DNA from: Streptomyces sp. NBC_00094
Lineage (GTDB): Bacteria > Actinomycetota > Actinomycetes > Streptomycetales > Streptomycetaceae
Length of the DNA: 64,000 nt
Assembly: GCF_026343125.1 (NCBI RefSeq)
Contig: NZ_JAPEMB010000001.1
Coordinates: forward strand, 744,001-808,000
Direction of reading: 5' to 3'
The notes under the pieces are model-generated. The model made no database searches. It saw nothing but the letters and a program-made list of their open reading frames with translations, and was not told where the DNA came from. Each line of letters starts with the position of its first letter. Within the stretch, counting starts at the first letter, position 1. Shown here piece after piece: positions 1 to 64,000 of this stretch. Position numbers and translations under genes: made by a program.

Positions 1-2
1 CC

Positions 3-692
3 GTCCTGGGGTACGAGCCCGTCGAAGCGGGTCTGTACATCCTGCCCATGTGCGCCTCCGCGTTCGTCGTCTCGGCGCTCGCGGGCCGCTTCGGCCCCTG
101 GTCGCCCCGGGCGTCCATCGGGGGAGGTCTCGCGCTCATCGCCCTGGGTTCCGGAATGCAGGCCACCCTCGACGCCGGGTCTTCGGGCGGCAGTCTTGTG
201 GCGGGGCTCGTCGTCTCCGGCCTGGGGGTCGGGCTCGTGACGCCGAGCCTGTCGGCGGCGGCCCTGGCCACGGTGCCGCCGGAGCGCGGAGGCATGGCGG
301 GTGGTGCGGTCAACACCTTCCGCCAGTTGGGCTTCGCCTTGGGGATCGCCGTGTTCGGCGTGATCTTCCAGTCGCGGATCGAAAGTGTGCTGAAGGCCGA
401 CGGCAGTGTCCCGGACCCGCACGGGACGGCCGTCGCTCTGAGCGGCGGACAAGCCCGGTCGATCGTCGCCGGCTGGCCGGAAGGCGACCGCGCCGAGATG
501 GCCCACCTGGTACGTGAGGCGTTCGCGTCCGGCCTGAACGCGGTGCTGGTCGTGGCGGCGGCACTGGGGGCGGCGGCCTCCCTGCTCGTCGTCGCGACGG
601 TACGCGTCCCCGCGGGCGGCGCCGAGCAGCGGAGGCCGCAACGGGGCGCGAGCCCGCACGGACACGAGACGCGCGCGGACGCCGCCCTGTAG
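3..692 (+). CDS. MFS drug exporter, C-terminal part (cut by window edge)
   Basis: The reading frame is open from the first bases, so the start lies outside the window; 229 codons remain. The translation alternates hydrophobic helices with short loops: a helix near AFVVSALAGRFGPW, a glycine-rich helix GLVVSGLGVGLVTPSLSAAA, then FALGIAVFGVIF, and a last helix near VLVVAAALGAAASLLVV. This matches the second half of 14-TM DHA2 (EmrB/QacA-type) proton-coupled exporters, including the motif around GGMAGGAVNTFRQLG typical of that group. The tail is charged and cytoplasmic. Substrate cannot be inferred. Family call is by pattern recognition; subfamily is less sure than MFS itself. Confidence 0.85.
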   Translation, partial: VLGYEPVEAGLYILPMCASAFVVSALAGRFGPWSPRASIGGGLALIALGSGMQATLDAGSSGGSLVAGLVVSGLGVGLVTPSLSAAALATVPPERGGMAGGAVNTFRQLGFALGIAVFGVIFQSRIESVLKADGSVPDPHGTAVALSGGQARSIVAGWPEGDRAEMAHLVREAFASGLNAVLVVAAALGAAASLLVVATVRVPAGGAEQRRPQRGASPHGHETRADAAL

Positions 693-1028
693 CGCCGGCC
701 GAGCAGCCCTTCGACAGCGCCACGAAACGTACCGCGCGCCGGCGGCTGAGGGGCGACGGCTCCGACGGCTAGCGGGCTCCCCGCGCGTACCGATCGCGGC
801 GCAGGGTAGCCGGTCAGTGTGAGAGGCGAAGGAGGCGGTGCGGCATGAGGAGCTCGACGACCGGGCCGCCCACCCGTCCGATCCCCCGGGATCCTTCGGA
901 GCCGCGCCCCGCGCCTCCCCCGCGTCCCTTCCCGGTCGATCCGGAGCCGCCGCGGCCCACGCCCGGGCCTGCGCCGGAACCGGCGCCGGGGCCCCGGGCC
1001 GGACCTCCGCCCTCGGGCTGCATGAAGA
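693..1028. other. Intergenic stretch, no convincing gene
   Basis: This 336-base gap lies between the exporter stop and the convergent NmrA-like gene. A proline-rich reading frame begins at an ATG at 845 with a GGAGG nearby, but it runs on into the antisense of the NmrA gene and has no recognisable content beyond Pro/Arg/Gly codons, so it is not called. No strong hairpin was found. Confidence 0.5.
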
Positions 1029-1985
1029 TCATGAAAAGGCGATGCGCAGCCGGTCGCGGTGCGCGGCGATCCACGTGGCGAAGGACTGAAGGTCCGGGTC
1101 GAGGTCGCGGACGGCGGCGAGGTCGCGGGCCGCGACGAAGCGCTCCTCGCAGTCCGCGTAGTACTGGAACATGTTGCCCGCCTCGTCCGCGCCGGGAAAT
1201 CCCTGGGCGCGGAACTCGTCCGGGGTCATCGGCTCGTACCGGACCGGCTCGTCGAGCGCGGCCCCGATCGACGCGGCCATGTCGGCGATCTTGAGGTGTT
1301 CCCCGGCGATGCTGACCGTGGCGGCGATGACGTCGGTGCCACGGCGGAAGAGGGCCAGCGCGGTCCTGCCGATGTCGGCGACGGCGATGCCGGAGAGCTT
1401 GTGGTCACCCATCGGGTAGGTCAGCAGGAAGGCGCCGTCCTCGCCGCGCCGTGGAGCGAAGTCGCTCAACAGGTTCTCCCAGTAGAAGGTGGTGCGCAGG
1501 AAAGTCGTGGGGACGCCCGCGTCGACGAAGTACCGGTCGGCCTCCGCCTTGCCGTCGAAGTGCGGCACCTTGTAGCGCTCCTGGAGCGTCGGCATCCGCT
1601 CGTCGTCCAGCGGGATGCACGCGCGCGTGTCCTCCAGCGTGGACCAGATCGCGTGCTGGACCCCGGCATGCGAAGCGGCCTGGGCGAGGGCCAGCGCCTG
1701 GGTCTTCTCCCGTTCGGCGGACATGTGTTCCCAGAAGGGAGTGACCAGATAGGCCCCGTACGCGTGCGCGAAGGCAGGGCCGAGGCTCGGTGGATCGTCC
1801 ATGTCCGCGGCGACGATGTCCGTGACGCCGAGGCGCCTCAGTTCCTGAGCGGGATCCCCGTCGGGGTGGCGGGTGACGGCCCGTACCGTGAACTCTTCCT
1901 CCTGATCGGCCAGGACGGCTCGGACAAGGCCGCCGCCCTGCCGGCCGGTCGCCCCGATCACCGTGATGACCTTCTTCTCGGCCAT
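1029..1985 (-). CDS. NmrA-like NAD(P)-binding protein
   Basis: The 318-residue product begins with a Rossmann dinucleotide motif, VIGATGRQGGGLVRAVL (GxxGxxG). It has the segment following the NmrA/HSCARG pattern: VRAVTRHPD, then AADMDDPPSL, then a YLVTPFW strand. The lower part (TTFYWENLL, YPMGDHKLSGIAVADIG) is typical of the family. These proteins are SDR-fold redox sensors or quinone-reductase-like enzymes that bind NADP(H); few have proven substrates. The ATG at 1985 has a GAGG upstream on the minus strand. The promoter side carries two tandem 19-bp repeats (2045-2081), a likely operator, so the gene may be controlled by an adjacent-acting repressor not present here. Confidence 0.85.
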   Translation of the reverse strand: MAEKKVITVIGATGRQGGGLVRAVLADQEEEFTVRAVTRHPDGDPAQELRRLGVTDIVAADMDDPPSLGPAFAHAYGAYLVTPFWEHMSAEREKTQALALAQAASHAGVQHAIWSTLEDTRACIPLDDERMPTLQERYKVPHFDGKAEADRYFVDAGVPTTFLRTTFYWENLLSDFAPRRGEDGAFLLTYPMGDHKLSGIAVADIGRTALALFRRGTDVIAATVSIAGEHLKIADMAASIGAALDEPVRYEPMTPDEFRAQGFPGADEAGNMFQYYADCEERFVAARDLAAVRDLDPDLQSFATWIAAHRDRLRIAFS

Positions 1986-2044
1986 GACTCGCCTCGTCTC
2001 GCAGCCGCCCGCCGATGCGGCGGACCTCGGGGGTGCCCTCCCTG

Positions 2045-2081
2045 TGTCTTCTATGACTCCTGGTGTCTTCTATGACTCCTG
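2045..2081. repeat. Two tandem 19-bp repeats upstream of the NmrA-like gene
   Basis: A 19-base unit beginning TGTCTTCTATGACTCCTGG occurs at 2045-2063 and again at 2064-2081, where the last base falls away. On the minus strand this reads as repeated AGGAGTCATAGAAGACA and lies 60-97 bases upstream of the NmrA-like start. It is AT-richer than its surroundings. Tandem direct repeats at this distance fit an operator bound by a regulator dimer or two dimers. Function is inferred from position only. Confidence 0.6.
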
Positions 2082-2631
2082 CTCCGTGCCGGGTTCCGGT
2101 GGCTCTGGTCGTACGGCTCACCCGCCGAGCCCACCGGCTCACGTTCCGTTGCCCGAAGTCTCGGGCCGCGACGTGAACCTCTGATCGGCTCCTGCCCGGG
2201 GTATCAGCCGGTATGCGCCCCGGCGAGCGCGTGAGGCGGGGGGTGACGTGGCGAGAGCACCACGCGCGCCGTGGTCCTTCACCGGGCTGACGGCGCTTGC
2301 CGTGAGCGGCGCGCTCGCGGACACGTGGCCTACCGACGAACCGTCGCCACCCGGTCCGTGCCGCCTGCCGGGCCTCAGGCCATGCCGTCCGCCCCGCCCG
2401 GTCCCATGCCCTGAGCCGGGCCGAGACCGGGCCTGCTCGCCCCGGGCACCGGGACCCTGCCGCGGGCCTCGGCCGCGCCCACACCGATGTCGGCCCTGCC
2501 GGGCGACTGCGGAACCGTGTCAAACCATGCCATAGCGGGCATCTCTCCTTCAGGACGCTCGACCGACGGACCGCCGCCGCTCCCCTCGCGACCGCGGCGG
2601 CAGGCCCACCGCCACCGTCGAAGGAGCTCTC
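2082..2631. other. Divergent intergenic region before the sigma factor gene
   Basis: No gene is supported here. Frames on the plus strand (for example from 2248) are Pro/Arg/Cys-rich without family features. The region should hold the sigma factor promoter; a strong ribosome site (AAGGAG) lies six bases before the ATG at 2632. Confidence 0.5.
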
Positions 2632-3564
2632 ATGTCGACCGTCAGAGCCCGCTCCGTCACCACGCGCTCCGCCACCCCCCGCCTGCCCGCGGCGGCCGCC
2701 CGGGGTGCGGAGGCCTCGACGCGCCGGGCGGCGCTGGGCCGACTGCCCGAGCCGGTCAACCCCACCGCCGCCTCCACGGACGACGCCCGCGCCCTCTCCG
2801 TCGGGCTCTTCACGCGGCTGCGGGAGCTGGACGAGGGCACCCCGGAGTACGCGTACGTCCGCAACACCCTGGTGGAGCTCAACCTCAGCCTCGTCAGGTT
2901 CGCCGCCCGCCGGTTCAGGAACCGCGCCGAGCCGATGGAGGACATCGTCCAGATCGGGACGATCGGCCTCATCAAGGCCATCAACCGCTTCGACCCCGAC
3001 CGGGGCGTCGACTTCTCCTCCTTCGCCCTGCCCACGATCACCGGCGAGATGAAGCGCTTCTTCCGCGACACCAGCTGGGCCGTACGCGTTCCACGACGCC
3101 TCCAGGAACTGCGGATCGACCTGGCGAAGGCCACCGACGCACTGGAGCAGCGCCTCGGTCACCGTCCCACCCGGGCCGAGATCGCCACCCACCTCCACCT
3201 CACGCAGGAGGCCGTCGCCGAGGGCCAGCTCGCCGCCCACGCCTACTCCGCCCACTCCCTGGACATCCCCGCGAGCGACGAGGACGCGACCCCCGGAGCG
3301 AGCGAACGGCAGCTCGCGGCCTCGGAGCCCTCCTACGAACTGATCGAGTCCCTCATGGCGCTGCGGCCGCTCATCACCCGGCTCGACGCCCGCGACCGGC
3401 GCCTCCTCGAACTCCGCTTCGGCGAGGAACTCACCCAGGCCGAGATCGGCCTGCGGCTCGGCCTCTCCCAGATGCACGTCTCACGCCTGCTCAGCCGTGT
3501 CCTCGGCGAGCTCAGGCAGGGCCTGCTCCAGGACGGCGCCACGGCGGGCGGGACGGGCGACTGA
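2632..3564 (+). CDS. RNA polymerase sigma factor, SigB/SigF/SigG type
   Basis: The 310-residue product has a disordered Ala/Arg-rich leader (about 1-50), then sigma regions 2, 3 and 4. Region 2 includes LVELNLSLVRFAARRFRNR, EDIVQIGTIGLIKAINRFDP and RGVDFSSFALPTITGEMKR. Region 3 is near VPRRLQELRIDL and LGHRPTRAEIATHL. Region 4 carries the helix-turn-helix TQAEIGLRLGLSQMHVSRLL. This is the general-stress/development SigB/F/G group expanded in streptomycetes, controlled by anti-sigma ATPases and STAS antagonists, and both partner types lie immediately downstream and opposite. The ATG has an AAGGAG six bases upstream. The last 53 bases overlap the convergent anti-sigma gene, so antisense transcription may link their expression. 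Confidence 0.95.
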   Translation: MSTVRARSVTTRSATPRLPAAAARGAEASTRRAALGRLPEPVNPTAASTDDARALSVGLFTRLRELDEGTPEYAYVRNTLVELNLSLVRFAARRFRNRAEPMEDIVQIGTIGLIKAINRFDPDRGVDFSSFALPTITGEMKRFFRDTSWAVRVPRRLQELRIDLAKATDALEQRLGHRPTRAEIATHLHLTQEAVAEGQLAAHAYSAHSLDIPASDEDATPGASERQLAASEPSYELIESLMALRPLITRLDARDRRLLELRFGEELTQAEIGLRLGLSQMHVSRLLSRVLGELRQGLLQDGATAGGTGD

Positions 3565-3994
3565 CCTCCACCCACACCACCTTGCCCACCGCCCCCGGCC
3601 CCTTCGCCTCACTGCCCCAGGCGCCGGCCAGCCGCTCCAGCACCATCAGACCGTGCCCGCCTGGCAGCGCGGGCGAGCGGGCCAGTACACGCGGGTGCTC
3701 GGGGCTCGAGTCGGCCACCTCCACCCGCAGCCGGTCGCCCTCGTGCCGCAGCACGAGCTCCTCGGGGCCTCCCGCGTGCAGACACGCGTTGGTGACGACC
3801 TCCGACACGAGGAGCAGGACGTCCTCCACCCGCTCCCCGGCCTCGTCGCTCTCCGCGGGGATCCACCCCCAGTCCGCCAGCGCCGCGGCGGTGAAGTCCC
3901 TGCACCGCGACACCACGCCCCGGGTCCCGTGCAGCACGAGCCTTCGCACCTGCTCCTGACGGCCGTCAGCCCTCTCGGCCATGGATCCCGCCAC
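3512..3994 (-). CDS. Anti-sigma ATPase, RsbW-like
   Basis: This 160-residue protein has the HATPase_c (GHKL) fold seen in RsbW/SpoIIAB-type anti-sigma factors. The N box is VSEVVTNACLHA, the strand RLRVEVADSSP is the G1-like Asp region, and GGHGLMVLERLAGAWG is the G2 region. Such kinases bind a SigB-type sigma factor and phosphorylate a STAS antagonist. It is transcribed after the STAS gene on the same strand with a 29-base overlap (3966-3994), suggesting coupling. It converges on the sigma gene with a 53-base overlap. The start used is a GTG at 3994; the ATG at 3982 is an alternative. Confidence 0.9.
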   Translation of the reverse strand: MAGSMAERADGRQEQVRRLVLHGTRGVVSRCRDFTAAALADWGWIPAESDEAGERVEDVLLLVSEVVTNACLHAGGPEELVLRHEGDRLRVEVADSSPEHPRVLARSPALPGGHGLMVLERLAGAWGSEAKGPGAVGKVVWVEVSRPSRPPWRRPGAGPA

Positions 3995-4388
3995 CTTCGC
4001 GCCCGTGCTCGGAGAGCGCCTCGTCCAAGGTCTCGTACACCCGGAAGACCGCCCGGGCCCCCGTGATCTCGAACATCCGGGCCACCGGCCGGCGGATTCC
4101 CGCGAGCTCCAGCCGTCCGCCTGCCTCCCGCATCCGCAGACGCGCCCTCAGCAGGGTGTTCAGCCCGGAGGAGTCGCAGAACCCCAAGGCGGAGCAGTCG
4201 ACGACGATCCTGCCCGCTCCAAGGCGCTCCGCCAGCGCCTCCCGCAGCGGATCCACCGTGTCACGATCGAGTTCGCCGACCAGCACCAGGACGGCGGTTT
4301 CCTCCTGGGGCACGGGGCGGACCTCCACCCGGAACCTCTCGCGCGGGGACGCCTCCTTCTCTCCCTCCCCCGAAGCCTCGTCCTGCAT
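3966..4388 (-). CDS. STAS-domain anti-sigma factor antagonist
   Basis: This 140-residue protein has an acidic/basic leader of about 20 residues and then a STAS domain. The strand VLVLVGELDRDTVDPLREAL is followed by the phosphorylation loop IVVDCSALGFCDSSGLNTLL, where the Ser pair in DSSG is the expected phosphoacceptor, then ELAGIRRPVARMFEITG. In the family the unphosphorylated form binds an RsbW-like kinase and frees sigma. It is closely related to the STAS protein at 4823, suggesting duplication around a divergent promoter region (4389-4514). It is co-transcribed with and overlaps the anti-sigma ATPase. Confidence 0.92.
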   Translation of the reverse strand: MQDEASGEGEKEASPRERFRVEVRPVPQEETAVLVLVGELDRDTVDPLREALAERLGAGRIVVDCSALGFCDSSGLNTLLRARLRMREAGGRLELAGIRRPVARMFEITGARAVFRVYETLDEALSEHGREGGGIHGREG

Positions 4389-4514
4389 GGGCTCGCCTTC
4401 CTCGCACGTTCCGTTCTCCCTTCACCTTCGCAGCGATCGGACGGTCTGTCGCGAGAAGCGGCGGCCGGTCAGGACCGGGGAATATCCCTCGGGATCCGGG
4501 GCAGGCGTCATGAC

Positions 4515-4826
4515 ATGGCCGAGCGCCGCGAAGAGACCCCAGCCCCGCCCCGAAAGCCGGGCAGGGAGTCGATGGACGAAGTGGCGACCAGGATCCCCGA
4601 GGAAGTCGGGCATGCCGCGCGCCGCCTGCGCCGTGGTGCCGCGCGGTTCGGGCGTGCCTCACCGACCGCTGCCGAAGACGGAGACGGAGACGGAGACGGG
4701 GACGGAACCGTCCGCACGTCTGACACTTCCGGAACCTCCAGCACCTCCCCCACTTCCCGCACCACCGGGACCTCCAGCAGCTCCGACACCTCCGCATCCC
4801 CTGGTCGGACGCGGACGGGCGGGTGA
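4515..4826 (+). CDS. Low-complexity 103-residue protein coupled to a STAS gene
   Basis: I do not recognise a family. The ATG at 4515 opens 103 codons ending in a TGA that overlaps the GTG start of the STAS gene at 4823 (GTGA), a common arrangement for translationally coupled real genes. The product is charged (MAERREETPAPPRKPG, then an amphipathic IPEEVGHAARRLRRGAARFG) and then very simple: a run of alternating Asp-Gly, then Ser/Thr-rich triplets. The simple part stems from GGAGAC and ACCTCC repeats in the DNA. It may be a small regulator or a chance frame kept open by the repeats. Confidence is modest. Confidence 0.45.
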   Translation: MAERREETPAPPRKPGRESMDEVATRIPEEVGHAARRLRRGAARFGRASPTAAEDGDGDGDGDGTVRTSDTSGTSSTSPTSRTTGTSSSSDTSASPGRTRTGG

Positions 4827-5197
4827 GTGCCATGGACGCCGGAGGCCCCCGTCTCCGCGTGGAGACCCGGCCCGGCGAGCGTCCCGGCATCGTCGTCCTG
4901 ATGCTGGACGGCGTACTCGACCATGAGACGGCGGCTCCCCTGCGGGACGCACTCGAAGAGAACGTCGGCGCGGAGCGTGTCGTCGTCGACTGCTCCGGAC
5001 TGCGGTTCTGCGATTCGACCGGCCTGAACGTCCTCCTGCGAGCGCGGTTGCGGGTGCTGGCCGAGGGAGGACGTGTGGAGCTCTCGGGCCTACACCCGCC
5101 CGTGGACCGGATGTTCGAGATCACCGGGGCTCGGAGGCTGTTCCGGGTGTACGCCGATCCCGGCACCGCGCTCCACGCCCCGCCGCCGGCGTCATAG
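4823..5197 (+). CDS. STAS-domain anti-sigma factor antagonist
   Basis: This 124-residue STAS protein has strand GIVVLMLDGVLDHETAAPL, the phosphoacceptor loop VVVDCSGLRFCDSTGLNVLL (Ser in DSTG), and the end VDRMFEITGARRLFRVY. It is the near twin of the STAS protein on the other strand at 3966, sharing CDS(S/T)GLN and RMFEITGAR. The GTG start at 4823 overlaps the upstream stop; an ATG follows at 4832. An RsbW-like ATPase follows in the same direction at 5348, so the pair can form its own partner switch. Which sigma factor it controls is not shown by the sequence. Confidence 0.9.
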   Translation: MSAMDAGGPRLRVETRPGERPGIVVLMLDGVLDHETAAPLRDALEENVGAERVVVDCSGLRFCDSTGLNVLLRARLRVLAEGGRVELSGLHPPVDRMFEITGARRLFRVYADPGTALHAPPPAS

Positions 5198-5234
5198 GCG
5201 CGCTCGCGCGACAGGGCGCGTCCCCGCTGCCGTA

Positions 5235-5290
5235 CCTCTCTCTCCTCCCTCTCCCCTATCCCTCTCCCCTCTCCCCTCCCTCTCTCCCTC
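5235..5290. repeat. 56-base pyrimidine-only tract
   Basis: Between the STAS gene and the following ATPase gene lies a run of C and T only, broken by one A at 5258, built from CTCTCC and CCCTCT units. Such polypurine/polypyrimidine mirror tracts can slip during replication and can adopt triplex structure. No function is evident; it separates two genes of one signalling module. Confidence 0.8.
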
Positions 5291-5347
5291 GCGGATTCGT
5301 CGCCCCCTCACAGGGTTCGCCGCCGCTCACCGGGGCAGCGGCCGTAT

Positions 5348-5794
5348 ATGACCAGCCGGAACGTGCGGCCCGGGTGTGCCACCGACCGCACTCGCCGCTA
5401 CGAGCTCACGGAGGGCGCAGGCGTGGCGCGGAAATGCCGTGACGTCACGCAGCAGGCGCTGACCGACTGGTTCGGGGCGGCGGGCGGACCCGGGCGGATC
5501 GCCGCCGAGGACGCGCTGCTGTTGGTGTCGGAGCTCGTCACCAACGCGTTCGCGCACGGTGGCGCCCCGTACGAGCTGCGCCTCGACCGCACCGACGGGC
5601 GGCTGTGGGTGCAGGTCAGCGACACGAACCCGAGACGGCCCCGCCCTCGTGGACCGCATCACGCGGAACGGTCCTCCGGTCACGGGCTGTATCTCATGGG
5701 ACGGCTCTCCGCCGCCTGGGGATCGGTCCCGCGCGGACGCGGGAAGGCCGTGTGGTTCGCGGTGGAAGTGCCGCCCGGGGTCCGGCAGCCGTGA
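5348..5794 (+). CDS. ATP-binding anti-sigma/regulatory protein, RsbW-like
   Basis: A 148-residue GHKL ATPase. The N-terminal segment YELTEGAGVARKCRDVTQQAL is followed by the N box LLLVSELVTNAFAHGG, the strand RLWVQVSDTNPRRPR, and SSGHGLYLMGRLSAAWGS as G2 region. It is typical of the many streptomycete RsbW-like ATPases, which act as anti-sigma factors or as regulators whose partner is a STAS protein. The neighbouring STAS gene upstream (4823) and the hybrid kinase downstream (5883) suggest one signalling group. Its ribosome site is weak, which may mean expression by read-through or leaderless initiation. Confidence 0.9.
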   Translation: MTSRNVRPGCATDRTRRYELTEGAGVARKCRDVTQQALTDWFGAAGGPGRIAAEDALLLVSELVTNAFAHGGAPYELRLDRTDGRLWVQVSDTNPRRPRPRGPHHAERSSGHGLYLMGRLSAAWGSVPRGRGKAVWFAVEVPPGVRQP

Positions 5795-5882
5795 TCGTCC
5801 TACAGTGGAGGGGTGGCATGGGGCCTCCGCCGTGCACCCCGCACTCGGGCCCGCACCACGATCGCCCTGTGCGAGGTCCTTC

Positions 5883-8800
5883 ATGGCAGAGCGCAGACCG
5901 CCGCCCCCCGACGCGAAGCCACCGCCTGCGGAGCCCGGTGAGAACGGCCCTCATTCCGGGCTCGGCGACAACGGGCTCCGTCAGTTGCTCGCCGGGCTGA
6001 CGGCCGTACGGGACGGGGACCTCAGCGTCCGGCTCCCCGAGGCCGGCGGCGACATCCTGGGAGAGATCGCCGGCGTCTACAACGACATGGTCGGCCGGCT
6101 CTCGCTCGTCACGTCCGAGGTCACCCGCGTGGCCGGCGAGGTCGGCGGGCAGGGCCTGCTGGGCGGCCGGATCCGCGAGCCCGGGGCACGCGGGGTGTGG
6201 CGGGAGCTGACCTCCGGCGTCAACACCATGGCCGACAACCTCACGTCCCAGGTGCGGTCCATCGCCCAGGTGGCGACGGCCGTCGCCCGCGGCGACCTCA
6301 CCCGGAAGATCCAGGTGGACGCCCGCGGCGAGATCCTGGAGCTGAAGGAGACCATCAACACGATGGTCGACCGGTTGTCCTCCTTCGCCGAGGAGGTCAC
6401 CCGTGTGGCCCGCGAGGTGGGTACGGAGGGCAAACTCGGCGGACAGGCCACCGTCCGGGGGGTGTCCGGCACCTGGAAGGACCTCACGGACAACGTCAAC
6501 TCCATGGCGGACAACCTCACCAACCAGGTGCGCAACATCGCCCAGGTCACCACGGCCGTCGCCCAGGGCGACCTGACCAGCCGGATCGACGTCTCCGCCC
6601 GCGGCGAGATCCTCGAACTCAAGACCACGATCAACACGATGGTCGACCAGTTGTCGTCCTTCGCCGCCGAGGTCACCCGGGTAGCCCGAGAGGTGGGTAC
6701 GGAGGGCAAACTCGGCGGACAGGCCGAGGTCGAGGGCGTGTCCGGCACATGGAAGCGGCTCACCGAGAGCGTCAACGAACTCGCCGGGAACCTGACCCGC
6801 CAGGTCCGTGCCATCGCCGAGGTCACCAGTGCCGTCGCCGAGGGCGACCTGACCCGTTCGATCACCGCGCACGCACCCGGCGAGGTCGGGGAACTCCGCG
6901 ACAACATCAACGCGATGGTCGAATCGCTCCGTGCCACGACCCGGGCCAACGAGGAGCAGGACTGGCTCCAGACCAACCTCGCCCGGATCACCGGCCTCCT
7001 CCAGGGCACCCGGAGCCTGCCCGAGCTCGCCGAACTGATCACGGCCGAGGTGCCCCCGCTCGTCGCCGCCCAGTACGGCGCCTTCTTCCTCGCCGAGGAC
7101 GGCGAGGACGGCACCGAGCTTGTCATGACCGCCTCCTACGGCTCCCCCGGCGGCCCCGACGCCGCACCGCGTCGCTTCTTCCTCGGGCAGGGCCTCGTCG
7201 GGCAGGCCGCCCGCGACCGGCGGACGCTCCTCGTCGAGCACCTGCCCGCCGGTTACGCCACGGTCGCCTCCGGGGCGGGTTCCGCCGAGCCGACCACGCT
7301 GATCGTGCTGCCGATCGTCGTCGAGGAACAGGTGCTCGGCACGGTCGAGTTCGCCTCACTGCACCCGTTCACCAGTCTGCGACGGGAGTTCCTGGACCGG
7401 TTCGTGGACAGCGCGGGAGCGGTGCTCAGCTCGCTGCTCGCCAATCTCCGCACCGACGAACTCCTGGGCCAGTCCCGCAGACTGGCCGACGAACTGCGTT
7501 CCCGGTCGAAGGAGTTGCAGAGCCGCCAGCAGGACCTTCAGCTGTCGAACGCCGAGTTGAAGGAGAAGGCGGCCCTCCTGGCCGTACGGAACAAGGACAT
7601 CGAGTCGAAGAACCTCGTCATCGAGCAGGCCCGTCAGGAGCTGGAGGAGCGTGCCCGGCAGCTGTCGCGCACCTCCATGTACAAGTCCGAGTTCCTCGCC
7701 AACATGAGCCACGAGCTGCGCACACCGCTCAACAGCCTGCTGATCCTCGCCCGGTTGCTCGCCCAGAACACCGAGGGCAATCTGACGGGGAAACAGGTCG
7801 AGTACGCCGAGGTGATCCACTCCGCCGGTTCCGACCTGCTCCGGCTGATCAACGACATCCTCGACCTGTCGAAGGTCGAGGCCGGCAAGATGGACGTCAC
7901 GCACGAGCCGTTCGCCCTTCACCAGCTCGTGGAGTACCTGGTCGCGACCTTCGGGCCGGTGGCCGACGAGCGACGGCTGGAGTTCGCCGTCACCGTGGCC
8001 GACGACGTGCCCGCCGAGCTGAACAGCGACGAGGCCCGCATCCGCCAGGTCCTGCGGAACCTCCTCTCCAACGCGCTGAAGTTCACCGAAGAAGGCCGTG
8101 TGGCGCTCACCGTCGAGTACGCGACCCCCAACGAGGTCCCGTCCGCCCTACGCGAGATTCGGCACGTCCTCGCCTTCCGGGTCGTGGACACCGGCATCGG
8201 CATCCCCACCGAGCAGCTGGAGCACACCTTCGAGGCCTTCCAGCAGGGCGACAGCACCGCTGCCCGCCGCTACGGCGGCACGGGCCTGGGGCTGTCGATC
8301 AGCCGCGAGGTGGCCGATCTCCTCGGCGGCACGATCACGGCGGAGAGCGCCCCCGGCCGCGGCAGCACCTTCACCTTCTACCTGCCCTCGGAGCGGTCGG
8401 CGCCGGGAACGGAAGCGGCTGTGACCTCCGACGTCGTCGCCCCGCGATCCCCTGGCTCCACCTCCACCTCCTCCTCCGACCGCCGGGCCCGGAGTGACAT
8501 GCCGGAACGGCCCGAAGGGGAGGCGGTACTCGTCGTCGACGACGACGCCCGTAACGTCTTCGCCCTCACCGAGGTCCTCGAAGGTCACGGCCTGCGCGTG
8601 CTCACGGCCGACGGCGGCCGTGCCGGCCTCGACATGCTGGCCGCGCACGACGAGATCCGTCTCGTCCTGATGGACGTCATGATGGCCGGCATGGACGGCT
8701 ACACCACGATCAAGGCCATCAGGGAGCTGCCGGGCCGCGCGAACCTCCCGGTCATCGTGGTCACCGCGAAGGCCATGCCCGACGACCGCGCGCACGCCCT

Positions 8801-8885
8801 GACGGCGGGCGCCGACGACTACGTGGCCAAGCCGGTCGACGAGGACGAGCTGACCGCCAAGATCCGCTCCTGGCTCTCCGGTTGA
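5883..8885 (+). CDS. Hybrid histidine kinase with tandem HAMP repeats
   Basis: The ATG at 5883 gives 1000 residues without membrane segments; a longer frame upstream runs through the preceding gene and is rejected. Four HAMP-like units occupy about 25-360, marked by recurring (V/E)xxGDLTxxI, GEIxELxxxINxMV and [14 protein letters not shown] motifs. A GAF domain follows (about 370-520), then a coiled coil (about 530-600), HisKA with SHELRTPLN (His610), HATPase with [16 protein letters not shown] and GTGLGLSIS, and a receiver domain with VVDDD and Asp931 in LMDVMM. It is a soluble hybrid kinase of the poly-HAMP type common in streptomycetes. Tandem HAMPs probably relay a conformational signal. 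The DNA of two HAMP units shares a 36-base identical stretch (6414-6449 and 6690-6725), a sign of recent internal duplication or conversion. Confidence 0.95.
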
Positions 8886-8893
8886 CGCGACCG

Positions 8894-11197
8894 CTACCGG
8901 CTCCGCGGCGGTTCCAGCACGCGTACGACGACGATGCTGGTGTCGTCGTCGGTGTCGCCGGTCGCCGTGCTGAGCAGTTCGTCCACCAGCAGGTCCGGCG
9001 CGAGGTCCGCCAGCCGCTCGGCCTCGGCGGCGAGCCGGGCGAGGCCTTCGTCGAGGCCGTCGTGGCGGCGCTCGATCAGGCCGTCGGTGTACAGCAGGAG
9101 CGTGTCCCCCGGGCGCAGCCCGGTCCGCTGCTCCCGGTAGGAGAAGGCCGACACCGCACCCAGCAGGATGTCGTGGGGCGGGTCGAGCAGCCGCGCCCGG
9201 CCCTCCCGTATCAGCAGCATGGGCAGGTGCCCGGCGCTCGACCAGAGGAGGCCGCGGTCCTCGGGGTCGTACAGCGCGCACACCGCCGTCGCCGTGGTGC
9301 CTCCGCCGGTCCGCAGCGTCACCTCGTTGAGCCACCCCATCAGCCGCCGGGGCGAGTGGCCGGTGAAGGCGAGCGCCCGCTGGGCGTTGCGGAGGGCCAC
9401 CATGCCGGTGACGGAGTCGATCCCGTGCCCCGCGATGTCCCCGACCGCCACCAGGACCTTGCCGCTCGGCAGGGCCAGGACGTCGTACCAGTCACCGCCG
9501 ACCCGGTACTCCTCCGCGGCCGGCCGGTACCGGACGGCCACCACCAGGTCGCCCGGCAGCTCCTGGAAGGCGGGCACCTCGGGCACGATCGCCCGCTGGA
9601 GCTGGAGCGCCAGCTGGTGCCGGGTCTCCGCCTGGTCGTGCAGCGCGGTGAGACGGTCGAAGGTGGCCGTCAGGGCGGCCTCCGTGCGACGGACGGCCGA
9701 CACGTCCTGGTACACGCCGGCGAATCCGGTGACCGTCCCTCCGGCGATCAACGGCTCCGCCGCCACCCGCACGTGACGCACGGTCCCGTCGGGGAGCACG
9801 ATCCGCAGCACCGTCTGCGCGCCGGTCTGTCCCTCGGTCAGCTCCGAGAGCAGGTCGGTGAGGATGTCGCCGTCGTCCCGGTGCACCCGCGTCCGCAGGC
9901 CCAGCAGCGGCACCGGCGGCTCGTCGGGGTCCATGCCGAACATGCCGTACGTCTGCTCCGACCAGACCGTTTCCCCGCCGGTCAGGCTGTCCTGGAAGAG
10001 GGCCACGCTCCGCAACCGGCCGACCGCCCGGGCCGCGGCGAGACCGGGGTCGCCGACGGCGTGCCACAGGACGACGGCCCGCTCCTCGCCGACGGGCAGC
10101 ACGCGGACGTCGAGCAGCGGCGCGCCCTCCTCCGGCAGGGGGGACGCCGGAAGCCGTGCGGCCCGCTGGGCACGAAGGGTGCCCAGGGCTCTCCGTGCCA
10201 TACGGGTGAGGCCCGTGTGTACGAGAGGGAGGATCCGGGCGAGAGAGGCGTCCCCGGCAGGACGCGTGGCCTCGAGCGCGGTGACGGCCTCGTCGTTCAG
10301 GTGCTCCACGGTCGGAGTCCCGGCCCCTCCCGGCACGAGGAGCAGCATGGCCGGATGCGACAGGGAGTCGAGGAGGTCCACGAGTACGGGGACGGCGATC
10401 CGCACCGGTTCGGCGGTGTCCAGGACCGTGCCCGCCACCTCCAGGAGCCCGACGAGCGTCCGCCGCGCCGTTCCGTCGAGAGCTGTCGGTCCCGGCCAGC
10501 CGACGAGCGCCAGACCGACGGTCCTGCCCCGTCGCCGCAGCGGCAGCAGGGCGCGGGCCGCACGCCCGGACGGCCCCGGCAGCGGTTCGCCGCGGACCGG
10601 TCCCCCCTCCAGCCAGACGGGCCTGCCGTCCGCGAGGGCCGAACGGAAGGGCTCCGGCGCCGCTGGGGGGATCCACTGCCATGCCGTGGCTTCGACGGCC
10701 CCCACTCCCGCGTATCCGGCGAGCCTCAGGCAGCCGTCATCGGTCCGCTTCCAGAGCAGGAGGCTGTCCGCTCCCCAGGTCGAGAGACCGCTGTCCAGCA
10801 GGGTTCGTGCCGCTTCACCGACGGTCTCCGCGGTCTCGGCCGCGGCTGCGGCTCGGCGGACTCGTCTTCCCTCGTCAGGTCGCTCGACGTCGGAATCGCC
10901 TCGCGTCGAACCGGCGCCGGACAGTCCGTCCCCGCCCTCCCCGGCGACGGAGTTCACGATGTCCGCCGCGAGGTCACTGACCGACAGACCCGTGGCCTGC
11001 GCGAGCACGGTCAGGTGCTCGGCCGCGTCGGAGGTGGACAGGCGCATCTCGCCGGCGATCACGCCCGCGGCGAGATCGAGGAGGTGACGCTGCGCGATCC
11101 GGGTACGAAGCCACCGGTTCTCGGCGACCAGGCCGACGAGTGCGGGATCCACCAGGGCGTCGGCCGACGGCCCCGTGCCACCCGCCGAACCGGTCAC
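8894..11197 (-). CDS. ANTAR-GAF-PAS-SpoIIE serine phosphatase
   Basis: From a GTG at 11197 with a GGAGG six bases upstream the product has 767 residues; the frame stays open to 11281. Near the N-terminus NRWLRTRIAQRHLLDLAAGV and the following helices resemble an ANTAR RNA-binding fold. A GAF-like domain follows (GADSLLLWKRT to VLDTAEPV), then a PAS region (VWSEQTYGMFGMDP to FAGVYQDVSAVRRTE), and a PP2C-type SpoIIE/RsbU domain with VGGDWYDVLALPSGKVLVAV, GDIAGHGIDS, WSSAGHLP and LLYTDGLIERR. The Asp and Gly residues that hold metal are present. These phosphatases dephosphorylate STAS antagonists and so release sigma factor. It converges on the hybrid kinase with only eight bases between stops. 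The combination closes a complete switch: kinase, phosphatase, antagonists, anti-sigma and sigma. Confidence 0.92.
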   Translation of the reverse strand: MTGSAGGTGPSADALVDPALVGLVAENRWLRTRIAQRHLLDLAAGVIAGEMRLSTSDAAEHLTVLAQATGLSVSDLAADIVNSVAGEGGDGLSGAGSTRGDSDVERPDEGRRVRRAAAAAETAETVGEAARTLLDSGLSTWGADSLLLWKRTDDGCLRLAGYAGVGAVEATAWQWIPPAAPEPFRSALADGRPVWLEGGPVRGEPLPGPSGRAARALLPLRRRGRTVGLALVGWPGPTALDGTARRTLVGLLEVAGTVLDTAEPVRIAVPVLVDLLDSLSHPAMLLLVPGGAGTPTVEHLNDEAVTALEATRPAGDASLARILPLVHTGLTRMARRALGTLRAQRAARLPASPLPEEGAPLLDVRVLPVGEERAVVLWHAVGDPGLAAARAVGRLRSVALFQDSLTGGETVWSEQTYGMFGMDPDEPPVPLLGLRTRVHRDDGDILTDLLSELTEGQTGAQTVLRIVLPDGTVRHVRVAAEPLIAGGTVTGFAGVYQDVSAVRRTEAALTATFDRLTALHDQAETRHQLALQLQRAIVPEVPAFQELPGDLVVAVRYRPAAEEYRVGGDWYDVLALPSGKVLVAVGDIAGHGIDSVTGMVALRNAQRALAFTGHSPRRLMGWLNEVTLRTGGGTTATAVCALYDPEDRGLLWSSAGHLPMLLIREGRARLLDPPHDILLGAVSAFSYREQRTGLRPGDTLLLYTDGLIERRHDGLDEGLARLAAEAERLADLAPDLLVDELLSTATGDTDDDTSIVVVRVLEPPRSR

Positions 11198-11524
11198 GAC
11201 GACCTCCGTTCCGTGACGGTCTGGACGTCCGGAGCACGAGCTCGCACCCGATCCGCATTCTACTCGTGAGACCGCTTTCACCCTTGGCTGTCCTGGTCGG
11301 GCGACTCACCGCGGGGGCTCCGAGCCGTGCGCGGCACGTAGGGCGGTCAGGCACGTCAGTCGGCCGGTCCCTCGCTCACGCGTCGTCGGCCGCCTTCCGG
11401 TGAGCCGTCCGGTCCGCATCGCGCGGAAGGGCGGCGTGATCCGGGTGACCCGGGGTTCGGCGCGGCCGCCTCGTCACCCCGCCCACGCCTCCCGCAAGGC
11501 CATGACCGGCGTCCGTCGCTGCGC
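11198..11524. other. Intergenic stretch, no gene seen
   Basis: This 327-base stretch separates the phosphatase start from a decayed VOC gene. It should carry the phosphatase promoter on the minus strand. I see no hairpin or repeat that stands out. Confidence 0.5.
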
Positions 11525-12055
11525 ATGACGGAACGGAAACCGGGAAGTCGCGAAGTGCAGGACACGACGCGTACGTGATCAGGGCCGAGATGCCCGGCGT
11601 TCGACGAGGCCGAGGCGGTCTCGGGCGGGCGGTCTCCGTCGCCGAGGTGGACGGCGTGCCCGTGGCGGGAATCGGCACCATCGCGAGTGAGCCGGCCGTC
11701 CCGGTCGCGTGGACCGCGTACTTCTGGACCACGTACTTCGCCGACGCCGACGCCGACGCCGACGAGGCCGTTGCCCACATCAGGGAGCGCGGCGGCACCG
11801 TCGGCGTCGGTCCCGTCTCCTACCCGCCGCGCGGCCGGGCAGCCCTCGCCACCGAGCCCGAAGGAGCCGGCCTCGGGATCCGGGAGGGCCGCATCCTCTC
11901 CGAGTGGCGCGTCGGCGACGTCCTGTGCGAGGGCACCGCCCCCCTGGTCCTCCTCGCCGACCAGGGCTGCGTCACCCCACACCGCCGGCCCTCCGGGGCG
12001 GACCGCCCCGACCCTCCGGACCGGCTCACCACGGCGGCCCGCAAGAAGGCGCGGG
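11525..12055 (+). pseudogene. Decayed VOC/glyoxalase-fold protein
   Basis: An ATG at 11525 reads MTERKPGSREVQDTTRT and stops; the first eight residues match the usual start of streptomycete VOC-family (glyoxalase/hydroxylase-like) proteins. After a frame change the continuation VAEVDGVPVAGIGTI, WTAYFWTTYFADADADADEAVAHIRERGGTVGVGP is plainly the VOC middle region (bab strands with the metal-site Glu), followed by GILSEWRVGDVLCEGTA-like sequence. The early stop, missing N-terminal module and run of Ala-Asp codons show decay. It merges at its 3' end into another decayed gene, so two genes have been fused by deletion. Confidence 0.65.
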
Positions 12056-12430
12056 AAGGCCGGCGAGCTGTTCACCTCCGGCCTGCGGACGCCACAGGCG
12101 ATGGCGGACTCCACCTGGCAGGAGCGCGTGAACGCCCTCGGACGGGCACATGACGTCCGGTACGACGAGAGCACCGCGACCGCGCTCGGAGACGGCGCGG
12201 AGTTGCTCCTCGACCGCTACGACGGCGACGGAGGAAACTCCGTGAGCAGGCAGGGGGCGACGAGGGAATGCTGCGCGAGCTCCTGCGGGAGGTCCCCCGC
12301 ATCGGACCGGTGGGCGTGGACATCTTCTGCCGCGAAGTCCAGGCCGTGCGGCCGGAGTTGCGCCCGTACGCAGCCCTACGGGTGGGCCCCACTACCTGCC
12401 GGAACGGACCTCGGAGCGCCGGGACCCGGC
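12056..12430 (+). pseudogene. Decayed HhH-GPD (endonuclease III-like) protein
   Basis: The frames at 12060-12250 read ELFTSGLRTPQAMADSTWQE and then LLDRYDGD, and a second frame from 12268 reads MLRELLREVPRIGPVGVDIF followed by CREVQAVRPELRPYA. Together they match the second half of a streptomycete HhH-GPD protein, with the hairpin REVPRIGPVGVDIFCRE. The N-terminal half is missing and at least one frameshift lies near 12250. The reading ends without the C-terminal helices. It is not expected to make an active glycosylase. Confidence 0.6.
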
Positions 12431-12615
12431 CACCGGCCCTCCGATACGCGCACGCACGTGAGGTCCCCCTGGCTCACGCCCGCCGGACCACCCATAGATC
12501 CATGGGATCGGGGCAGGCGCTGTCCATGAGTGACGCAACGCGCCGGCATCGCCCGCGTCGCGCCCGTGGGCCTCACCAGGGGCCCGGCCCCCCCATCAAG
12601 AGATCGAGGCACGTC

Positions 12616-12771
12616 ATGATCCTCGTCGGAGTCATTCTGCTCGTCATCGGCTTCCTCATCGGCAGCTCCGTCCTGTGGACCATCGGGATCGTCCTTGCCG
12701 TCGTCGGCGCCGTCCTCTGGATCCTCGGATCCGTCGGCCACGCCGTGGGCGGCCGGCGCCACTATTGGTAG
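12616..12771 (+). CDS. Small membrane protein, DUF6131-like
   Basis: The 51-residue product is almost wholly hydrophobic: two helices (ILVGVILLVIGFLIG and WTIGIVLAVVGAVLWILGSV) joined by a short SSV turn, ending in a conserved basic tail GHAVGGRRHYW. This two-helix layout with the RxHYW end is a common streptomycete hypothetical family (DUF6131). Its role is not known. The ATG has GAGG six bases before it. It stands alone between decayed genes and a large hairpin. Confidence 0.8.
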   Translation: MILVGVILLVIGFLIGSSVLWTIGIVLAVVGAVLWILGSVGHAVGGRRHYW

Positions 12772-12822
12772 CCGGGGCGGCGCCGACACTCCGCCGGTGG
12801 ACGGAGAGGCCCCCAGCGCCTC

Positions 12823-12876
12823 ACGGGTACCCGATACGGCCAGGGCTCGCAGGCCCCGGCCGTATCGGGTACCCGT
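12823..12876. repeat. Perfect 19-bp inverted repeat with 16-base loop
   Basis: Arms 12823-12841 and 12858-12876 are perfectly complementary (start ACGGGTACCCGATACGGCC). The left arm contains the six-base palindrome GGTACC. It lies 52 bases past the small membrane gene. It can act as that gene's terminator or as a binding site; there is no T-tract, as is usual for streptomycete terminators. Confidence 0.75.
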
Positions 12877-13281
12877 ATCGGAAGCGAGCAGGGGCCGCGA
12901 ACTGGGTACGCGAGCAGTGGGAGAGGATCCGTACCGTCGGCGGGAGCGCGGCCCGCCGGCGTGCCGTCTTCCGTCACCACGGCCGGCTGAGCGCGGTGGT
13001 CGACGCGCTCGCCGCCGCCACCGCGAGGAGCTGACCCCGGTGACCTCAGCCGTCTCCGACCACCCCGGCTCACCCACAGCACTCTCCGCCCCCACAGCGA
13101 GAACGGGACGATCGCACCCCTACGTCCCGCGGCTCTTCGGGCTTCCGGGCGTGTACGCGCCCCGGAAGGGCAGCGACAGCGAGGCACCGGGCCCCGGCGT
13201 CGATGCCCCCTGTCGCCTCCTCATGGCCTCATGGCCTCATGGGGAGCCCGCCGGGCGCGTCCTTTCACGTCTTCGGATCGA
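12877..13281. other. Intergenic stretch without a convincing gene
   Basis: About 400 bases past the hairpin. A frame ending near 13034 (NWVREQWERIRTVGG, HHGRLSAVVDALAAA) looks protein-like at its end but lacks a start, and may be a gene remnant. A short run of CTCATGGC repeats lies at about 13220-13240. Nothing else is supported. Confidence 0.4.
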
Positions 13282-13761
13282 TCACGGGGTGGGGACAACG
13301 CGTCGGCCCGGGGCCGCCTTCGTCCCGACCACGGCCGCCACGGCCGCTCCGCTCCGTCGCGGGGCGGTCGAAGGTGGCCCAGGGGCGATGCGGAATCGGT
13401 GGAACTCCCTGGCGAGTTCGCGGCCGTCGGGGTCGATGAACCGTCCGGTCACCTCGTAGGTTCCCCAGTTCGTCCGCCCCTGGGGCATCCGCTCGGGAGG
13501 CAGGCGGAGTTCGTACGGTCCGCCCGTCCGGAATCCACCCAGCGCGGTACGGGTCGTGCCGACCACGTTCCCCTCGTACCGTCTGGTCTCCTCAAGGGTC
13601 AGCCCGTCGACCGCGCCCTTCACACGGAAGGCGAGGACGACGCTGATCACGGCCCCCTCACGCAGGACGACGGGCTCGCCACCCTGGGTGTCCAGGGAGA
13701 GGGTGCGCATGTCCCACGCGTCCGAGGCCACGGCCACGTCCAGCAGTTCGAGCTGCGCCAT
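13282..13761 (-). CDS. RhoGDI-like beta-sandwich protein
   Basis: The 159-residue product has a core that lines up with eukaryotic Rho GDP-dissociation inhibitors: LREGAVISVVLAFRVKGAVD, GLTLEETRRYEGNVVGTT, a GGFRTGGPYELRLPPERMPQ segment and GRTNWGTYEVTGRFIDPDG, ending EFHRFRI. These correspond to the RhoGDI pattern of VLKEG...FRV, GLKY...Y, GSYGP..EEY and GxYxxxSxFxDDD. The eukaryotic N-terminal arm that binds the GTPase switch is absent, so this is an immunoglobulin-like sandwich that may hold a lipid or a protein. The last 30 residues are basic and disordered. It stands alone with a clear ATG at 13761. Homology is judged by eye. Confidence 0.65.
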   Translation of the reverse strand: MAQLELLDVAVASDAWDMRTLSLDTQGGEPVVLREGAVISVVLAFRVKGAVDGLTLEETRRYEGNVVGTTRTALGGFRTGGPYELRLPPERMPQGRTNWGTYEVTGRFIDPDGRELAREFHRFRIAPGPPSTAPRRSGAAVAAVVGTKAAPGRRVVPTP

Positions 13762-13902
13762 GGAACCTTCACGTCCTCTCGGCTCGACCTGGGCACCTGA
13801 TTCGTCAGGCGACTACCCCACTCGGCACCCGCCAAGCAGCCTGGCCCCGTCAGGCCGTGGCCTCGGCGGAGCGCGGCGGGCCACGGGTCGGCAGGAAGTC
13901 GG

Positions 13903-14415
13903 TCAGGCCGCTGCGGCGAGGCGCCGTTCCGCCGCGAGGACGGCTTCATGGGTGGTCGCCCGGCCCATCAGCACGCACAGGGTGTACGCGGCGTCGTCCA
14001 TCTCCCGGACCGCGGCGGGATCCTCGGGGGTGGACTCCAGGCGGGCACGACAGGCCCGCAACCGGGCCAGGACGCGCTCGGTCCTTTCCCGGCTCGGTGT
14101 GAGCGCGGTCGGCCCGGCGGCCGACGCCGGTGAGAGACGGGCGGCCTCGACGGCGCGCGCCAGGGCGCGTTCCACGCGTGCGGGGACTGGTCTGCCGGTC
14201 GCACCCGCGATCATCACGGTCGCCAGGTCGTCGACGGCGAGGAGGGCGAGGTCGGCCGCGGCCTCCAGGATCCGCTTCGCGTCCCGTGCCGAGCACGGAG
14301 TCGCAGCCATGAGCATCCCCATCGCCCGTGCGGCGGCCGAGGGCGCCAGGACCGGAGTGTTCGCCTGCCCCGTGGACGGAACGGGCAACCGGGAGCGATT
14401 CCCAGGTGTCGGCAT
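13903..14415 (-). CDS. ANTAR-like/DUF5133 regulator-like protein
   Basis: The 170-residue protein opens with a Pro/Ser-rich segment, then AAARAMGMLMAATPCSARDA, followed by KRILEAAADLALLAVDDLAT, an ANTAR-like helical module. After a linker comes EDPAAVREMDDAAYTLCVLM and RATTHEAVLAAERRL, the DUF5133 signature found widely in streptomycetes. Role is unknown; the ANTAR-like portion suggests RNA binding or protein interaction. The ATG at 14415 is followed by no close partner gene on the same strand. Confidence 0.75.
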   Translation of the reverse strand: MPTPGNRSRLPVPSTGQANTPVLAPSAAARAMGMLMAATPCSARDAKRILEAAADLALLAVDDLATVMIAGATGRPVPARVERALARAVEAARLSPASAAGPTALTPSRERTERVLARLRACRARLESTPEDPAAVREMDDAAYTLCVLMGRATTHEAVLAAERRLAAAA

Positions 14416-14502
14416 GGCGGATCCTCTCGTTCCAAGGCAAAGGGGTGGGATGGCCGCGCAGAATCGATATGCCCAGCGGGCGGGGCCCGCACGCGGCTCG
14501 AC

Positions 14503-14667
14503 TCACGAGTCCGGTGCGGCCGAGGGACCGTCGCGCCCGTCCCGGCCCTCCCGCCCTCTGCCTTTCTCCCATCGGAAGCGGGAACCTGCGGCCACGGTGC
14601 CGGTGATGTCGAGCAGGTCGCCGCAGGCGCGGCACAGCAGGACCGGCTCCGGACATCGCCACTCCGC
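14503..14667 (-). pseudogene. Remnant or start-less small zinc-ribbon-like frame
   Basis: A 54-codon open frame without a normal start reads EWRCPEPVLLCRACGDLLDI, then TGTVAAGSRFRWEKGRGR, and stops at 14503. The Cys pairs (CPEP, CRAC) and the natural-looking sequence suggest part of a small zinc-binding protein. A stop codon sits at 14668-14670 immediately before it, so a frameshift or lost start is likely. Confidence 0.3.
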
Positions 14668-14731
14668 CTAGGTCAGCTCGCCCCGACCAGTCGTTCATGA
14701 GCCAACGAGGCAGTAGACGGCATGAGCGCGG

Positions 14732-15142
14732 TCAACACCGGCGATGCCACCACGCCAACCCCGGATCCGACAGAGGCTCATGGTGCGTTCGTCCGAGGAG
14801 CACGTCGTCCAGGCGCTCGACCTGCACACGCAGTTCGGCGGCAGCCTTTGGCGGCAGCATGGACAGAGCCTGTTGCAGCTTGTCCCGGGCCCAGCCCCCG
14901 CCGCAGCACGGGCAGGTGAACTCGGCCTCCCACCTCTTCCACCGACGCTCGGTGCCGTGGACGCGGACCGACCACACGCTCAGCGCGACAGACACGATGC
15001 CCGGCGCCAGTCGACCTCGCTCGAGTAGGCGGACGGCCGCATTCGCCGCCCCCGACAGACCAGGGACATCGCGATAACGCACCCAGGGGCCCCTCCGGCC
15101 ACGTTCCTGCGGCCGAAGCGAAGCCGGCGTTCTACGAGGCAC
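14732..15142 (-). CDS. Conserved hypothetical protein with CPCC zinc motif
   Basis: The 136-residue protein has a basic start and a central FTCPCCGGGWARDKLQQAL motif; two adjacent Cys pairs may bind zinc. The end is an amphipathic helix, AAAELRVQVERLDDVLLGRT, and a conserved-looking SDPGLAWWHRRC. I recognise it as a recurrent streptomycete hypothetical family but not its function. It is alone on its strand and probably cytoplasmic. Confidence 0.65.
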   Translation of the reverse strand: MPRRTPASLRPQERGRRGPWVRYRDVPGLSGAANAAVRLLERGRLAPGIVSVALSVWSVRVHGTERRWKRWEAEFTCPCCGGGWARDKLQQALSMLPPKAAAELRVQVERLDDVLLGRTHHEPLSDPGLAWWHRRC

Positions 15143-15305
15143 GGCCCCTTCGCGTATCCGTCATGAACGGCATCCTCCCACAGCCGAGATCGGCCGGACG
15201 GAACCTGGCGGGCTGGGGGCGACGGCCGGTTCGCGCGGGTGTGTTGATCAGCTGTGCCCTACCCTGACGGGGCTTCGACCGTTCGAGCCAGGGGTGGGGA
15301 TCCGC

Positions 15306-16670
15306 ATGGCAACGCGCACGACCGACGACACGGGGGCGGGGCGGGTGTGGCGGCTGTCGGGCCGTCAGGGAACGGGGCGGCTCCGCCCCCTCCTCGCGGC
15401 CGTCACCGCGCTCCTCGTCGCCGGCCTCGCTGCGGGCTGCTCCGCCCTCGGGGGCTCGCTGCGCGTCGTCTGGGAGGCCCCGGTCGACAGCAGCGCCATG
15501 AACTACGGCAACGGGGCCTGGCTGGTCGGCGACACGCTCGTCCGCAGCCGTCATGACGCGGTCACCGCCTTCGACGCGGGGACAGGGAAGGGCCGCTGGG
15601 AGTACGCCCCACCCGGACAGGAACACATCTGCGCCGTCAGCCGCCGCACGGCCGGCTCCGTCGTCCTGATCGCCCGGGGGAGCATGGCGGACGCGGGCTG
15701 CTCGACCGTCGCCGCGCTGGACCTCACGACCGGCCGCGAACGATGGCACACGCCCCGTACCCCGGGAGGGGACCTGACCGAGACGTTCACCGACATGGTC
15801 GCCGTCGGGGGTGGGATCGCGGTCCTGCGGGACGCCGACGACATGTGGGCCCTCGACGACGACCTGTGGACCCCCGACGCCCGGCCCGCCGTCTCCGGAA
15901 CGAAGGCCCTGCGCGCCTTCGACCTGCGGACCGGCGCCCCGCGCTGGACAGCGGCCGTACCCGAGGGCTGCGTGCCCGAGCAGGTCGCCGCCGGAGAGCG
16001 GCAGGTCGTCGCCGTACTCGCCTGTGCCCACACCGAACTGCGGCTCGCCGCGTTCGACCCGGCCGACGGCCGACAGCGGTGGACCGCACCCCTCGGCGGC
16101 CGGACGACGCCCGCACCGGACGGGCAGGTGACCCTGCTGTCCGCCGAGCCGGCGGTCGTGCGGACCGGCGGGACGACAGAGGGCCGGCCAGGCGCCTTCC
16201 TCGCCTTCGGCGAGGGCGGGAAGGCCGCCGGGCGGATCGAGACCACCGGCGGATACGGAACGGTCCAGGCGCACACGCCGGCCCTCGTGGCCGTCGCGGA
16301 CGGGCGGCTCTATCTCGGCGCCGAGAGCAGGGAGCGCGAGGCGTACCGGGACCGCGTGGTCGCCTTCGACCTCACGAGCGGCAGCCAGGTCTGGCTGGAG
16401 GACGTGGCCGTCGCGGGCGGTCTGCGCGCCCTCGACGTGACCGGCGGCCGAGTGACCGTCCTCGCCGACCGCGGCTCCCGGCACGACGGCCTCGACGACC
16501 TGCGGGTGCTCGACGCCGCCACCGGAGACGAGAAGGAGAGCATCGACACCGGTCTCGACGTGGACCGGGCACAGGGCGAGCTGGCGGACCTGCTCGTGTA
16601 CGAGGACCTGGTCGTCGCCGTGCGGCAGGGTTCGGGGGCGCGCCCCTTCTCGGTGTACGCGCGCGAGTGA
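15306..16670 (+). CDS. PQQ-like beta-propeller lipoprotein
   Basis: The 454-residue product has a signal peptide (LLAAVTALLVAGLAAGCSAL) with lipobox LAAGC, so it is a membrane-anchored exterior lipoprotein. The rest shows repeated propeller blades, each with the pattern Ala/Val-hydrophobic-D-x-x-T/D-G-x-x-x-W: AFDAGTGKGRWEY, ALDLTTGRERWHT, AFDLRTGAPRWTA, AFDPADGRQRWTA and AFDLTSGSQVWLE. This is the PQQ-binding-like propeller fold seen in BamB-like and sensor proteins; without other domains the ligand is unknown. The ATG at 15306 with a preceding GGGG is preferred over the GTG at 15294. Confidence 0.85.
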   Translation: MATRTTDDTGAGRVWRLSGRQGTGRLRPLLAAVTALLVAGLAAGCSALGGSLRVVWEAPVDSSAMNYGNGAWLVGDTLVRSRHDAVTAFDAGTGKGRWEYAPPGQEHICAVSRRTAGSVVLIARGSMADAGCSTVAALDLTTGRERWHTPRTPGGDLTETFTDMVAVGGGIAVLRDADDMWALDDDLWTPDARPAVSGTKALRAFDLRTGAPRWTAAVPEGCVPEQVAAGERQVVAVLACAHTELRLAAFDPADGRQRWTAPLGGRTTPAPDGQVTLLSAEPAVVRTGGTTEGRPGAFLAFGEGGKAAGRIETTGGYGTVQAHTPALVAVADGRLYLGAESREREAYRDRVVAFDLTSGSQVWLEDVAVAGGLRALDVTGGRVTVLADRGSRHDGLDDLRVLDAATGDEKESIDTGLDVDRAQGELADLLVYEDLVVAVRQGSGARPFSVYARE

Positions 16671-16958
16671 CGGACCGGGGCCTGCCCTGGCGATCACGAC
16701 CGCGGGTTCACGGGGTGAGGACTACCCGCTCACGCCGGCCGACCTTGGCATCGGCCTCCCCCACCGCTGTACGAGCGCGCTCGTCCACGAGCCCGGTCCG
16801 TCGGCGGTGGCAGGATCGTGCATGGTGCGGAGGCAGGAGCATGCCAACGGGGGGTCCTGTGGAGGAGGGGGTTCGCTGCGATGCTTCCGATGTGGTCGGG
16901 GATCTCGTCCCGGGCACCTCTGAGGAAACGGCGCCGGGGCGCCGGGAGGGGAAGAACC

Positions 16959-17159
16959 ATGATGCGTACCGCCACCAGCAAGGCTGCCCGAGGGATCGCG
17001 GCGGCGATGCTGACCGCGCTGGCGACGGCGGGGGCGTTCACCGCCCTCGCGGGGAGCGTCGCACCGGCGAGCGGTGACGCCGTCGCAGTGGCGAGCGGCT
17101 GTCTCGATCCCCGGAACCCGTGTTGGGTCAACGGCTGGCAGGAGAAGCCGGGCACCTGA
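16959..17159 (+). CDS. Small secreted cysteine-containing peptide
   Basis: A 66-residue product with a typical Sec signal: basic MMRTATSKAARG, then a hydrophobic stretch AAAMLTALATAGAFTALAG, cleavage probably near VAPASG. The mature peptide of about 25-30 residues has two Cys and two Trp: ASGCLDPRNPCWVNGWQEKP. A strong GGGAGGGG ribosome site stands eight bases upstream. It precedes the TrmB-like regulator gene at 17274 in the same direction, which fits a secreted signal or effector, but the spacing (115 bases) does not prove an operon. It is not a lanthipeptide precursor because it has a Sec signal. Function is unknown. Confidence 0.6.
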   Translation: MMRTATSKAARGIAAAMLTALATAGAFTALAGSVAPASGDAVAVASGCLDPRNPCWVNGWQEKPGT

Positions 17160-17273
17160 TCCTGTGCGGCGAGCCCGCCACGGGGGTGGGTCCAGCGGTC
17201 CGGGTGCCGAGCATGACGCGCGGCCCACCGCCTTTCCAGTACCTCGTCACCGACCGACCGTGGAGCACCGCCG

Positions 17274-18071
17274 ATGCACCGCATGCAGATCCTGGGAATC
17301 ACCCCCGCGGAGGAGCAGACGTACCGCCACCTGTTGAGGCATCCCGGCAGCGGCGTCGCCGAGATCGTTGCCGCGCCTTGGCACCCGTCCGGGGCCGGTG
17401 CGGCTGCCGTCGGGCGACTGAAGGCTCTGGGCGCCGTCGTCGAGAGCGACGGAGCGCTGTGGCCGGAAGAGCCGAAGGTGGTGGTGGGCCTGCTGGCCGA
17501 GCGGCTGCTGGCCGAGCTGCACACCATCACCCGCAGCCTTGCCCAGGTCTACACGGTGGTGCGCTCCCTGGAGGACGAGGCGGCCGCCGTCGGCCTGCCC
17601 GAGGAGGGTGACACGCCTCCGCCGGACAGCCGGCTGGTGGAGCGGATCACCGATCCCACCGCGTTGCGGGCGAGGGTGGAGGCCCTCGCCCTGAGCACCC
17701 GCTCCGAGGTGCTGGCGGGTGGGCTCTGCGAGGAGGTCGACCGCCGGGTCCTCCGGCTGACGTTGCCGCTGGGCCTGCGGATGCTGGGTCGCGGCGTCAC
17801 CGTGCGGCTCCTGGTGCGGCAGTCCATGCTCGCCGACCCGGTGGTCGTCGCCCACCTGGGCCGGCTGGCCGACGCGGGCGCTCGGGTGCGGGTGCTGTCC
17901 TCCTCGGACAGCCCGATGGCGGTGTGCGACGGCGGGACCGCGCTGGTGCCGGTCGAGCCCTCGGACATCGCCAAGGGCGCGTTCGTCACGGCTGAACCCG
18001 GCATGGTGAGCACGGTCGTCAACCACTTCGAGCGGCTTTGGGCGGACGCCCGGGAATTCGGGGACGGCTGA
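17274..18071 (+). CDS. TrmB-like regulator lacking the LuxR domain
   Basis: The 265-residue product starts with a winged-helix-like segment (ILGITPAEEQTYRHLLRHPG, IVAAPW, LKALGAVV) and then a sensor domain (LGRGVTVRLLVRQSM, AGARVRVLSS, TALVPVEPSDIAKGAFVT, VVNHFERLWADA). It aligns end to end with the neighbouring convergent protein at 18110, but it stops before the LuxR-type helix-turn-helix present there. It may therefore be a partner or antagonist of that regulator instead of a full DNA-binding activator. It lies next to the lantibiotic cluster. Confidence 0.8.
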   Translation: MHRMQILGITPAEEQTYRHLLRHPGSGVAEIVAAPWHPSGAGAAAVGRLKALGAVVESDGALWPEEPKVVVGLLAERLLAELHTITRSLAQVYTVVRSLEDEAAAVGLPEEGDTPPPDSRLVERITDPTALRARVEALALSTRSEVLAGGLCEEVDRRVLRLTLPLGLRMLGRGVTVRLLVRQSMLADPVVVAHLGRLADAGARVRVLSSSDSPMAVCDGGTALVPVEPSDIAKGAFVTAEPGMVSTVVNHFERLWADAREFGDG

Positions 18072-18097
18072 CGGCCGGGTCACGCCCCGGCCGTCAG
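18068..18097. terminator. Bidirectional hairpin terminator
   Basis: Arms 18068-18079 and 18086-18097 (CTGACGGCCGGG and its complement) are perfectly paired around a six-base loop. The left arm includes the stop codon of the plus-strand regulator at 18071. The site lies between two convergent regulator genes and can end both transcripts. Confidence 0.8.
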
Positions 18098-18109
18098 ACC
18101 CACCGACTG

Positions 18110-19111
18110 TCAGACCCACCCTCGTTCTCGGGCCAGCAACGCCGCATGGGCGCGGTTCTCCGCACCGAGGAGCCGCATCAGCTCCGATATGTGGCGGCGG
18201 TAGGTACGCAGTGCGGTGCCCACCTGGCGGGCGCCGGTCTCGTCCTTGCCGACCGTGCACATCGCCCGCAGCACCTGTACTTGCAGATCGGTCAGTTCGG
18301 GATCGCCCGACGCGTCGTCCCCCTGCCCGACCAGGTCGGTGAACTCCTCGGCCCCCGCCCACAGACGCTCGAAATTGTTGACGACGGTGGTGACGATCCC
18401 CTCCTCGCTCGAGCAGAGGGCGCCCTTGGAGGTGTTCTTCGGGTCCACCGGCACCAGCGTGGTGTGGTGGTCGTACACGATCATCAGCTCGCTCAGGTCC
18501 TCGACCACCCGGATCCGGGCCCCGGCGGCGGTCAGTTCCTGGAGGTAGGCCCGCGTGGTGTCGTCCGTCACCGCGGAGGCGCGGACCAGGTTGCGCAGGA
18601 CGACGCCACGGCGCAGACAGCGCAGGTCGAGCGGGCGGGAGTGCTTGATGTTCTCCAGGGAGAGCGCGTCGTAAGGCTCGGAGGCCAGAACCTCCGTACG
18701 GGCGAAGAATGCCAGTTCGTCCAGACGTTCACGGATGGCCGATAACCCCATCAGCCGTTCCACCGGGGCGTGTTCGGAGTTCGGGCCCTGGTCGCGCGCG
18801 TCACGCGCCAGGGAGTCCACGATGGGTTTCAGGTCGGACAGCGTGCGGATGGTGTTGTAGAACTCCTCCAGGCGCTGCTGGGCCAGCCGGTTGACCACCA
18901 GGTCCGGCTTGTGCGGCCACGCCTTGCCGTCGTCCTCGCGGATGACGTGCAGTTCGCGCAGCCGACGTACCGCCGCGTCCAAGGTGAAGGGTTCCTGTCT
19001 CAACAGGACGTGCACTTCGTCGAGTTCGACGCCGGGGTTGCGCAGCAGGTGCCGGTAGAGCTCCTCTTCCGCCGCAGTGAGACCAAGGACCGCCATGTGG
19101 TGCACGAGCAA
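18110..19111 (-). CDS. TrmB/LuxR-type transcriptional regulator
   Basis: The 333-residue product has a TrmB-like winged-helix N-terminus (LGLTAAEEELYRHLLRNPG), a sensor domain near LRRGVVLRNLVRASAVTD and TLVPVDPKNTSKGALCSSEE, and a LuxR helix-turn-helix at the end (ELTDLQVQVLRAMCTVG, TYRRHISELMRLLGAENRAH). A TTG at 19111 has a GGGAG six bases upstream; GTG and ATG follow. It is about 70 residues longer than its convergent paralogue at 17274. By position it is a candidate cluster-linked regulator, but targets are not visible in the sequence. Confidence 0.85.
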   Translation of the reverse strand: MLVHHMAVLGLTAAEEELYRHLLRNPGVELDEVHVLLRQEPFTLDAAVRRLRELHVIREDDGKAWPHKPDLVVNRLAQQRLEEFYNTIRTLSDLKPIVDSLARDARDQGPNSEHAPVERLMGLSAIRERLDELAFFARTEVLASEPYDALSLENIKHSRPLDLRCLRRGVVLRNLVRASAVTDDTTRAYLQELTAAGARIRVVEDLSELMIVYDHHTTLVPVDPKNTSKGALCSSEEGIVTTVVNNFERLWAGAEEFTDLVGQGDDASGDPELTDLQVQVLRAMCTVGKDETGARQVGTALRTYRRHISELMRLLGAENRAHAALLARERGWV

Positions 19112-19456
19112 GAGGCACTCCCGTGGGAGAGGACATCGGGAAGGATCCGGCCGGCGTGTGCTGCGGGAATTGTAGAAGGGCGGTGCCCGAAGGGTAAAGG
19201 TTTCCCCAGGAGCCCCTGGTGACTCGGCAGTAGGATCTCCGGTGCGGGAACGATCAGGCCGGATCCTGCATCGGCTTGGCCGTATCTGGCCAACAGGCCT
19301 TGTTCCTCCCCGCCTTGGGCGCTGCCATATTCGGTCGGGAGGGAGGTGCGGTGCTGACCACGCGACGCGAGGGGGACAGGATGCCGCCGCCGGCGGCCCC
19401 TGCGGCCCGGGGCCGGTACCTGCCTCAGCACTTCACACGAGAGGTGGCAGAGCCAG
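19112..19456. other. Divergent promoter region between two regulators
   Basis: This 345-base gap separates the minus-strand LuxR-type gene from the plus-strand SARP gene. It contains no supported gene. The ribosome site of the SARP gene is weak. Promoters for both regulators should lie here. Confidence 0.5.
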
Positions 19457-20242
19457 ATGCTTTTCCGACTGCTGGGGCCTGTGAGGATCGCGGGCGGTGC
19501 CGAGACGCAGTCGGCAGCCCGCCGCGCGCTGCTCACCGCGCTGCTCCTGCGCCGGGGACAGTTCGTCGGCATGGGCGAGCTGACCGAGCTGTTGTGGGAC
19601 GACCCGCCGAGCTCGGCGGTGGCCAACATCAGGAGCCACCTCACCGGGCTCCGCCGCGGCCTGGACTCCGCACAGCCGGGACTGAGCAAGCGACTGACCA
19701 CCAGCCGCGGCGCGGAGACCGGGTACGCCCTCGGCGTCGACGCGGACGAACTCGATCTGTCCTGCTTCCTGAAGCTCGCCCGGCAGGGCAAGGAACTGCT
19801 CGCCGCGGGCGACCACCGGGCCGCGGTCGGCCCCCTGGACGAGGCCCTCGCCCTGTGGCGCGGCCCGTTCGGCCAACGGCTTCCGGCCACCCGGTGGTTC
19901 CACGCGCATACCGTGGGCCTCAGCAACACCCGTTTCGAGGCCTGCCAGGACTTCTTCACCGCCTGCCTGCTGACCCATCGGACCGAGATGCTGTCGTACC
20001 GCATCGAGACCGTGCTGGCCGAGGCCCCCTACCGGCAGCGGCTGTGGCAGTTACTCGCCGCCACCTACTGCGCGCAGGGCGACGTGGCCGGCGCGCTGGG
20101 CGTGATCGAGCGATGTCGGACCGTCTTCGCCGACGAACTGGGCCTGGACGTCCCTCCCGGCGTCGAGGCCATCCGGGCCGCCGCGCTCACCTGGGACACG
20201 GAGCGGGCGCACCGCCTGGTGGCCGAGATGGCGCGCCAGTGA
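19457..20242 (+). CDS. SARP-family activator
   Basis: A 261-residue Streptomyces antibiotic regulatory protein. The N-terminus (FRLLGPVRIAGG, ARRALLTALLLRRGQFVGMG, ELTELLWDDPPSSAVANIRS) is the OmpR-like winged helix; the remainder is the BTAD tetratricopeptide-like domain (LALWRGPFGQ, YRQRLWQLLAATYCAQGDVA, RTVFADELGLDVPP). Small SARPs like this activate antibiotic cluster promoters by binding direct repeats and RNA polymerase. It sits at the edge of the lantibiotic genes, so it is the most likely activator of the pathway. It ends in a GTGA overlap with the membrane-protein gene at 20239. Confidence 0.92.
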   Translation: MLFRLLGPVRIAGGAETQSAARRALLTALLLRRGQFVGMGELTELLWDDPPSSAVANIRSHLTGLRRGLDSAQPGLSKRLTTSRGAETGYALGVDADELDLSCFLKLARQGKELLAAGDHRAAVGPLDEALALWRGPFGQRLPATRWFHAHTVGLSNTRFEACQDFFTACLLTHRTEMLSYRIETVLAEAPYRQRLWQLLAATYCAQGDVAGALGVIERCRTVFADELGLDVPPGVEAIRAAALTWDTERAHRLVAEMARQ

Positions 20243-20802
20243 CGGCGGGCATCCGGCCGGCGGGGGCTCGGGTCAGACGGCGACTTCGGTCGCTCGCGGT
20301 AGGGGAACTGGTCAACGTCCCGTTGCAGACGGCCATCTGGTTCGGCGTGGTCGGTGTGCCGGCGACGGCCGCCAACCTCTTCGGGTTCGCACTGGTCACG
20401 CTGCTCCTGCTGGAAGGCGCCGCGTACTGGACGGTCAAGCTCCGTGCCCTGTCCGCCGGTAGCGGCGCGCCGCTACCCGGGGCGGCGGTGTTCGCCGTCG
20501 CTCGGGTGGTCAACCTGGTGCTGCTCGGGCTCGGCGTGCCGCTCACCGTTCTCGCGGTGGCCGACGCCCCCGGGACCGGGAGCATCCCAGGCCTGCTCTT
20601 CACGCTCTTCGCCGTCCTGGAGCACGTCAACTATTTTCATACCCAGCTGATGTACGACACTCCCGAGGACCGGCGCAGCCGCCGCAGGAACGGGCGGCGC
20701 CGGGCACATCTGGCCCGTGACCTGGAGCGGGCTCGGAAGCTCGAGGCCGGGCAACCATCCGCCGATGAGGTCAGTCGCCCTGACGACTCAGGCGCACCGT
20801 GA
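20239..20802 (+). CDS. SARP-coupled integral membrane protein
   Basis: The GTG at 20239 overlaps the SARP stop (GTGA). The 187-residue product has about four membrane helices: VPLQTAIWFGVVGVPATAAN with LFGFALVTLLLLEGAAYWTV, AAVFAVARVVNLVLLGLGVP, and GLLFTLFAVLEHVNYFH. The C-terminus is a charged, Arg-rich tail (RRRNGRRRAHLARDLERARK). I do not recognise the family. Translational coupling to a pathway-type activator suggests a role in the lantibiotic programme, possibly immunity or lipid handling, but this is inference. It converges with the oxidoreductase gene at 20812 across a shared hairpin. Confidence 0.75.
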   Translation: MTAGIRPAGARVRRRLRSLAVGELVNVPLQTAIWFGVVGVPATAANLFGFALVTLLLLEGAAYWTVKLRALSAGSGAPLPGAAVFAVARVVNLVLLGLGVPLTVLAVADAPGTGSIPGLLFTLFAVLEHVNYFHTQLMYDTPEDRRSRRRNGRRRAHLARDLERARKLEAGQPSADEVSRPDDSGAP

Positions 20803-20821
20803 CCGGCCCGGTCACGGTGCG
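20793..20821. terminator. Convergent terminator hairpin
   Basis: Fourteen-base perfect arms (20793-20806 and 20808-20821, CGCACCGTGACCGG) nearly touch at the centre. The site overlaps the stops of the plus-strand membrane gene (20802) and the minus-strand oxidoreductase (20812), so it can end both transcripts, including the long lantibiotic operon. Confidence 0.8.
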
Positions 20822-21768
20822 GCCTTCAGAATCTCGTAGAGGTCGGACGCGGCGGCCCGGGGTCCGTGCACCGCGCCGACCCCGGTGACGTTGAGGACCA
20901 CCTCGTCCACGCCGAGCGCCCGGTAGGCGTCCAGCCGCTGGTGGATCTCCTCGGCCGTCCCGTAGAGGAAGATCCCGCCGTCCACCAGGGCGCGGACGTC
21001 GTCGGGTCCGCCGTCGCCGGTGACCTGGATCCCGGCCCGCCGCAGGACGGCCTGGTAGTGGGGGAACTGGATGTGCCCTCCGCAGGTCGCCCGCAGCAGT
21101 TTCGCCATGTCCCGGTCGGGGCCGGCCAGTGCCACCGGAACATAGGCGGTGACCTTGACCGGCTGCTCCGGACGCCGCTCCTTCGCGCTCCGCAGAGCCG
21201 GGATCAGGAACTCCTCGAGGTACGCCGCCGAGGCCATCCAGGTGATGGCCACATCGGCGAGTTCTCCCGCGAGTTCGGCCATCCGCTCCCGCAGGACGCC
21301 GAGGCCCAGCGACACCTCCGGCTTGTGGAACGGCATGAGCTGCGCCTTGGCGGAGAAGATCTCCCCCTCGCGGTCGCTGATCCCGCCGTCCAGCAGGTCC
21401 CGGACGATGGTGACGTACTCCCGGCAGGCGGTGAGCTGACTGGGGTAGGGCCGTCCCATGGCGCAGGTCTGCGCGGCGAGCGAGCCCGGGCCGTAGCCGG
21501 CCACCACCTCGTGCCCGGTGGCCAGCGCCACGGACCGGGCCTCGATCGCCGCGTTGTACGGCGAGCGGTAGGGCATCAGCGACACCCCGAACCCGGCGGG
21601 CACCCTGATTCCGGAGCCGGCCAACCAGCTCACGATCTGATGGCTGTCCAGGACGAGACCCTGGCCCTGCCACAGCCGGGCCGCGCCACCCCATTTGACG
21701 AGATTGGCGAAGGGGATCACCTGCTCGGGGCGGGTGGCGTTGACGGGGAGGAGGATCGAGTGCCGCAT
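20812..21768 (-). CDS. LLM-class F420-type oxidoreductase, candidate LanJ
   Basis: The 318-residue luciferase-like protein has SILLPVNATRPEQVIPFANL, LVKWGGAARLWQGQGLVLDS, the conserved VALATGHEVVAGYGPG and PYPSQLTACREYVTIVRDLL with GGIS, and the barrel end GTAEEIHQRLDAYRALGVDE. Proteins of this type use F420 or flavin. Homologues in lanthipeptide clusters (termed LanJC) reduce dehydroalanine to D-Ala. It is the last gene of the minus-strand lantibiotic run, 47 bases after lanM-beta and in the same direction. Lacticin 3147, whose alpha peptide this cluster's alpha strongly resembles, contains D-Ala made by a different reductase, LtnJ. The role here is inferred from context. Confidence 0.75.
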   Translation of the reverse strand: MRHSILLPVNATRPEQVIPFANLVKWGGAARLWQGQGLVLDSHQIVSWLAGSGIRVPAGFGVSLMPYRSPYNAAIEARSVALATGHEVVAGYGPGSLAAQTCAMGRPYPSQLTACREYVTIVRDLLDGGISDREGEIFSAKAQLMPFHKPEVSLGLGVLRERMAELAGELADVAITWMASAAYLEEFLIPALRSAKERRPEQPVKVTAYVPVALAGPDRDMAKLLRATCGGHIQFPHYQAVLRRAGIQVTGDGGPDDVRALVDGGIFLYGTAEEIHQRLDAYRALGVDEVVLNVTGVGAVHGPRAAASDLYEILKAAP

Positions 21769-21815
21769 CCCGGCAGCCCTTTCGACGAGTGGTGGAGCGG
21801 ATGACAGGCGGGCGG

Positions 21816-24635
21816 TCAGCTCCGGGAAGGCGCCGACAGTTCCAGCGGGAGGCGCAGACCGTCCGGGTCCGCGCCGCTGAGCAGGGCATCGACCATCAGG
21901 TCGGTGTCACCCACGCCGGCCCAGCCGAGCATGTATCCGATCAGTGAGGTCCGGCCGGCCGCGCCGGTGAAGTAGCCGTCCTCGCGGATCCGGCCGAGGA
22001 CCTCGGTCTGATGGACGGCGGCCCGCTCGAACAGGTCCGGTCGTCCCAGGGTGCGGCCCGCGCCGATCAGGCACTGGACGACGCCGCTGCTGCCGTGGCA
22101 GACGGAGAGGTCCACCGCGCGGCCGGGCGCCAGGGCGGTCGCCCGGCCGACCAGATCGGCCAGCCGGGACTCGGTCAGCCAGTCCTCCCGGCCCGCCGCG
22201 GCGAGGATCTCCGAGCCGGCCAGCAGGAGGCCGGCAGCGCCCTTGCACCAGCCGTGCTCCGCCGGGACGCCGTCCCGCTCCCAGCGGCCGATCAGCCAGT
22301 CCGCCGCCTCCTTGGCGGTGCGCTCCAGTCCCAGGACGGATCCGGTCCGGGCGGCCGCCCAGCGCAGTCCCAGTTCGCCGTGGGCCAGGTCCGACCAGTG
22401 GGTGTCCCGCTCCCTGCCCAGGTGGGACAGGGTCAGGTCGGTGAGCCGCTCGACCGTCGTGGCGTCGGCGGGGAAGGAGGAGCCGTCGCGGCGGAGACGG
22501 TCGAGCAGGACCATCAGCAGCCCGGCCGGGCCGTTGGAGAGGTCGGTCTCCAGCACGCCTTCCGCCGCGCGGTCCTGGAGGGCCTGGAGCAGGCCGGCCA
22601 GCCGGGCGGACGCGGTCTCCGGGTCCTCGGGGCGGACCAGCAGAAGCGAGGCGGCCCCCGTGAACACCGACTCGGGGCGCTGCAGCAGCGCCTCGCCGTA
22701 CTCGGCGAGCAGGGCGGTGAGCCCCCGGTCGGCGCTGCCGGCCGGACCGGCCAGGCTCTCGTCGCGGGCGGCGGCACGGTTGAGGAAGGAGACCACGCCG
22801 GCCGAGTCGTGGAAGGAGACGAAGTTGCCCGGGGTGATGGTGGAGGCGTCGCGGTCCGGGCCGATGCCGCCGACCCATCCGCACTCCTCTTGCCCGCCGG
22901 AAGCGGTGACCGGCACCCGCACCTCGGCGATCCGGCCGGCGATCGCCCGCCACCAGGTGCCGGGACGGGCCTCGGCCAGCAGGTGCCCCCCGAAGACCCC
23001 GGAGGCCGAGAGCCCGCCGGGCGTGTCCTCGCCGCACAGCTCGCCGAAGCACTCCTCCAGCAGGAAGTGGTGGTAGGCGTCGGTGCGGGCCGCGTTGTGG
23101 GCGACGCCGCGCCGGGCGAAGTCCAGCGCGGTCGCCGAATACACCCCGGGTGTCGACCCGTTGACCGTGCCGAGCGCGTCGGAGTCGCCCCGGGTGACGA
23201 AGTACGGCACGTTGCCGAGGTGCAGCGAGGCGCGCTCCGCGTCCTCCGCGAAGCGCTGCGCATCCGGGGACAGGTAGTCCTGGTGCATCTTCAGGAGTCC
23301 GAACAGCCGCTCGGCCTCCTTGGGGTCCACCAGGTACTTCGGGTGGGTGGAGGCGTCGATGAAGCGACCGTAGATCATGGTGGAGCGCAGCAGCAGCCGC
23401 ACCGGCACCCCGGGGTGGGCCTCCAGGACGCGGGTGACGACGCCGTCCCGCAGAGCCGTCAGGGCCGCACGGCAGCCGGCCAGGATGGCGTCGAACCACT
23501 CGGTGGCGATCAGGTGCGTCTCGCCCAGCCGGGGCACGTTGTCGCCCTGCCGGTAGTTGAAAGGCTCCCGTGACACGGCGATGGCGTCCGTTGCCGGGTC
23601 GCGGATCACGGCGCTGGTCATGGACGACGGCTGGTCGCCCGCCACGCCGACGCCCGCCATGATGAAGTCGACCGGCGAGGTCGGGTTCACCATCGGCACC
23701 AGCATCGTGGAGGCGACGGACAGCTTGGTGTGGTTCATCAGCGCGTCGGGGAGCGACTCGTCGCCCACCCCGGCGTCCGGCCGGAGCATGGTCTCGGTGT
23801 CGATGACGCACGGGTGCTCGCCGCAGGCCAGCAGGTTCTCGTCGTGCAGGTCGGTGGCACCGATGGAGCCGAACAGCACCGCCAGCGCGCCGATCCGGTA
23901 GAAGTAGCGGTCGGGCTGGTCCGCCTGTTCCATGGCGGCCGGCACGGTGAACTCCTGCCAGCCGTGCGTGCCCACGGTGAACGACCGGGGGACGCAGCGG
24001 GACAGCGGGTGCTCCAGGTACGGGGCGACCGCCCGGTACAGGTCGCGGACGAAGTCGTCCGCGGTGAGCGGCCGCGGCTTGAACACCAGCCGGGTTCCGT
24101 TGGCCAGGTGGAGGATGTGTACCTGACGGTTGTCGTTGTGCAGGTCGGAGCCGCTGGGTGAGATCGCGGACAGCAGCCGGCCGTCGTCGCCCGGCTCGCC
24201 GAGCAGTCCGGCATCCGCCAGCAGCGGGTGGTCGTCGGCGAAGGCGGTGAGGAACTCGCGGTAGGCGTCCAGGGAGTGGGACAGCATCGCGGTCAGTCGC
24301 GACCGCAGCACCGGGTACTTCTCCAGCAGGGCGTCCGGGGTGCCGGGCTCCTCCAGACGGGCCGTGAAGCGGCGCAGGGCGGTGTCGCCGCCGGACTCCA
24401 TCGGCAGGCCCAGCTGCTCGCGGAAGGCGTGGAACTCGCCGATGAGTATCCGGTAGGACTGCGTCTCCACCGTTTTCAGCAGGGCCTCGTGGGCCTGGTC
24501 CAGCACGCTGTCGCGGCGGTCCGGGACGGCAGCCCGCAGCAACGGCTCGCGCAGCTCCTTCTCGACCGCGGAGCGGGGGACCACATGGGAGTAGAAGGGG
24601 AGGAAGGCCTTGATGGCCACCATGCTCTCGCTCAT
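21816..24635 (-). CDS. lanM2: LanM lanthionine synthetase for the beta peptide
   Basis: The 939-residue class II synthetase has an N-terminal DUF4135 dehydratase (about 80-560): VFKPRPLTADDFVRDLYRAV, GSIGATDLHDENLLACGEHP and CVIDTETMLRPD show the kinase-like lipid-kinase fold active site with His, Asp and Asn. The C-terminal LanC cyclase (about 600-939) carries the zinc ligands in WCKG (Cys797) and CHG (Cys846, His847). The enzyme dehydrates Ser/Thr by phosphorylation and then forms thioether rings. Its ATG at 24635 overlaps the stop of the C39 exporter gene upstream (ATGA), so they are coupled. It lies next to the beta precursor, suggesting it works on beta. Confidence 0.93.
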   Translation of the reverse strand: MSESMVAIKAFLPFYSHVVPRSAVEKELREPLLRAAVPDRRDSVLDQAHEALLKTVETQSYRILIGEFHAFREQLGLPMESGGDTALRRFTARLEEPGTPDALLEKYPVLRSRLTAMLSHSLDAYREFLTAFADDHPLLADAGLLGEPGDDGRLLSAISPSGSDLHNDNRQVHILHLANGTRLVFKPRPLTADDFVRDLYRAVAPYLEHPLSRCVPRSFTVGTHGWQEFTVPAAMEQADQPDRYFYRIGALAVLFGSIGATDLHDENLLACGEHPCVIDTETMLRPDAGVGDESLPDALMNHTKLSVASTMLVPMVNPTSPVDFIMAGVGVAGDQPSSMTSAVIRDPATDAIAVSREPFNYRQGDNVPRLGETHLIATEWFDAILAGCRAALTALRDGVVTRVLEAHPGVPVRLLLRSTMIYGRFIDASTHPKYLVDPKEAERLFGLLKMHQDYLSPDAQRFAEDAERASLHLGNVPYFVTRGDSDALGTVNGSTPGVYSATALDFARRGVAHNAARTDAYHHFLLEECFGELCGEDTPGGLSASGVFGGHLLAEARPGTWWRAIAGRIAEVRVPVTASGGQEECGWVGGIGPDRDASTITPGNFVSFHDSAGVVSFLNRAAARDESLAGPAGSADRGLTALLAEYGEALLQRPESVFTGAASLLLVRPEDPETASARLAGLLQALQDRAAEGVLETDLSNGPAGLLMVLLDRLRRDGSSFPADATTVERLTDLTLSHLGRERDTHWSDLAHGELGLRWAAARTGSVLGLERTAKEAADWLIGRWERDGVPAEHGWCKGAAGLLLAGSEILAAAGREDWLTESRLADLVGRATALAPGRAVDLSVCHGSSGVVQCLIGAGRTLGRPDLFERAAVHQTEVLGRIREDGYFTGAAGRTSLIGYMLGWAGVGDTDLMVDALLSGADPDGLRLPLELSAPSRS

Positions 24636-26836
24636 GCCCCGGCACCTTCCACCAGCAGTTCGGCCGTCCGGCCGGCCCCATCGGCTGTCGCCGCGTACAG
24701 GTCCCGGTACACGCTGCCTCCGTCCATGAGTTCCGAATGTGTTCCTTGCTCGACGATCCGCCCCTGGTCGAACACGTAGATGAGGTCGGCGGACTCGATC
24801 GTCGACAGGCGGTGAGCGATGACGATCTGGGTGGCGCCGATTCCCTCGATCAGCCGGGTCACCCGGCGTTCGTTGACCGTGTCCAGGGAGGCGGTGGCCT
24901 CGTCCATGACGAGGATGGACGGCCGTTGCAGGAGGGTGCGCACGATCGCCAGCCGCTGCCGCTGCCCCCCGGAGAAGTTGGAGCCCATCTCGGCGACCAG
25001 GGTCTGCAGACCCATCGGCAGGTCGTCGAGGAAGTCCAGGATGCCGGCCTCGCGGCAGAACTCCCGGACGGTCTCCTCGGGGATGTCCTGGCCCAGGGTG
25101 AGGTTCTCCAGGATCGACCGGTTGTGCAGGTGGACCTCCTGCGGGATGTAGCCGATCACTCGGCGCAGGGAGTCCCGGTCGTACTCGCCGGCGTCCAGAC
25201 CGCCGAAGCGGACCGAGCCGGAGGTGGGTTCGTGCAGGCCGCAGACGATCCGGGCCAGGGTGCTCTTGCCCGACCCGGAGGCGCCCACCAGGGCGACCCG
25301 GGCGCCGGCCGGGATGTCCATGGTGACGTCGCGGACCACCGGTTCGCTGTGCCGGGTGTAGCGGAAGGACACCTGGTCCAGTTGGACGGAAGCGGACGCC
25401 AGCTCCTTGCGGTCGCCGCCGGGGCCCTCGGGCTCGGTGCGGGTGATGTCGCTCAGACGGGACATGTAGCGGCTGGTCTCGGTGAACTCCGCGTACGCCT
25501 GGAACACCGAGGTGGAGATCGCGAAGTAGGTGGCGGCGACGGTCTGCACCGCGATCGCCCCGCCGATGCTGATGGTTCCCCTGCCGACGAAGTAGAGGCT
25601 GGCGAGCAGCAGGAGCAGCGGCCCGAACATCTGGATGGTGGCCGCCACACCGGTCACCTGGCCCTGCTGCAGCCGCATCCGCGCTTTCATCGCGTCGAGG
25701 GAGGCGGCGTAGGTCTCGCGCCAGGTGTCCAGGTACTGGTCGGCGTAGCCCCCCATCTTGATGGTCGGGATGGAGACGATGGCGTCCAGCTGCAGCGACT
25801 GGCTCCTGCCCAGGTGGGTGATCTCCATGTCGACCGCCTCGAGCACCCGCAGTCGGGTGGCGGCCAGATAGCCGGCGTTGGCCAGCACCAGGGCGAGCGC
25901 CATCAGCCCGAGCCGCCATTCCACGTGCAGCAGGTAGCCGCTGACGCAGACCATGGTGCCGACGTCCAGCACGCCCTGGGCGACCCGGGAGGAGAGCATG
26001 TCGCGGACGGCGTTGACGCTGCCGAGCCGGAAGAGCAGCTCGCCGGGCTGACGGGTGGTGAAGAACCGGTACGGCAGCAACAGCAGCCGGGTGAAGGCGT
26101 GGTCCATCAGATGCCGCCCGAGCGCCGACACCAGCGAGGACAGCAGCAGGATCCTCAGGAGATGCAGCAGGTAGTAGCCGACGGCGGCGCCGACCACCAT
26201 GCCGATGACCCACAGATGGTCGCCGAGCTCCGTCCAGCCGGAGAACCGGTCCACGGACCATTCGGTGAGCAGCGGGATCCCCAGCACCGCGGCGTAGGCG
26301 GCCAGCGACAGCGCGCCGACACCGGCCATCCGGCGCCCCGCGCCCTCGGGCAGCAGGGGCATCGTCCGCCAGTCGGCGAATGGCCGGCGGCGCAGCCGGC
26401 GGAACGCGGGCCCGGGCTCGGCGGTGAGGACCACGCCGCTGAAGTGCCGGGCGAGTTCGTCCGAGGTCATCCGGCGGCGGCCGACGGCCGGGTCCATGAC
26501 GACGGCCTGCTCGCCGTCGAAGCTCTCCAGGACCACGAAGTGGTGATCGTCCCAGAAAAGGATCACGGGCGAGTCGAACCGGGTGAGCGCTGCGATGCTC
26601 CGGGCGCTCAGCAGCCGGCTCCGCATGCCGCGGGACTCCAGGAACCGCGCGAGCTGCCGGGCGCTCAGGCCGTCCCGTCCCGCGTCCATGTCCTCGCGGA
26701 CCTCGGAGATGCCTTCGTCCCGCCCGTAGTAACGGAGCAGGGACACGCAGCAGCACAGACCGCACTCGGTCTGGGCGACCTGGGTGACGGCCGGCACGCG
26801 TCGCGCGGTCCGACGTGATTCCGGGCGAGCGCCCAT
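24632..26836 (-). CDS. lanT2: C39-peptidase ABC exporter (LanT) of the beta half
   Basis: The 734-residue bifunctional transporter opens with a C39 peptidase: QVAQTECGLCCC has the catalytic Cys25, FWDDHHFVVLE the His (about 99), and VMDPAVGRR the Asp. Then an ABC exporter membrane domain (LSLAAYAAVLGIPLLTEWSV, GVLDVGTMVCVSGYLLHV, GPLLLLLASLYFVGRGT) and an ATPase with GASGSGKST, NFSGGQRQRLAI and LVMDEATASLD follow. It cuts the leader after a double-Gly-type motif and exports the peptide. The beta precursor ends its leader in YGG. The ATG at 26836 has GGAGG about ten bases upstream; an in-frame TTG farther up is less likely. It is coupled to lanM-beta. Confidence 0.93.
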   Translation of the reverse strand: MGARPESRRTARRVPAVTQVAQTECGLCCCVSLLRYYGRDEGISEVREDMDAGRDGLSARQLARFLESRGMRSRLLSARSIAALTRFDSPVILFWDDHHFVVLESFDGEQAVVMDPAVGRRRMTSDELARHFSGVVLTAEPGPAFRRLRRRPFADWRTMPLLPEGAGRRMAGVGALSLAAYAAVLGIPLLTEWSVDRFSGWTELGDHLWVIGMVVGAAVGYYLLHLLRILLLSSLVSALGRHLMDHAFTRLLLLPYRFFTTRQPGELLFRLGSVNAVRDMLSSRVAQGVLDVGTMVCVSGYLLHVEWRLGLMALALVLANAGYLAATRLRVLEAVDMEITHLGRSQSLQLDAIVSIPTIKMGGYADQYLDTWRETYAASLDAMKARMRLQQGQVTGVAATIQMFGPLLLLLASLYFVGRGTISIGGAIAVQTVAATYFAISTSVFQAYAEFTETSRYMSRLSDITRTEPEGPGGDRKELASASVQLDQVSFRYTRHSEPVVRDVTMDIPAGARVALVGASGSGKSTLARIVCGLHEPTSGSVRFGGLDAGEYDRDSLRRVIGYIPQEVHLHNRSILENLTLGQDIPEETVREFCREAGILDFLDDLPMGLQTLVAEMGSNFSGGQRQRLAIVRTLLQRPSILVMDEATASLDTVNERRVTRLIEGIGATQIVIAHRLSTIESADLIYVFDQGRIVEQGTHSELMDGGSVYRDLYAATADGAGRTAELLVEGAGA

Positions 26837-27031
26837 GGCTACCGCACCTCCGGGTTGTTGGACGTCGGGCAAGGAGAGGGGCTTGCATTGACGGGCCGTC
26901 GGACGGGGCGGGAGACCGGGAAGTCCGGCGCGGGCCGTCGGACCTCGGTCCGGCCCACCCCCACCCCGTCCGTCGTGACCGACGCGGCGGTCCGGTTCAG
27001 CGAGCCGCGCTTATCAGAGCCGTCAAGGACT

Positions 27032-27205
27032 TCAGCACTGGCTGGTGCACTTGGTGGTCGGGCAGGCGGAGGCGGACACCAGGGTCGCCACGGCGGTGAC
27101 GATGGCGCAGCTCCAGGTCGTACCGCCGTACACGTCCGCCTCGCCCATCTCGACGAGCTCGAACTCGTCGTACCCGCCGAGGACGTCGGCCTGCATCTTC
27201 TCCAT
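27032..27205 (-). CDS. lanA2: Lantibiotic beta-peptide precursor
   Basis: The 57-residue precursor starts at an ATG with AGGAGA six bases upstream. The leader (MEKMQADVLGGYDEFELVEM then GEADVYGG) is acidic and ends in a double-Gly protease site. The 29-residue core begins TTWSCAIVTAVATLVSASA and ends CPTTKCTSQC. The C-terminal ten residues match haloduracin beta exactly, and the opening TTW is shared too; lacticin 3147 A2 also has TT at its start and CPTTKCT near its end. The core has four Cys and ten Ser/Thr. In this family the beta peptide inserts after alpha has bound lipid II and forms the pore. It has its own promoter region between the terminator at 27380-27407 and the start. Confidence 0.95.
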   Translation of the reverse strand: MEKMQADVLGGYDEFELVEMGEADVYGGTTWSCAIVTAVATLVSASACPTTKCTSQC

Positions 27206-27379
27206 GGTCTTCTCCTTTTCGAGTTCTCCCGACACGCGCCCGGAACTCGTCTGGCGAAATACGGAACGCGTACCCTCCGCCTTCGGAGGACGCCTCCCAG
27301 TCTGTCCGCCCTCAATTCGTCGAACGCATAGACCTGGCGCCTTTGTACGCACACGCTGAAATGCGCCGGAAAACGCGCC

Positions 27380-27407
27380 GGGCCCCCACACATTCGCGTG
27401 GGGGCCC
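27380..27407. terminator. Hairpin ending the immunity-gene transcript
   Basis: Ten-base perfect arms (27380-27389 and 27398-27407; GGGCCCCCAC and complement) lie between the end of the ABC permease gene and the beta precursor, both on the minus strand. It can end the transcript coming from the alpha side, so that the beta precursor has its own transcription start. Confidence 0.75.
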
Positions 27408-27436
27408 ATTCACGGGGTGTGAGGTGCGTCGACCCC

Positions 27437-28174
27437 TCAGACATCCCGCCGCACAGTCATCCCCTGCCCGAGCGCCACCGCCCCCACCGTCCACACGGTG
27501 AGCACGCCAAGACCGGACCACGCTCCCAGCACCTCGTCGCCCCCTGAGCCGCGCAGCACCATCCCCCCCGCCACATCCGGCAGGAACCGTGCCACCTCCC
27601 CGACCCCCGGTATGTTGCTCAGGATCGTGGAGAGCATGAAGAACAGCGGAAGCAGAATGGACAGCGCCGCCGCCCCCGACCGCAGCAGCGTCGCCACTCC
27701 CATGGAGAACGCCACCAGCAGCATCGTGTAGAGCACCGCCCCCGCCACATGCCCCGCCGTGGCGAGTCCCGTCGGCGCCCGGTGCTCCCCGATACCGCTC
27801 TGCACGATCAGGAAGGCCGGCACGACGCCCACCACCGCCAGCACCCCGCTGACCAGGCTGACCAGTCCCACCTTGGCGTAGTAGAACCGGGCCCGGTCGG
27901 GGACGGCCAGCAGACTGCTCCTGATCGACCCCGACGCGTACTCGCCCGTCACCGCGAGAATCCCCATGATCACCAGAACGATCATCCCGAGCGGTACGGC
28001 CGACAGGCCGAGCCCGACCGGGTCGAACCCCGGCGCCGTCAGCTGCCTTTCGCCGGGAACCATCCCGTAGACGAAGGCCAGGCCGATCATCAGGACGAGA
28101 TAAACCGCCGAGGACCATTTCGGGGACCGCAGCGTCGTCAACTTGACCCATTCCGCGGACACGGCGTGCTTCAT
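27437..28174 (-). CDS. ABC-2 permease, probable lantibiotic immunity
   Basis: The 245-residue permease has six likely helices, among them VYLVLMIGLAFVYGMVPGE, MIVLVIMGILAVTGEYASGS, VSLVSGVLAVVGVVPAFLIV, AALSILLPLFFMLSTILSNI and GLGVLTVWTVGAVALGQG. The EYASGSIRSSLLAVP loop is typical of ABC-2 permeases. Its ATG shares one base with the stop of the ATPase gene (TGATG), so the pair is coupled. In lantibiotic clusters such pairs (LanEF) remove the peptide from the producer's membrane. It could also act in export of something else; the position between the two synthetase blocks favours immunity. Confidence 0.85.
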   Translation of the reverse strand: MKHAVSAEWVKLTTLRSPKWSSAVYLVLMIGLAFVYGMVPGERQLTAPGFDPVGLGLSAVPLGMIVLVIMGILAVTGEYASGSIRSSLLAVPDRARFYYAKVGLVSLVSGVLAVVGVVPAFLIVQSGIGEHRAPTGLATAGHVAGAVLYTMLLVAFSMGVATLLRSGAAALSILLPLFFMLSTILSNIPGVGEVARFLPDVAGGMVLRGSGGDEVLGAWSGLGVLTVWTVGAVALGQGMTVRRDV

Positions 28175-29091
28175 CAGAACCCTCCCGTCGAAGCCCGGTA
28201 TTCAGCGTGTTCCTGGGTCAGCTTCATAAACGCCTCCTCCAGCGAACCGGCGGAAGCGGTCAGCTCGAAAACGGCAATGTTCTCCGCGCTCGCGACAAGC
28301 CCGACCTTCTCCACGGACGCCCCGCTCACCGCCAGCGTCGCGTCGTCCTGCCGCACGGACTCGATGCCCTGCTCCCGCAGTGCCCGCCGCATCCCCTCCG
28401 GATCGGCCACCCGGGCCAACACGGTCCTGTCCGAGTGCGCGGCGATGAACGCGTCCACGGGGGTGTCCGCGAGCAGCCGGCCCCGGGCGACGACCACCAG
28501 ATGGTCGGCGGTCACCGCCATCTCGTTCATCAGGTGGGAGGAGACCAGCACCGTCCGCCCCTCCCCGGCCAGTCCCCGCATCAGGTCCCGGATCCACCGG
28601 ACACCCTCGGGGTCGAGCCCGTTGACCGGCTCGTCGAACAGCAACACCTCGGGGTCGCCGAGCAGCGCCGCCGCGACGCCGAGCCGCTGCCCCATGCCGA
28701 GGGAGAATCCGCGCACCCTCTGCCGGGCCACCGCAAGCAGGCCGACCCGGTCCAGGACCTCGTCGGCCCGGGTGGCGGGCAGGCCGTGGGAGGCGGCCAG
28801 CACCCGCAGGTGGTTCCGGGCACTGCGGCCCGGGTGCACGGCCCTGGTGTCGAGCAGCGCTCCCACCCGGGTCAGCGGGCGCGCCAGGCTCCGGTAGGGG
28901 ACGCCGAAGACGGTGGCCCGGCCCGCGGTGGGCTCGTCCAGACCGAGGATCATGCGCAGGGTGGTGGACTTGCCGGCGCCGTTGGGGCCGAGGAATCCGG
29001 TGACCTTCCCCGGGGTCACGGAGAACGACAGACCGTCCACGGCGACCTTCGCGCCGTACCGTTTGGTGAGGTTCTCGACCTCGATCATCAC
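28174..29091 (-). CDS. ABC ATPase of the probable immunity exporter
   Basis: The 305-residue ATPase has Walker A GPNGAGKSTT, the signature FSLGMGQRLGVA in which LGMGQ replaces the usual LSGGQ (common in this drug/bacteriocin ABC group), and Walker B VLLFDEPVNGLDPEG with the switch His in VSSHLMNEM. About 80 C-terminal residues follow, as in bacitracin/lantibiotic immunity ATPases. It begins MMIEVENLTKRYG at 29091, 52 bases after the stop of the upstream exporter gene (29144), and is coupled to the permease by a TGATG overlap. Confidence 0.9.
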   Translation of the reverse strand: MMIEVENLTKRYGAKVAVDGLSFSVTPGKVTGFLGPNGAGKSTTLRMILGLDEPTAGRATVFGVPYRSLARPLTRVGALLDTRAVHPGRSARNHLRVLAASHGLPATRADEVLDRVGLLAVARQRVRGFSLGMGQRLGVAAALLGDPEVLLFDEPVNGLDPEGVRWIRDLMRGLAGEGRTVLVSSHLMNEMAVTADHLVVVARGRLLADTPVDAFIAAHSDRTVLARVADPEGMRRALREQGIESVRQDDATLAVSGASVEKVGLVASAENIAVFELTASAGSLEEAFMKLTQEHAEYRASTGGF

Positions 29092-29143
29092 AGCACCTCT
29101 CGTCCATGAACAGTCGTGACCGGACCGCCATGCCCACCGGCCC

Positions 29144-31285
29144 TCATACGGCCCCCGCCACCGGCTCCGCGTAAAGCCCCGCGTACACCCCGCCCAGGGC
29201 CAGCAACTCCTCGTGCGTCCCCCGCTCCACGATCCGGCCGCGGTCCAGGACGTGGATCAGGTCCGCGTCCTGGATCGTCGCCAGCCGGTGCGCGATGACG
29301 ATCTGCGTGGCGCCGGTCTCCGCGATGATCCGGGAGACCCGCCGCTCGTTGGCGGTGTCCAGCGAGGCGGTCGCCTCGTCCAGGACGATGACCCGCGGCC
29401 GCTGCAGCAGTGTCCGCACGATGGCCAGCCGCTGCCGCTGCCCGCCGGAGAAGTTGGAGCCCATCTCGGACACCAGGGTCCGCAGCCCCATCGGCAGTTC
29501 CTCGACGAAGTCGAGGATCCCCACGGCCGCGCAGTACTCCCGGACCGTGGCCTCGTCGATGTCCTGGCCCAGGGTCAGGTTCTCGAGGATGGTCCGGTTG
29601 TGCAGGTGGACCTCCTGCGGGACGTACCCGATCTGCCCGCGCAGGAAGTCGGTCCGGTAGGCGCTCATGGGGTGGCCGCAGAACTCCACCGCCCCTCCGG
29701 TCGGCTGGTGGAGCCCGCAGACGACGCGCCCGACGGTGGACTTGCCCGAACCCGACGCGCCGACGAACGCCACCTTCGCGCCGGCCGGGATCTCCAGCGA
29801 CAGGTCCTCCAGCACCGGCCTGCTGTGCCGGGTGTAGCGGAACGACACCTCCCTCAGCCGTATCGAGGTGTCGTGGAGTTCCGTGAGGGGCCCGCCCTCC
29901 GGCTCGCTCTCGTGCGCCGTGATGTCGCTCAGCCGGCTCACGTAGCGGGAGGTCTCGGTGATCTCCGTCAGCATCTGGAAGACGGACGTGCTCAGGGCGA
30001 AGAAGGTGCCCGCCACGGCCTGCACGGCGATGGCCGAGCCGATGGTCACCGTCCCCCGCGACACGAAGTGCAGGCCGGCCAGCAGCAGTGCCAGCGGGCC
30101 GAACATCTGCGTGGTGGCGGCGATTCCGGAGATCCAGCCCTGCTGGATCCGCATCCGGGTGCGCATCGCGTCCAGCGAGGCGCTGTAGGTCGCCTCCCAT
30201 TCGTCGGCGAACCGGCCGGCGTAGCCGCCCATCTTGATGGTGGGGACGGACACGATGGCGTCGAGCTGTGTGGACTGGGAGCGGGAGAGCAGCGCGAGCT
30301 CGGTGTCCGTCACCTCCTTCACCCGGTGCCGGCTCAGCCACAGGAAGCCGCCGTTCAGCAGGAACAGCGCGAGCGCCAGAAAGCCGATGCGCCACTCGGT
30401 GACGAACAGGTAGACGCCGATGCAGGCCAGGGTCCCCACGTCCAGGACGCCCTGGGCGATCCGCGAGGAGAGCAGGTCCCGGACGCTGTTGACGGTGTTC
30501 AGGCGGAACAGCAGCTCGCCGGGCTGCCGGGTGGCGAAGAACTTGAAGGGCAGGGAGAGCAGTCTCCTGAAGACATGGCTCATCAGGTGATGGCCCGTCA
30601 CGGCGATCAGCCCCGCCAGCGCGGCGGTGCGCAGCATCCACAGCAGCAGGTAGCCGATCGCGGCCGCCGTCACCGCCCCCGCGATCAGCCCCGTCTGGGA
30701 CAGGTCGCTCCAGGCGTCGTCCCGGTCGACGGCCCATTTGGTCAGCGCCGGTATGCCCAGCACAGCCGCGTAGGAGCCCAGCGACAGCAGGGCGACCAGG
30801 GCGATCCGGCGGCCTGCCCGGGCCGGGACCAGCGGCAGCGACCGCCAGTGCCGGAAAGCGGGGAGGGACTGCCGGGTGAAGTCCGGGCCGGGGGAGGCCG
30901 CGATCACCACCTGGGAGAAGCCGGCCTCCAGTTCGTCGCGGGTGAGGCGCTTGCGGCCCACGGCCGGGTCCATCACCCAGGCCGTCGTGCCGTCGAAGCG
31001 CTCCAGGACCAGGAAGTGGTAGTCCTCCCAGAAGAGGATCACCGGCTCCGTGAAGCCCCGCAGGGCCTCCACGCTCCGGGCCCGGAACGCCTTGACCTCC
31101 ATGCCCCTCGAGCGCAGGAAGTCCGCGAGCTGCTTGGCACCGAGACCGTCCCGGCCGGCCTCCAGGTCCTCCCGCACGGTCCGGAAGTCCTCGGTGCGGC
31201 CGTGGTACCCCATCACCGCGACGCAGCAGCACAGCCCGCACTCCGTCTGGGTGACCTGGGTGACGGAGGGAACCCGGAGGCCCAT
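29144..31285 (-). CDS. lanT1: C39-peptidase ABC exporter (LanT) of the alpha half
   Basis: The 713-residue bifunctional exporter starts at an ATG that shares a base with the lanM-alpha stop (TGATG). The C39 domain has the catalytic Cys16 in QTECGLCCC, His in WEDYHFLVLE, and Asp in MDPAVGRKR. The transmembrane domain includes LLSLGSYAAVLGIPALTKWA and LACIGVYLFVTEWRIGFLAL; the ATPase has GASGSGKST, NFSGGQRQRLAI and IVLDEATASLD. It is clearly paralogous to the exporter at 24632 through long identical runs (for example GYAxxxxxxWExTYxASLDAM). It presumably cleaves the alpha leader, which ends YGA, and secretes alpha. Confidence 0.93.
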   Translation of the reverse strand: MGLRVPSVTQVTQTECGLCCCVAVMGYHGRTEDFRTVREDLEAGRDGLGAKQLADFLRSRGMEVKAFRARSVEALRGFTEPVILFWEDYHFLVLERFDGTTAWVMDPAVGRKRLTRDELEAGFSQVVIAASPGPDFTRQSLPAFRHWRSLPLVPARAGRRIALVALLSLGSYAAVLGIPALTKWAVDRDDAWSDLSQTGLIAGAVTAAAIGYLLLWMLRTAALAGLIAVTGHHLMSHVFRRLLSLPFKFFATRQPGELLFRLNTVNSVRDLLSSRIAQGVLDVGTLACIGVYLFVTEWRIGFLALALFLLNGGFLWLSRHRVKEVTDTELALLSRSQSTQLDAIVSVPTIKMGGYAGRFADEWEATYSASLDAMRTRMRIQQGWISGIAATTQMFGPLALLLAGLHFVSRGTVTIGSAIAVQAVAGTFFALSTSVFQMLTEITETSRYVSRLSDITAHESEPEGGPLTELHDTSIRLREVSFRYTRHSRPVLEDLSLEIPAGAKVAFVGASGSGKSTVGRVVCGLHQPTGGAVEFCGHPMSAYRTDFLRGQIGYVPQEVHLHNRTILENLTLGQDIDEATVREYCAAVGILDFVEELPMGLRTLVSEMGSNFSGGQRQRLAIVRTLLQRPRVIVLDEATASLDTANERRVSRIIAETGATQIVIAHRLATIQDADLIHVLDRGRIVERGTHEELLALGGVYAGLYAEPVAGAV

Positions 31286-34224
31286 CAGAGGGCTCCGTGC
31301 CAGATCGGCGACACCCGGGGCCGCGCGTCGTCGAGGCGGCCGAGCAGGTGCAGCAGCACACCCGAGGAGCCCACCATGGCGCTGTCGGTGTGCGCGTAGC
31401 GGGAGCCGGTGTCGGCGAGCTTCTCCGCGATCACGTCGGGTCCCAGCCGGCGCGCCTCGACGGCGGCGGCCCGCTCCAGCAGCTCCTGGTCGTCGCCGGC
31501 GATCCGGCGGACCACGTCGATGTTGCCGAGGTCGCCGTGGCACCAGGTGAGGTTGCGTCCGAAGCCCTGCCGGAAGGTGTTGTCGAGGGCCGCCTCCAGG
31601 CGCTCGGCGGCCCGTTCGTCCGCTGTCCGGGCGGTCACGGCGGACAGCGCCATGGCGATGCCGGCGGCGCCGTGGCACCAGCCGGTCGAGAACCGGCCCG
31701 GGAAGGCGGAGTTGGTGGACCAGTTCCGCTCCTGGGGCACGTAGAAGGACTCCAGGCGGTCCGTCAGCACACCGATGGCGGTGTCGACGCGGCGTCCGGG
31801 GAGGTCGGGCAGCGTGGCGAGGGCGTACAGGACTCCCGCGACGCCGTGCGCGAAGCCCGACTGCTCCCACCAGGAGCCCGACGGTTCCTCCACATGGCCC
31901 AGCAGCCGGCCGGTGAGCCCGTCCAGGGCGTCGAGGCTGTGGTCGCCGCCGATCGAGGCGATCATCGTGGCGATCCCGGAGATCCCGGAGATCACCTCCG
32001 GGGTGTTCTCGGGGCCGAGCTGCTCCACGACCAGCGGCACGGCGTCCTGTGCCGCCTTGACCCAGCCCGGCTCCCGCAGGATTCGCCCGGCCTCGCACAG
32101 AGCGAACAGCAGGCCGGTGGTTCCCGTGTAGGCGCCGGCACCGCTCTGCCGGATGCTGCGCAGCTCGTAGACGCCGTCGGTGAGGATGCCGGCGCTGCGC
32201 TCGAAGACCTGGCGCGCCACCCGCTCGTAGCGTTCGTCGCCGAAGTGGGCCGCGGCCGCGGCCAGGGCCAGCGCGGGGCCGGTGCGTCCGGTGTACAGGT
32301 CGTACCCCAGCACGCCGGAGGGCCAGGGCCGGGCGGCCTGCGCGGAGGCCAGCGGGCCGATCCATGTGGCGGGGAGATGACCGTACTGGTCGGGGAGGCT
32401 GCCCGCGGTCAGGGCGTCGGCCAGCGACCGGGCGAGCCGCTCCAGGCCGGTGCGCTCTCCGGTGGAGGCCCGGCCGTTCCAGGCGGTCCCGCCGGAGAGG
32501 TGGTTGTCGGGGAAGCGGGAGCAGAAGGCCGAGTGGAGCAGCCGTAGCTGCCGCCTCACCGCCTGCTCGTCGAGCGCCGCGGCCTTGGCCAGCGCCCGGG
32601 AGAGCGGGGTGCGGTCGATCCGGACGCCGGTGTCCTCGCCGTCGCAGTCGTGGACGGTGGTGCCGGTGGCGGGCACGGTGAAGTAGGGGACGTCGCGTTC
32701 GGCCATCTGCCGCAGTTCCGAGCCGACCAGCCTGCGGTCGGAAAACCGGGAGGGGATGGCGATCCTGTGGAGCAGGGCCTGGGCGAGCGCCGGGTCGGCC
32801 ATCGCGGCGGCGGAGGCTGCCATCCGCAGGATCTGCGCGTACTGCGACGTCGGGTTGTGGATGTAGCGGAGGCGCATGGCCGGAGCGAGCTCCTCCAGCA
32901 GGGTGGTCCACCAGGAGGGCCGGCGCATCACCGCCTCGCAGACCTGCCGGAACCCGTCGGCCATCTGTCCGGCGAGCCCGTGGATCTCCTGTTCGGTGCT
33001 CTCCCGGACCACGGTGGAGCGCTGCTCGGACGTGCGGGCCTGGAGGTGCACCCGGATCCGGTCGGTGAAGGGGTCCTCGAAGACCATGGTCTTGAAGGGG
33101 GAGACGCCCTGGTTGTCGCCGCCGAGGAAACCGAGGTCGACGTAGCCGGAGTCCTCGTTCTTGCCGGCCAGGACCAACGGGAGGATCCCGATGCCGTAGA
33201 CGCTGCGGCCGATCTCGTCGTACGCGTTGCCCTCGGCCTCCGGGGTGGGGCCGGTGTGCACCCGGGAGGGGTGCAGCAGCGTCTCAAGGTCGATGGCCAC
33301 CGGGCCCAGGCGGGTGGGCAGGATGTTCTCGAAGTGCATGTCCCGCGCGTCCAGCAGGTAGAACACGGCGGCCAACTGGCCGCAGGCCCGCATGAACGGC
33401 ACGCTGAATCCGCCGATGTCCTCCTGTTCGACGTACTCGACGTACCCGTACCCGTCGCGCACCAGGGTGCGGGCGGCGGGCAGTGCGCAGTCGGCCTCCG
33501 CGTTGACGCGCTCGACGACGGTCTCGAAGGCCGCCTCACAGGAGACGTCGCGGGGCTTGTAGACCAGGCGGGCCCCCGAGGCGAACGTCAGGATGCTCAC
33601 CGCCCTGCCGTGGGCGTGCGCGTCGCCGTCGGCCCGGCCGATGGACAGCAGCGGGTCGCCGGGGGCGATGCGGGAGAACCGGAACACCTCGTCCCGGTCG
33701 GCGTGGAGGCGCCGGACCAGTTCGCGCGCGGTCTCGCGGGCGTTGCGCACCACATGGCCGGCCGCGGAGCGGAGCACCGGGAACGGCTCCAGGGCGTCTC
33801 TCCACGCCCGGGTGACGAAGTCCTGGTAGCGCTCGTGCGGGGTCGCCCCCCGCAACAGCCCGTCGGTGGAGGCCTTGTTGACCGCGGCGACCAATGTACG
33901 GGTCGCCACGTCGCGCAGCCGGGCCTCGGCCCGGCCGAGTACCTGGAGCGTGAAGGCGTCCAGGTCGGCGACGGCCTCCGTGAGGTCCTCGGGGAGGAGC
34001 CTGCCGGCAGCCGGCAGTGCCAGCTGCCGGATCACGCGCTGGAACGGGTACTCCTCCGGCTCCAGCGACCAGGCGAGCGCGGCCGGCGAGGGGGCCTCTG
34101 GAGCGACGTCGGACGGAGCCGAGAGCTTGACGTGGACGGCGGGCGCGAAAACGCCGAGGGGCTCGATGGTTTCGCGGATTTCGACGCTGTCGAGTTCTGG
34201 GTAAAGATTCGCGGGCGAGATCAA
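31285..34224 (-). CDS. lanM1: LanM lanthionine synthetase for the alpha peptide
   Basis: The 979-residue class II synthetase has a DUF4135 dehydratase (RLVYKPRDVSCEAAFETVV, LDARDMHFENILPTRLG, VAIDLETLLHPS) and a LanC cyclase. Zinc ligands are seen in GWCHGAAG (Cys850) and TWCHGDLGN (Cys895, His896). It shares the architecture but not close sequence with the beta-side LanM, so each probably serves one precursor. The alpha precursor lies 100 bases upstream on the same strand, separated by a large hairpin (34269-34305). No ATG fits; a TTG at 34224 with GGGAG upstream is the best start, beginning MISPANLYPELDSVEI. The gene ends coupled to lanT1. Confidence 0.92.
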   Translation of the reverse strand: MISPANLYPELDSVEIRETIEPLGVFAPAVHVKLSAPSDVAPEAPSPAALAWSLEPEEYPFQRVIRQLALPAAGRLLPEDLTEAVADLDAFTLQVLGRAEARLRDVATRTLVAAVNKASTDGLLRGATPHERYQDFVTRAWRDALEPFPVLRSAAGHVVRNARETARELVRRLHADRDEVFRFSRIAPGDPLLSIGRADGDAHAHGRAVSILTFASGARLVYKPRDVSCEAAFETVVERVNAEADCALPAARTLVRDGYGYVEYVEQEDIGGFSVPFMRACGQLAAVFYLLDARDMHFENILPTRLGPVAIDLETLLHPSRVHTGPTPEAEGNAYDEIGRSVYGIGILPLVLAGKNEDSGYVDLGFLGGDNQGVSPFKTMVFEDPFTDRIRVHLQARTSEQRSTVVRESTEQEIHGLAGQMADGFRQVCEAVMRRPSWWTTLLEELAPAMRLRYIHNPTSQYAQILRMAASAAAMADPALAQALLHRIAIPSRFSDRRLVGSELRQMAERDVPYFTVPATGTTVHDCDGEDTGVRIDRTPLSRALAKAAALDEQAVRRQLRLLHSAFCSRFPDNHLSGGTAWNGRASTGERTGLERLARSLADALTAGSLPDQYGHLPATWIGPLASAQAARPWPSGVLGYDLYTGRTGPALALAAAAAHFGDERYERVARQVFERSAGILTDGVYELRSIRQSGAGAYTGTTGLLFALCEAGRILREPGWVKAAQDAVPLVVEQLGPENTPEVISGISGIATMIASIGGDHSLDALDGLTGRLLGHVEEPSGSWWEQSGFAHGVAGVLYALATLPDLPGRRVDTAIGVLTDRLESFYVPQERNWSTNSAFPGRFSTGWCHGAAGIAMALSAVTARTADERAAERLEAALDNTFRQGFGRNLTWCHGDLGNIDVVRRIAGDDQELLERAAAVEARRLGPDVIAEKLADTGSRYAHTDSAMVGSSGVLLHLLGRLDDARPRVSPIWHGAL

Positions 34225-34268
34225 TGCTCCGGCTCCCTGCGCGGAAGATGATAGATTTCCACGTTGCG

Positions 34269-34305
34269 CCGGGGGCGGGGAGCATGAGCCGCTCCCCGCC
34301 CCCGG
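34269..34305. terminator. Hairpin between the alpha precursor and lanM1
   Basis: Perfect 15-base arms (34269-34283 and 34291-34305; CCGGGGGCGGGGAGC) around a seven-base loop lie between lanA-alpha and lanM1. In lantibiotic operons a hairpin just after lanA commonly ends most transcripts, giving much precursor mRNA and less synthetase mRNA. Its position and strength fit that role. Confidence 0.8.
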
Positions 34306-34325
34306 TCCATGCCCAGCCTTCGGGC

Positions 34326-34496
34326 TCAGTTGCAGTTGGGCTGGCACTCCTTGGTCAGCGTGCACCAGCCGCCCTGGTTGCCGAGGAAGTCGGACAGCGA
34401 GAACGTGTTGGTCGAACACGCGCCATAGGCGACGCCGTCGAAGTCCTGCTCCGCGATCTCCTCGATGAGCGAGATGTCACCGTCGAAGTTGTTCAT
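34326..34496 (-). CDS. lanA1: Lantibiotic alpha-peptide precursor
   Basis: This 56-residue gene is short and easily missed. The leader (MNNFDGDISLIEEIAEQDF then DGVAYGA) is acidic and ends in a Gly-Ala cleavage motif. The 30-residue core opens CSTNTFSLSD, identical to the first ten residues of lacticin 3147 A1, passes through FLGNQGGW and ends CTLTKECQPNCN. CTLTKEC is the mersacidin-like lipid II motif with the essential Glu; the ending PNCN resembles haloduracin alpha (PSCN). Core length is 30, as in LtnA1. Four Cys are present. It stands first in the run of lanM1, lanT1 and the ABC-2 pair. The ribosome site is weak (GGATG). Confidence 0.96.
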   Translation of the reverse strand: MNNFDGDISLIEEIAEQDFDGVAYGACSTNTFSLSDFLGNQGGWCTLTKECQPNCN

Positions 34497-34988
34497 GTGA
34501 ATTCACATCCAATCCGGCCGCATATACCCGATGGGCCATTCTGCGGAAAGATTTCGGCCCATGGCTCGTCGCCCGGCTGAGCGACGAGGGAAAGCTATGC
34601 GCGTCGATAGCCAGTCCACAACCCATCGGTTGCCCGACGGGTCACTGAAATGCGTTTCCCGTGATGCTGCGGGAGCCCCCTGTGACACCGTTGAGCTGCA
34701 GCTTCGATGCCATGTGGCCGAATCCTGCCAGGGCGCTGGCAACTTGGTGCAGTTCATTTCCCGGCGGATTCGTGCGCGGTCGTATGCGCGACCCGATGCA
34801 CTGGATATGCGCGGCGAATAGGGGGCCGAATGCGATCGGCCAATTTCCGCTCGCGATACTTTCGTGGCCGGGGATCGTCCCCGTGACACGGCCGGCCGGT
34901 CCGCGCCCGGCAGGAAGTGATGCACCGCCCGCGGCGCTCCTCGCGCAGGGGATCCCGGGCACCCCGCTTCGCCTTCGCCGTCCCGAGG
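34497..34988. promoter_or_regulatory. Promoter region of the alpha operon
   Basis: Nearly 500 bases without a supported gene; the AT content is higher than around it. An inverted repeat CTCGTCGC/GCGACGAG with an eight-base spacer (34565-34588) lies about 70-90 bases before the alpha precursor ATG, and a TATATG-like box about 30 bases before it could be a -10 element. These elements fit regulator binding. A plus-strand frame from 34531 was considered and rejected. Confidence 0.45.
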
Positions 34989-36203
34989 TCAGTCGGGCGG
35001 TGGGGCCAGATCCCCGCGCAGCCGCCGGGTGCGGAGCGCCAGCTCCAGCTCGAAGCGGCGGTCCGGGTCGTCCAGGTCGTCGCCCCACAACTCACGGAGC
35101 TGCCTCAGGCGGTAGCGCACGGTCTGCGGGTGGACTCCGAGCCGGGCGGCCACCTCGGGAGCACCACCCCGCGTTTCCAGCCAGGCCAGCAGCGTCTCGG
35201 CGAGTCGTTGGGCGTGCGCCGGGCCGCCGGCCTCGTCCAGCCGCGCCAGCCGCCGCCGCGCCAGATCGTCGATCAGCTCACCAGCGGGCAGCAGCACCAG
35301 GGCTTCGACGTGCTCGCCACAGTGCAGGAGCCGCCCTCGTGGCAGCAGACCCTGCTCGATCATCCCGACGGCGGCCTCCGCCCAGCGCAGTGACGTGACG
35401 GCCTCCGCCAGCGGGACCGACGGCCCGATCGCCCCGGACCAGCCGGTCACCGCCCGGTCCAGCAGCTCCGCGCGTCCCGGGGCGTCCGGGTCCGGTACGA
35501 CCAGACGCGGCTGCGCGCCCTCCATGTCGAGCAGCATCTCGTCGCCCACGGCAGGGGCGACGGCCTCCTGGGCAGGGCGGAGCAGCACCGCGACCGCCAC
35601 CTTCCCGGGCAGCTGCCAGCCCAGGTCGGCCGCGCGGTCGGCGAGGAGGGCGGTCGGATCCGTGCGGTGTTCGGTGAGCAGGAGATCGACGAGCAGCCGT
35701 TGCAGGCGCAGGCGCTCCCCGGCCTGGCGGGCGACGGCTTCGGCGTAGCCGCGTACCGACTGGGCCACCATGACGTCGAGGTACTCGAACGCCGACTCGG
35801 CCAGTTCGTACATGGCCGACGGCGGGATGTCGACCTGCTGGCCGACCTCCGCCATGCGCCGCCAGGAGAGGCGGACGCCCAGCCGGTAGATCCCCTGCAA
35901 GGAATCCAGGCTGCGCCCTTGGGAGACCTCGCCGCGCCCGAAGTCACGGAACAGCTCCGGAAGGGCGCGCGGCCGGTCCGACCCCGTGGTCATCTGTTCC
36001 ACGAAGAGCTCGAGGGCGTGCCGGATGGCCACCAGGGCCTTCGGTTCTCCGGACTCGTCGGGCAGGAGCACCAGGCCCGGATACTCCCGACGGATCTCGG
36101 CGAGGATGTCCTGGGCCAGTTCGGGGACCTGCTCCAAGGCGCGGTCGGCGAACTGCCGAATCCGTTCTCGTGGCACGTCGTGCCACGCTGACGACGTTTC
36201 CAC
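34989..36203 (-). CDS. PucR/CdaR-type transcriptional regulator
   Basis: The product has about 404 residues from the GTG at 36203, which has AGGAG seven bases upstream; an ATG at 36254 is an alternative. The N-terminal half is helical, with ALELFVEQMTTG and EVSQGRSLDSLQGIYRLGVR, a sequence typical of the PucR_N or RsbRD-type N domain. The C-terminus has the family helix-turn-helix LETRGGAPEVAARLGVHPQT and VRYRLRQLRELWGDDLDDPD. Such regulators respond to small ligands. It faces the lantibiotic operon across the alpha promoter region on the same strand, so it may or may not control the cluster. Confidence 0.85.
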   Translation of the reverse strand: METSSAWHDVPRERIRQFADRALEQVPELAQDILAEIRREYPGLVLLPDESGEPKALVAIRHALELFVEQMTTGSDRPRALPELFRDFGRGEVSQGRSLDSLQGIYRLGVRLSWRRMAEVGQQVDIPPSAMYELAESAFEYLDVMVAQSVRGYAEAVARQAGERLRLQRLLVDLLLTEHRTDPTALLADRAADLGWQLPGKVAVAVLLRPAQEAVAPAVGDEMLLDMEGAQPRLVVPDPDAPGRAELLDRAVTGWSGAIGPSVPLAEAVTSLRWAEAAVGMIEQGLLPRGRLLHCGEHVEALVLLPAGELIDDLARRRLARLDEAGGPAHAQRLAETLLAWLETRGGAPEVAARLGVHPQTVRYRLRQLRELWGDDLDDPDRRFELELALRTRRLRGDLAPPPD

Positions 36204-36262
36204 CACACCGCTCCTGGGCGTCCGGTTCGTACGCACTCGGTCTGCGGGCCTCATGTTCCAAC

Positions 36263-36469
36263 CTAGCCCGCACCGGAGCCGGCCGTGCCGGATGTGTCGT
36301 CCGCGGGCGGTTCGGGGAACGTGACGAGCGGCACATTCTGCTGCTCGGGTGTGGCGTCGAGAGCGGTGACGATTCCGAAGGCGGCGCCCGCGGCCAGGAG
36401 GGCGGCGGCGACGCAGGTCAGGAAGGCGGCAAGCAGTCTGGGCATGGGGATGATCGGCCTCTCGGTCAT
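36263..36469 (-). CDS. Small DUF2613-like membrane peptide
   Basis: The 68-residue product has one hydrophobic helix (LLAAFLTCVAAALLAAGAAF) after MPRL, then a short exterior tail TALDATPEQQNVPLVTFPEP that resembles the DUF2613 family of streptomycetes. An internal ATG (36445, MPRLL) fits the family start better than 36469. The family's role is unknown. It lies between the PucR-type regulator and the DUF3068 gene. Confidence 0.7.
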   Translation of the reverse strand: MTERPIIPMPRLLAAFLTCVAAALLAAGAAFGIVTALDATPEQQNVPLVTFPEPPADDTSGTAGSGAG

Positions 36470-36683
36470 CGAGGTCTGTCACCCAGCGCACCGGCCCGGT
36501 CCGGCGCCGCCAGTATGAGAGGCGCATTGACAGGTGGTCAAGAGCCGCCTAATTTCGCCGCCACAGGACTGTTACTCCCGGGTACGCATTCTCGCCCCGG
36601 TCAGGCTGCACCCCATGTGTGCGCCTCCTTCCCACACGGCCCACGAGCCCCCTCGCACGTCGCGCCCGTATTGGAGTACCCGT

Positions 36684-37640
36684 ATGCGTCGTTCAACATC
36701 ACCTTTGTCCCTGATTCTGCTGGGTGTCGGAGTCTTCCTGCTGGTGCTCACCCAGCTGCTGGTCTGGTACGTGGAACCGCGCGCCAAACGCACACCGACC
36801 GATGTGGACTCCACGACGGTCTTCAGTGGTCAGGGCAGCTACTTCGACACCGGGTCCGTCTCCGCCGTGGACGGCCAGACGCTCACGATCACCCGTCGTG
36901 TCCTGGGAGACGTCGCCGCCGGCGAGCGCAGCGGAAACGCGATCTGGGACGTGTCGACCCAGATCGACTCGCCGAAGACGCTCGCGCTGGGCGACCCGCG
37001 CAAATCCCTGCAGTGGACCACCGAACGCTGGGTGACCGACCGCCGGACGAACCTGCCGGTGCGCTGCTGCGAGGAGAAGCCCGAGTTCGAGGGCGAGGCC
37101 TATCTGAAGTTCCCGTTCGACGTCGAGAAGCGCGCCTACTCCTGGTGGGACAGCACCCTGGGCGCCACCGTGCCGCTGGAGTTCGAGAAGGTCGCGAAGG
37201 TCAACGGGCGTGAGGGCTACCGCTTCGTCGGCAAGGTCGAGGCCACCGCGACCGGCACCCGCCTGGTGCCCGGCGTGCTGGTGGGCAGCTCGAAGGGGGG
37301 CCAGATCCTGGCGGAGGAGTGGTACTCCAACGCGAGGATCGAGCTGACCGTGGACCAGCGCACGGGCCGGATCATGAACGCGCTGATCGCGCCGAAGAAG
37401 ACGCTGCGGGCCCCGGGTTCGCAGAAGGACGCGGTCACCCTGCTGGCCAGTGAGGGGTTGGAGTTCACGGACGCGACCCGTCGCGAGCAGGTCGCGCTGG
37501 CCTCCGACGACAGCGGCCGGCTGGAGCTGCTCGGCGAGACCGCGCCGCTCGTGGGCGGCGTGGCGGGCGGTCTGCTGGCGGTCGTCGGCGCCGTGCTGCT
37601 GATCCGCGGCCCTCGGCGGGGCGAACACTCAGCGGAGTGA
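36684..37640 (+). CDS. DUF3068 membrane-anchored exterior protein
   Basis: The 318-residue product has an N-terminal helix (LSLILLGVGVFLLVLTQLLV) and a C-terminal helix (LVGGVAGGLLAVVGAVLLI) with a large exterior domain between, the layout of DUF3068 (the PorA-like family of actinobacteria). Conserved features include WYVEPRAKRTPTDVDSTT, LQWTTERWVTDRRTNLPVRC with C-C, and a WDSTLG motif. No pore-forming role has been proven in streptomycetes. Its start, ATG at 36684, follows a long untranslated leader. It precedes the glycan genes in the same direction. Confidence 0.85.
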   Translation: MRRSTSPLSLILLGVGVFLLVLTQLLVWYVEPRAKRTPTDVDSTTVFSGQGSYFDTGSVSAVDGQTLTITRRVLGDVAAGERSGNAIWDVSTQIDSPKTLALGDPRKSLQWTTERWVTDRRTNLPVRCCEEKPEFEGEAYLKFPFDVEKRAYSWWDSTLGATVPLEFEKVAKVNGREGYRFVGKVEATATGTRLVPGVLVGSSKGGQILAEEWYSNARIELTVDQRTGRIMNALIAPKKTLRAPGSQKDAVTLLASEGLEFTDATRREQVALASDDSGRLELLGETAPLVGGVAGGLLAVVGAVLLIRGPRRGEHSAE

Positions 37641-37944
37641 GTAAAACGGGCCTGCCCGAAGTCCCGAAATTGTCATCGGCGTGAGTAGCCGGAACGAATG
37701 CTTGAACGAACACTGATGTTACCCCGCGGTAAGGCCAACGTTTCCGCTTGAACCGGCCGCCACCCTCGGCTGCCTGCCACCGCTGTGTCCGCAGTCCCGT
37801 ACCCCGCAGTACCCGTGCCCGCAGTACACGTACCCGCAGCACCCCGTACGAGCCAGCCCAGCGCTTCATCCCCGGAAGCCCGGCACACCCTCATGCGTAT
37901 CCCCCTACGCATCCCACCCGCAGCCGCCGAGTTGGAGCACCTCT
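37641..37944. other. Intergenic region with degenerate CGCAGTAC repeats
   Basis: A 304-base gap before the glycosyltransferase gene. From about 37789 to 37850 a degenerate unit of about 12 bases built on CCCGCAGTACCC recurs four to five times. The unit could be a regulator binding array or a slippage product. The stretch before it (37660-37730) is AT-richer and is the likely promoter. Confidence 0.5.
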
Positions 37945-39171
37945 ATGCCCCAGCGCTCGTCCGCTCTGGCCCCCGGCCAGAAGGACTCCCGTTCCGTCCC
38001 CGCTCAAGCACGCACCGGCAGCCCCGTCACCGACTCGCTCGCCCTCGACCCGCACACCGCGTCCCCCGGGGCGCCCGTGCCGCGTCGGATCACCTTCCTC
38101 GCCCGCCGCGACCTGGCCAACCGGGCCGCCGGCGGATCGGAACTGCTCATCGACCGGATAGCCGACGGTCTGACCGCCGACGGCCACGACGTCACGCTCG
38201 TGTGCGGAGGCCCGGCCGCCGCACGCGACTACCGGGTGGTCTCCGCGGGAGGCGACGCGAGTCACTTCCTGCACGCCAGGTCGACCTTCGCCCGCGAGGT
38301 CGGCACCTGCGACCTGCTGGTCGAAGTGTGCAACGGCATGCCGTACCTGGCGCCGCTGTGGCACCGCGGGCCCACATTGTGCCTGGTCAACCACGTGCAC
38401 ACCGATCTCTGGCAGATGCGTTACCCGGGCCCGGCGGCACGGCTCGGACGAAGACTGGAGCACTGGGCACTGGCCGGCACCCATCGCGACAACCTGATGG
38501 TGGCCGTCTCCGAGTCGACCGCCGCCGAGCTGCGCGCCATCGGCGTGGCACCGGACCGCATCCGGATCGTCAACAACGGCGTCGAAGAGCCCGCCCCCCT
38601 GCTGCCCGAGGCGAAGGAACCGCTGTTCCTGGCCGTCGGCCGACTGGTGGAGTACAAGCGCGTCGACCTGCTCCTACGGCTGTGGGAGCGGGTGCGCCCC
38701 GTCACCGGCGGCCGGCTCGTCATCGTGGGGGACGGCCCCGAACGGGAGCGGCTCGAAGCCATGGCCGGCCCCTCGGTGACGTTCGCCGGCCGGGTGTCGG
38801 AAACCGAGAAGCACCGGCTGATGTGCGAGGCGTGGCTGCTGCTGCACCCCTCCCTCGTCGAGGGCTGGGGCCTGGTCGTCACCGAGGCGGCCACGCGGGC
38901 CACCCCCGCGATCGGATTCGACATACCCGGCCTGCGCGACTCCATCGAGGACGGGGAGACCGGGGTGCTCGCCCGGGGCGAGAGTTCGTTCGCCGCCGCG
39001 TGGTGTGCCCTGTCCCTCAGCGCCGACCGGCGCGCGGCCATGGGGCGTGCCGCGGTGCTGCGCGCCAAGCGCTTCCGCTGGAGCGCGACGGTCCGTCAGT
39101 TCCAGGCGGTCGCCGCCGAGGCCGTGGCCCGCACCGCGTCAACCGGACGCGGCAGGAGCGTCCATGGCTGA
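37945..39171 (+). CDS. Glycosyltransferase family 4
   Basis: The 408-residue GT-B enzyme has an N-terminal domain with RRDLANRAAGGSELLIDRIA and VCNGMPYLAPLWHRGPTLCL, the middle NNGVEEPAPLLPEAKEPLFL and AVGRLVEYKRVDLLLRLWER, and the C-terminal donor site HPSLVEGWGLVVTEAA with the catalytic Glu pair. GT4 enzymes retain the anomeric configuration and use nucleotide sugars. The ATG at 37945 has GGAG eight bases upstream. Its end overlaps the methyltransferase start by eight bases, beginning a coupled run of surface-glycan genes. Confidence 0.9.
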   Translation: MPQRSSALAPGQKDSRSVPAQARTGSPVTDSLALDPHTASPGAPVPRRITFLARRDLANRAAGGSELLIDRIADGLTADGHDVTLVCGGPAAARDYRVVSAGGDASHFLHARSTFAREVGTCDLLVEVCNGMPYLAPLWHRGPTLCLVNHVHTDLWQMRYPGPAARLGRRLEHWALAGTHRDNLMVAVSESTAAELRAIGVAPDRIRIVNNGVEEPAPLLPEAKEPLFLAVGRLVEYKRVDLLLRLWERVRPVTGGRLVIVGDGPERERLEAMAGPSVTFAGRVSETEKHRLMCEAWLLLHPSLVEGWGLVVTEAATRATPAIGFDIPGLRDSIEDGETGVLARGESSFAAAWCALSLSADRRAAMGRAAVLRAKRFRWSATVRQFQAVAAEAVARTASTGRGRSVHG

Positions 39172-39985
39172 GACCACGGAACGCGAGCCCGGAGCTCCGT
39201 CGGCCGACGACGCCGCACACGGCTTCGACGACCCATCGGCGGGCACCGCCGAACACGGCTTCAAGGACCCGTCGTTGAGGCGGTCGGCCGCCCTCTTCCG
39301 GGCGTTCATGCGCGAACCCACCGATCCCGAGCGGTGTTACACCTTGCTCGCCCGTGACTCGGTCGCCCAGGTGGCACGCCATGTCGACCTGGCCGGCAAG
39401 ATCGTCGTCGACATCGGCGGCGGCAGCGGCCACTTCACCGAGGAGTTCCGCCGCCGGGGCGCACAGAGCTACCTCTTCGAGCCCGACCCGCGGGAGCTGA
39501 ACGCCCGCGGCCGTACCACCGAGGACGCGGTCCTCGCCGACGGATACCTGCTGCCGCTCGCCGACGGCGTCGCGGACGTGTGCTTCTCGTCCAACGTGCT
39601 CGAGCACGTGTCGGATCCGCAGACCTTCATCAGCGAGATGACGCGGGTGACCCGCCCCGACGGGCTGATCTACCTGTCGTTCACCAACTGGCTCTCGCCC
39701 TGGGGAGGTCACGAGACCGCGCCGTGGCACTACCTCGGGGCGGAGCGGGCCCGCGCGCGCTACGAACGCCGCACCGGCCGCGCGGCCAAGCACACGCTCG
39801 GGGAGAACCTCTTCCCCGTCCACATCGGTTCCACCCTGCGGCACGTCCGCGGTCGCGACGACGTGCAGGTCGTGACAGCGCGGTCACGCTACTGGCCGTT
39901 CCTCGCGAGCACGATCACCCGGGTGCCGGGACTCCGCGAGATCGCCACCTGGAATCTGCTGCTGATTCTCAGGCGAAGCCCATGA
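39164..39985 (+). CDS. Class I SAM-dependent methyltransferase
   Basis: The 273-residue enzyme has the SAM-binding motif I in GKIVVDIGGGSGHFTEEFRR, motif II in YLFEPDP, and FSSNVLEHVSDPQTFISEM (motif III/IV) of methyltransferase type 11. The ATG at 39164 overlaps the GT4 gene. The extended N-terminus repeats HGFxDPS twice (AAHGFDDPSAG, AEHGFKDPSLR). In the gene run it probably methylates a sugar or lipid intermediate of the glycan path. Confidence 0.88.
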   Translation: MAETTEREPGAPSADDAAHGFDDPSAGTAEHGFKDPSLRRSAALFRAFMREPTDPERCYTLLARDSVAQVARHVDLAGKIVVDIGGGSGHFTEEFRRRGAQSYLFEPDPRELNARGRTTEDAVLADGYLLPLADGVADVCFSSNVLEHVSDPQTFISEMTRVTRPDGLIYLSFTNWLSPWGGHETAPWHYLGAERARARYERRTGRAAKHTLGENLFPVHIGSTLRHVRGRDDVQVVTARSRYWPFLASTITRVPGLREIATWNLLLILRRSP

Positions 39986-40007
39986 GCATGCGAAGCGAGG
40001 AACGGTC

Positions 40008-43000
40008 ATGACCACTACGGTCCAGGCGCCCACCTGGGTGCCGCAGCCCGGCCCGACGCCGGCGGAGGCGTCCGGCGAACCGCGCGGACGCCGCCTGCTG
40101 TTCGGCTTCTGGGCCCTCGTCCTGGTGGCGTTCCTCGCGGTGTCACCGGGGAAGATGACGTTCGAGACCAAACTCGGCGTCGCCCTCGACCCCTGGCGCT
40201 TCCTCGGCGACCTCGGGTCGCTGTGGAACGGGAACGTCGGCCTCGGCGGCATAGCGAACCAGTACGTCGGCTATGCCTTCCCCGCACTCCCCTACTACGG
40301 GCTCATGGACCTGCTGCACGTGCCGGTCTGGCTGGCCGAACGGCTCTGGCTCTCGGTCATCGTGACCGCCGCCTTCTGGGGCGCGCTCCGGCTCGCCGAG
40401 CGGCTGCGCGTGGGGACGCCCGCGTCCCGGGTCCTCGGCGCCGCGGCCTACGCGCTGTGGCCCACCTTCACGATCGTCATCGGCTCGACCTCCGCCGCCG
40501 CGCTGCCCGGCGCCCTGCTGCCCTGGGTGCTGCTGCCGCTGACCTCCGCGGCGTACAGCCCCCGGAAGGCCGCCGCACGGTCGGCCCTGCTGATCCCCTT
40601 CATGGGCGGCGTGAACGCCGCCTCGACACTGGCCGCGCTGCTGCCGGTGGGCCTGTACCTCCTCAGCCGCCCGCCCGGCCGGCGCCGGCGCGCGCTGCTC
40701 GGCTGGTGGATACCGGGCGTCGTGCTTGCCACCGTGTGGTGGGTGGTGCCGCTGCTCCTGCTCGGCGCGTACGGCGAGAACTTCATGCCGTACGTCGAGC
40801 AGGCCGACACCACCACCGCCACCATGTCCGCGACCGAGCTGCTGCGCGGCGCCGGCAACTGGGTGGCCTATCTGCACTTCGGTGAGGCATGGCTGCCCGC
40901 CGGCTGGACCGTCGCGACCTCCGTCGTCACCGTCCTCGGCTCGGCGTTCGCCGCGGCGCTCGGCCTCGCCGGCCTGGCACGGCGGGACCTGCCGGAGCGC
41001 CGCTGGCTGCTCCTGACCGTCCTGGCCGTCGTCCTGATCGCGCTCGCCGGGTACGCCGGATCCTTCGGCGGTCCCTTCCACGGCGCCGTCCAGGACTGGC
41101 TGAACGGGCCGTTGAAGCCGTTCCGCAACATCTACAAGTTCCAGCCGGGACTGGCCCTCGCGCTCGTCCTCGGACTCGCCCATCTGACGGCCGTGCTGTC
41201 CGAGAGCAGAGGCTCTCGCGCACTCCGCGGTCGCCGCTGGGTGCCCGCGACCGCGGCCGTGCTCGTACTGCCCGGTCTGGCGCTCCCGTACGTCAACGGC
41301 TCGATCCTCCAGCCCGGGGCGTTCACCAAGCTGCCCACCCACTGGGAGAAGGCCGCCGGCTGGCTCAAGGACAACGCCCGGGACAGCAGGGCCCTGGTCG
41401 TCCCCGCGACGGCGCACGGCATCTACACCTGGGGCTCCCCCATCGACCAGCCGTTCGACGTGCTGGCCGAGACCCCCTGGGCACAGCGCGACTTCGTCCC
41501 CTTCGGCACCCCCGGAGCACGCCGCATGACGGACGCCGTCGAGCAGGCGCTGCTGTCCGGCGCCGAGGTCCCGGGCCTCCGGGCGTACCTCGCCCGGGCC
41601 GGTATGCACGAGGTGGTCGTCCGCAACGACCTCGACCCCGACCAGATCGGCTACGTCCCGCCGCAGACGGTGAAGCGGACCCTGGAGTCGTCCGGCTACC
41701 ACAAGGTCACCGGATTCGGCCCGCTGGTGACCGGCGGACGCATCGCCGCCGGCACCCCGCTCCAGGTGCAGGGGCTCTACCCGCGGCTCCAGGCCGTGGA
41801 GATCTACCAGCCGCAGGACACCGAGCGGCCCGGCAGGGTCGGTGTCTCGGCCGTGGCCGACACGGCCGTGGTCAGTGGCGGACCCGAGGCGCTGCTCCAG
41901 CTGTCCGCCGATCCCTCGATGACCGGCCGTCCGGCCGTACTCGCCGGGGACACGCTTCCCCAGGGCGTCGTCGCACCGGTGAAGGCCGTCGCGGACGGGC
42001 TGCGCCGGGCCGACACCCGGTTCGGCCTGGTCAACAACAACACCTCGTACACCTACACCGCGGACGAGCGCAATCACTCCGGCAGCCTGCAGAACCCGGG
42101 CGAGAAGCCCCAGCAGATCCTGCCGTCGGAGGGCACCGGTCACCAGACGACGGCGGTGCTGCGCGGCGCCCAGGCCGTGACGGCCTCCAGCAGCGGCAAC
42201 TGGCTGTTCCACCTGCCGCAGTACGACCCGGTGAACGCCTTCGACGGCAACCCGGACACCGCGTGGGCCGAGGGCAGCCCGGGCGAGCCGGTCGGACAGT
42301 GGCTCCGGGTGGACTTCTCCCGGCCGACCGACATCCCGGCCTCCCTCCAGCTGACGCCCCTGCCGGGCGACGCCATGCGCGCGGCGCCCACCCAGGTGCG
42401 GATCGAGACCGACCGCGGTTCGGCCGACAGCCCCCTGCGGACGGACGGCCTGCCGCAGACCGTCAAGGCTCCCGTCGGCGAGGCCTCCTGGATGAAGATC
42501 ACCGTGCTTGCCGCGCAGCAGGCGCGCCCGGGACTCTCCGGCGCCGGATTCTCCGAGGTGTCGATCCCGGACGTGCAGGTGACGCGCCTGCTGGAGCTGC
42601 CCGCCGACGCGGAGAACACCGACGCGGAGGCGACCGTGTACTCCCTGCACCGCGGTACCGACGCGGGCGGCCTGTCGCCCGCATCGGCCGAGGTGGGACT
42701 GCACCGGCAGTTCGGCACCAAGGAGTCGGGCGAGTACCGGGTGTCCGCGCGAGCCGTCGCCGTACCCGGCGGCGCGCTGGACGAACTGCTCGACCGCTCG
42801 GCCCCCGGATCGAGGAACCGGCTGACGGCCGCCGTGGACTCCACCAGCCGCAACGGCACGTCACTCGGCGCCCGCAACCTGGTCGACGGCGATCTGACGA
42901 CCGCCTGGATAGCGGGCGACCGGCCGGTCGTCCACCTGGGCTGGCCCGCGATGAAGAAGATCGACGAGATCATCCTCGCGCCGGCGGGCGGGGTGTCCAC

Positions 43001-44321
43001 CCGGCCCGAGCAGGTGATGATCAGCTCCCCGCACGGCGCCGCGGTGGCCGACGTGGACGAGAACGGGCGGGTCCGCTTCCCGGCGATCGAGACGAACCGG
43101 CTCGACATCACGATCACCAGGGTCGCGCCGCTCACCGTCCACAACCCGGTGGCGGACGCGCAGTTGCAGCTGCCCGTCGGGCTGAGCGAGGTGCACGTTC
43201 CCGCGCTGGCCGACCTGCGGGTGCCGCGGCCGAAGCCGTCCGCCCGCTTCTCGCTGCCGTGCGGTGAGGGCCCGGACCTCGCCGTGGGCGGTGTCCTGCA
43301 CAAGACGAAGGCCTCCGGGCTCGTCCGGGACCTCACCGAGCGACGCCCCGTCACCGTCACCCTCTGCGCGGGCGAGGAGAAGGACGGCACCCTGGAGCTT
43401 CCGTCCGGCGATCACGAGGTGGAGGCGAGTGACGCGGGCCCGCTGGCGATCACCGACGTCACGCTGACCCTCGGCACCCCGCGGGCCATGGACGGAGCGG
43501 CGGGCCGCGAGGCCACCGTCACCAGGTGGGCCGACGACAGCCGGACCGTCTCGGTGTCGGCGGGCGAGGCCGCCTACCTGCGGACCTACGAGAACGCCAA
43601 CGACGGCTGGAAGGCCACCCTGGACGGCACGGACCTTGAGCCGGTACGCCTCGACGGCTGGCAGCAGGCCTGGGTGATCCCGGCCGGCGCCTCCGGCACG
43701 GTGACCATGGAGTTCGAGCCCTCCGGTTCGTACCGGACAGCCCTGGTCGGCGGTGCGCTCGCGCTCGTCGCCCTGGCCGCCCTGGCCTTCGTGGGCCGTC
43801 GGCGCGACGACGGTGGCACCGACGAGACGCTGCCCGAACCGGCGGCCCCGGGGATGCTGCTCGGAACGCTGGTGCTGACCGCGGTCGTCGCGGTGGCGGC
43901 GGGGCCGCCGGCTCTGATCGTGCCCGTACTCGCCGTGGCGGCGCGGTTCCGGCCGGGTGTGCTGGTGCCGACAGCGGCGGTGGCGATGGGCGGCGCCGGC
44001 GTCGTCGCGGCCCTGGGCGCCGGGGATCCGGTCGCCGACGGGGCCGGCGCGTTCAGCGGCCTGGCGCAGGTGCTCACGCTGGTGGCCCTGTCCGCCGCGC
44101 TGGTGACGGCGGTGCGGCCGACGGCCGCGGCCGCCGGGCGCGGGGACGACGACGGGCACGGAGGCGACGACGGATGGGCAGACGGCGACGGGCATGAAGG
44201 CGACGGCGGTTCCGCCGCGCCGGAAGCCGGACCGGTGGTCACGGCCAGGCCGCGAAACACCGGCGACGGGCACCGGCCCGAGCAGCCCGTCTGGCGGCCG
44301 GAGGGCGGTGGCCCCTCGTGA
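40008..44321 (+). CDS. AftD-like arabinofuranosyltransferase (GT-C)
   Basis: The 1437-residue membrane enzyme has an N-terminal GT-C domain (about 1-420) with many helices and the typical loop FETKLGVALDPWRFLGDLGS, WNGNVGLGGIANQYVGYAFP. The middle, about 500-1000, holds two discoidin-like (F5/8 type C) regions: NAFDGNPDTAWAEG and NLVDGDLTTAWIAGDR. The C-terminus has membrane helices again (LVGGALALVALAALAFVG and later). Mycobacterial AftD adds arabinofuranose to arabinan; a streptomycete lacks arabinogalactan-mycolate, so the glycan here differs. The ribosome site GAGGAAC lies before the ATG at 40008. Its end overlaps the next gene by GTGA. Confidence 0.88.
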   Translation: MTTTVQAPTWVPQPGPTPAEASGEPRGRRLLFGFWALVLVAFLAVSPGKMTFETKLGVALDPWRFLGDLGSLWNGNVGLGGIANQYVGYAFPALPYYGLMDLLHVPVWLAERLWLSVIVTAAFWGALRLAERLRVGTPASRVLGAAAYALWPTFTIVIGSTSAAALPGALLPWVLLPLTSAAYSPRKAAARSALLIPFMGGVNAASTLAALLPVGLYLLSRPPGRRRRALLGWWIPGVVLATVWWVVPLLLLGAYGENFMPYVEQADTTTATMSATELLRGAGNWVAYLHFGEAWLPAGWTVATSVVTVLGSAFAAALGLAGLARRDLPERRWLLLTVLAVVLIALAGYAGSFGGPFHGAVQDWLNGPLKPFRNIYKFQPGLALALVLGLAHLTAVLSESRGSRALRGRRWVPATAAVLVLPGLALPYVNGSILQPGAFTKLPTHWEKAAGWLKDNARDSRALVVPATAHGIYTWGSPIDQPFDVLAETPWAQRDFVPFGTPGARRMTDAVEQALLSGAEVPGLRAYLARAGMHEVVVRNDLDPDQIGYVPPQTVKRTLESSGYHKVTGFGPLVTGGRIAAGTPLQVQGLYPRLQAVEIYQPQDTERPGRVGVSAVADTAVVSGGPEALLQLSADPSMTGRPAVLAGDTLPQGVVAPVKAVADGLRRADTRFGLVNNNTSYTYTADERNHSGSLQNPGEKPQQILPSEGTGHQTTAVLRGAQAVTASSSGNWLFHLPQYDPVNAFDGNPDTAWAEGSPGEPVGQWLRVDFSRPTDIPASLQLTPLPGDAMRAAPTQVRIETDRGSADSPLRTDGLPQTVKAPVGEASWMKITVLAAQQARPGLSGAGFSEVSIPDVQVTRLLELPADAENTDAEATVYSLHRGTDAGGLSPASAEVGLHRQFGTKESGEYRVSARAVAVPGGALDELLDRSAPGSRNRLTAAVDSTSRNGTSLGARNLVDGDLTTAWIAGDRPVVHLGWPAMKKIDEIILAPAGGVSTRPEQVMISSPHGAAVADVDENGRVRFPAIETNRLDITITRVAPLTVHNPVADAQLQLPVGLSEVHVPALADLRVPRPKPSARFSLPCGEGPDLAVGGVLHKTKASGLVRDLTERRPVTVTLCAGEEKDGTLELPSGDHEVEASDAGPLAITDVTLTLGTPRAMDGAAGREATVTRWADDSRTVSVSAGEAAYLRTYENANDGWKATLDGTDLEPVRLDGWQQAWVIPAGASGTVTMEFEPSGSYRTALVGGALALVALAALAFVGRRRDDGGTDETLPEPAAPGMLLGTLVLTAVVAVAAGPPALIVPVLAVAARFRPGVLVPTAAVAMGGAGVVAALGAGDPVADGAGAFSGLAQVLTLVALSAALVTAVRPTAAAAGRGDDDGHGGDDGWADGDGHEGDGGSAAPEAGPVVTARPRNTGDGHRPEQPVWRPEGGGPS

Positions 44322-45859
44322 CCGAGCCGTGCACCGCGACCGGGACGGGGACCGCGCCCGAGAAGGAGACCGCGACCGGGACGGGGGCCGCGCCCGGGAC
44401 GGGGGCCGCCCCCGAGAAGGAGACCGCCGCCGGGAGGGGGACCGCTGTCCCTCCCGGCAAGGTCCGGATTCCCTTTCCGACCGTCGACGAGGTGTCGCGG
44501 CACTGCCTCAGCGACGACGAACCGGAGAGCGTACACATCGAGGTCCATCTGCCCGGCAGGCTGGACCCGGTACGGCTGCGGGCCGCGTTCCGGCAGGCCC
44601 TCCTCACCCACCCCCGGGTGCTGGCACGAGAAGTGCCCGGGCGTGGGCACCGGCGGTCCTTCGCGTGGGAGCTGACCGGTCGACCGGACGGCGATCCGGT
44701 GCGTTTCGTGGGGCCGGGACCCGACGCCCTGACGCAGGCCCGGGCCCGCGCCCTGACGGAATGCCCGCCGCTCACCCTGGTGCCGCCGATGCGCCTGGAA
44801 GTCGTCCAGGGGGAAGAGAGCGGGACCGTGCTGCTGCTGACGTTGCATCACACCGCTCTCGACGCCCCGTCGGGGCTGCGGGTGCTCGCCACGACCGCCG
44901 AACAGTACGGCGGCACGGCAGCCCTCCCGGTTCCCGGGCGGGTCCGGCCGGAGCACTCGGATCCGGCTCCGAGCGGGACCGGTGCCACCGGCCGCACCGT
45001 ACGGGCGCGTCCCGTACGGGTCGCGCCGGACTCCCGCCCCGGGCCGGTGCGCGCGCGTGCCGTGGGCAACGGCATGGTCCAGGCGGACCTGCCCGTTCCG
45101 CGGCGTGTGGCGCGGAACGGAGGCCTCCCGCCCTGGACCGTCAACGACCAACTCCTTGTCGCCACCTCACTGATGGTGGGGCGCTGGAACGTCTCGCAGG
45201 GCCGGCCGGCCGGTCCGGTACGGCTCACGATGCCCGTGGACGACCGTCCGCGCGGCACGGACATGCCGATGGGCAACGGAACCCGGCTCGTCGAGGTGGC
45301 CATGACCTCCGAGGACCCGCGCGACACGGAGCTGCTGCTCGGTGAGCGGCCGGACCCGGAGGCCGTGGCCCGGCTGCTGCGCACCACCGCACGGCGCACC
45401 CGCGCGCTGAAGTCGGCCAACGGCGCCCCCATGGGTGCGGGGGCGAACCTGCTGACCGCACCGCTGCTGCCGGTCGGCGTCCGGGGCGTGCTCACCCGTG
45501 GCGCACGGCGGGCGGCGGCGTCCTGGACGTCGACGGCGCTGGTCACCAACATCGGACGCGTGCCGTACGCGCTGGACTTCGGCGACGCGGGACGGGCGAC
45601 GGCCGTGTGGTTCTCCGCACCGGCGCGGATGCCGCGGGGGCTGAGCGTGGCGGCGGCGTCCACCGGCGGGCGACTGCAGGTGACGTTGCGCTGGTCGCGG
45701 GCGCTGCTCGGTGACACGGCAGGCGCGGAACTGGCCGGCCTGTTCGCGGAGTCACTGTCGACGACGTCTCTCACTCAGGCCGGGGACGACACACCGCGCC
45801 CGGACACGACACCGGTGGGAACCCGCTCCACCCAGGACAACCACAAGAGGCCGTCATGA
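44318..45859 (+). CDS. Condensation-fold acyltransferase-like protein
   Basis: The 513-residue product shows an NRPS condensation or PapA/WS-type fold. The catalytic motif HHTALDA (HHxxxD) is present, followed by an RLTMPVDDRPRG motif typical of the family. A possible second motif is near TNIGRVPYALDFG. The N-terminal ~45 residues are a degenerate repeat of TGxGxAPEKETA units, from a 36-base DNA repeat at 44338-44436. Members transfer acyl groups to hydroxyls. Starting at a GTG inside the AftD-like stop (GTGA) and ending in an ATGA overlap, it is coupled on both sides. It may acylate the glycan made by the neighbours. Confidence 0.75.
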   Translation: MTEPCTATGTGTAPEKETATGTGAAPGTGAAPEKETAAGRGTAVPPGKVRIPFPTVDEVSRHCLSDDEPESVHIEVHLPGRLDPVRLRAAFRQALLTHPRVLAREVPGRGHRRSFAWELTGRPDGDPVRFVGPGPDALTQARARALTECPPLTLVPPMRLEVVQGEESGTVLLLTLHHTALDAPSGLRVLATTAEQYGGTAALPVPGRVRPEHSDPAPSGTGATGRTVRARPVRVAPDSRPGPVRARAVGNGMVQADLPVPRRVARNGGLPPWTVNDQLLVATSLMVGRWNVSQGRPAGPVRLTMPVDDRPRGTDMPMGNGTRLVEVAMTSEDPRDTELLLGERPDPEAVARLLRTTARRTRALKSANGAPMGAGANLLTAPLLPVGVRGVLTRGARRAAASWTSTALVTNIGRVPYALDFGDAGRATAVWFSAPARMPRGLSVAAASTGGRLQVTLRWSRALLGDTAGAELAGLFAESLSTTSLTQAGDDTPRPDTTPVGTRSTQDNHKRPS

Positions 45860-46710
45860 CCACCTCAGCCACCGACTCGGAAGTAGCCGACCCGGCAGCC
45901 ACCGGCTCGGAAGTAGCCGACCCGGCAGCCACCGGCTCGGAAGTTGCCGATAAGTCGCCCGCGACAGAGGCGACTTCACCGGCCCCGCACGCCCCCGGGC
46001 TGCGGGACTTCTACGAGAACCCCACCGTTCCCGTCGCCTCCGGGGAGGCCCGGACACTGCGGCAGGCCCGGATGCTGGCCGACGCGCTCGGCCCCGTGGG
46101 GCCCGGCCGCCCCGCCGCGACCGTGCTCGACGTGGGCTGCGGGGACGGTTCGGCGGGCGCGATCGCGGCCCGCGTACTCGGCGGGCACCGCGTCGTGGGG
46201 ATCGACTGGTCGCAGGACGCCCTGCGCCGGGCGGCCCCGCGCCTGAGCCAGGTCGTCCGCGGCGAGCTGACCGGCAGCGGGCTGCCGTTCGCCTCCGACA
46301 GCGCCGACGCCGTCCTGTTCAGCGAGGTCGTCGAGCACCTCGTCGACCCCGACAGCGCCCTCGACGAACTGCGCAGGGTCCTGCGCCCCGGCGGGCATCT
46401 CATGCTCTCCACGCCGAACCTCGGCGCCTGGTACAACCGCGCGCTGCTGCTCGCGGGAGTCCAGCCGGTGTTCTCCGAGGTGAGTCTGCGGCGCATCCAC
46501 GGCAGACCGGGCAGCGAGGTCGTGGGCCATCTGCGGCTGTACACGGCGCGCGCGTTGCGCGAGTTCGTGGCCGCGTCCGGGTTCGAGGTGGTGAAGCTCG
46601 CCGGCGCGCCGTTCCACGGAGTCCCGCGCCCGCTCCGGCCGCTGGACCGGCTGGCCTGCGGGGCGCCGTCGCTCGCGTCCATCCTCCTCGTGCATGCGAG
46701 AAAGGTGTAG
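45856..46710 (+). CDS. Class I SAM-dependent methyltransferase with N-terminal repeat
   Basis: The 284-residue enzyme has motif I VLDVGCGDGSAGAIAARVLG, VVGIDWSQDALRRAAP, and FSEVVEHLVDPDSALDELRR. The N-terminus carries tandem ten-residue units (DPAATGSEVA), encoded by a 30-base repeat at 45877-45936 with a partial third copy to 45953. The repeat probably arose by slippage and is not part of the fold. The ATG overlaps the acyltransferase stop (ATGA). The active substrate is unknown. Confidence 0.88.
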   Translation: MTTSATDSEVADPAATGSEVADPAATGSEVADKSPATEATSPAPHAPGLRDFYENPTVPVASGEARTLRQARMLADALGPVGPGRPAATVLDVGCGDGSAGAIAARVLGGHRVVGIDWSQDALRRAAPRLSQVVRGELTGSGLPFASDSADAVLFSEVVEHLVDPDSALDELRRVLRPGGHLMLSTPNLGAWYNRALLLAGVQPVFSEVSLRRIHGRPGSEVVGHLRLYTARALREFVAASGFEVVKLAGAPFHGVPRPLRPLDRLACGAPSLASILLVHARKV

Positions 46711-46713
46711 CCC

Positions 46714-47619
46714 GTGGTGTGGGGTGTGGCCGCCGCGCTGGTGGCGAACGTCCTGTACAGCACCGGCTTCGTCCTGGAGAAGCGGGCGCTGACCGGCATG
46801 CCGCCGTTGAGCGCCGCACAGCCGGGCCGGGCCCTCCTGCTGCTGGCCGGCCGGCCCTTGTGGATCTGCGGGGCCGTGGCGCTCGCCCTGGGGTTCGCCG
46901 CGCAGCTGGCCGTCTACCGCACCCTGCCGATCGCCGCCGCCCAGGGTCTGTTCCTGTCCGGTCTCGTCCTCCTGCTCGTGCTCTCGTCGGTGGTGCTCGG
47001 CGAGCGGCCCTCCGGCCGCGAGCGGCGTGCGGTGGCCGTCATCGGTCTGGCGCTGGTGATGGTGGTGGCCTCGCTGTACGAGACCAGCGAGGAGATCAGC
47101 CGTACCGCTCCCACCGGAATCCTGCTGGCCCTGTGCCTGCCGACCCTGGCCGCCGGTCTCGTGCTCTACGCGGCCGCGGAGCGGCGCGCCCGCCGACGGC
47201 ATCGGCAGCCGACCACCGGAGTGGCCTACGCGGTCGCCGTCGGTCTGATCTACGGCGTCAGCTCGCTCGCGATCAAGGGCGTCTCCGGGCACCTGGACAC
47301 CGAGGACCTCATGGGCTCCGTGCCCGCCGTGCTGGCCTCCCCGTACCCGTACCTCCTGCTGCTGACAGGCGTCAGCGGACTCGTGCTGTCGCAGACCGCC
47401 CTGCAGCGCTGCCGGGCGTCCCTGATCGTCCCGGTGTGCTCGACGGTGAGCTGCGTGTTCTCCATCGTGAGCGGCACGATCGCGTTCGACGAGCCGCTGC
47501 CCGACGACCCGTTGCGGCTGTTACTGCGTCTCGGCGGCACCGTACTGGCGCTGACGGTCCTGCTCACCCTGCCGCGACACGAGGCGAACACCCCCACTCC
47601 CGAAGGAACCCGGTCATGA
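46714..47619 (+). CDS. EamA/DMT-like membrane transporter
   Basis: The 301-residue membrane protein has about nine to ten helices, including WGVAAALVANVLYSTGFVLE, LWICGAVALALGFAAQLAVY, GLFLSGLVLLLVLSSVVLGE, ILLALCLPTLAAGLVLYAAA and LILTGVSGLVLSQTAL-like sequence. The VVLGERPS and IAFDEPLP ends match the two halves of EamA/DMT proteins. It could flip a polyprenyl-linked or lipid-linked intermediate; this is inferred from its location. Start is a GTG at 46714, three bases after the methyltransferase stop. Confidence 0.8.
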   Translation: MVWGVAAALVANVLYSTGFVLEKRALTGMPPLSAAQPGRALLLLAGRPLWICGAVALALGFAAQLAVYRTLPIAAAQGLFLSGLVLLLVLSSVVLGERPSGRERRAVAVIGLALVMVVASLYETSEEISRTAPTGILLALCLPTLAAGLVLYAAAERRARRRHRQPTTGVAYAVAVGLIYGVSSLAIKGVSGHLDTEDLMGSVPAVLASPYPYLLLLTGVSGLVLSQTALQRCRASLIVPVCSTVSCVFSIVSGTIAFDEPLPDDPLRLLLRLGGTVLALTVLLTLPRHEANTPTPEGTRS

Positions 47620-47822
47620 AGTCCGACAACCCGCTGCTGAAGATTCTCGCCTGCCCGCTCGACAAGGGGCCGTTGATCCTGGACGAGATCGGGGGCGCGC
47701 TCTACAACCCGCGCCTGCGCCGGCGCTACCCGATCGTCGACGGCATCCCGCAGCTGCTTCCCTCCTCCGGTGTGCCCGCCGTCGCCGAGGAACCCGCCGT
47801 CGGGAGCGAACACGACGTGTGA
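47616..47822 (+). CDS. Trm112-family protein
   Basis: The 68-residue protein shows the Trm112/YcaR layout: LLKILACPLDKGPLILDEIG, NPRLRRRYPIVDGIPQLLPS. One Cys (ACPLD) is present but the second Cys pair of some members is absent. Trm112 proteins stabilise class I methyltransferases. The gene overlaps the EamA-like stop (ATGA) and lies two genes after one methyltransferase and several after another, so it may activate one of them. Confidence 0.8.
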   Translation: MKSDNPLLKILACPLDKGPLILDEIGGALYNPRLRRRYPIVDGIPQLLPSSGVPAVAEEPAVGSEHDV

Positions 47823-48104
47823 GGTGCTCCCGGCCCGATGCGTGACAGCCCGATGCGCGCGGGCGCTCGGGATCGTCGTCCGTCCGCACAGAGAAGGACG
47901 ACGAACCGCCGCCGTTGCCGGATGTCGGGCGTCGGGCGTCGAGGTTTCTACGCGCGTCGAATAGGCCTCGGCATATCGGAAAACACCATGCGGCTTCTTC
48001 TCGCTTGGAGTTACGACCACAACGTTCGACAGGGGGCACAATTCAGCCCCTAGCCGGGAGAGAATTTCGGACGCACTGTCTGAAAAGAACCAGAGGAAAG
48101 ACCC

Positions 48105-49382
48105 ATGCGACGAAGACTCTCCGGCATGACCACCTCCGTGGCCGCGTTCGGACTACTGGGCTCCCTCGTCACCGCCTGCGGCTCGTCCGGTAGCGAACCG
48201 ACGACGCTGCGCCTGGTGGCACCCGAGTACGGCACAGGCCCCACGACCACCTCCAAGGCGTACTGGGACGAGCTGACCACCACCTTCACCGCCGCCCACC
48301 CCGACATCAGGGTCGAGGTGACGCTCTACCCGTGGGCCGACATCGACCGCAAGGTCACCCGCATGGTCGAGGAGAACAACGCCCCGGACGTGGCCCTGAT
48401 GGGTGCGTACTCCGACTTCGCCGCACAGGGCCGCCTCTACGCCGCCGGCGAGGTGATGTCGGTCAGGACGGAGGCGAACTTCCTGCGGCCCCTCGCGGAG
48501 GCCGGCTCGGTCGACGGCGACCTCTACGGCTTGCCCTTCGTGGCAAGCAGCCGGCTGCTCTTCTACAACGAAGAGCTGTTCGACGAAGCAGGCGCGAAGC
48601 CGCCGAAGACCTGGTCGGACCTGAAGGACGCGGCCAAGGCGCTGAAGAAGGAGGGCGTGCTCTACCCGTACGCCCTACCGCTCGGCCCCGAGGAGGCGCA
48701 CGCCGAAGCCCTGATCTGGGAACTGAGCAACGGCGGCGGGTACACCGACAGCAGCGGCGGGTACAGCATCGCGTCCGAGCAGAACGCGCAGACATTCCGC
48801 TGGATCAAGGCCAACCTGGTCGTGCCGGCCCTTACCGGCCCGGTCCCGCCGGCCGAGCTCAACCGGCAGGACGCCTTCGCCGCCTTCCTGCGCGGCGACG
48901 TCGGTATGGTCAACGGCTATCCCTCGCTCCTTCACGATGCGAGGGCGAGGGGCATGAAGGTCGGAACCCTGCCCATGCCGGTGTCGGACACACTGGATGA
49001 CAGGGAGACCCCGCCGGCGGCGGGCGTCGCCGACTGGATGATGGCTTTCAAGCACGACGGCAATCGCGAACCGGTGGGCTCGTTCCTGGACTTTGTCTAC
49101 CAGGACAAGAACATCAGCGAGTTCGCCGGGCGCTACCACCTGCTGCCGTCGACGGTGTCCGCCACCCAGGCATCCCGGTACGCGGCAGCAGACCCCAGCG
49201 CCGAGCAGTTCCTCACCGCACTGCGCACTGCCCAGCTCTACCCGGTCAACGACCCGTCCTGGCTGCAGGTCAGCAATACCATCAAGCAGAACATCGGCAA
49301 GGCCGTCGATCCCTCCGCCGACCCGAAGACGGTCCTGGAACACATCGCCCAGCAGACCCGGGACATGGCGCAGCCGAGATAG
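48105..49382 (+). CDS. ABC sugar-binding lipoprotein, orphan
   Basis: The 425-residue product has a signal with lipobox LVTACGSS and the extracellular solute-binding type 1 fold: YWDELTTTFTAAHPDIRVEV, DVALMGAYSDFAAQGRLYAA, YGLPFVASSRLLFYNEELFD and GGVADWMMAFKHDG-like sequence near the end. It is a binding protein of carbohydrate ABC importers, but no permease or ATPase genes adjoin it, so it either uses a shared ATPase or works with a distant system. The start is an ATG at 48105 with an AAAG-rich leader; 280 bases upstream hold no gene. Confidence 0.9.
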   Translation: MRRRLSGMTTSVAAFGLLGSLVTACGSSGSEPTTLRLVAPEYGTGPTTTSKAYWDELTTTFTAAHPDIRVEVTLYPWADIDRKVTRMVEENNAPDVALMGAYSDFAAQGRLYAAGEVMSVRTEANFLRPLAEAGSVDGDLYGLPFVASSRLLFYNEELFDEAGAKPPKTWSDLKDAAKALKKEGVLYPYALPLGPEEAHAEALIWELSNGGGYTDSSGGYSIASEQNAQTFRWIKANLVVPALTGPVPPAELNRQDAFAAFLRGDVGMVNGYPSLLHDARARGMKVGTLPMPVSDTLDDRETPPAAGVADWMMAFKHDGNREPVGSFLDFVYQDKNISEFAGRYHLLPSTVSATQASRYAAADPSAEQFLTALRTAQLYPVNDPSWLQVSNTIKQNIGKAVDPSADPKTVLEHIAQQTRDMAQPR

Positions 49383-49499
49383 CGGTCTCCGACATCCGCG
49401 GGGACCCACGCGAAGGCATGGGCCGGGCAGCGACATGTGTCGGGGGTCACACGTCGGCCCCTTCGTGTCGCGGGCCGTCCCGATGCCCAGGATGAGGTC

Positions 49500-50384
49500 A
49501 TGGAGATAGGCATCGCACTGCCCCAGTACGGCACCCACGCCCGCGCCGACCGCATCGCGGCCTTCGCGCGGGACGCCGAGGACGCCGGGTTCGACGCGTT
49601 CTGGGTCGGCGACCGCGCCCTGACCCCGGTCGCCCCCAGCGACCTCTATCCGGGACACACCCCGGAGAACCCGTACCCCCACCAGTACAAGACCTTCCTC
49701 GACCCGTTGACCGTGCTCACCGTCGCCGCCGGCGCGACTTCCCGCGCCCGGCTCGGCATGAGCACCCTCAACGGCCCCTGGTATCCGCCGGCCCTGCTAG
49801 CCCGCTCCCTCACCTCGCTCGATCAGGTCAGCGGTGGACGCCTCGACGTCGGCCTCGGCATCGGCTGGCTGCGGGACGAGTACACCGCCGTCGGCGCCGA
49901 CTTCGGCCGGCGCGGCGCTCTCCTCGACGAGCTGCTCGACGTCCTCCACGGCTTCTGGACCCAGGCGGAGTTCGGCCACGAGGGACCCCACTGGACGATC
50001 CCCGTCTCGTATGTCGGCCTTCGCCCCGTCCAGCCCGCGGGACCGCCCGTCTATCTCGGCGGCTTCAGCCCGGCGGCTCTGCGCCGGGTCGGGTGCCGGG
50101 CGGCCGGCTGGGTCGGCGCCGTCCTGCCGCCGGGGGCGGCCGAGGGCCTGTGGGACGTGGCGCGGCGAGCCGCCGAGGAGGCGGGCCGCGACCCGGGGAC
50201 GCTGCGTCGGCAGATCCGGCACAACCCCGCGCCCGGCGCCACGGCGGACGCGATCGCCGCCGTCCTCGCGGGCGTGCGGGACACCGGCGCCGACGGCTGC
50301 TTCATCGACCTCCAGCAGTCGGTCGACTCGCCCGACGAGGCCTTGGAGCTCGGGACCAAGGTCCTGGGCCTGCTGCGGGGCTGA
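49500..50384 (+). CDS. LLM-class F420-type oxidoreductase
   Basis: The 294-residue luciferase-like protein reads MEIGIALPQYGTHARADRIA, DAFWVGDRALTPVAPSDLYP, RLGMSTLNGPWYPPALLARS, RLDVGLGIGWLRDEYTAVGA and PVYLGGFSPAALRRVGCRA. The pattern is that of the F420-dependent LLM group. Substrate is unknown. It is followed by two hairpin terminators. It is not related in place to the lantibiotic LLM protein. Confidence 0.88.
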   Translation: MEIGIALPQYGTHARADRIAAFARDAEDAGFDAFWVGDRALTPVAPSDLYPGHTPENPYPHQYKTFLDPLTVLTVAAGATSRARLGMSTLNGPWYPPALLARSLTSLDQVSGGRLDVGLGIGWLRDEYTAVGADFGRRGALLDELLDVLHGFWTQAEFGHEGPHWTIPVSYVGLRPVQPAGPPVYLGGFSPAALRRVGCRAAGWVGAVLPPGAAEGLWDVARRAAEEAGRDPGTLRRQIRHNPAPGATADAIAAVLAGVRDTGADGCFIDLQQSVDSPDEALELGTKVLGLLRG

Positions 50385-50390
50385 GCACGG

Positions 50391-50421
50391 CGGAGGGGCC
50401 CTGACGTCGGGTGCCCCTCCG
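50391..50421. terminator. Terminator hairpin after the LLM gene
   Basis: Arms 50391-50399 and 50413-50421 (CGGAGGGGC and complement) lie seven bases after the stop of the oxidoreductase. A nine-pair GC stem; a likely transcription end. Confidence 0.65.
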
Positions 50422-50482
50422 TGAATCGGGTACGACACAGAGCGCGACCCCAAGGCTGCCGTCGCCCGGTCGGCACGGAAGA

Positions 50483-50514
50483 AGGTGGCCCTCCCCTGGC
50501 GCGGAGGGCCACCT
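50483..50514. terminator. Second hairpin between convergent genes
   Basis: Arms 50483-50494 and 50503-50514 (AGGTGGCCCTCC and complement) form twelve perfect pairs with an eight-base loop. It lies between the plus-strand oxidoreductase and the minus-strand protease and can serve both. Confidence 0.65.
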
Positions 50515-50583
50515 CCCGGTGGTTCACCGGCGTGCGGCCGTCACGCCGGGCGGTGGTGCGAGCCGTGATACGGCATGTGGTGC

Positions 50584-50624
50584 GGGCGGTGGTGCGGCCT
50601 GGGGTCCGGGCCGCACCACCGCCC
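50584..50624. terminator. Terminator hairpin of the S8 protease
   Basis: Sixteen perfect pairs (50584-50599 with 50609-50624; GGGCGGTGGTGCGGCC) lie 19 bases after the protease stop (minus strand, 50643). Copies of GTGGTGCG surround it. Confidence 0.75.
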
Positions 50625-50642
50625 AGTGGTGCGACGGTGTCG

Positions 50643-51842
50643 CTACGGGGCGACCTTCAGCAGCTTGTTGGCGGTGCCGGAGGAGGGGTTCTTGATGGCG
50701 TCCGCGGTGGCCGCCCCGGTCAGCGCGGCGGCGGTGTCGGCGGGCGTCGCGGACGGGTTGGCCGCCAGGTACAGGACGGCGGCGCCCGCCACGTGCGGGG
50801 CGGCCATGGATGTGCCGGAGATCGTCTTGGTGCCGGTGTCGCTGTCGTTCCAGGCGGAGGTGATGTCCGAGCCGGGCGCGTACAGGTCGACCACCGCGCC
50901 GAAGTTCGAGAAGTCCGACTGCTCGTCGTCCTTGGTGCTGGACGCCACGGTGAGCGCCTCCGGTACCCGGGACGGCGAGCCCTGCCCGGCGTCGGAGGAC
51001 TCGTTGCCGGCGGCGACCGCGAAGGTCACACCGGAGTCGATGGCCCGCTTGACCGCCGCGTCCAGCGCCTCGTCGGCGCCGCCGCCGAGGCTCATGTTCG
51101 CGACCGAGGGCCCGGAGTGGTTCCGGGTGACCCAGTCGATGCCCGCCACGACCTGTTCGGTGGTGCCGGAGCCGTTGTCGTCCAGGACGCGAACGGCGAC
51201 GACCTTGGCCTTCTTGGCGACGCCGTGGGAGGTGCCGGCGATGGTTCCCGCGACGTGGGTGCCGTGACCGTTGCCGTCGTCGGCGGTGTTGTCGTTGTCC
51301 ACGGCGTCGAAGCCGTGGACGGCCCGGCCGCCGAAGTCCTGGTGCGAGATCCGTACGCCGGTGTCGATGACGTAGGCGGTCACGCCCTCGCCGCCGTTGT
51401 CGGGGTAGGTGTACTTCTGGTCGCCCGCCGTGTCGGCCTGGTCGATCCGGTCCAGGCCCCAGGACGGGGGCTTCTCCTGCGTCTCGTTGATGCTGAACCG
51501 CTTGTTCTGGACGACCGTCCCGACGGCGGGGTCGGCGGCGAGGCGCTTGGCCTCCTCGACGCTGAGGCCGGACGCGGAGAAGCCGTTGACCTCGGAGCCG
51601 TAGGAGCGCACGAGTGTGCCGCCGTACTTCTTCGCGAGGTCCGCCTTGTTCGCGGATGCGTCGAGGATGACGACGAAGCTGCCGGCGACGGCACCCGGGG
51701 CGCCGAGACCGTGCACGGTCCCTTCGGCCGGGGCTGCCGCCCCGGCAATGTTGCTCGCGAACAGCGCCACAGTGGCAGTGCCTGCCACACCAGCGGCTAT
51801 GGCCGCGTGACGAAGACCGTGGGATCGCTTGTGAGTTGCCAT
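50643..51842 (-). CDS. Secreted S8 subtilisin-like protease with I9 propeptide
   Basis: The 399-residue preproenzyme has a signal peptide (HAAIAAGVAGTATVALFASN), an inhibitor I9-type propeptide (FVVILDASANKADLAKKYGG, VNGFSASGL) and a peptidase S8 domain with the Asp-His-Ser triad: AYVIDTGVRISHQDF, DGNGHGTHVAGTIAG, and ISGTSMAAPHVAGAA. The oxyanion Asn lies in AAGNESSD. This is the SAM-P45/StmPr-like extracellular type. Its promoter side (51843-52070) has no gene. The I9 domain keeps the enzyme inactive until autocatalysis. Confidence 0.93.
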   Translation of the reverse strand: MATHKRSHGLRHAAIAAGVAGTATVALFASNIAGAAAPAEGTVHGLGAPGAVAGSFVVILDASANKADLAKKYGGTLVRSYGSEVNGFSASGLSVEEAKRLAADPAVGTVVQNKRFSINETQEKPPSWGLDRIDQADTAGDQKYTYPDNGGEGVTAYVIDTGVRISHQDFGGRAVHGFDAVDNDNTADDGNGHGTHVAGTIAGTSHGVAKKAKVVAVRVLDDNGSGTTEQVVAGIDWVTRNHSGPSVANMSLGGGADEALDAAVKRAIDSGVTFAVAAGNESSDAGQGSPSRVPEALTVASSTKDDEQSDFSNFGAVVDLYAPGSDITSAWNDSDTGTKTISGTSMAAPHVAGAAVLYLAANPSATPADTAAALTGAATADAIKNPSSGTANKLLKVAP

Positions 51843-52067
51843 GAAAGGGGATCTCTCCTCGTGTTGACGTGTGGGGCGTCAAACGTTCGAGAGAACCCTG
51901 TGCGGGTTGGCAGGAGCAAATCAAGAGCGAACCCGGGGTTCGGACTTATTCAGCAACGTTTCTTAATGATCTCTCCGCATCCTCTCCACGCCGCACACGC
52001 CGTCTGGCGAACTCCTGCCTGAAATGGGCACGTTCTCGCTCCGCCACACGACGGCCGGGGCTGCCCT

Positions 52068-52530
52068 CCGCCGCGGTCACGCCCCTTCGATCCGTTGCGC
52101 CGGCGCCGGGCCCTGTCCCGCCGCCTCGGGGACATCGCGGCCCGGTTGCTCCGCGTCGAAGCGGTCCGCCTCTACCACGACAACATCCTGTCCAAAGAGC
52201 CCGGTTGTGGCCGCACCCCCCGGCATCGTGACGGCGACCACTGTCCCCTGGACTCCCCCGCGGTGGTGACCTCGTGGGTCCCCCTGTACGACATCCCGAC
52301 GGAGATGGGCCCGTTGGCCTGCCTGGCACGGCAGTTGACCCCAGCGGCACTCCACGCCCTACCTGCGTCTCCCCAGGAGCGGTCGTACGACGAACACGTT
52401 GCCGGTGAGATCCGCGCGGCGGGCGCGGTTCCCGATACGAGCCCGTACGCCATGAAGGACGACCCGGATGCCTCTCCGCTCACGCCCGTTCGAGCGGCGG
52501 ATCACACGGAGCCGAGGCTGGGTGGCACCG
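52068..52530 (+). pseudogene. Decayed phytanoyl-CoA dioxygenase-like gene
   Basis: The frame reads RRLGDIAARLLRVEAVRLYH, DNILSKEPGCGRTPRHRDGD, PLDSPAVVTSWVPLYDIPTE and MGPLACLARQ. HxD (HRD) is the iron site of PhyH-type 2-oxoglutarate dioxygenases and VRLYHDN..KEPG..TPxHxDG is characteristic. After about residue 90 the sequence loses similarity; no second His or Arg region is seen, and the 5' end has no start in frame. So it is a fragment. It lies between two functional genes. Confidence 0.6.
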
Positions 52531-52706
52531 CCCAACCGCGGCTCCTCGCCGGGCGGTCGTCCCTCACCACTCCGGACCGGTGGGAGCGCCCGACAACCGC
52601 GGCCGGTCCGGTCCTGGCGACGGGATCGAGGCCCACCCGCTCACCACCCGTCCGCCTGCACCAGGCGCCAGGACCGCTCCGGCCACGCGGCAGAGGAAGC
52701 GCGGCT

Positions 52707-53609
52707 TCAGACTGCCGGCGCCCCGCCGTCCACGGGGACACCCAGTCGGCCGGCCAGGGTGGTCAGGGTCGGCCCCAGAGGAAGAGCGACCCGGGCGACG
52801 GCGTGCCGGTCGCCCCGTGTGGGGTCCCGGTTGACGATCAGCACCGGCTTCCCCGTCTGGGCCGCCTGGCGGACGAACCGCAGCCCGGACATCACCGTCA
52901 GCGAGGAGCCCAGGACCAGGAGCGAGGTCGCCGCATCGACCAGTTCTCGGCAGTACTCGACCCGCTGCGGCGGAACGGCCTCGCCGAAGAACACCACGTC
53001 CGGTTTGAGGATGCCGCCGCACGCGGAGCAGGGCACCACGGAGAAGTCCCCGACCTGCTCGTCGGTGAGGTCGGCGTCGCCGTCCGGATTCAGTCCGGCG
53101 GCCACCGGCGCGAACCCCGGGTTGGCCTCCTCCAGTCGCCGGGCGAGTTCCCGGCGCGAGCCTGAGGCACCACAGGAGAGGCAGACGACCCTGCCCAGGC
53201 TTCCGTGGAGCTCCACCACGCCCTCGCTGCCGGCGGCGTGGTGCAGGCCGTCGACGTTCTGGGTGATCACACCCGAGAGCAGACCGTGCCGCCCGAACGC
53301 CGTCACAGCCCGATGCCCGGCGTTGGGCTGCGCCCGGCCGAACGTGCGCCAGCCGAGGTGACTGCGCGCCCAGTACCGGCGCCGGGCCCCGGCGCCGGCC
53401 GTGAACTCCTGATAGGTCATCGGCGTATGCCGCCGCAGGCTCCCGCCCTCACCCCGATAGTCGGGGATGCCCGACTCCGTGGACATGCCCGCCCCGCTGA
53501 GCACCAGCACACCGCCGGCCCTCAGCACCTCGGCGACCGGCTCGGGATCCGTGATGCCTGGCGGCAGATCCTGGGGCGGAGTCCAGCTCAGAGTGGGGCG
53601 CATGCGCAT
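52707..53609 (-). CDS. Sir2-family NAD-dependent deacylase
   Basis: The 300-residue product shows GAGMSTESGIPDYRGEGGSL, TQNVDGLHHAAGSEGVVELH with the catalytic His, and the zinc site CLSCG...CSACGG (Cys-x2-Cys twice). The NAD-binding end VLGSSLTVMSG and PVLIVNRDP complete the fold. Sirtuins use NAD to remove acyl groups from lysine. A GTG/ATG pair near the start gives MRMRPTLSWTPPQDLPPG. It is not in an obvious operon. Confidence 0.93.
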   Translation of the reverse strand: MRMRPTLSWTPPQDLPPGITDPEPVAEVLRAGGVLVLSGAGMSTESGIPDYRGEGGSLRRHTPMTYQEFTAGAGARRRYWARSHLGWRTFGRAQPNAGHRAVTAFGRHGLLSGVITQNVDGLHHAAGSEGVVELHGSLGRVVCLSCGASGSRRELARRLEEANPGFAPVAAGLNPDGDADLTDEQVGDFSVVPCSACGGILKPDVVFFGEAVPPQRVEYCRELVDAATSLLVLGSSLTVMSGLRFVRQAAQTGKPVLIVNRDPTRGDRHAVARVALPLGPTLTTLAGRLGVPVDGGAPAV

Positions 53610-53843
53610 GCCGCCAGGATACGGAACGGGCCCGACAGCGACACGGGCCACGACCCCCGCGGAGCCGATGGCAACCGAAGGCCTCCTGCCACGGACGGGA
53701 GCGCACACGGCCTGCGAGGAAGGCGACAGCTTGCCCGACATCGCATTTCTGTCCGGTGCGTCCGGGGGCGCCCGCCAGCAGGGCGTCAGCGTTTGTCACA
53801 CTGCTGACTGCGCTGTCATCGCGGGACCGGGAAGGAGACGACG

Positions 53844-54791
53844 GTGGGACTGGAAGAGCTCGGACTCACGGCGGAAGAGGCTGCCGTCTACCGTGCGCTC
53901 GTCGCCGTTCCTTCGGCGCAAGGGTCAGATGTCGCCGACGCGGCGCGACTGCCCCGGGAGCGAACCGACGGGGCCCTGAGTTCCTTGCTGGACCGGGGCA
54001 TGGTGACTCTTGGCGGTGAGGGGGACGGGCGGTTCGCGGCGGCCCATCCGGCCGTCGCCCTCGGTGGCGAGCTCGTCGCGCATCGCGAACGCCTGGAGCA
54101 CGCCGAGCTGACCGTCGCCCAGCTCGTGGAGACCTACCGTGCCGCCTCTGTCGACCGGGTCCAGCGTGAGCTGCTGGAGGTCGTCGAGGGCACCGAAGCC
54201 ATTCGCAGGTGCTATCTCCAGATCCAGCTCTCGGCCCGGGAGGGTCTCGACATCCTGTCTGCCGGCGAACCCCGTGCGGTCACGCCGGACGACAGCGAGG
54301 AGGTGACCGTCATGAGTCGCGACGTGCGGGTGCGCGCCGTCGTCGACCAGGGGTTCCTCAAGCTGCCCGGAGCCGCCGGCCATCTGAACCGGTCCCTCGC
54401 CGACGGCGTGCATGTTCGTACCGTCGCCGAGGTGCCGTGCAAACTCATCGTCGCCGACGGCGAGGTGGCGATGCTGCCGCTGTCCGGCCGAGGCGTCGAG
54501 GTGGACCCGGCGGTCGTGCTGCGCGGTGGCCTCGCCCACGTCGCCCGCGAACTGTTCGAGCAGGTGTGGGAACGCGCCCACCCCTACCAGGATCCGGACC
54601 CGGCGATCGACCCGTCGGACGTCCACATTCTCCGCCTGCTGCTCGCCGGACTGACCGACACGGCGGTCGCGGGCCAGCTGGACATGTCGGTCCGCACTCT
54701 CCAGCGCCGACTCAAGGTCCTCATGGCCCAGGCCGGCGCGACCACGCGCATGCAGCTGGGCTGGCACGCACGGCATCACGACTGGGTCTGA
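53844..54791 (+). CDS. TrmB/LuxR-type transcriptional regulator
   Basis: The 315-residue protein starts GLEELGLTAEEAAVYRALV, a TrmB-like winged helix, carries a sensor part (LQIQLSAREGLDIL, VMSRDVRVRAVVDQGFLK, HVRTVAEVPCKLIVADGE) and ends in a LuxR-type helix-turn-helix (LRLLLAGLTDTAVAGQLDMS, VRTLQRRLKVLMAQAGA). It belongs to the same family as the regulators at 17274 and 18110. Start is a GTG with GGAGACGACG upstream. A palindrome upstream of the large protease at 55150 is a candidate target. Confidence 0.85.
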   Translation: MGLEELGLTAEEAAVYRALVAVPSAQGSDVADAARLPRERTDGALSSLLDRGMVTLGGEGDGRFAAAHPAVALGGELVAHRERLEHAELTVAQLVETYRAASVDRVQRELLEVVEGTEAIRRCYLQIQLSAREGLDILSAGEPRAVTPDDSEEVTVMSRDVRVRAVVDQGFLKLPGAAGHLNRSLADGVHVRTVAEVPCKLIVADGEVAMLPLSGRGVEVDPAVVLRGGLAHVARELFEQVWERAHPYQDPDPAIDPSDVHILRLLLAGLTDTAVAGQLDMSVRTLQRRLKVLMAQAGATTRMQLGWHARHHDWV

Positions 54792-55149
54792 AGGGCTCCG
54801 CACGCGGTGTTCGGCGACCGGATCACCTTCCGGGCACACCGACTCGTACGGATCCTCGGCGACCGGCGGACGGTGAGCGGCCGACGCCCCCGCGCGGCGC
54901 GACCCCGGCGGGGGCCGAGCCGATACGTGGCCCGGGACTGCCGTACGCGGCCGTACCCGGTCGCGATGCCCGCATCCCGAACTCGGACAGCAGCACCTGA
55001 CCGCGGTTCCACCGAGCGTCCCGCTCCGGTCACAGGCGGTCCGATCGCCACCTCTCCGCCGTCACCTGGGTGTCGTACTTCCGACGTGTCGGAAGTACGA
55101 CACCGCGTCAGGGGTGCGGCGGAGGCGGTGACTCCGGTAGACCGCTGGC
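54792..55149. promoter_or_regulatory. Promoter region of the large S8 protease
   Basis: 358 bases between the regulator and the protease. Its main feature is the 36-base palindrome at 55069-55104, about 45 bases before the protease ATG. Otherwise no gene or repeat is seen. Confidence 0.5.
55069..55104. promoter_or_regulatory. Perfect 17-bp palindrome with 2-base centre
   Basis: Arms 55069-55085 and 55088-55104 (core TCGTACTTCCGAC) are complementary with a GT centre. It sits 45 bases upstream of the ATG at 55150, where operators or extended -10 regions lie. A dimeric regulator is expected to bind; the TrmB/LuxR-type protein just upstream is the nearest candidate. It is too close to the start to be a terminator for the upstream gene alone. 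Confidence 0.7.
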
Positions 55150-58100
55150 ATGAACCTGATACCCAGACGCCGCTCCGTGCTGGCCGCGACCGCCACCGCG
55201 CTCGCGATCAGCGGCGGGCTGCTGCTGCCTCCCACCGCGGCGACCGCCGAGGCGACCGCGCAGCCGTCGGCGAAGGCAGGCGCCGACGCGCCTACGTACG
55301 ACATCACCCTGGTCACCGGCGACAAGGTCCACTACACGGACCTGCCCGGTGCCGACGACGTGGTCACCGTCGACCCCGCGCCCGGCACCGGCGCCGTCCA
55401 CGTCCAGCGCAACGGCGACGACACCTACGTCATCCCGCGCCAGGCGATGTCCCTGCTCGCCGCTGACAAGCTCGACCAGCGGCTGTTCAACGTCACCGCC
55501 CTCGTCGAGATGGGGTACGACGACAAGCGCTCCGGCGGCATCCCGGTGATCGCCACCGGCACCACCGCCCGCTCCGCCAAGCCTCTCACCGCCCCCGTCG
55601 GCAGCGGCCGGGTGCGCGAGCTGCGCAGCATCAACGCCAAGGCCATGAAGGCCGAGTCCGACGAGGCACGCGCCTTCTGGCGGGACCTGGCGCCGACCGC
55701 CGCGTCCGGCGTTGCCAGGACGCTGGACAACGGTGTCACCAAGCTGTGGCTCGACGGCCGGGTGCGCGCCTCGCTCAGTGAGTCCGTCGCGCAGATCGGC
55801 GCGACGCAGGCCTGGGCCAAGGGCTTCGACGGCCGGGGCGTCAAGATCGCGGTGCTGGACACCGGCATCGACGCGACCCACCCGGACATGAAAGACCGGA
55901 TCGTCGCGAGCAAGAGCTTCATCACCGGCGAGGAGGCGGACGACAAGAACGGCCACGGCACGCACGTCGCCTCCACCATCGCCGGCAGCGGCGCCGCCTC
56001 GGCCGGCGCCAAGAAGGGCGTCGCGCCCGGCGCGGACCTCATCATCGGCAAGGTGCTCTCCAACTCCGGCTACGGCCCGGACTCCGGTGTCATCAAGGGC
56101 ATGGAGTGGGCGAAGGCACAGGGCGCCGACATCGTCTCCATGAGCCTCGGCGGCGGCAGCTCCGACGGCAACGATCCCATCTCGCAGGCCGTCAACACAC
56201 TGTCCGCCAACGGCGGTCCGCTGTACGTCATCGCCGCCGGCAACGCGGGCGGCGCGGGCACGGTCGGCGCCCCGGGCGCCGCCGCCTCCGCGCTCACCGT
56301 CGCCGCGGTCGACAAGTCCGATGTGCGTGCCTCCTTCTCCAGCCAGGGCCCGCTGACCAACAGCTACGGCCTGAAGCCGGACATCTCCGCGCCCGGCGTC
56401 GCGATCTCCGCCGCCGCCTCGCAGTCCGTGCCGGGCTGGACGGGCGGCATGTACCGCTCGATGAACGGCACCTCGATGGCCACGCCGCACGTCGCCGGCG
56501 CCGCGGCCATCGTCAAGCAGGCGCACCCCGACTGGGACGGGGCTCGCATCAAGGACGCGCTGATGTCCAGCTCGAAGAAGCTGGACGCCTACAAGCCGTA
56601 CTCGATGGGCACCGGCCGCGTCGACCTCGTGAACGCCCTGGACTCCACCATCGAGGCCACGGGCTCCGTCCCGGCCGCCGTCTACAAGTGGCCGCACGCC
56701 GCCGCGAAGCCCACCGAGCGCTCCCTCACCTACCGCAACACGGGCACCGCGGACGTCACCCTCCATCTGACGACCGGCACCCCGAGCCCGGCGTACACGC
56801 TCTCCGCCTCGTCCGTCACCGTCCCCGCGGGCGGCACCGTCGACGTAAGGCTCACGCTGGACCCGACGAACGTCGCGGCCGACACGTCGTTCTCCGGCCA
56901 GGTCGTCGCCACCGACGCCGCCACCGGCAAGGTCGCCGCGCACACCGGCTACGCGCTCCACAAGGAGCGTGAGCTGTACGACTTCACGATCAAGCTGAAG
57001 GGCCGGGACGGCAAGCCCGTCACGGACACCGTGGCCCTGACCTGGGCGGGCAACACCATCCCCGCGCAGATCACCGTCGATGGCGAGCGCACCCTGCGCC
57101 TGCCCCCCGGCACGTACTCGACCTGGGCCTGGATGGACGTCCCCGGGGACAAGCCCGACTCCAAGGGCCTGGCGATTGTCTCCGACCCCGAGACCGTGAT
57201 GACCGACGGCCCGGCGACCGCCGAGCTGGACGCCTCGAAGACCAACCGGTCCTACGCCGTCACCCCGCGGGAGACCGAGGTCTCCCAGACCATCGTGCGT
57301 CAGCAGTACAGCTATGCCGGCGGCCGCGGCGGCATCAACGAGTCCAGTGTGGTGACGCCCTCCTACGACAGCGTCTACCTCGGCGCGGTCCCCGAGGTGG
57401 CCGTCGGCACCCTCCGGCTGAGCACGCACTGGCGGATGCGTGAGAAGTCGCTCGACGCCACGACCGGCGTGGGCGGCTCCGTCGAGATCGCGCCGCAGAG
57501 CGGTGGCGTCCGCAAGGACGGCACCCGCCTGTTGCGCACCGTCTACGCCGGAGCCGGAGCGCCCGCCGACTACGCGGGCCTCAACGCCGAGGGCAAGGCC
57601 GTCATCGTCGACCGGACCGACGCCGTCAAGCCCCTCGACAGGGCGAAGGCAGCCGCCGAAGCCGGCGCCGCCATGCTCATCGTCGTCAACGACGGCCGCG
57701 GCCGGCTGTACGAGGGCTACCCGGGCGACCACGGCCTGTCCGTGGCCAGCGTGATGAACGGCCAGGGCCAGGAGCTGATCCGGCAGGCCAAGAGCGGCCT
57801 GGGCGTGCTCCACATCAAGGAGAAGCTGGTCCCCGGCTACCGCTACGACCTGCTCCAGTCGTACGCGGGCGGCGTCCCGGACCGCGCCCTGCGCTACGCC
57901 CCGTCCCATGAGGAGCTGGCGGAGGTGAAGAGCACCTTCTACCAGGCCGTCAAGGGCAACTCCCTGGGCGGTGGCGGCCGTTACTTCCTGCCGGGTGGCG
58001 CTCCCGGAGTCGGCCTGGACGAGTACCAGAGCTACCCGTACACCGGCACGAGCTATGTCAGCGAGACCCCCGAGGACAGCTCCTGGTACGAGGGGTTCTG

Positions 58101-58872
58101 GCTGGCCCGCACCGACGGCCCCGGCAACCTGCTCGACGAGCGCAGCCCCAAGCTCACCTACCAGGCGGGCCGGCGCTATCGGAGCGAGTGGTTCAAGCCG
58201 GTGCAGGCCCCCCGCCTCGGTTCGGGCTACTGGGTCCCGTTCCGCGGCAAGTCCAACACCGTCCAGTGGAACGTCCCGCTCTGGTCGGGCAGTGGCGCGG
58301 GCCACGCCGCCAGCGCCACGTCCCAGTACGACGGCAGCGTCAGCAGCGCCCTGTACCAGGGCGACACGCTGCTGAAGTCGACCCCGAGCCAGTCGGGTTC
58401 GGCCTTCGGTCTGCGGCCGGAGAAACTACCGTACCGCCTGGTGATCGACGCCACCCGGCCCGCCGAGGAGTTCGCGACCTCCCTTAGCACGCACACCGAG
58501 CTGGGCTTCGGCTCGAAGTACCCGGCCGAGGGGGAGGCGTGGCAGAAGGAGATCGAGCTGCTGAACCTCACCTATGACGTCGACACCGACCTCGAAGGCT
58601 CGGTGCGGTCCGGACAGCGGGTGGACCTGGACCTCGGCTCGACCACCTACCCCGGCGGGATCAAGGCCACGAAGGCCGCGCTGGAGGTGTCGTACGACGA
58701 CGGCGCGACCTGGCAGCGGGTAGAGCTGGACAAGCGGGCCGACGGCCGCTGGTCCGCGGAGCTCCGCACCCCACGCACGCCCGGCGGCTCCGTGTCGCTG
58801 CGAGCGTCCGCCGAGGGCCCGGACGGGCTGTGGATCAAGCAGGACGTGATCCGGGCGTTCGGCCTGAAGTAA
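55150..58872 (+). CDS. Large secreted S8 serine protease with PA domain
   Basis: The 1240-residue preproenzyme has a twin-arginine-like start (MNLIPRRRSVLAATATALAI) and hydrophobic signal. A propeptide region (about 45-210) is followed by the S8 catalytic domain: AVLDTGIDATHPDM, DKNGHGTHVASTIAG, and MNGTSMATPHVAGAA. The oxyanion Asn lies in IAAGNAGGAG. After this come a beta-sandwich portion (HLTTGTPSPAYTLSASSVTV), a PA-like insert (AEGKAVIVDRTDAVKPLDR, AAMLIVVNDGRG) and long C-terminal beta domains ending VSLRASAEGPDGLWIKQDVI. Proteases of this size in streptomycetes are extracellular and degrade protein. A GGAGGCGG element precedes the start. Confidence 0.93.
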   Translation: MNLIPRRRSVLAATATALAISGGLLLPPTAATAEATAQPSAKAGADAPTYDITLVTGDKVHYTDLPGADDVVTVDPAPGTGAVHVQRNGDDTYVIPRQAMSLLAADKLDQRLFNVTALVEMGYDDKRSGGIPVIATGTTARSAKPLTAPVGSGRVRELRSINAKAMKAESDEARAFWRDLAPTAASGVARTLDNGVTKLWLDGRVRASLSESVAQIGATQAWAKGFDGRGVKIAVLDTGIDATHPDMKDRIVASKSFITGEEADDKNGHGTHVASTIAGSGAASAGAKKGVAPGADLIIGKVLSNSGYGPDSGVIKGMEWAKAQGADIVSMSLGGGSSDGNDPISQAVNTLSANGGPLYVIAAGNAGGAGTVGAPGAAASALTVAAVDKSDVRASFSSQGPLTNSYGLKPDISAPGVAISAAASQSVPGWTGGMYRSMNGTSMATPHVAGAAAIVKQAHPDWDGARIKDALMSSSKKLDAYKPYSMGTGRVDLVNALDSTIEATGSVPAAVYKWPHAAAKPTERSLTYRNTGTADVTLHLTTGTPSPAYTLSASSVTVPAGGTVDVRLTLDPTNVAADTSFSGQVVATDAATGKVAAHTGYALHKERELYDFTIKLKGRDGKPVTDTVALTWAGNTIPAQITVDGERTLRLPPGTYSTWAWMDVPGDKPDSKGLAIVSDPETVMTDGPATAELDASKTNRSYAVTPRETEVSQTIVRQQYSYAGGRGGINESSVVTPSYDSVYLGAVPEVAVGTLRLSTHWRMREKSLDATTGVGGSVEIAPQSGGVRKDGTRLLRTVYAGAGAPADYAGLNAEGKAVIVDRTDAVKPLDRAKAAAEAGAAMLIVVNDGRGRLYEGYPGDHGLSVASVMNGQGQELIRQAKSGLGVLHIKEKLVPGYRYDLLQSYAGGVPDRALRYAPSHEELAEVKSTFYQAVKGNSLGGGGRYFLPGGAPGVGLDEYQSYPYTGTSYVSETPEDSSWYEGFWLARTDGPGNLLDERSPKLTYQAGRRYRSEWFKPVQAPRLGSGYWVPFRGKSNTVQWNVPLWSGSGAGHAASATSQYDGSVSSALYQGDTLLKSTPSQSGSAFGLRPEKLPYRLVIDATRPAEEFATSLSTHTELGFGSKYPAEGEAWQKEIELLNLTYDVDTDLEGSVRSGQRVDLDLGSTTYPGGIKATKAALEVSYDDGATWQRVELDKRADGRWSAELRTPRTPGGSVSLRASAEGPDGLWIKQDVIRAFGLK

Positions 58873-58882
58873 CCCCGAAACC

Positions 58883-58922
58883 CCATGACCGCGGCACCTC
58901 CCGCCAGGCGCCGCGGTCATGG
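58883..58922. terminator. Terminator of the large protease gene
   Basis: Thirteen perfect pairs (58883-58895 with 58910-58922; CCATGACCGCGGC) and a 14-base loop begin eleven bases after the protease stop. Confidence 0.8.
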
Positions 58923-59599
58923 CTTCCCGTGCTCCGCCGCCATCGCCCGTGACCGGGCCGCACGGCGTCAGCACCTTCACCCCCGAGGCAAGACGTGCGA
59001 GATCACGCACCCAGCCGCATCCGCCGGCTCACCCATCGCCGCGCTCGCGGTCGGTCTGACGGGCTCCCTGCCGAGCTTGTCCGACCTCTCCGCTCCGCTT
59101 GAGCCGGAGCACCCCGAGGTCGGCTCGTCCGGCGACCTCGACGGGAACGGCGCCGCCGGCCTGTGGCCCAGCCGCCGCTCTGTGGTCTCACCCGCCGCTC
59201 TGTGGTCTCACCCGCCGCCGAACCAGGCGCCCCAAGCCGACGATGCGGCGCTCGCCCGAATACCGTCGTCCGCCGCATCGCACCACCCGCGCCCGGATCG
59301 GAACCCGGCCTGTCGCAGATGTCGGAGTTCAACGCTGCGTAGTCAGCACCAAGTCAGCACGGGAGTCAGCACCCCACCATCAAAACGTTCCCGATCAGCG
59401 CAACCCGGACAGTCCCTCTCGGGCCTTCGGCAGGGTCGCCGCAGCAGGCCATGGAGGCCGCGCGCATACGACCCGCCCGAACTATGGTGTCCCACCGCAT
59501 ACGACCCTGACCTGCGTCTTCCTACGGTGTGGCGACACCGAATCGTCCCCGCACTTGCCTGGAAGTGGTGCACATGGCCGCCGCAACACCCTCCCCGGC
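58923..59599. other. Gene-poor stretch with a tandem 20-bp repeat
   Basis: About 680 bases. A 20-base unit containing GCTCTGTGGTCTCACCCG is repeated in tandem at 59175-59194 and 59195-59214. A short peptide-like string (SSGDLDGNGAAGLW) at about 59120-59165 resembles an FG-GAP/VCBS motif and may be a gene remnant. No full gene is seen. Confidence 0.45.
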
Positions 59600-59887
59600 C
59601 CCGCCCGGTTCCCTCACCGCGACGGATACCTCCCACGCGCGTGGGACACACGCGCCAGCACTGTTGAACTCGCCACCCCCAAGCTGCGGTAGGGCAGTTA
59701 CTTCCCGCACTGGCTCCTGGAACGGTGCCGCCGGGCCGAGCAGGCCCTGATCTCGGTGGTCGCCACCGCCTACCTGCTCGGCGTTTCCACCCACCGGGTC
59801 GAGAAGCTCGCCGAGTCCCTCGGCGTCACGCGGCTGTCGAAGTCACAGGTCAGTGCGATGGCCAAGCACCTAGTACTCCAGCCGTAG
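59600..59887 (+). mobile_element. IS256 (mutator)-type transposase remnant, 5' part
   Basis: The frame reads GYLPRAWDTRASTVELATPK, LR, a stop (TAG where Gln is usual), then GSYFPHWLLERCRRAEQALI, VVATAYLLGVSTHRVEKLAE and SLGVTRLSKSQVSAMAKHL. This is the central part of an IS256-type transposase. The N-terminal part is missing and the in-frame stop shows decay. After AMAKHL the frame breaks; the expected next residues (AAFRNPPLDAGPYSF) are found at 61174, so the sequence has been split by an inserted segment. Confidence 0.8.
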
Positions 59888-59988
59888 TTCATGATCTCGA
59901 TCGTGAGGGGCGCCGAGGAGACAGCCGGCAGCGTCGATCATCTGGACGAGACCGACCACGCCGTCGCGGGCGTCCGTTCCTTCTCCGC

Positions 59989-60393
59989 CTACCCGAGTCC
60001 ACCGAGACGGAGGGCGTTCCTTATCTCGCTGAGCTTCGCGGTCGTCGCCGGGGTCCACTCCTTCGCCTGCTCACCGAGACGGAGGGCGTTCTCAATCTCG
60101 CTGAGTTTCACGGAGGACAGAACGCCCGCTCGCTCGATCAGGTCGTCCCGGGACACGGTGGTCAGCCACGTGCAAGGGGTAAAGCCCGGACGCGGCAACG
60201 CGAACCGCAGCACGCCTTCAAAGGGCAGTCCTTCCACGGCGCCTACTGCCACTTCGACGCCCAGACCGGTGATGTCGACACCCGCCCGAGCGACGACCTG
60301 CATCACCCGGATCCCGGACGCGTCGTCTCCCGACAGCAGCACGACCGGTCGCCGCTCGTCGAACTCCACCCACCAGACTTCGCCACGTTGCAC
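59989..60393 (-). CDS. PemK/MazF-like toxin, orphan
   Basis: The product of about 134 residues from a GTG at 60393 with AGGAGG nearby begins VQRGEVWWVEFDERRPVVLL, then SGDDASGIRVMQVVARAG. GEVWW, RPVVLLS and LSS near the end are PemK/MazF-fold signatures of mRNA endoribonucleases. The C-terminal tail repeats KLSEI(E/R)NALRLG twice, from a DNA duplication at about 60003-60110. No antitoxin gene adjoins it. It lies in the segment that splits the IS256 remnant, so it was carried there or became trapped there. It may be silent. Confidence 0.7.
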   Translation of the reverse strand: MQRGEVWWVEFDERRPVVLLSGDDASGIRVMQVVARAGVDITGLGVEVAVGAVEGLPFEGVLRFALPRPGFTPCTWLTTVSRDDLIERAGVLSSVKLSEIENALRLGEQAKEWTPATTAKLSEIRNALRLGGLG

Positions 60394-60561
60394 ATGTCCT
60401 CCTGACACAGGAACGGCGGGCGGACGCTGCGCGACCCCGACGCGCTGTGGAGACGGGTGCGGCCACCCGTTGATCATCGGTGTGTGAAGACAAACGATCA
60501 CGCGGTGGCCGCAGGTCACAGCGTAGACCCTGCCCGCTGACAGGAGGCGTTCGAGGGCCTG

Positions 60562-61173
60562 ATGAGCCGGATAGCGGGACGGTTCACACGGGTCGAACCC
60601 CGGTTCCGAGTCCGGAAGTTGGTGCTCGGACTGCTGTCGGACCTGCCGCGCAAGAACTGCTGGAGCATCGCCGAATGGGCCGGGGAGAGGACCCCGGACG
60701 GCATGCAGCAGTGGACCGGGAACTGTACGTCCCGCGTTCATGGACCTCCGACCCTGACCGCTGCCGGGATGCCGGGATGCCGGACTCGACCAGGACAACG
60801 CCTTCGCCACCAAGCCGGAACCGGCCACTCGTATGGTTGCCCGGTTCCTGGACGCCGGCCACCAGGCCGCATGGGTCGCCGGCGACGGGGTCTACGGCGG
60901 CAACCCCAGGCTGCGAACCGCGCTGGAGGAACGCGGCACCGGCTACGTCCTCGCGGTGGCCTGCTCGCACGAAGTCACCACCGGGGCGGGGAGGTTCCGT
61001 GTGGACACCCTGGCCAAGAAGGTGCCCAAGCGGGCCTGGCAGAAGCTCTCCACAGGGGCCGGGGCCAAGGGCCACCGTCTCTACGACTGGGCAGTCATCG
61101 ACCTCGCCGACCCCCGACCCGGGAGTCGTCAGCTGCTGATCCGCCGTAACCGCAGCACCGGCGAACTCGCCTC
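60562..61173 (+). mobile_element. IS701-type transposase remnant
   Basis: Three frames give fragments of one transposase: MSRIAGRFTRVEPRFRVRKL, VLGLLSDLPRKNCWSIAEWA; then AAVDRELYVPRSWTSDPDRC; then NAFATKPEPATRMVARFLDA, GHQAAWVAGDGVYGGNPRLR, ALEERGTGYVLAVACSHEVT and IRRNRSTGELA. They match IS701 order with a central deletion between PDGMQ and AVDRELY and two frame changes. The 3' end is cut where IS256 sequence resumes (61174). It cannot make an active enzyme. Confidence 0.8.
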
Positions 61174-61503
61174 GCCGCCTTCCGTAACCCGCCCTTGGAC
61201 GCCGGGCCGTACTCGTTCGTCTGGGTCGACGCCCTGACCCAGAAGGCCCGCGAAGGCGGCCGCACCAGCAACGTCCACGCGCTGATCGCGGTCGGCGACA
61301 ACGCCGACGGCCACCACGAGATCCTCGGCATCGACGTCGCCACCGCAGCGGACGGCGCCGGCTGGCCGGCCATCCTCCGCTCTCTGATCGCCCGCGGCCT
61401 CACGGGCGTCCAGCTCGTCATCTCCGACGCCCACACCGGTCTGGTGGCCGCGATCGGCGCCACCTTGCCGTGCGCCTCGTGGCAGACATGCCGCACCACC
61501 TGA
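61174..61503 (+). mobile_element. IS256-type transposase remnant, 3' part
   Basis: The frame reads AAFRNPPLDAGPYSFVWVDA, LTQKAREGGRTSNVHALIAV, GDNADGHHEILGIDVATA and VQLVISDAHTGLVAAIGATL, the catalytic core of IS256 transposases (Asp in VWVDA and in ISDAHTG). It continues the fragment at 59600-59887 and directly abuts the IS701 remnant. The 3' end is frameshifted after ASWQTCRTT, so the element is dead. Confidence 0.8.
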
Positions 61504-61595
61504 AGCCGTAAGGATTCGACATGATGTTTCGCGGGGGCTGTAAACGACTTGCAGTCCCCGCAGAACCGCAGGCCGGCCCCCCATGACACGACGAA

Positions 61596-61628
61596 GCCCC
61601 TCCCAGCCCACGAAGGGCCGAGAGGGGC
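61596..61628. terminator. Probable terminator before the secreted-protein gene end
   Basis: GCCCCTC at 61596-61602 pairs with GAGGGGC at 61622-61628. It lies 20 bases past the stop of the minus-strand gene (61648), so it likely ends that transcript. Confidence 0.55.
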
Positions 61629-61647
61629 GTGCCGGTCTGCCGGGGCG

Positions 61648-64000
61648 TCAGAGAATGACGTCCAGGGCGCCCCAGCCGGTGCCGATCAGCGTGCGGCCGG
61701 CGGGGACGAAATCGTAGAGCTCCCCGTTGACCGTTCCGACCTGCTCTGCAGATCCGTCACTGTCGAGATCGCTGACGAAGGGGTTCCAGGAGCCGACCCA
61801 CCAGCCGTTGCCGTAGAGCGAGCGGTCACCGAAGGTCATGGGACCGCCGGTCGTGGTGGTGTTGGGGTACAGGAACAGCTCGCTCTTGTCGGTGCGGCCG
61901 ACGATGTCGATCTTGCGGCGTAGAAGGGGTAGGTCGCGGTGTCCGAGCGGTTGCCGGCCGCGTCCTGGCTGAACACATGGAGGAAGTGCGGACCGACGGC
62001 GGGCGGGGTCAGCTGGATGTCGGCCGAGGCTCCCGCGGCCACCTTGACGGTCTTGACGTCGGGGTCCCAGTCCGTGAAGTAGTGGTAATACACCACGTCG
62101 TCGGAACCGTTGGGCGAGAGGGTGAACGCGCCGGCCTTGCGGGCGGGCCCGGTGGTGGCGGGCCAGCCCTTGTCACCCTTGGGGAACGTGATGGAGCCGA
62201 TCGCGGGGGCCTCAGCGGGCCTGGTGCGGTCGACGCTGAACTTGCAAGTGGCGCTCCAGTCGGAGTACTCGCTCTGGTCGTAGGCCCGCACCTTCCACGT
62301 GTAGTCGCCGGTCGGCAGCTTCGCGTCGGGAACGACGAGGGTGGAGATACGGTCGCGCAGGCCGGGGATCCACTCGTCGGCCACCAGGGTGGTGCCGCGG
62401 AAGACCTGGAACTGGGCGGAGAGGTTGCCCGCGTTGGGGTCCGTGACGAGCGCGTACAGGCTGATCGAGGTGTTGCCGATCAGGCCGCCGGTGGCACAGT
62501 GCGTGCGGGGGTTGGTCCCGAGGCTGGTGGGCGTCGCCGGGGGGGTGTTGTAGACGGTCTCCAGGGCCGCGGACTTCGCGTCGAACTTCTTCCAGGCGAA
62601 GGTGTCGCTCTCGTCGGCCGCGTACAGGCCGAGGGTGACGCTCGCGCTGCCCGCGGCAGCGACGCTCTGGATCCTGCTCGTCACGTCGAATTCGAGGTTG
62701 CCGGCGGCGCAGTCGCTGGACCAGCCCTTGGACTGGTTGACGCCGGCCACGAGCCCGCCGATCCTCCTGGGCGGGTTGTTCCAGGTGGTCTTGCTGCCGA
62801 TGCCGGTGGTCTGGTAGAGATCCACGGCCCGCGCCTGGCAGGACCAGGACCACACGTTCTTGATCCGGAAGGTCGAACTGATGACCTTGGTCCCGCGGAG
62901 GTTCGCGGTGTCCACCTCGAAGAAGGACTGGGACAGGCCGTTGGTCTCGTTCTCGTAGCCGACCCGCGCCACTTCGTTGGCGTTCAGATAGTTCTTGTTC
63001 GGGTACTTCTTCGAGATCCGGGTCCAGTTGTTGCGGATGCCCCAGGCCCACGACGGGTCGATGAAGACCGGGTAGGACGTGTCGGGAGCCGTCAGCAGGC
63101 CCTGGTCCGGGGTGATCTGGAGGGTGCTGCCGTTCACGGTGGTCGGCATCACCGCTTCCTTGGCGCCCGGGGGCTGCTCGAAGGAGCTGCCCGGTGCGGC
63201 CTCGATCGCCGCGGCGACGGCCTGCGACGACGTCTGGGTGGCGACGAAGGACTGCGCGCTCGTGGCCGTGGTGGAGTCCCACATCACGGGGGACGGGCTC
63301 GTGAACACCAGCTGTCCGGCCGGGTTGGTCGCCGTGACCGCTCCGGTCGCCGGATCCGTGGCGACCGTGACGCCGACGGTGGACATCGTGTACTGGAGCG
63401 TGGCCAGCTGGGGGTTGGCGGCCGCCTCGCGGGTCTTGACGACCACGAGCTGGGAGAAGCCCTCGACCTCGGCCTTGAGCTGCAGGTCAACGCCGGGCAG
63501 GATCTCTGCGTACGTCGCCACGTTGCCGTTCAGCGTCGGCTTCGGCAGGGCGGTCGGCCAGGAGAGCGCCAGCGTACGGCCGTCCTTCACCCCACTCAGG
63601 ATCGGTCCCGTGCCGCCGCCGGAGAAGGTGACCGCCACGGAAGTGGCCTTCGGCTTCACCGATCCGTCGGCGGCGAAGACCAGCGTCGGGTCCGTGTCCA
63701 CCCACGCGCCGTCGCGCAGCACGCGCACGGGCGTGCCGTACTTCTTGACGACGAACTTGCCGTCGGGCCGGACCCAGGTGTCGGAGGCCTCGGTGCGTGC
63801 CGAGACCACCTCCACGGGGTTCCCGCCGGCCTGCGCGTCCCGGAGCGCCTTGTCCTCGGGGCTGACGCTGCCGTCGTCCTCCGCCGTGACGGCTGCCGGG
63901 CGGGCGAGCGCGCCGGCGGGTCCCATCGATGCCACCATGCCGCCCGACCCCACGCCGGCGACAACGGCAAGGGCGACGGCTCTTCGGAGAGAAGACCCTC
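61648..64000 (-). pseudogene. Frameshifted DNRLRE-type secreted protein, cut by window edge
   Basis: The frame enters from beyond 64000 as the end of a signal peptide (RRAVALAVVAGVGSGGMVAS), then reads through a beta-rich region (AEILPGVDLQLKAEVEGFSQ), a DNRLRE-like domain (NYLNANEVARVGYENETNGL, DLYQTTGIGSKTTWNNPP, LEFDVTSRIQSVAAAGSASV) and a later fibronectin-like part (DYTWKVRAYDQSEYSDWSAT) up to TYPFYAARS near 61918. There it shifts: the other frame continues KIDIVGRTDKSELFLYPNTT, then SDLDSDGSAEQVGTVNGELY, to the stop at 61648. The junction looks like a small deletion or frameshift. Proteins with this N-terminal layout often carry long C-terminal repeat or toxin regions, missing here. Confidence 0.7.

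Follow-up and report, generated by a model that had tools for sequence, protein, structure and literature searches.

Gene content of the cluster

The window, a 64,000-nucleotide stretch of the genome of Streptomyces sp. NBC_00094, carries on its minus strand, from 34496 to 20812, the genes for an alpha precursor, LanM-alpha (LanMa), LanT-alpha (LanTa), LanF, LanE, a beta precursor, LanT-beta (LanTb), LanM-beta (LanMb) and LanJ. All of the genes named in the initial annotation (alpha precursor, LanM, C39 exporter, ABC-2 pump, beta precursor, C39 exporter, LanM and LLM reductase) are present on one strand, in the order that it gave and with open frames; there are overlaps of one to four bases between LanMa and LanTa, LanF and LanE, and LanTb and LanMb. 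Its remark that codon use here is GC-rich agrees with the third-position GC of 0.89-0.93 in five genes (LanJ, LanTb, LanE, LanF and LanMa). A 1690-aa frame considered as a LanT-LanM fusion was rejected; its first part crosses LanTb in another frame.

The alpha precursor (34326..34496, 56 aa) would consist of the leader MNNFDGDISLIEEIAEQDFDGVAYGA and the core CSTNTFSLSDFLGNQGGWCTLTKECQPNCN, which contains the motif CTLTKEC, and the beta precursor (27032..27205, 57 aa) of the leader MEKMQADVLGGYDEFELVEMGEADVYGG and the core TTWSCAIVTAVATLVSASACPTTKCTSQC, with the cuts placed at probable GA and GG sites, respectively. Both belong to known two-component families by scores above the Pfam or NCBIfam cut-offs: alpha matches Pfam Lantibiotic_a (PF14867; E 4.2e-10) and the NCBIfam plantaricin C family (NF000539; 51.8 bits, cut-off 29), and beta matches the NCBIfam LchA2/BrtA2 family (NF038161; 71.8 bits, cut-off 26). 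The alpha core had been said to begin like that of lacticin 3147 A1, and the first ten core residues are indeed identical, with A1 read from plasmid pMRC01. In addition, every Ser, Thr and Cys falls at the same position in both cores, each 30 residues long, and the overall identity between alpha and A1 is 57% over 49 residues. The end of the beta core presumably equals that of haloduracin beta. Among the loci examined, relatives of beta were seen only beside alpha.

LanMa (31285..34224) comprises 979 aa when read from TTG, a start that is uncertain; TTG 34224 is the earliest start past the alpha stop, and the homology of relatives extends to it. The TIGR03897 scores were 493.6 bits for LanMa and 318.9 bits for LanMb (21816..24635, 939 aa), with a cut-off of 304 for both. 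LanMa also has DUF4135, LANC_like and the CHG motifs of the cyclase, and motifs of the dehydratase and the zinc-binding cyclase are present in both LanMs, as judged by sequence patterns. With precursor families above their cut-offs and two LanMs that pass TIGR03897, the sequence supports the earlier call of a two-component class II lantibiotic cluster, and the predicted product is almost certainly a two-component lantibiotic. It would be of the birimositide/lacticin 3147 kind, a kind of cluster that is already known.

LanTa (29144..31285, 713 aa) and LanTb (24632..26836, 734 aa) are C39 peptidase-ABC exporters (PF03412, PF00664 and PF00005 in each) and are 64% identical to each other; LanMa and LanMb are 24% identical. 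The C39 Cys, the Asp region and the Walker A/B and signature motifs were found in both LanTs, again with sequence patterns; the C39 histidine pattern had no match in either, and by eye a histidine stands at the expected place. LanF (28174..29088; PF00005) is the putative ATPase of an ABC-2 pump predicted to serve in self-protection, and among the NCBIfam models it comes closest to TIGR03740 (lantibiotic protection ABC ATPase), at 183.7 bits and under the cut-off of 309.75. The LanE-like ABC-2 permease (27437..28174) matches PF12679 at its cut-off (27.2 bits) and has no match among the NCBIfam models. LanJ (20812..21768; PF00296, E 2.4e-23) is a luciferase-like reductase of the LanJC type, the name proposed by Walker et al. 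(PMC7268733), and is predicted to convert Ser-derived dehydroalanine (Dha) to D-Ala. It matches NCBIfam F420-dependent LLM subfamilies below their cut-offs, and these nearest models and the nearest solved structures are F420 enzymes; Walker et al. call the birimositide LLM reductase flavin-dependent (PMC7268733, as far as the available text goes). The cofactor of LanJ could therefore be either F420 or flavin.

Between LanE and beta lies a hairpin of 12 bp with a 4-nt loop (27380..27407), with a fold z of -3.08 for the stretch. The LanE-beta gap measures 216-254 nt in the two-LanT loci described below, and the 12-bp hairpin recurs in 10/10 of them, with paired changes. The hairpin is terminator-like and may mark an operon boundary, a reading that we keep tentative because it has no T-run and is absent from the terminator scan of 20700-35000, which gave two terminator-like sites elsewhere (2.6 expected). 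The promoter scan of the same interval gave 0 promoter-like sites (0.5 expected).

A SARP-type regulator (19457..20242, plus strand; PF03704 BTAD, E 1.8e-26) is convergent with LanJ and is possibly a member of the cluster. SARP relatives follow LanJ in the one-LanT loci L042 and L044 and in L073, where the relative is cut by the end of the stretch; in L072 and L074 they lie at other places close to the cluster. No SARP was found in the stretches of L016, L049 and L070 (that of L016 ends soon past LanJ) or in those of L071, L025, L026 and L027, which are short past LanJ. Adjoining the SARP gene is a convergent pair that by eye appears regulator-like (17274-18071, plus, and 18110-19111, minus). 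The two proteins are about 41% identical over 264 residues, matched no Pfam model above its cut-off and also occur together in L077 and L043.

Further genes were noted in the surroundings. Upstream, at 36534-44321 on the plus strand, are envelope-sugar genes for a PorA-family protein, a glycosyltransferase, a methyltransferase and a 1437-aa AftD-type arabinofuranosyltransferase. Two S8 subtilases (50643-51842, minus, and 55150-58872, plus) are not evidently members of the cluster, and a 1108-aa hybrid histidine kinase (5559-8885, plus) has at least four HAMP stretches, a GAF domain and a response regulator domain. The same genome also encodes a class IV LanL about 21 kb before the window (G000:C1:721699-722733, L002; 1146.6 bits, cut-off 650) and a class III LanKC (G000:C1:7806179-7807066, L003; 648.1 bits, cut-off 575).

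Related loci and known systems

A search with the alpha profile had hits in 14/392 genomes of the genus, 18/394 of the family and 5/394 of the class; these draws overlap, each set of hits counts the window's own genome, and several of the hits are both weak and distant. Pfam Lantibiotic_a was found in 3/100 relatives, the window's own genome included, and with alpha as query a protein search returned 31 sequences. The named collection yielded 20 loci, 19 from Streptomyces and one from Actinoplanes.

In the 29 related loci examined, two LanTs were present in 10 (the window, L008, L009, L015, L043, L069 and L075-L078) and one LanT in 19 (L016-L027, L042, L044, L049, L055, L070, L072 and L074), counted in stretches of at most about 10 kb on each side, several of them ended by contig ends, so that a second LanT farther off would escape the count. 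The initial annotation rightly singled out the two complete LanM-LanT sets; members of this group usually have two LanMs, and it is the second LanT that is the unusual part. One-LanT loci have the order alpha-beta-LanMa-LanT-LanMb-LanJ, with LanFE before or after this series where it was seen. For example, L049 (a plasmid of Streptomyces sp. NBC_01431) and L019 (S. regalis NRRL 3151) have the same families of alpha, beta, two LanMs and LanJ as the window; however, they have a single LanT, and alpha adjoins beta. Two tandem beta precursor genes follow alpha in the one-LanT loci L021, L022, L023 and L072. An additional ABC fragment in L044, 290 residues long, is 35% identical to LanTb, and no LanJ was seen in the L074 stretch. 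Four more distant loci (L045-L047 and L056) and pMRC01 have one LanT each.

Carriers of the cluster include S. exfoliatus NRRL B-2924 and S. wedmorensis NRRL 3426. Both LanTs are open in 10/10 two-LanT loci, LanMb is cut off in 4/10 (L008, L009, L015 and L069), and LanJ was seen in 6/10. Median dN/dS values (NG86) were 0.139 for LanTa, 0.227 for LanTb, 0.228 for LanMa, 0.237 for LanF, 0.246 for LanE, 0.337 for LanMb (6 rows), 0.103 for LanJ (6 rows), 0.117 for alpha and 0.145 for beta; both complete sets are maintained by purifying selection in all ten loci. The upstream flanks of L009, L012 and L013 share long stretches with the window, whereas similarity stops near 34.9 kb in L008, L011, L014, L015 and L043 and near 35.3 kb in L010. 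Since similarity to the window ends at differing flanks, the unit occupies more than one setting.

Among characterized systems, the window resembles birimositide of Streptomyces rimosus WC3908, which, in the available text of Walker et al. (2020, PMC7268733), has an alpha like that of lacticin 3147, a beta from a different family and an LLM reductase, and for which masses and synergy were observed. A lacticin-like alpha, a BrtA2-family beta and an LLM reductase likewise occur together in the window. The window has two LanTs, and it differs from birimositide, known here through BrtM and the published description, in that its LanMb, which is 44% identical to BrtM (P0106), falls outside the BrtM clade, a clade that holds the loci nearest to the window on the alpha side.

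Putative clusters with two LanMs and two precursors in S. hygroscopicus, S. bingchenggensis and S. viridochromogenes were listed in 2014 (PMC3951391), with a gene for a flavin-utilising monooxygenase downstream in S. viridochromogenes. The S. viridochromogenes alpha (P0036) is 64% identical to that of the window. However, in the available text of that paper one LanT is named for each cluster, the one in S. bingchenggensis being fused to a LanM, and the window has two.

Lacticin 3147 (pMRC01, Lactococcus lactis) shares with the window two LanMs and the alpha likeness given above. It has one LanT, and instead of an LLM reductase it has a medium-chain dehydrogenase. In this comparison, with one Firmicutes record, its LanMs share only 28% and 24% identity with those of the window and its LanT 38%. 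The window therefore does not fit a narrow lacticin 3147 family, with a zinc-type LanJA dehydrogenase and one LanT. The LanM identities, together with the long branches of pMRC01, bear out the suggestion of a distinct actinobacterial lineage. Apart from its own reductase, pMRC01 has the gene order of the one-LanT loci, which fits either common ancestry or an old transfer.

Roseocin (S. roseosporus), the contrast drawn originally, is also a two-component lantibiotic of an actinomycete. As it has been described, roseocin has one promiscuous LanM, a conserved leader and an alpha without CTxTxD/EC, and the window, with two LanMs and CTLTKEC, lies outside a family so defined. The contrast in LanM number holds; the nearer comparisons, however, are birimositide (PMC7268733) and the two-LanM Streptomyces clusters (PMC3951391), at least as the available parts of these papers present them. 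A limited literature search, by title and the start of the abstract, found no lantibiotic cluster described as chimeric in origin or as having two LanTs.

Family trees of the two halves

Trees were built with LG+G4 for LanM, LanT and the concatenated proteins and with a mixture model for LanJ and LanF. Loci L016, L049 and L070 served as the birimositide-type rows, and the groups to be compared by the tests reported below were picked once identities had been seen.

On the alpha side, the LanMa and LanTa trees nest the two-LanT loci in a group with L016, L070 and L049, of which L049 is the closest (100/99); with the alpha half concatenated, L049 comes out as sister (100/100). In the LanF tree the two-LanT loci group with L016 and L049 (96/100), the link to L049 alone being less well supported (91/71); here L070 joins other loci, away from the alpha-side group. 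The alpha-side genes of the window therefore fall within the lineage of loci whose LanMb joins BrtM.

The beta side has a different placement. LanMb of L016, L049 and L070 forms a clade that excludes the window (100/99), and in a LanMb tree of 97 rows, the clade with L016, L049 and L070 has 15 members, BrtM among them (100/100), and excludes the eight window-type rows, which make up a separate clade (100/100); the tree does not fix how the main clades are joined. LanJ is sister to that of S. regalis L019 (100/99), and the concatenated beta half joins the window to L019 with support of 85/100 (not starred). Grouping the window with L049 was rejected for LanMb (5.3e-10), LanJ (1.1e-53) and the concatenated beta half (8.6e-58); conversely, grouping it with L019 was rejected for LanMa (9.3e-7) and the concatenated alpha half (6.3e-54). 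For LanMb and LanTb, the best tree puts the window elsewhere than with L019, yet that grouping was not rejected (p 0.25 and 0.35). No switch of affinity was found along the proteins, and an internal mosaic of LanT or LanM was rejected.

These trees give good support to a differing origin of the two halves; they do not settle the beta donor. It could be argued that the window holds a birimositide-type cluster of the ordinary sort: LanT was duplicated in place, the genes were reshuffled afterwards, and both halves have one history. The 64% identity of LanTa and LanTb is in keeping with this, and placing the beta half with all three birimositide-type rows, at the stem of their group, was not rejected for LanMb (p 0.28), LanT (0.31) or the concatenate (0.30) but only for LanJ (0.009). 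However, sisterhood of LanTa and LanTb was rejected (p 7.7e-5), and the tests excluded LanMb, LanJ and the concatenated beta half from the place next to L049 that the alpha half occupies, which makes a single history with duplication improbable.

Origin and predicted working of the cluster

We favor the view, at a probability of about 0.8, that the cluster arose by fusion of two one-LanT clusters, because the genes on its two sides do not share a family tree. Alpha and its neighbours LanM, LanT and LanFE would have come from a birimositide-type cluster that lost beta, LanMb and LanJ; beta with its LanT and LanM, LanJ and perhaps the SARP gene would stem from another cluster, one in which alpha and LanMa were lost. 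The direction and order of events are those that we infer. The SARP gene behind LanJ, as in the one-LanT loci L042 and L044, and the conserved hairpin between the halves also speak for a fusion. No remnants of lost genes were recognised by eye in three gaps (one of them translated in three frames).

A different view is that two independent single-peptide lantibiotic clusters became neighbours by chance and that their peptides do not pair. Each half does have its own precursor, LanM and LanT, and the hairpin lies between the halves. Yet the precursors belong to alpha and beta families known to pair (PMC7268733, in the text available), there is a single pump and a single reductase, and the halves stay together in 10/10 loci even where the upstream flanks differ; chance neighbourhood is consequently very unlikely. 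Recent acquisition of a two-component cluster from a Firmicutes donor, to which the close resemblance of the alpha core to lacticin A1 and the gene order shared by pMRC01 and the one-LanT Streptomyces loci might point, is the least credible account of all, given the low LanM and LanT identities to the one Firmicutes record, the position of the pMRC01 rows on long outgroup branches, the medium-chain dehydrogenase of pMRC01 where the window has an LLM reductase, and the GC-rich codons of the window.

For the fused cluster, we infer the chemistry, the activity and the division of labour between the LanTs as follows. LanMa would dehydrate up to seven Ser/Thr residues of the alpha core and close the rings as in lacticin A1, after which LanTa would cleave behind YGA and export alpha. 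LanMb would likewise dehydrate beta and close its rings, and LanTb would cleave behind GG and export it; LanJ would turn dehydroalanine into D-Ala. The calculated neutral monoisotopic masses are near 3143.3 Da for alpha (7 dehydrations, +2H) and form a series of 2705-2815 Da for beta (5 to 11 dehydrations, with or without +2H), to which an N-terminal 2-oxobutyryl group would add about 1 Da. Outside the cell, alpha may bind lipid II via CTLTKEC and then recruit beta to form pores, while LanFE would protect the producer. Lipid II binding and pore formation are stated for such pairs in the available portions of two papers (PMC7268733 and PMC10027976).

The values for specialisation of the C39 domain were +0.70 to +1.11 sd in three LanTb rows and -0.26 to -0.57 sd in three LanTa rows, relative to a line fitted to 153 pairs drawn from 18 one-LanT rows, the means of those rows spanning -0.86 to +0.63 sd. 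Each LanT may be dedicated to its own peptide; however, we hold the case to be evenly balanced, because one-LanT relatives have a single exporter for the two precursors and the C39 values speak clearly for neither side.

How two peptides that act jointly come to match is a question that two-component lantibiotics raise in general. The cluster described here is likely, though with somewhat less assurance than the fusion itself, to be a natural hybrid, in which a lipid-II-binding alpha and a pore-forming beta came from separate clusters, each with its own synthetase and exporter, and were then retained as one unit across a group of Streptomyces species. Halves of different ancestry would constitute a natural experiment on whether alpha and beta from different clusters work together, and they make it testable whether a C39 exporter tells two leaders apart, with the one-LanT relatives as ready controls for swaps. 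If this reading is true, alpha and beta are evolutionarily exchangeable modules, and a single antibiotic is made in these streptomycetes by two parallel lines of modification and export.
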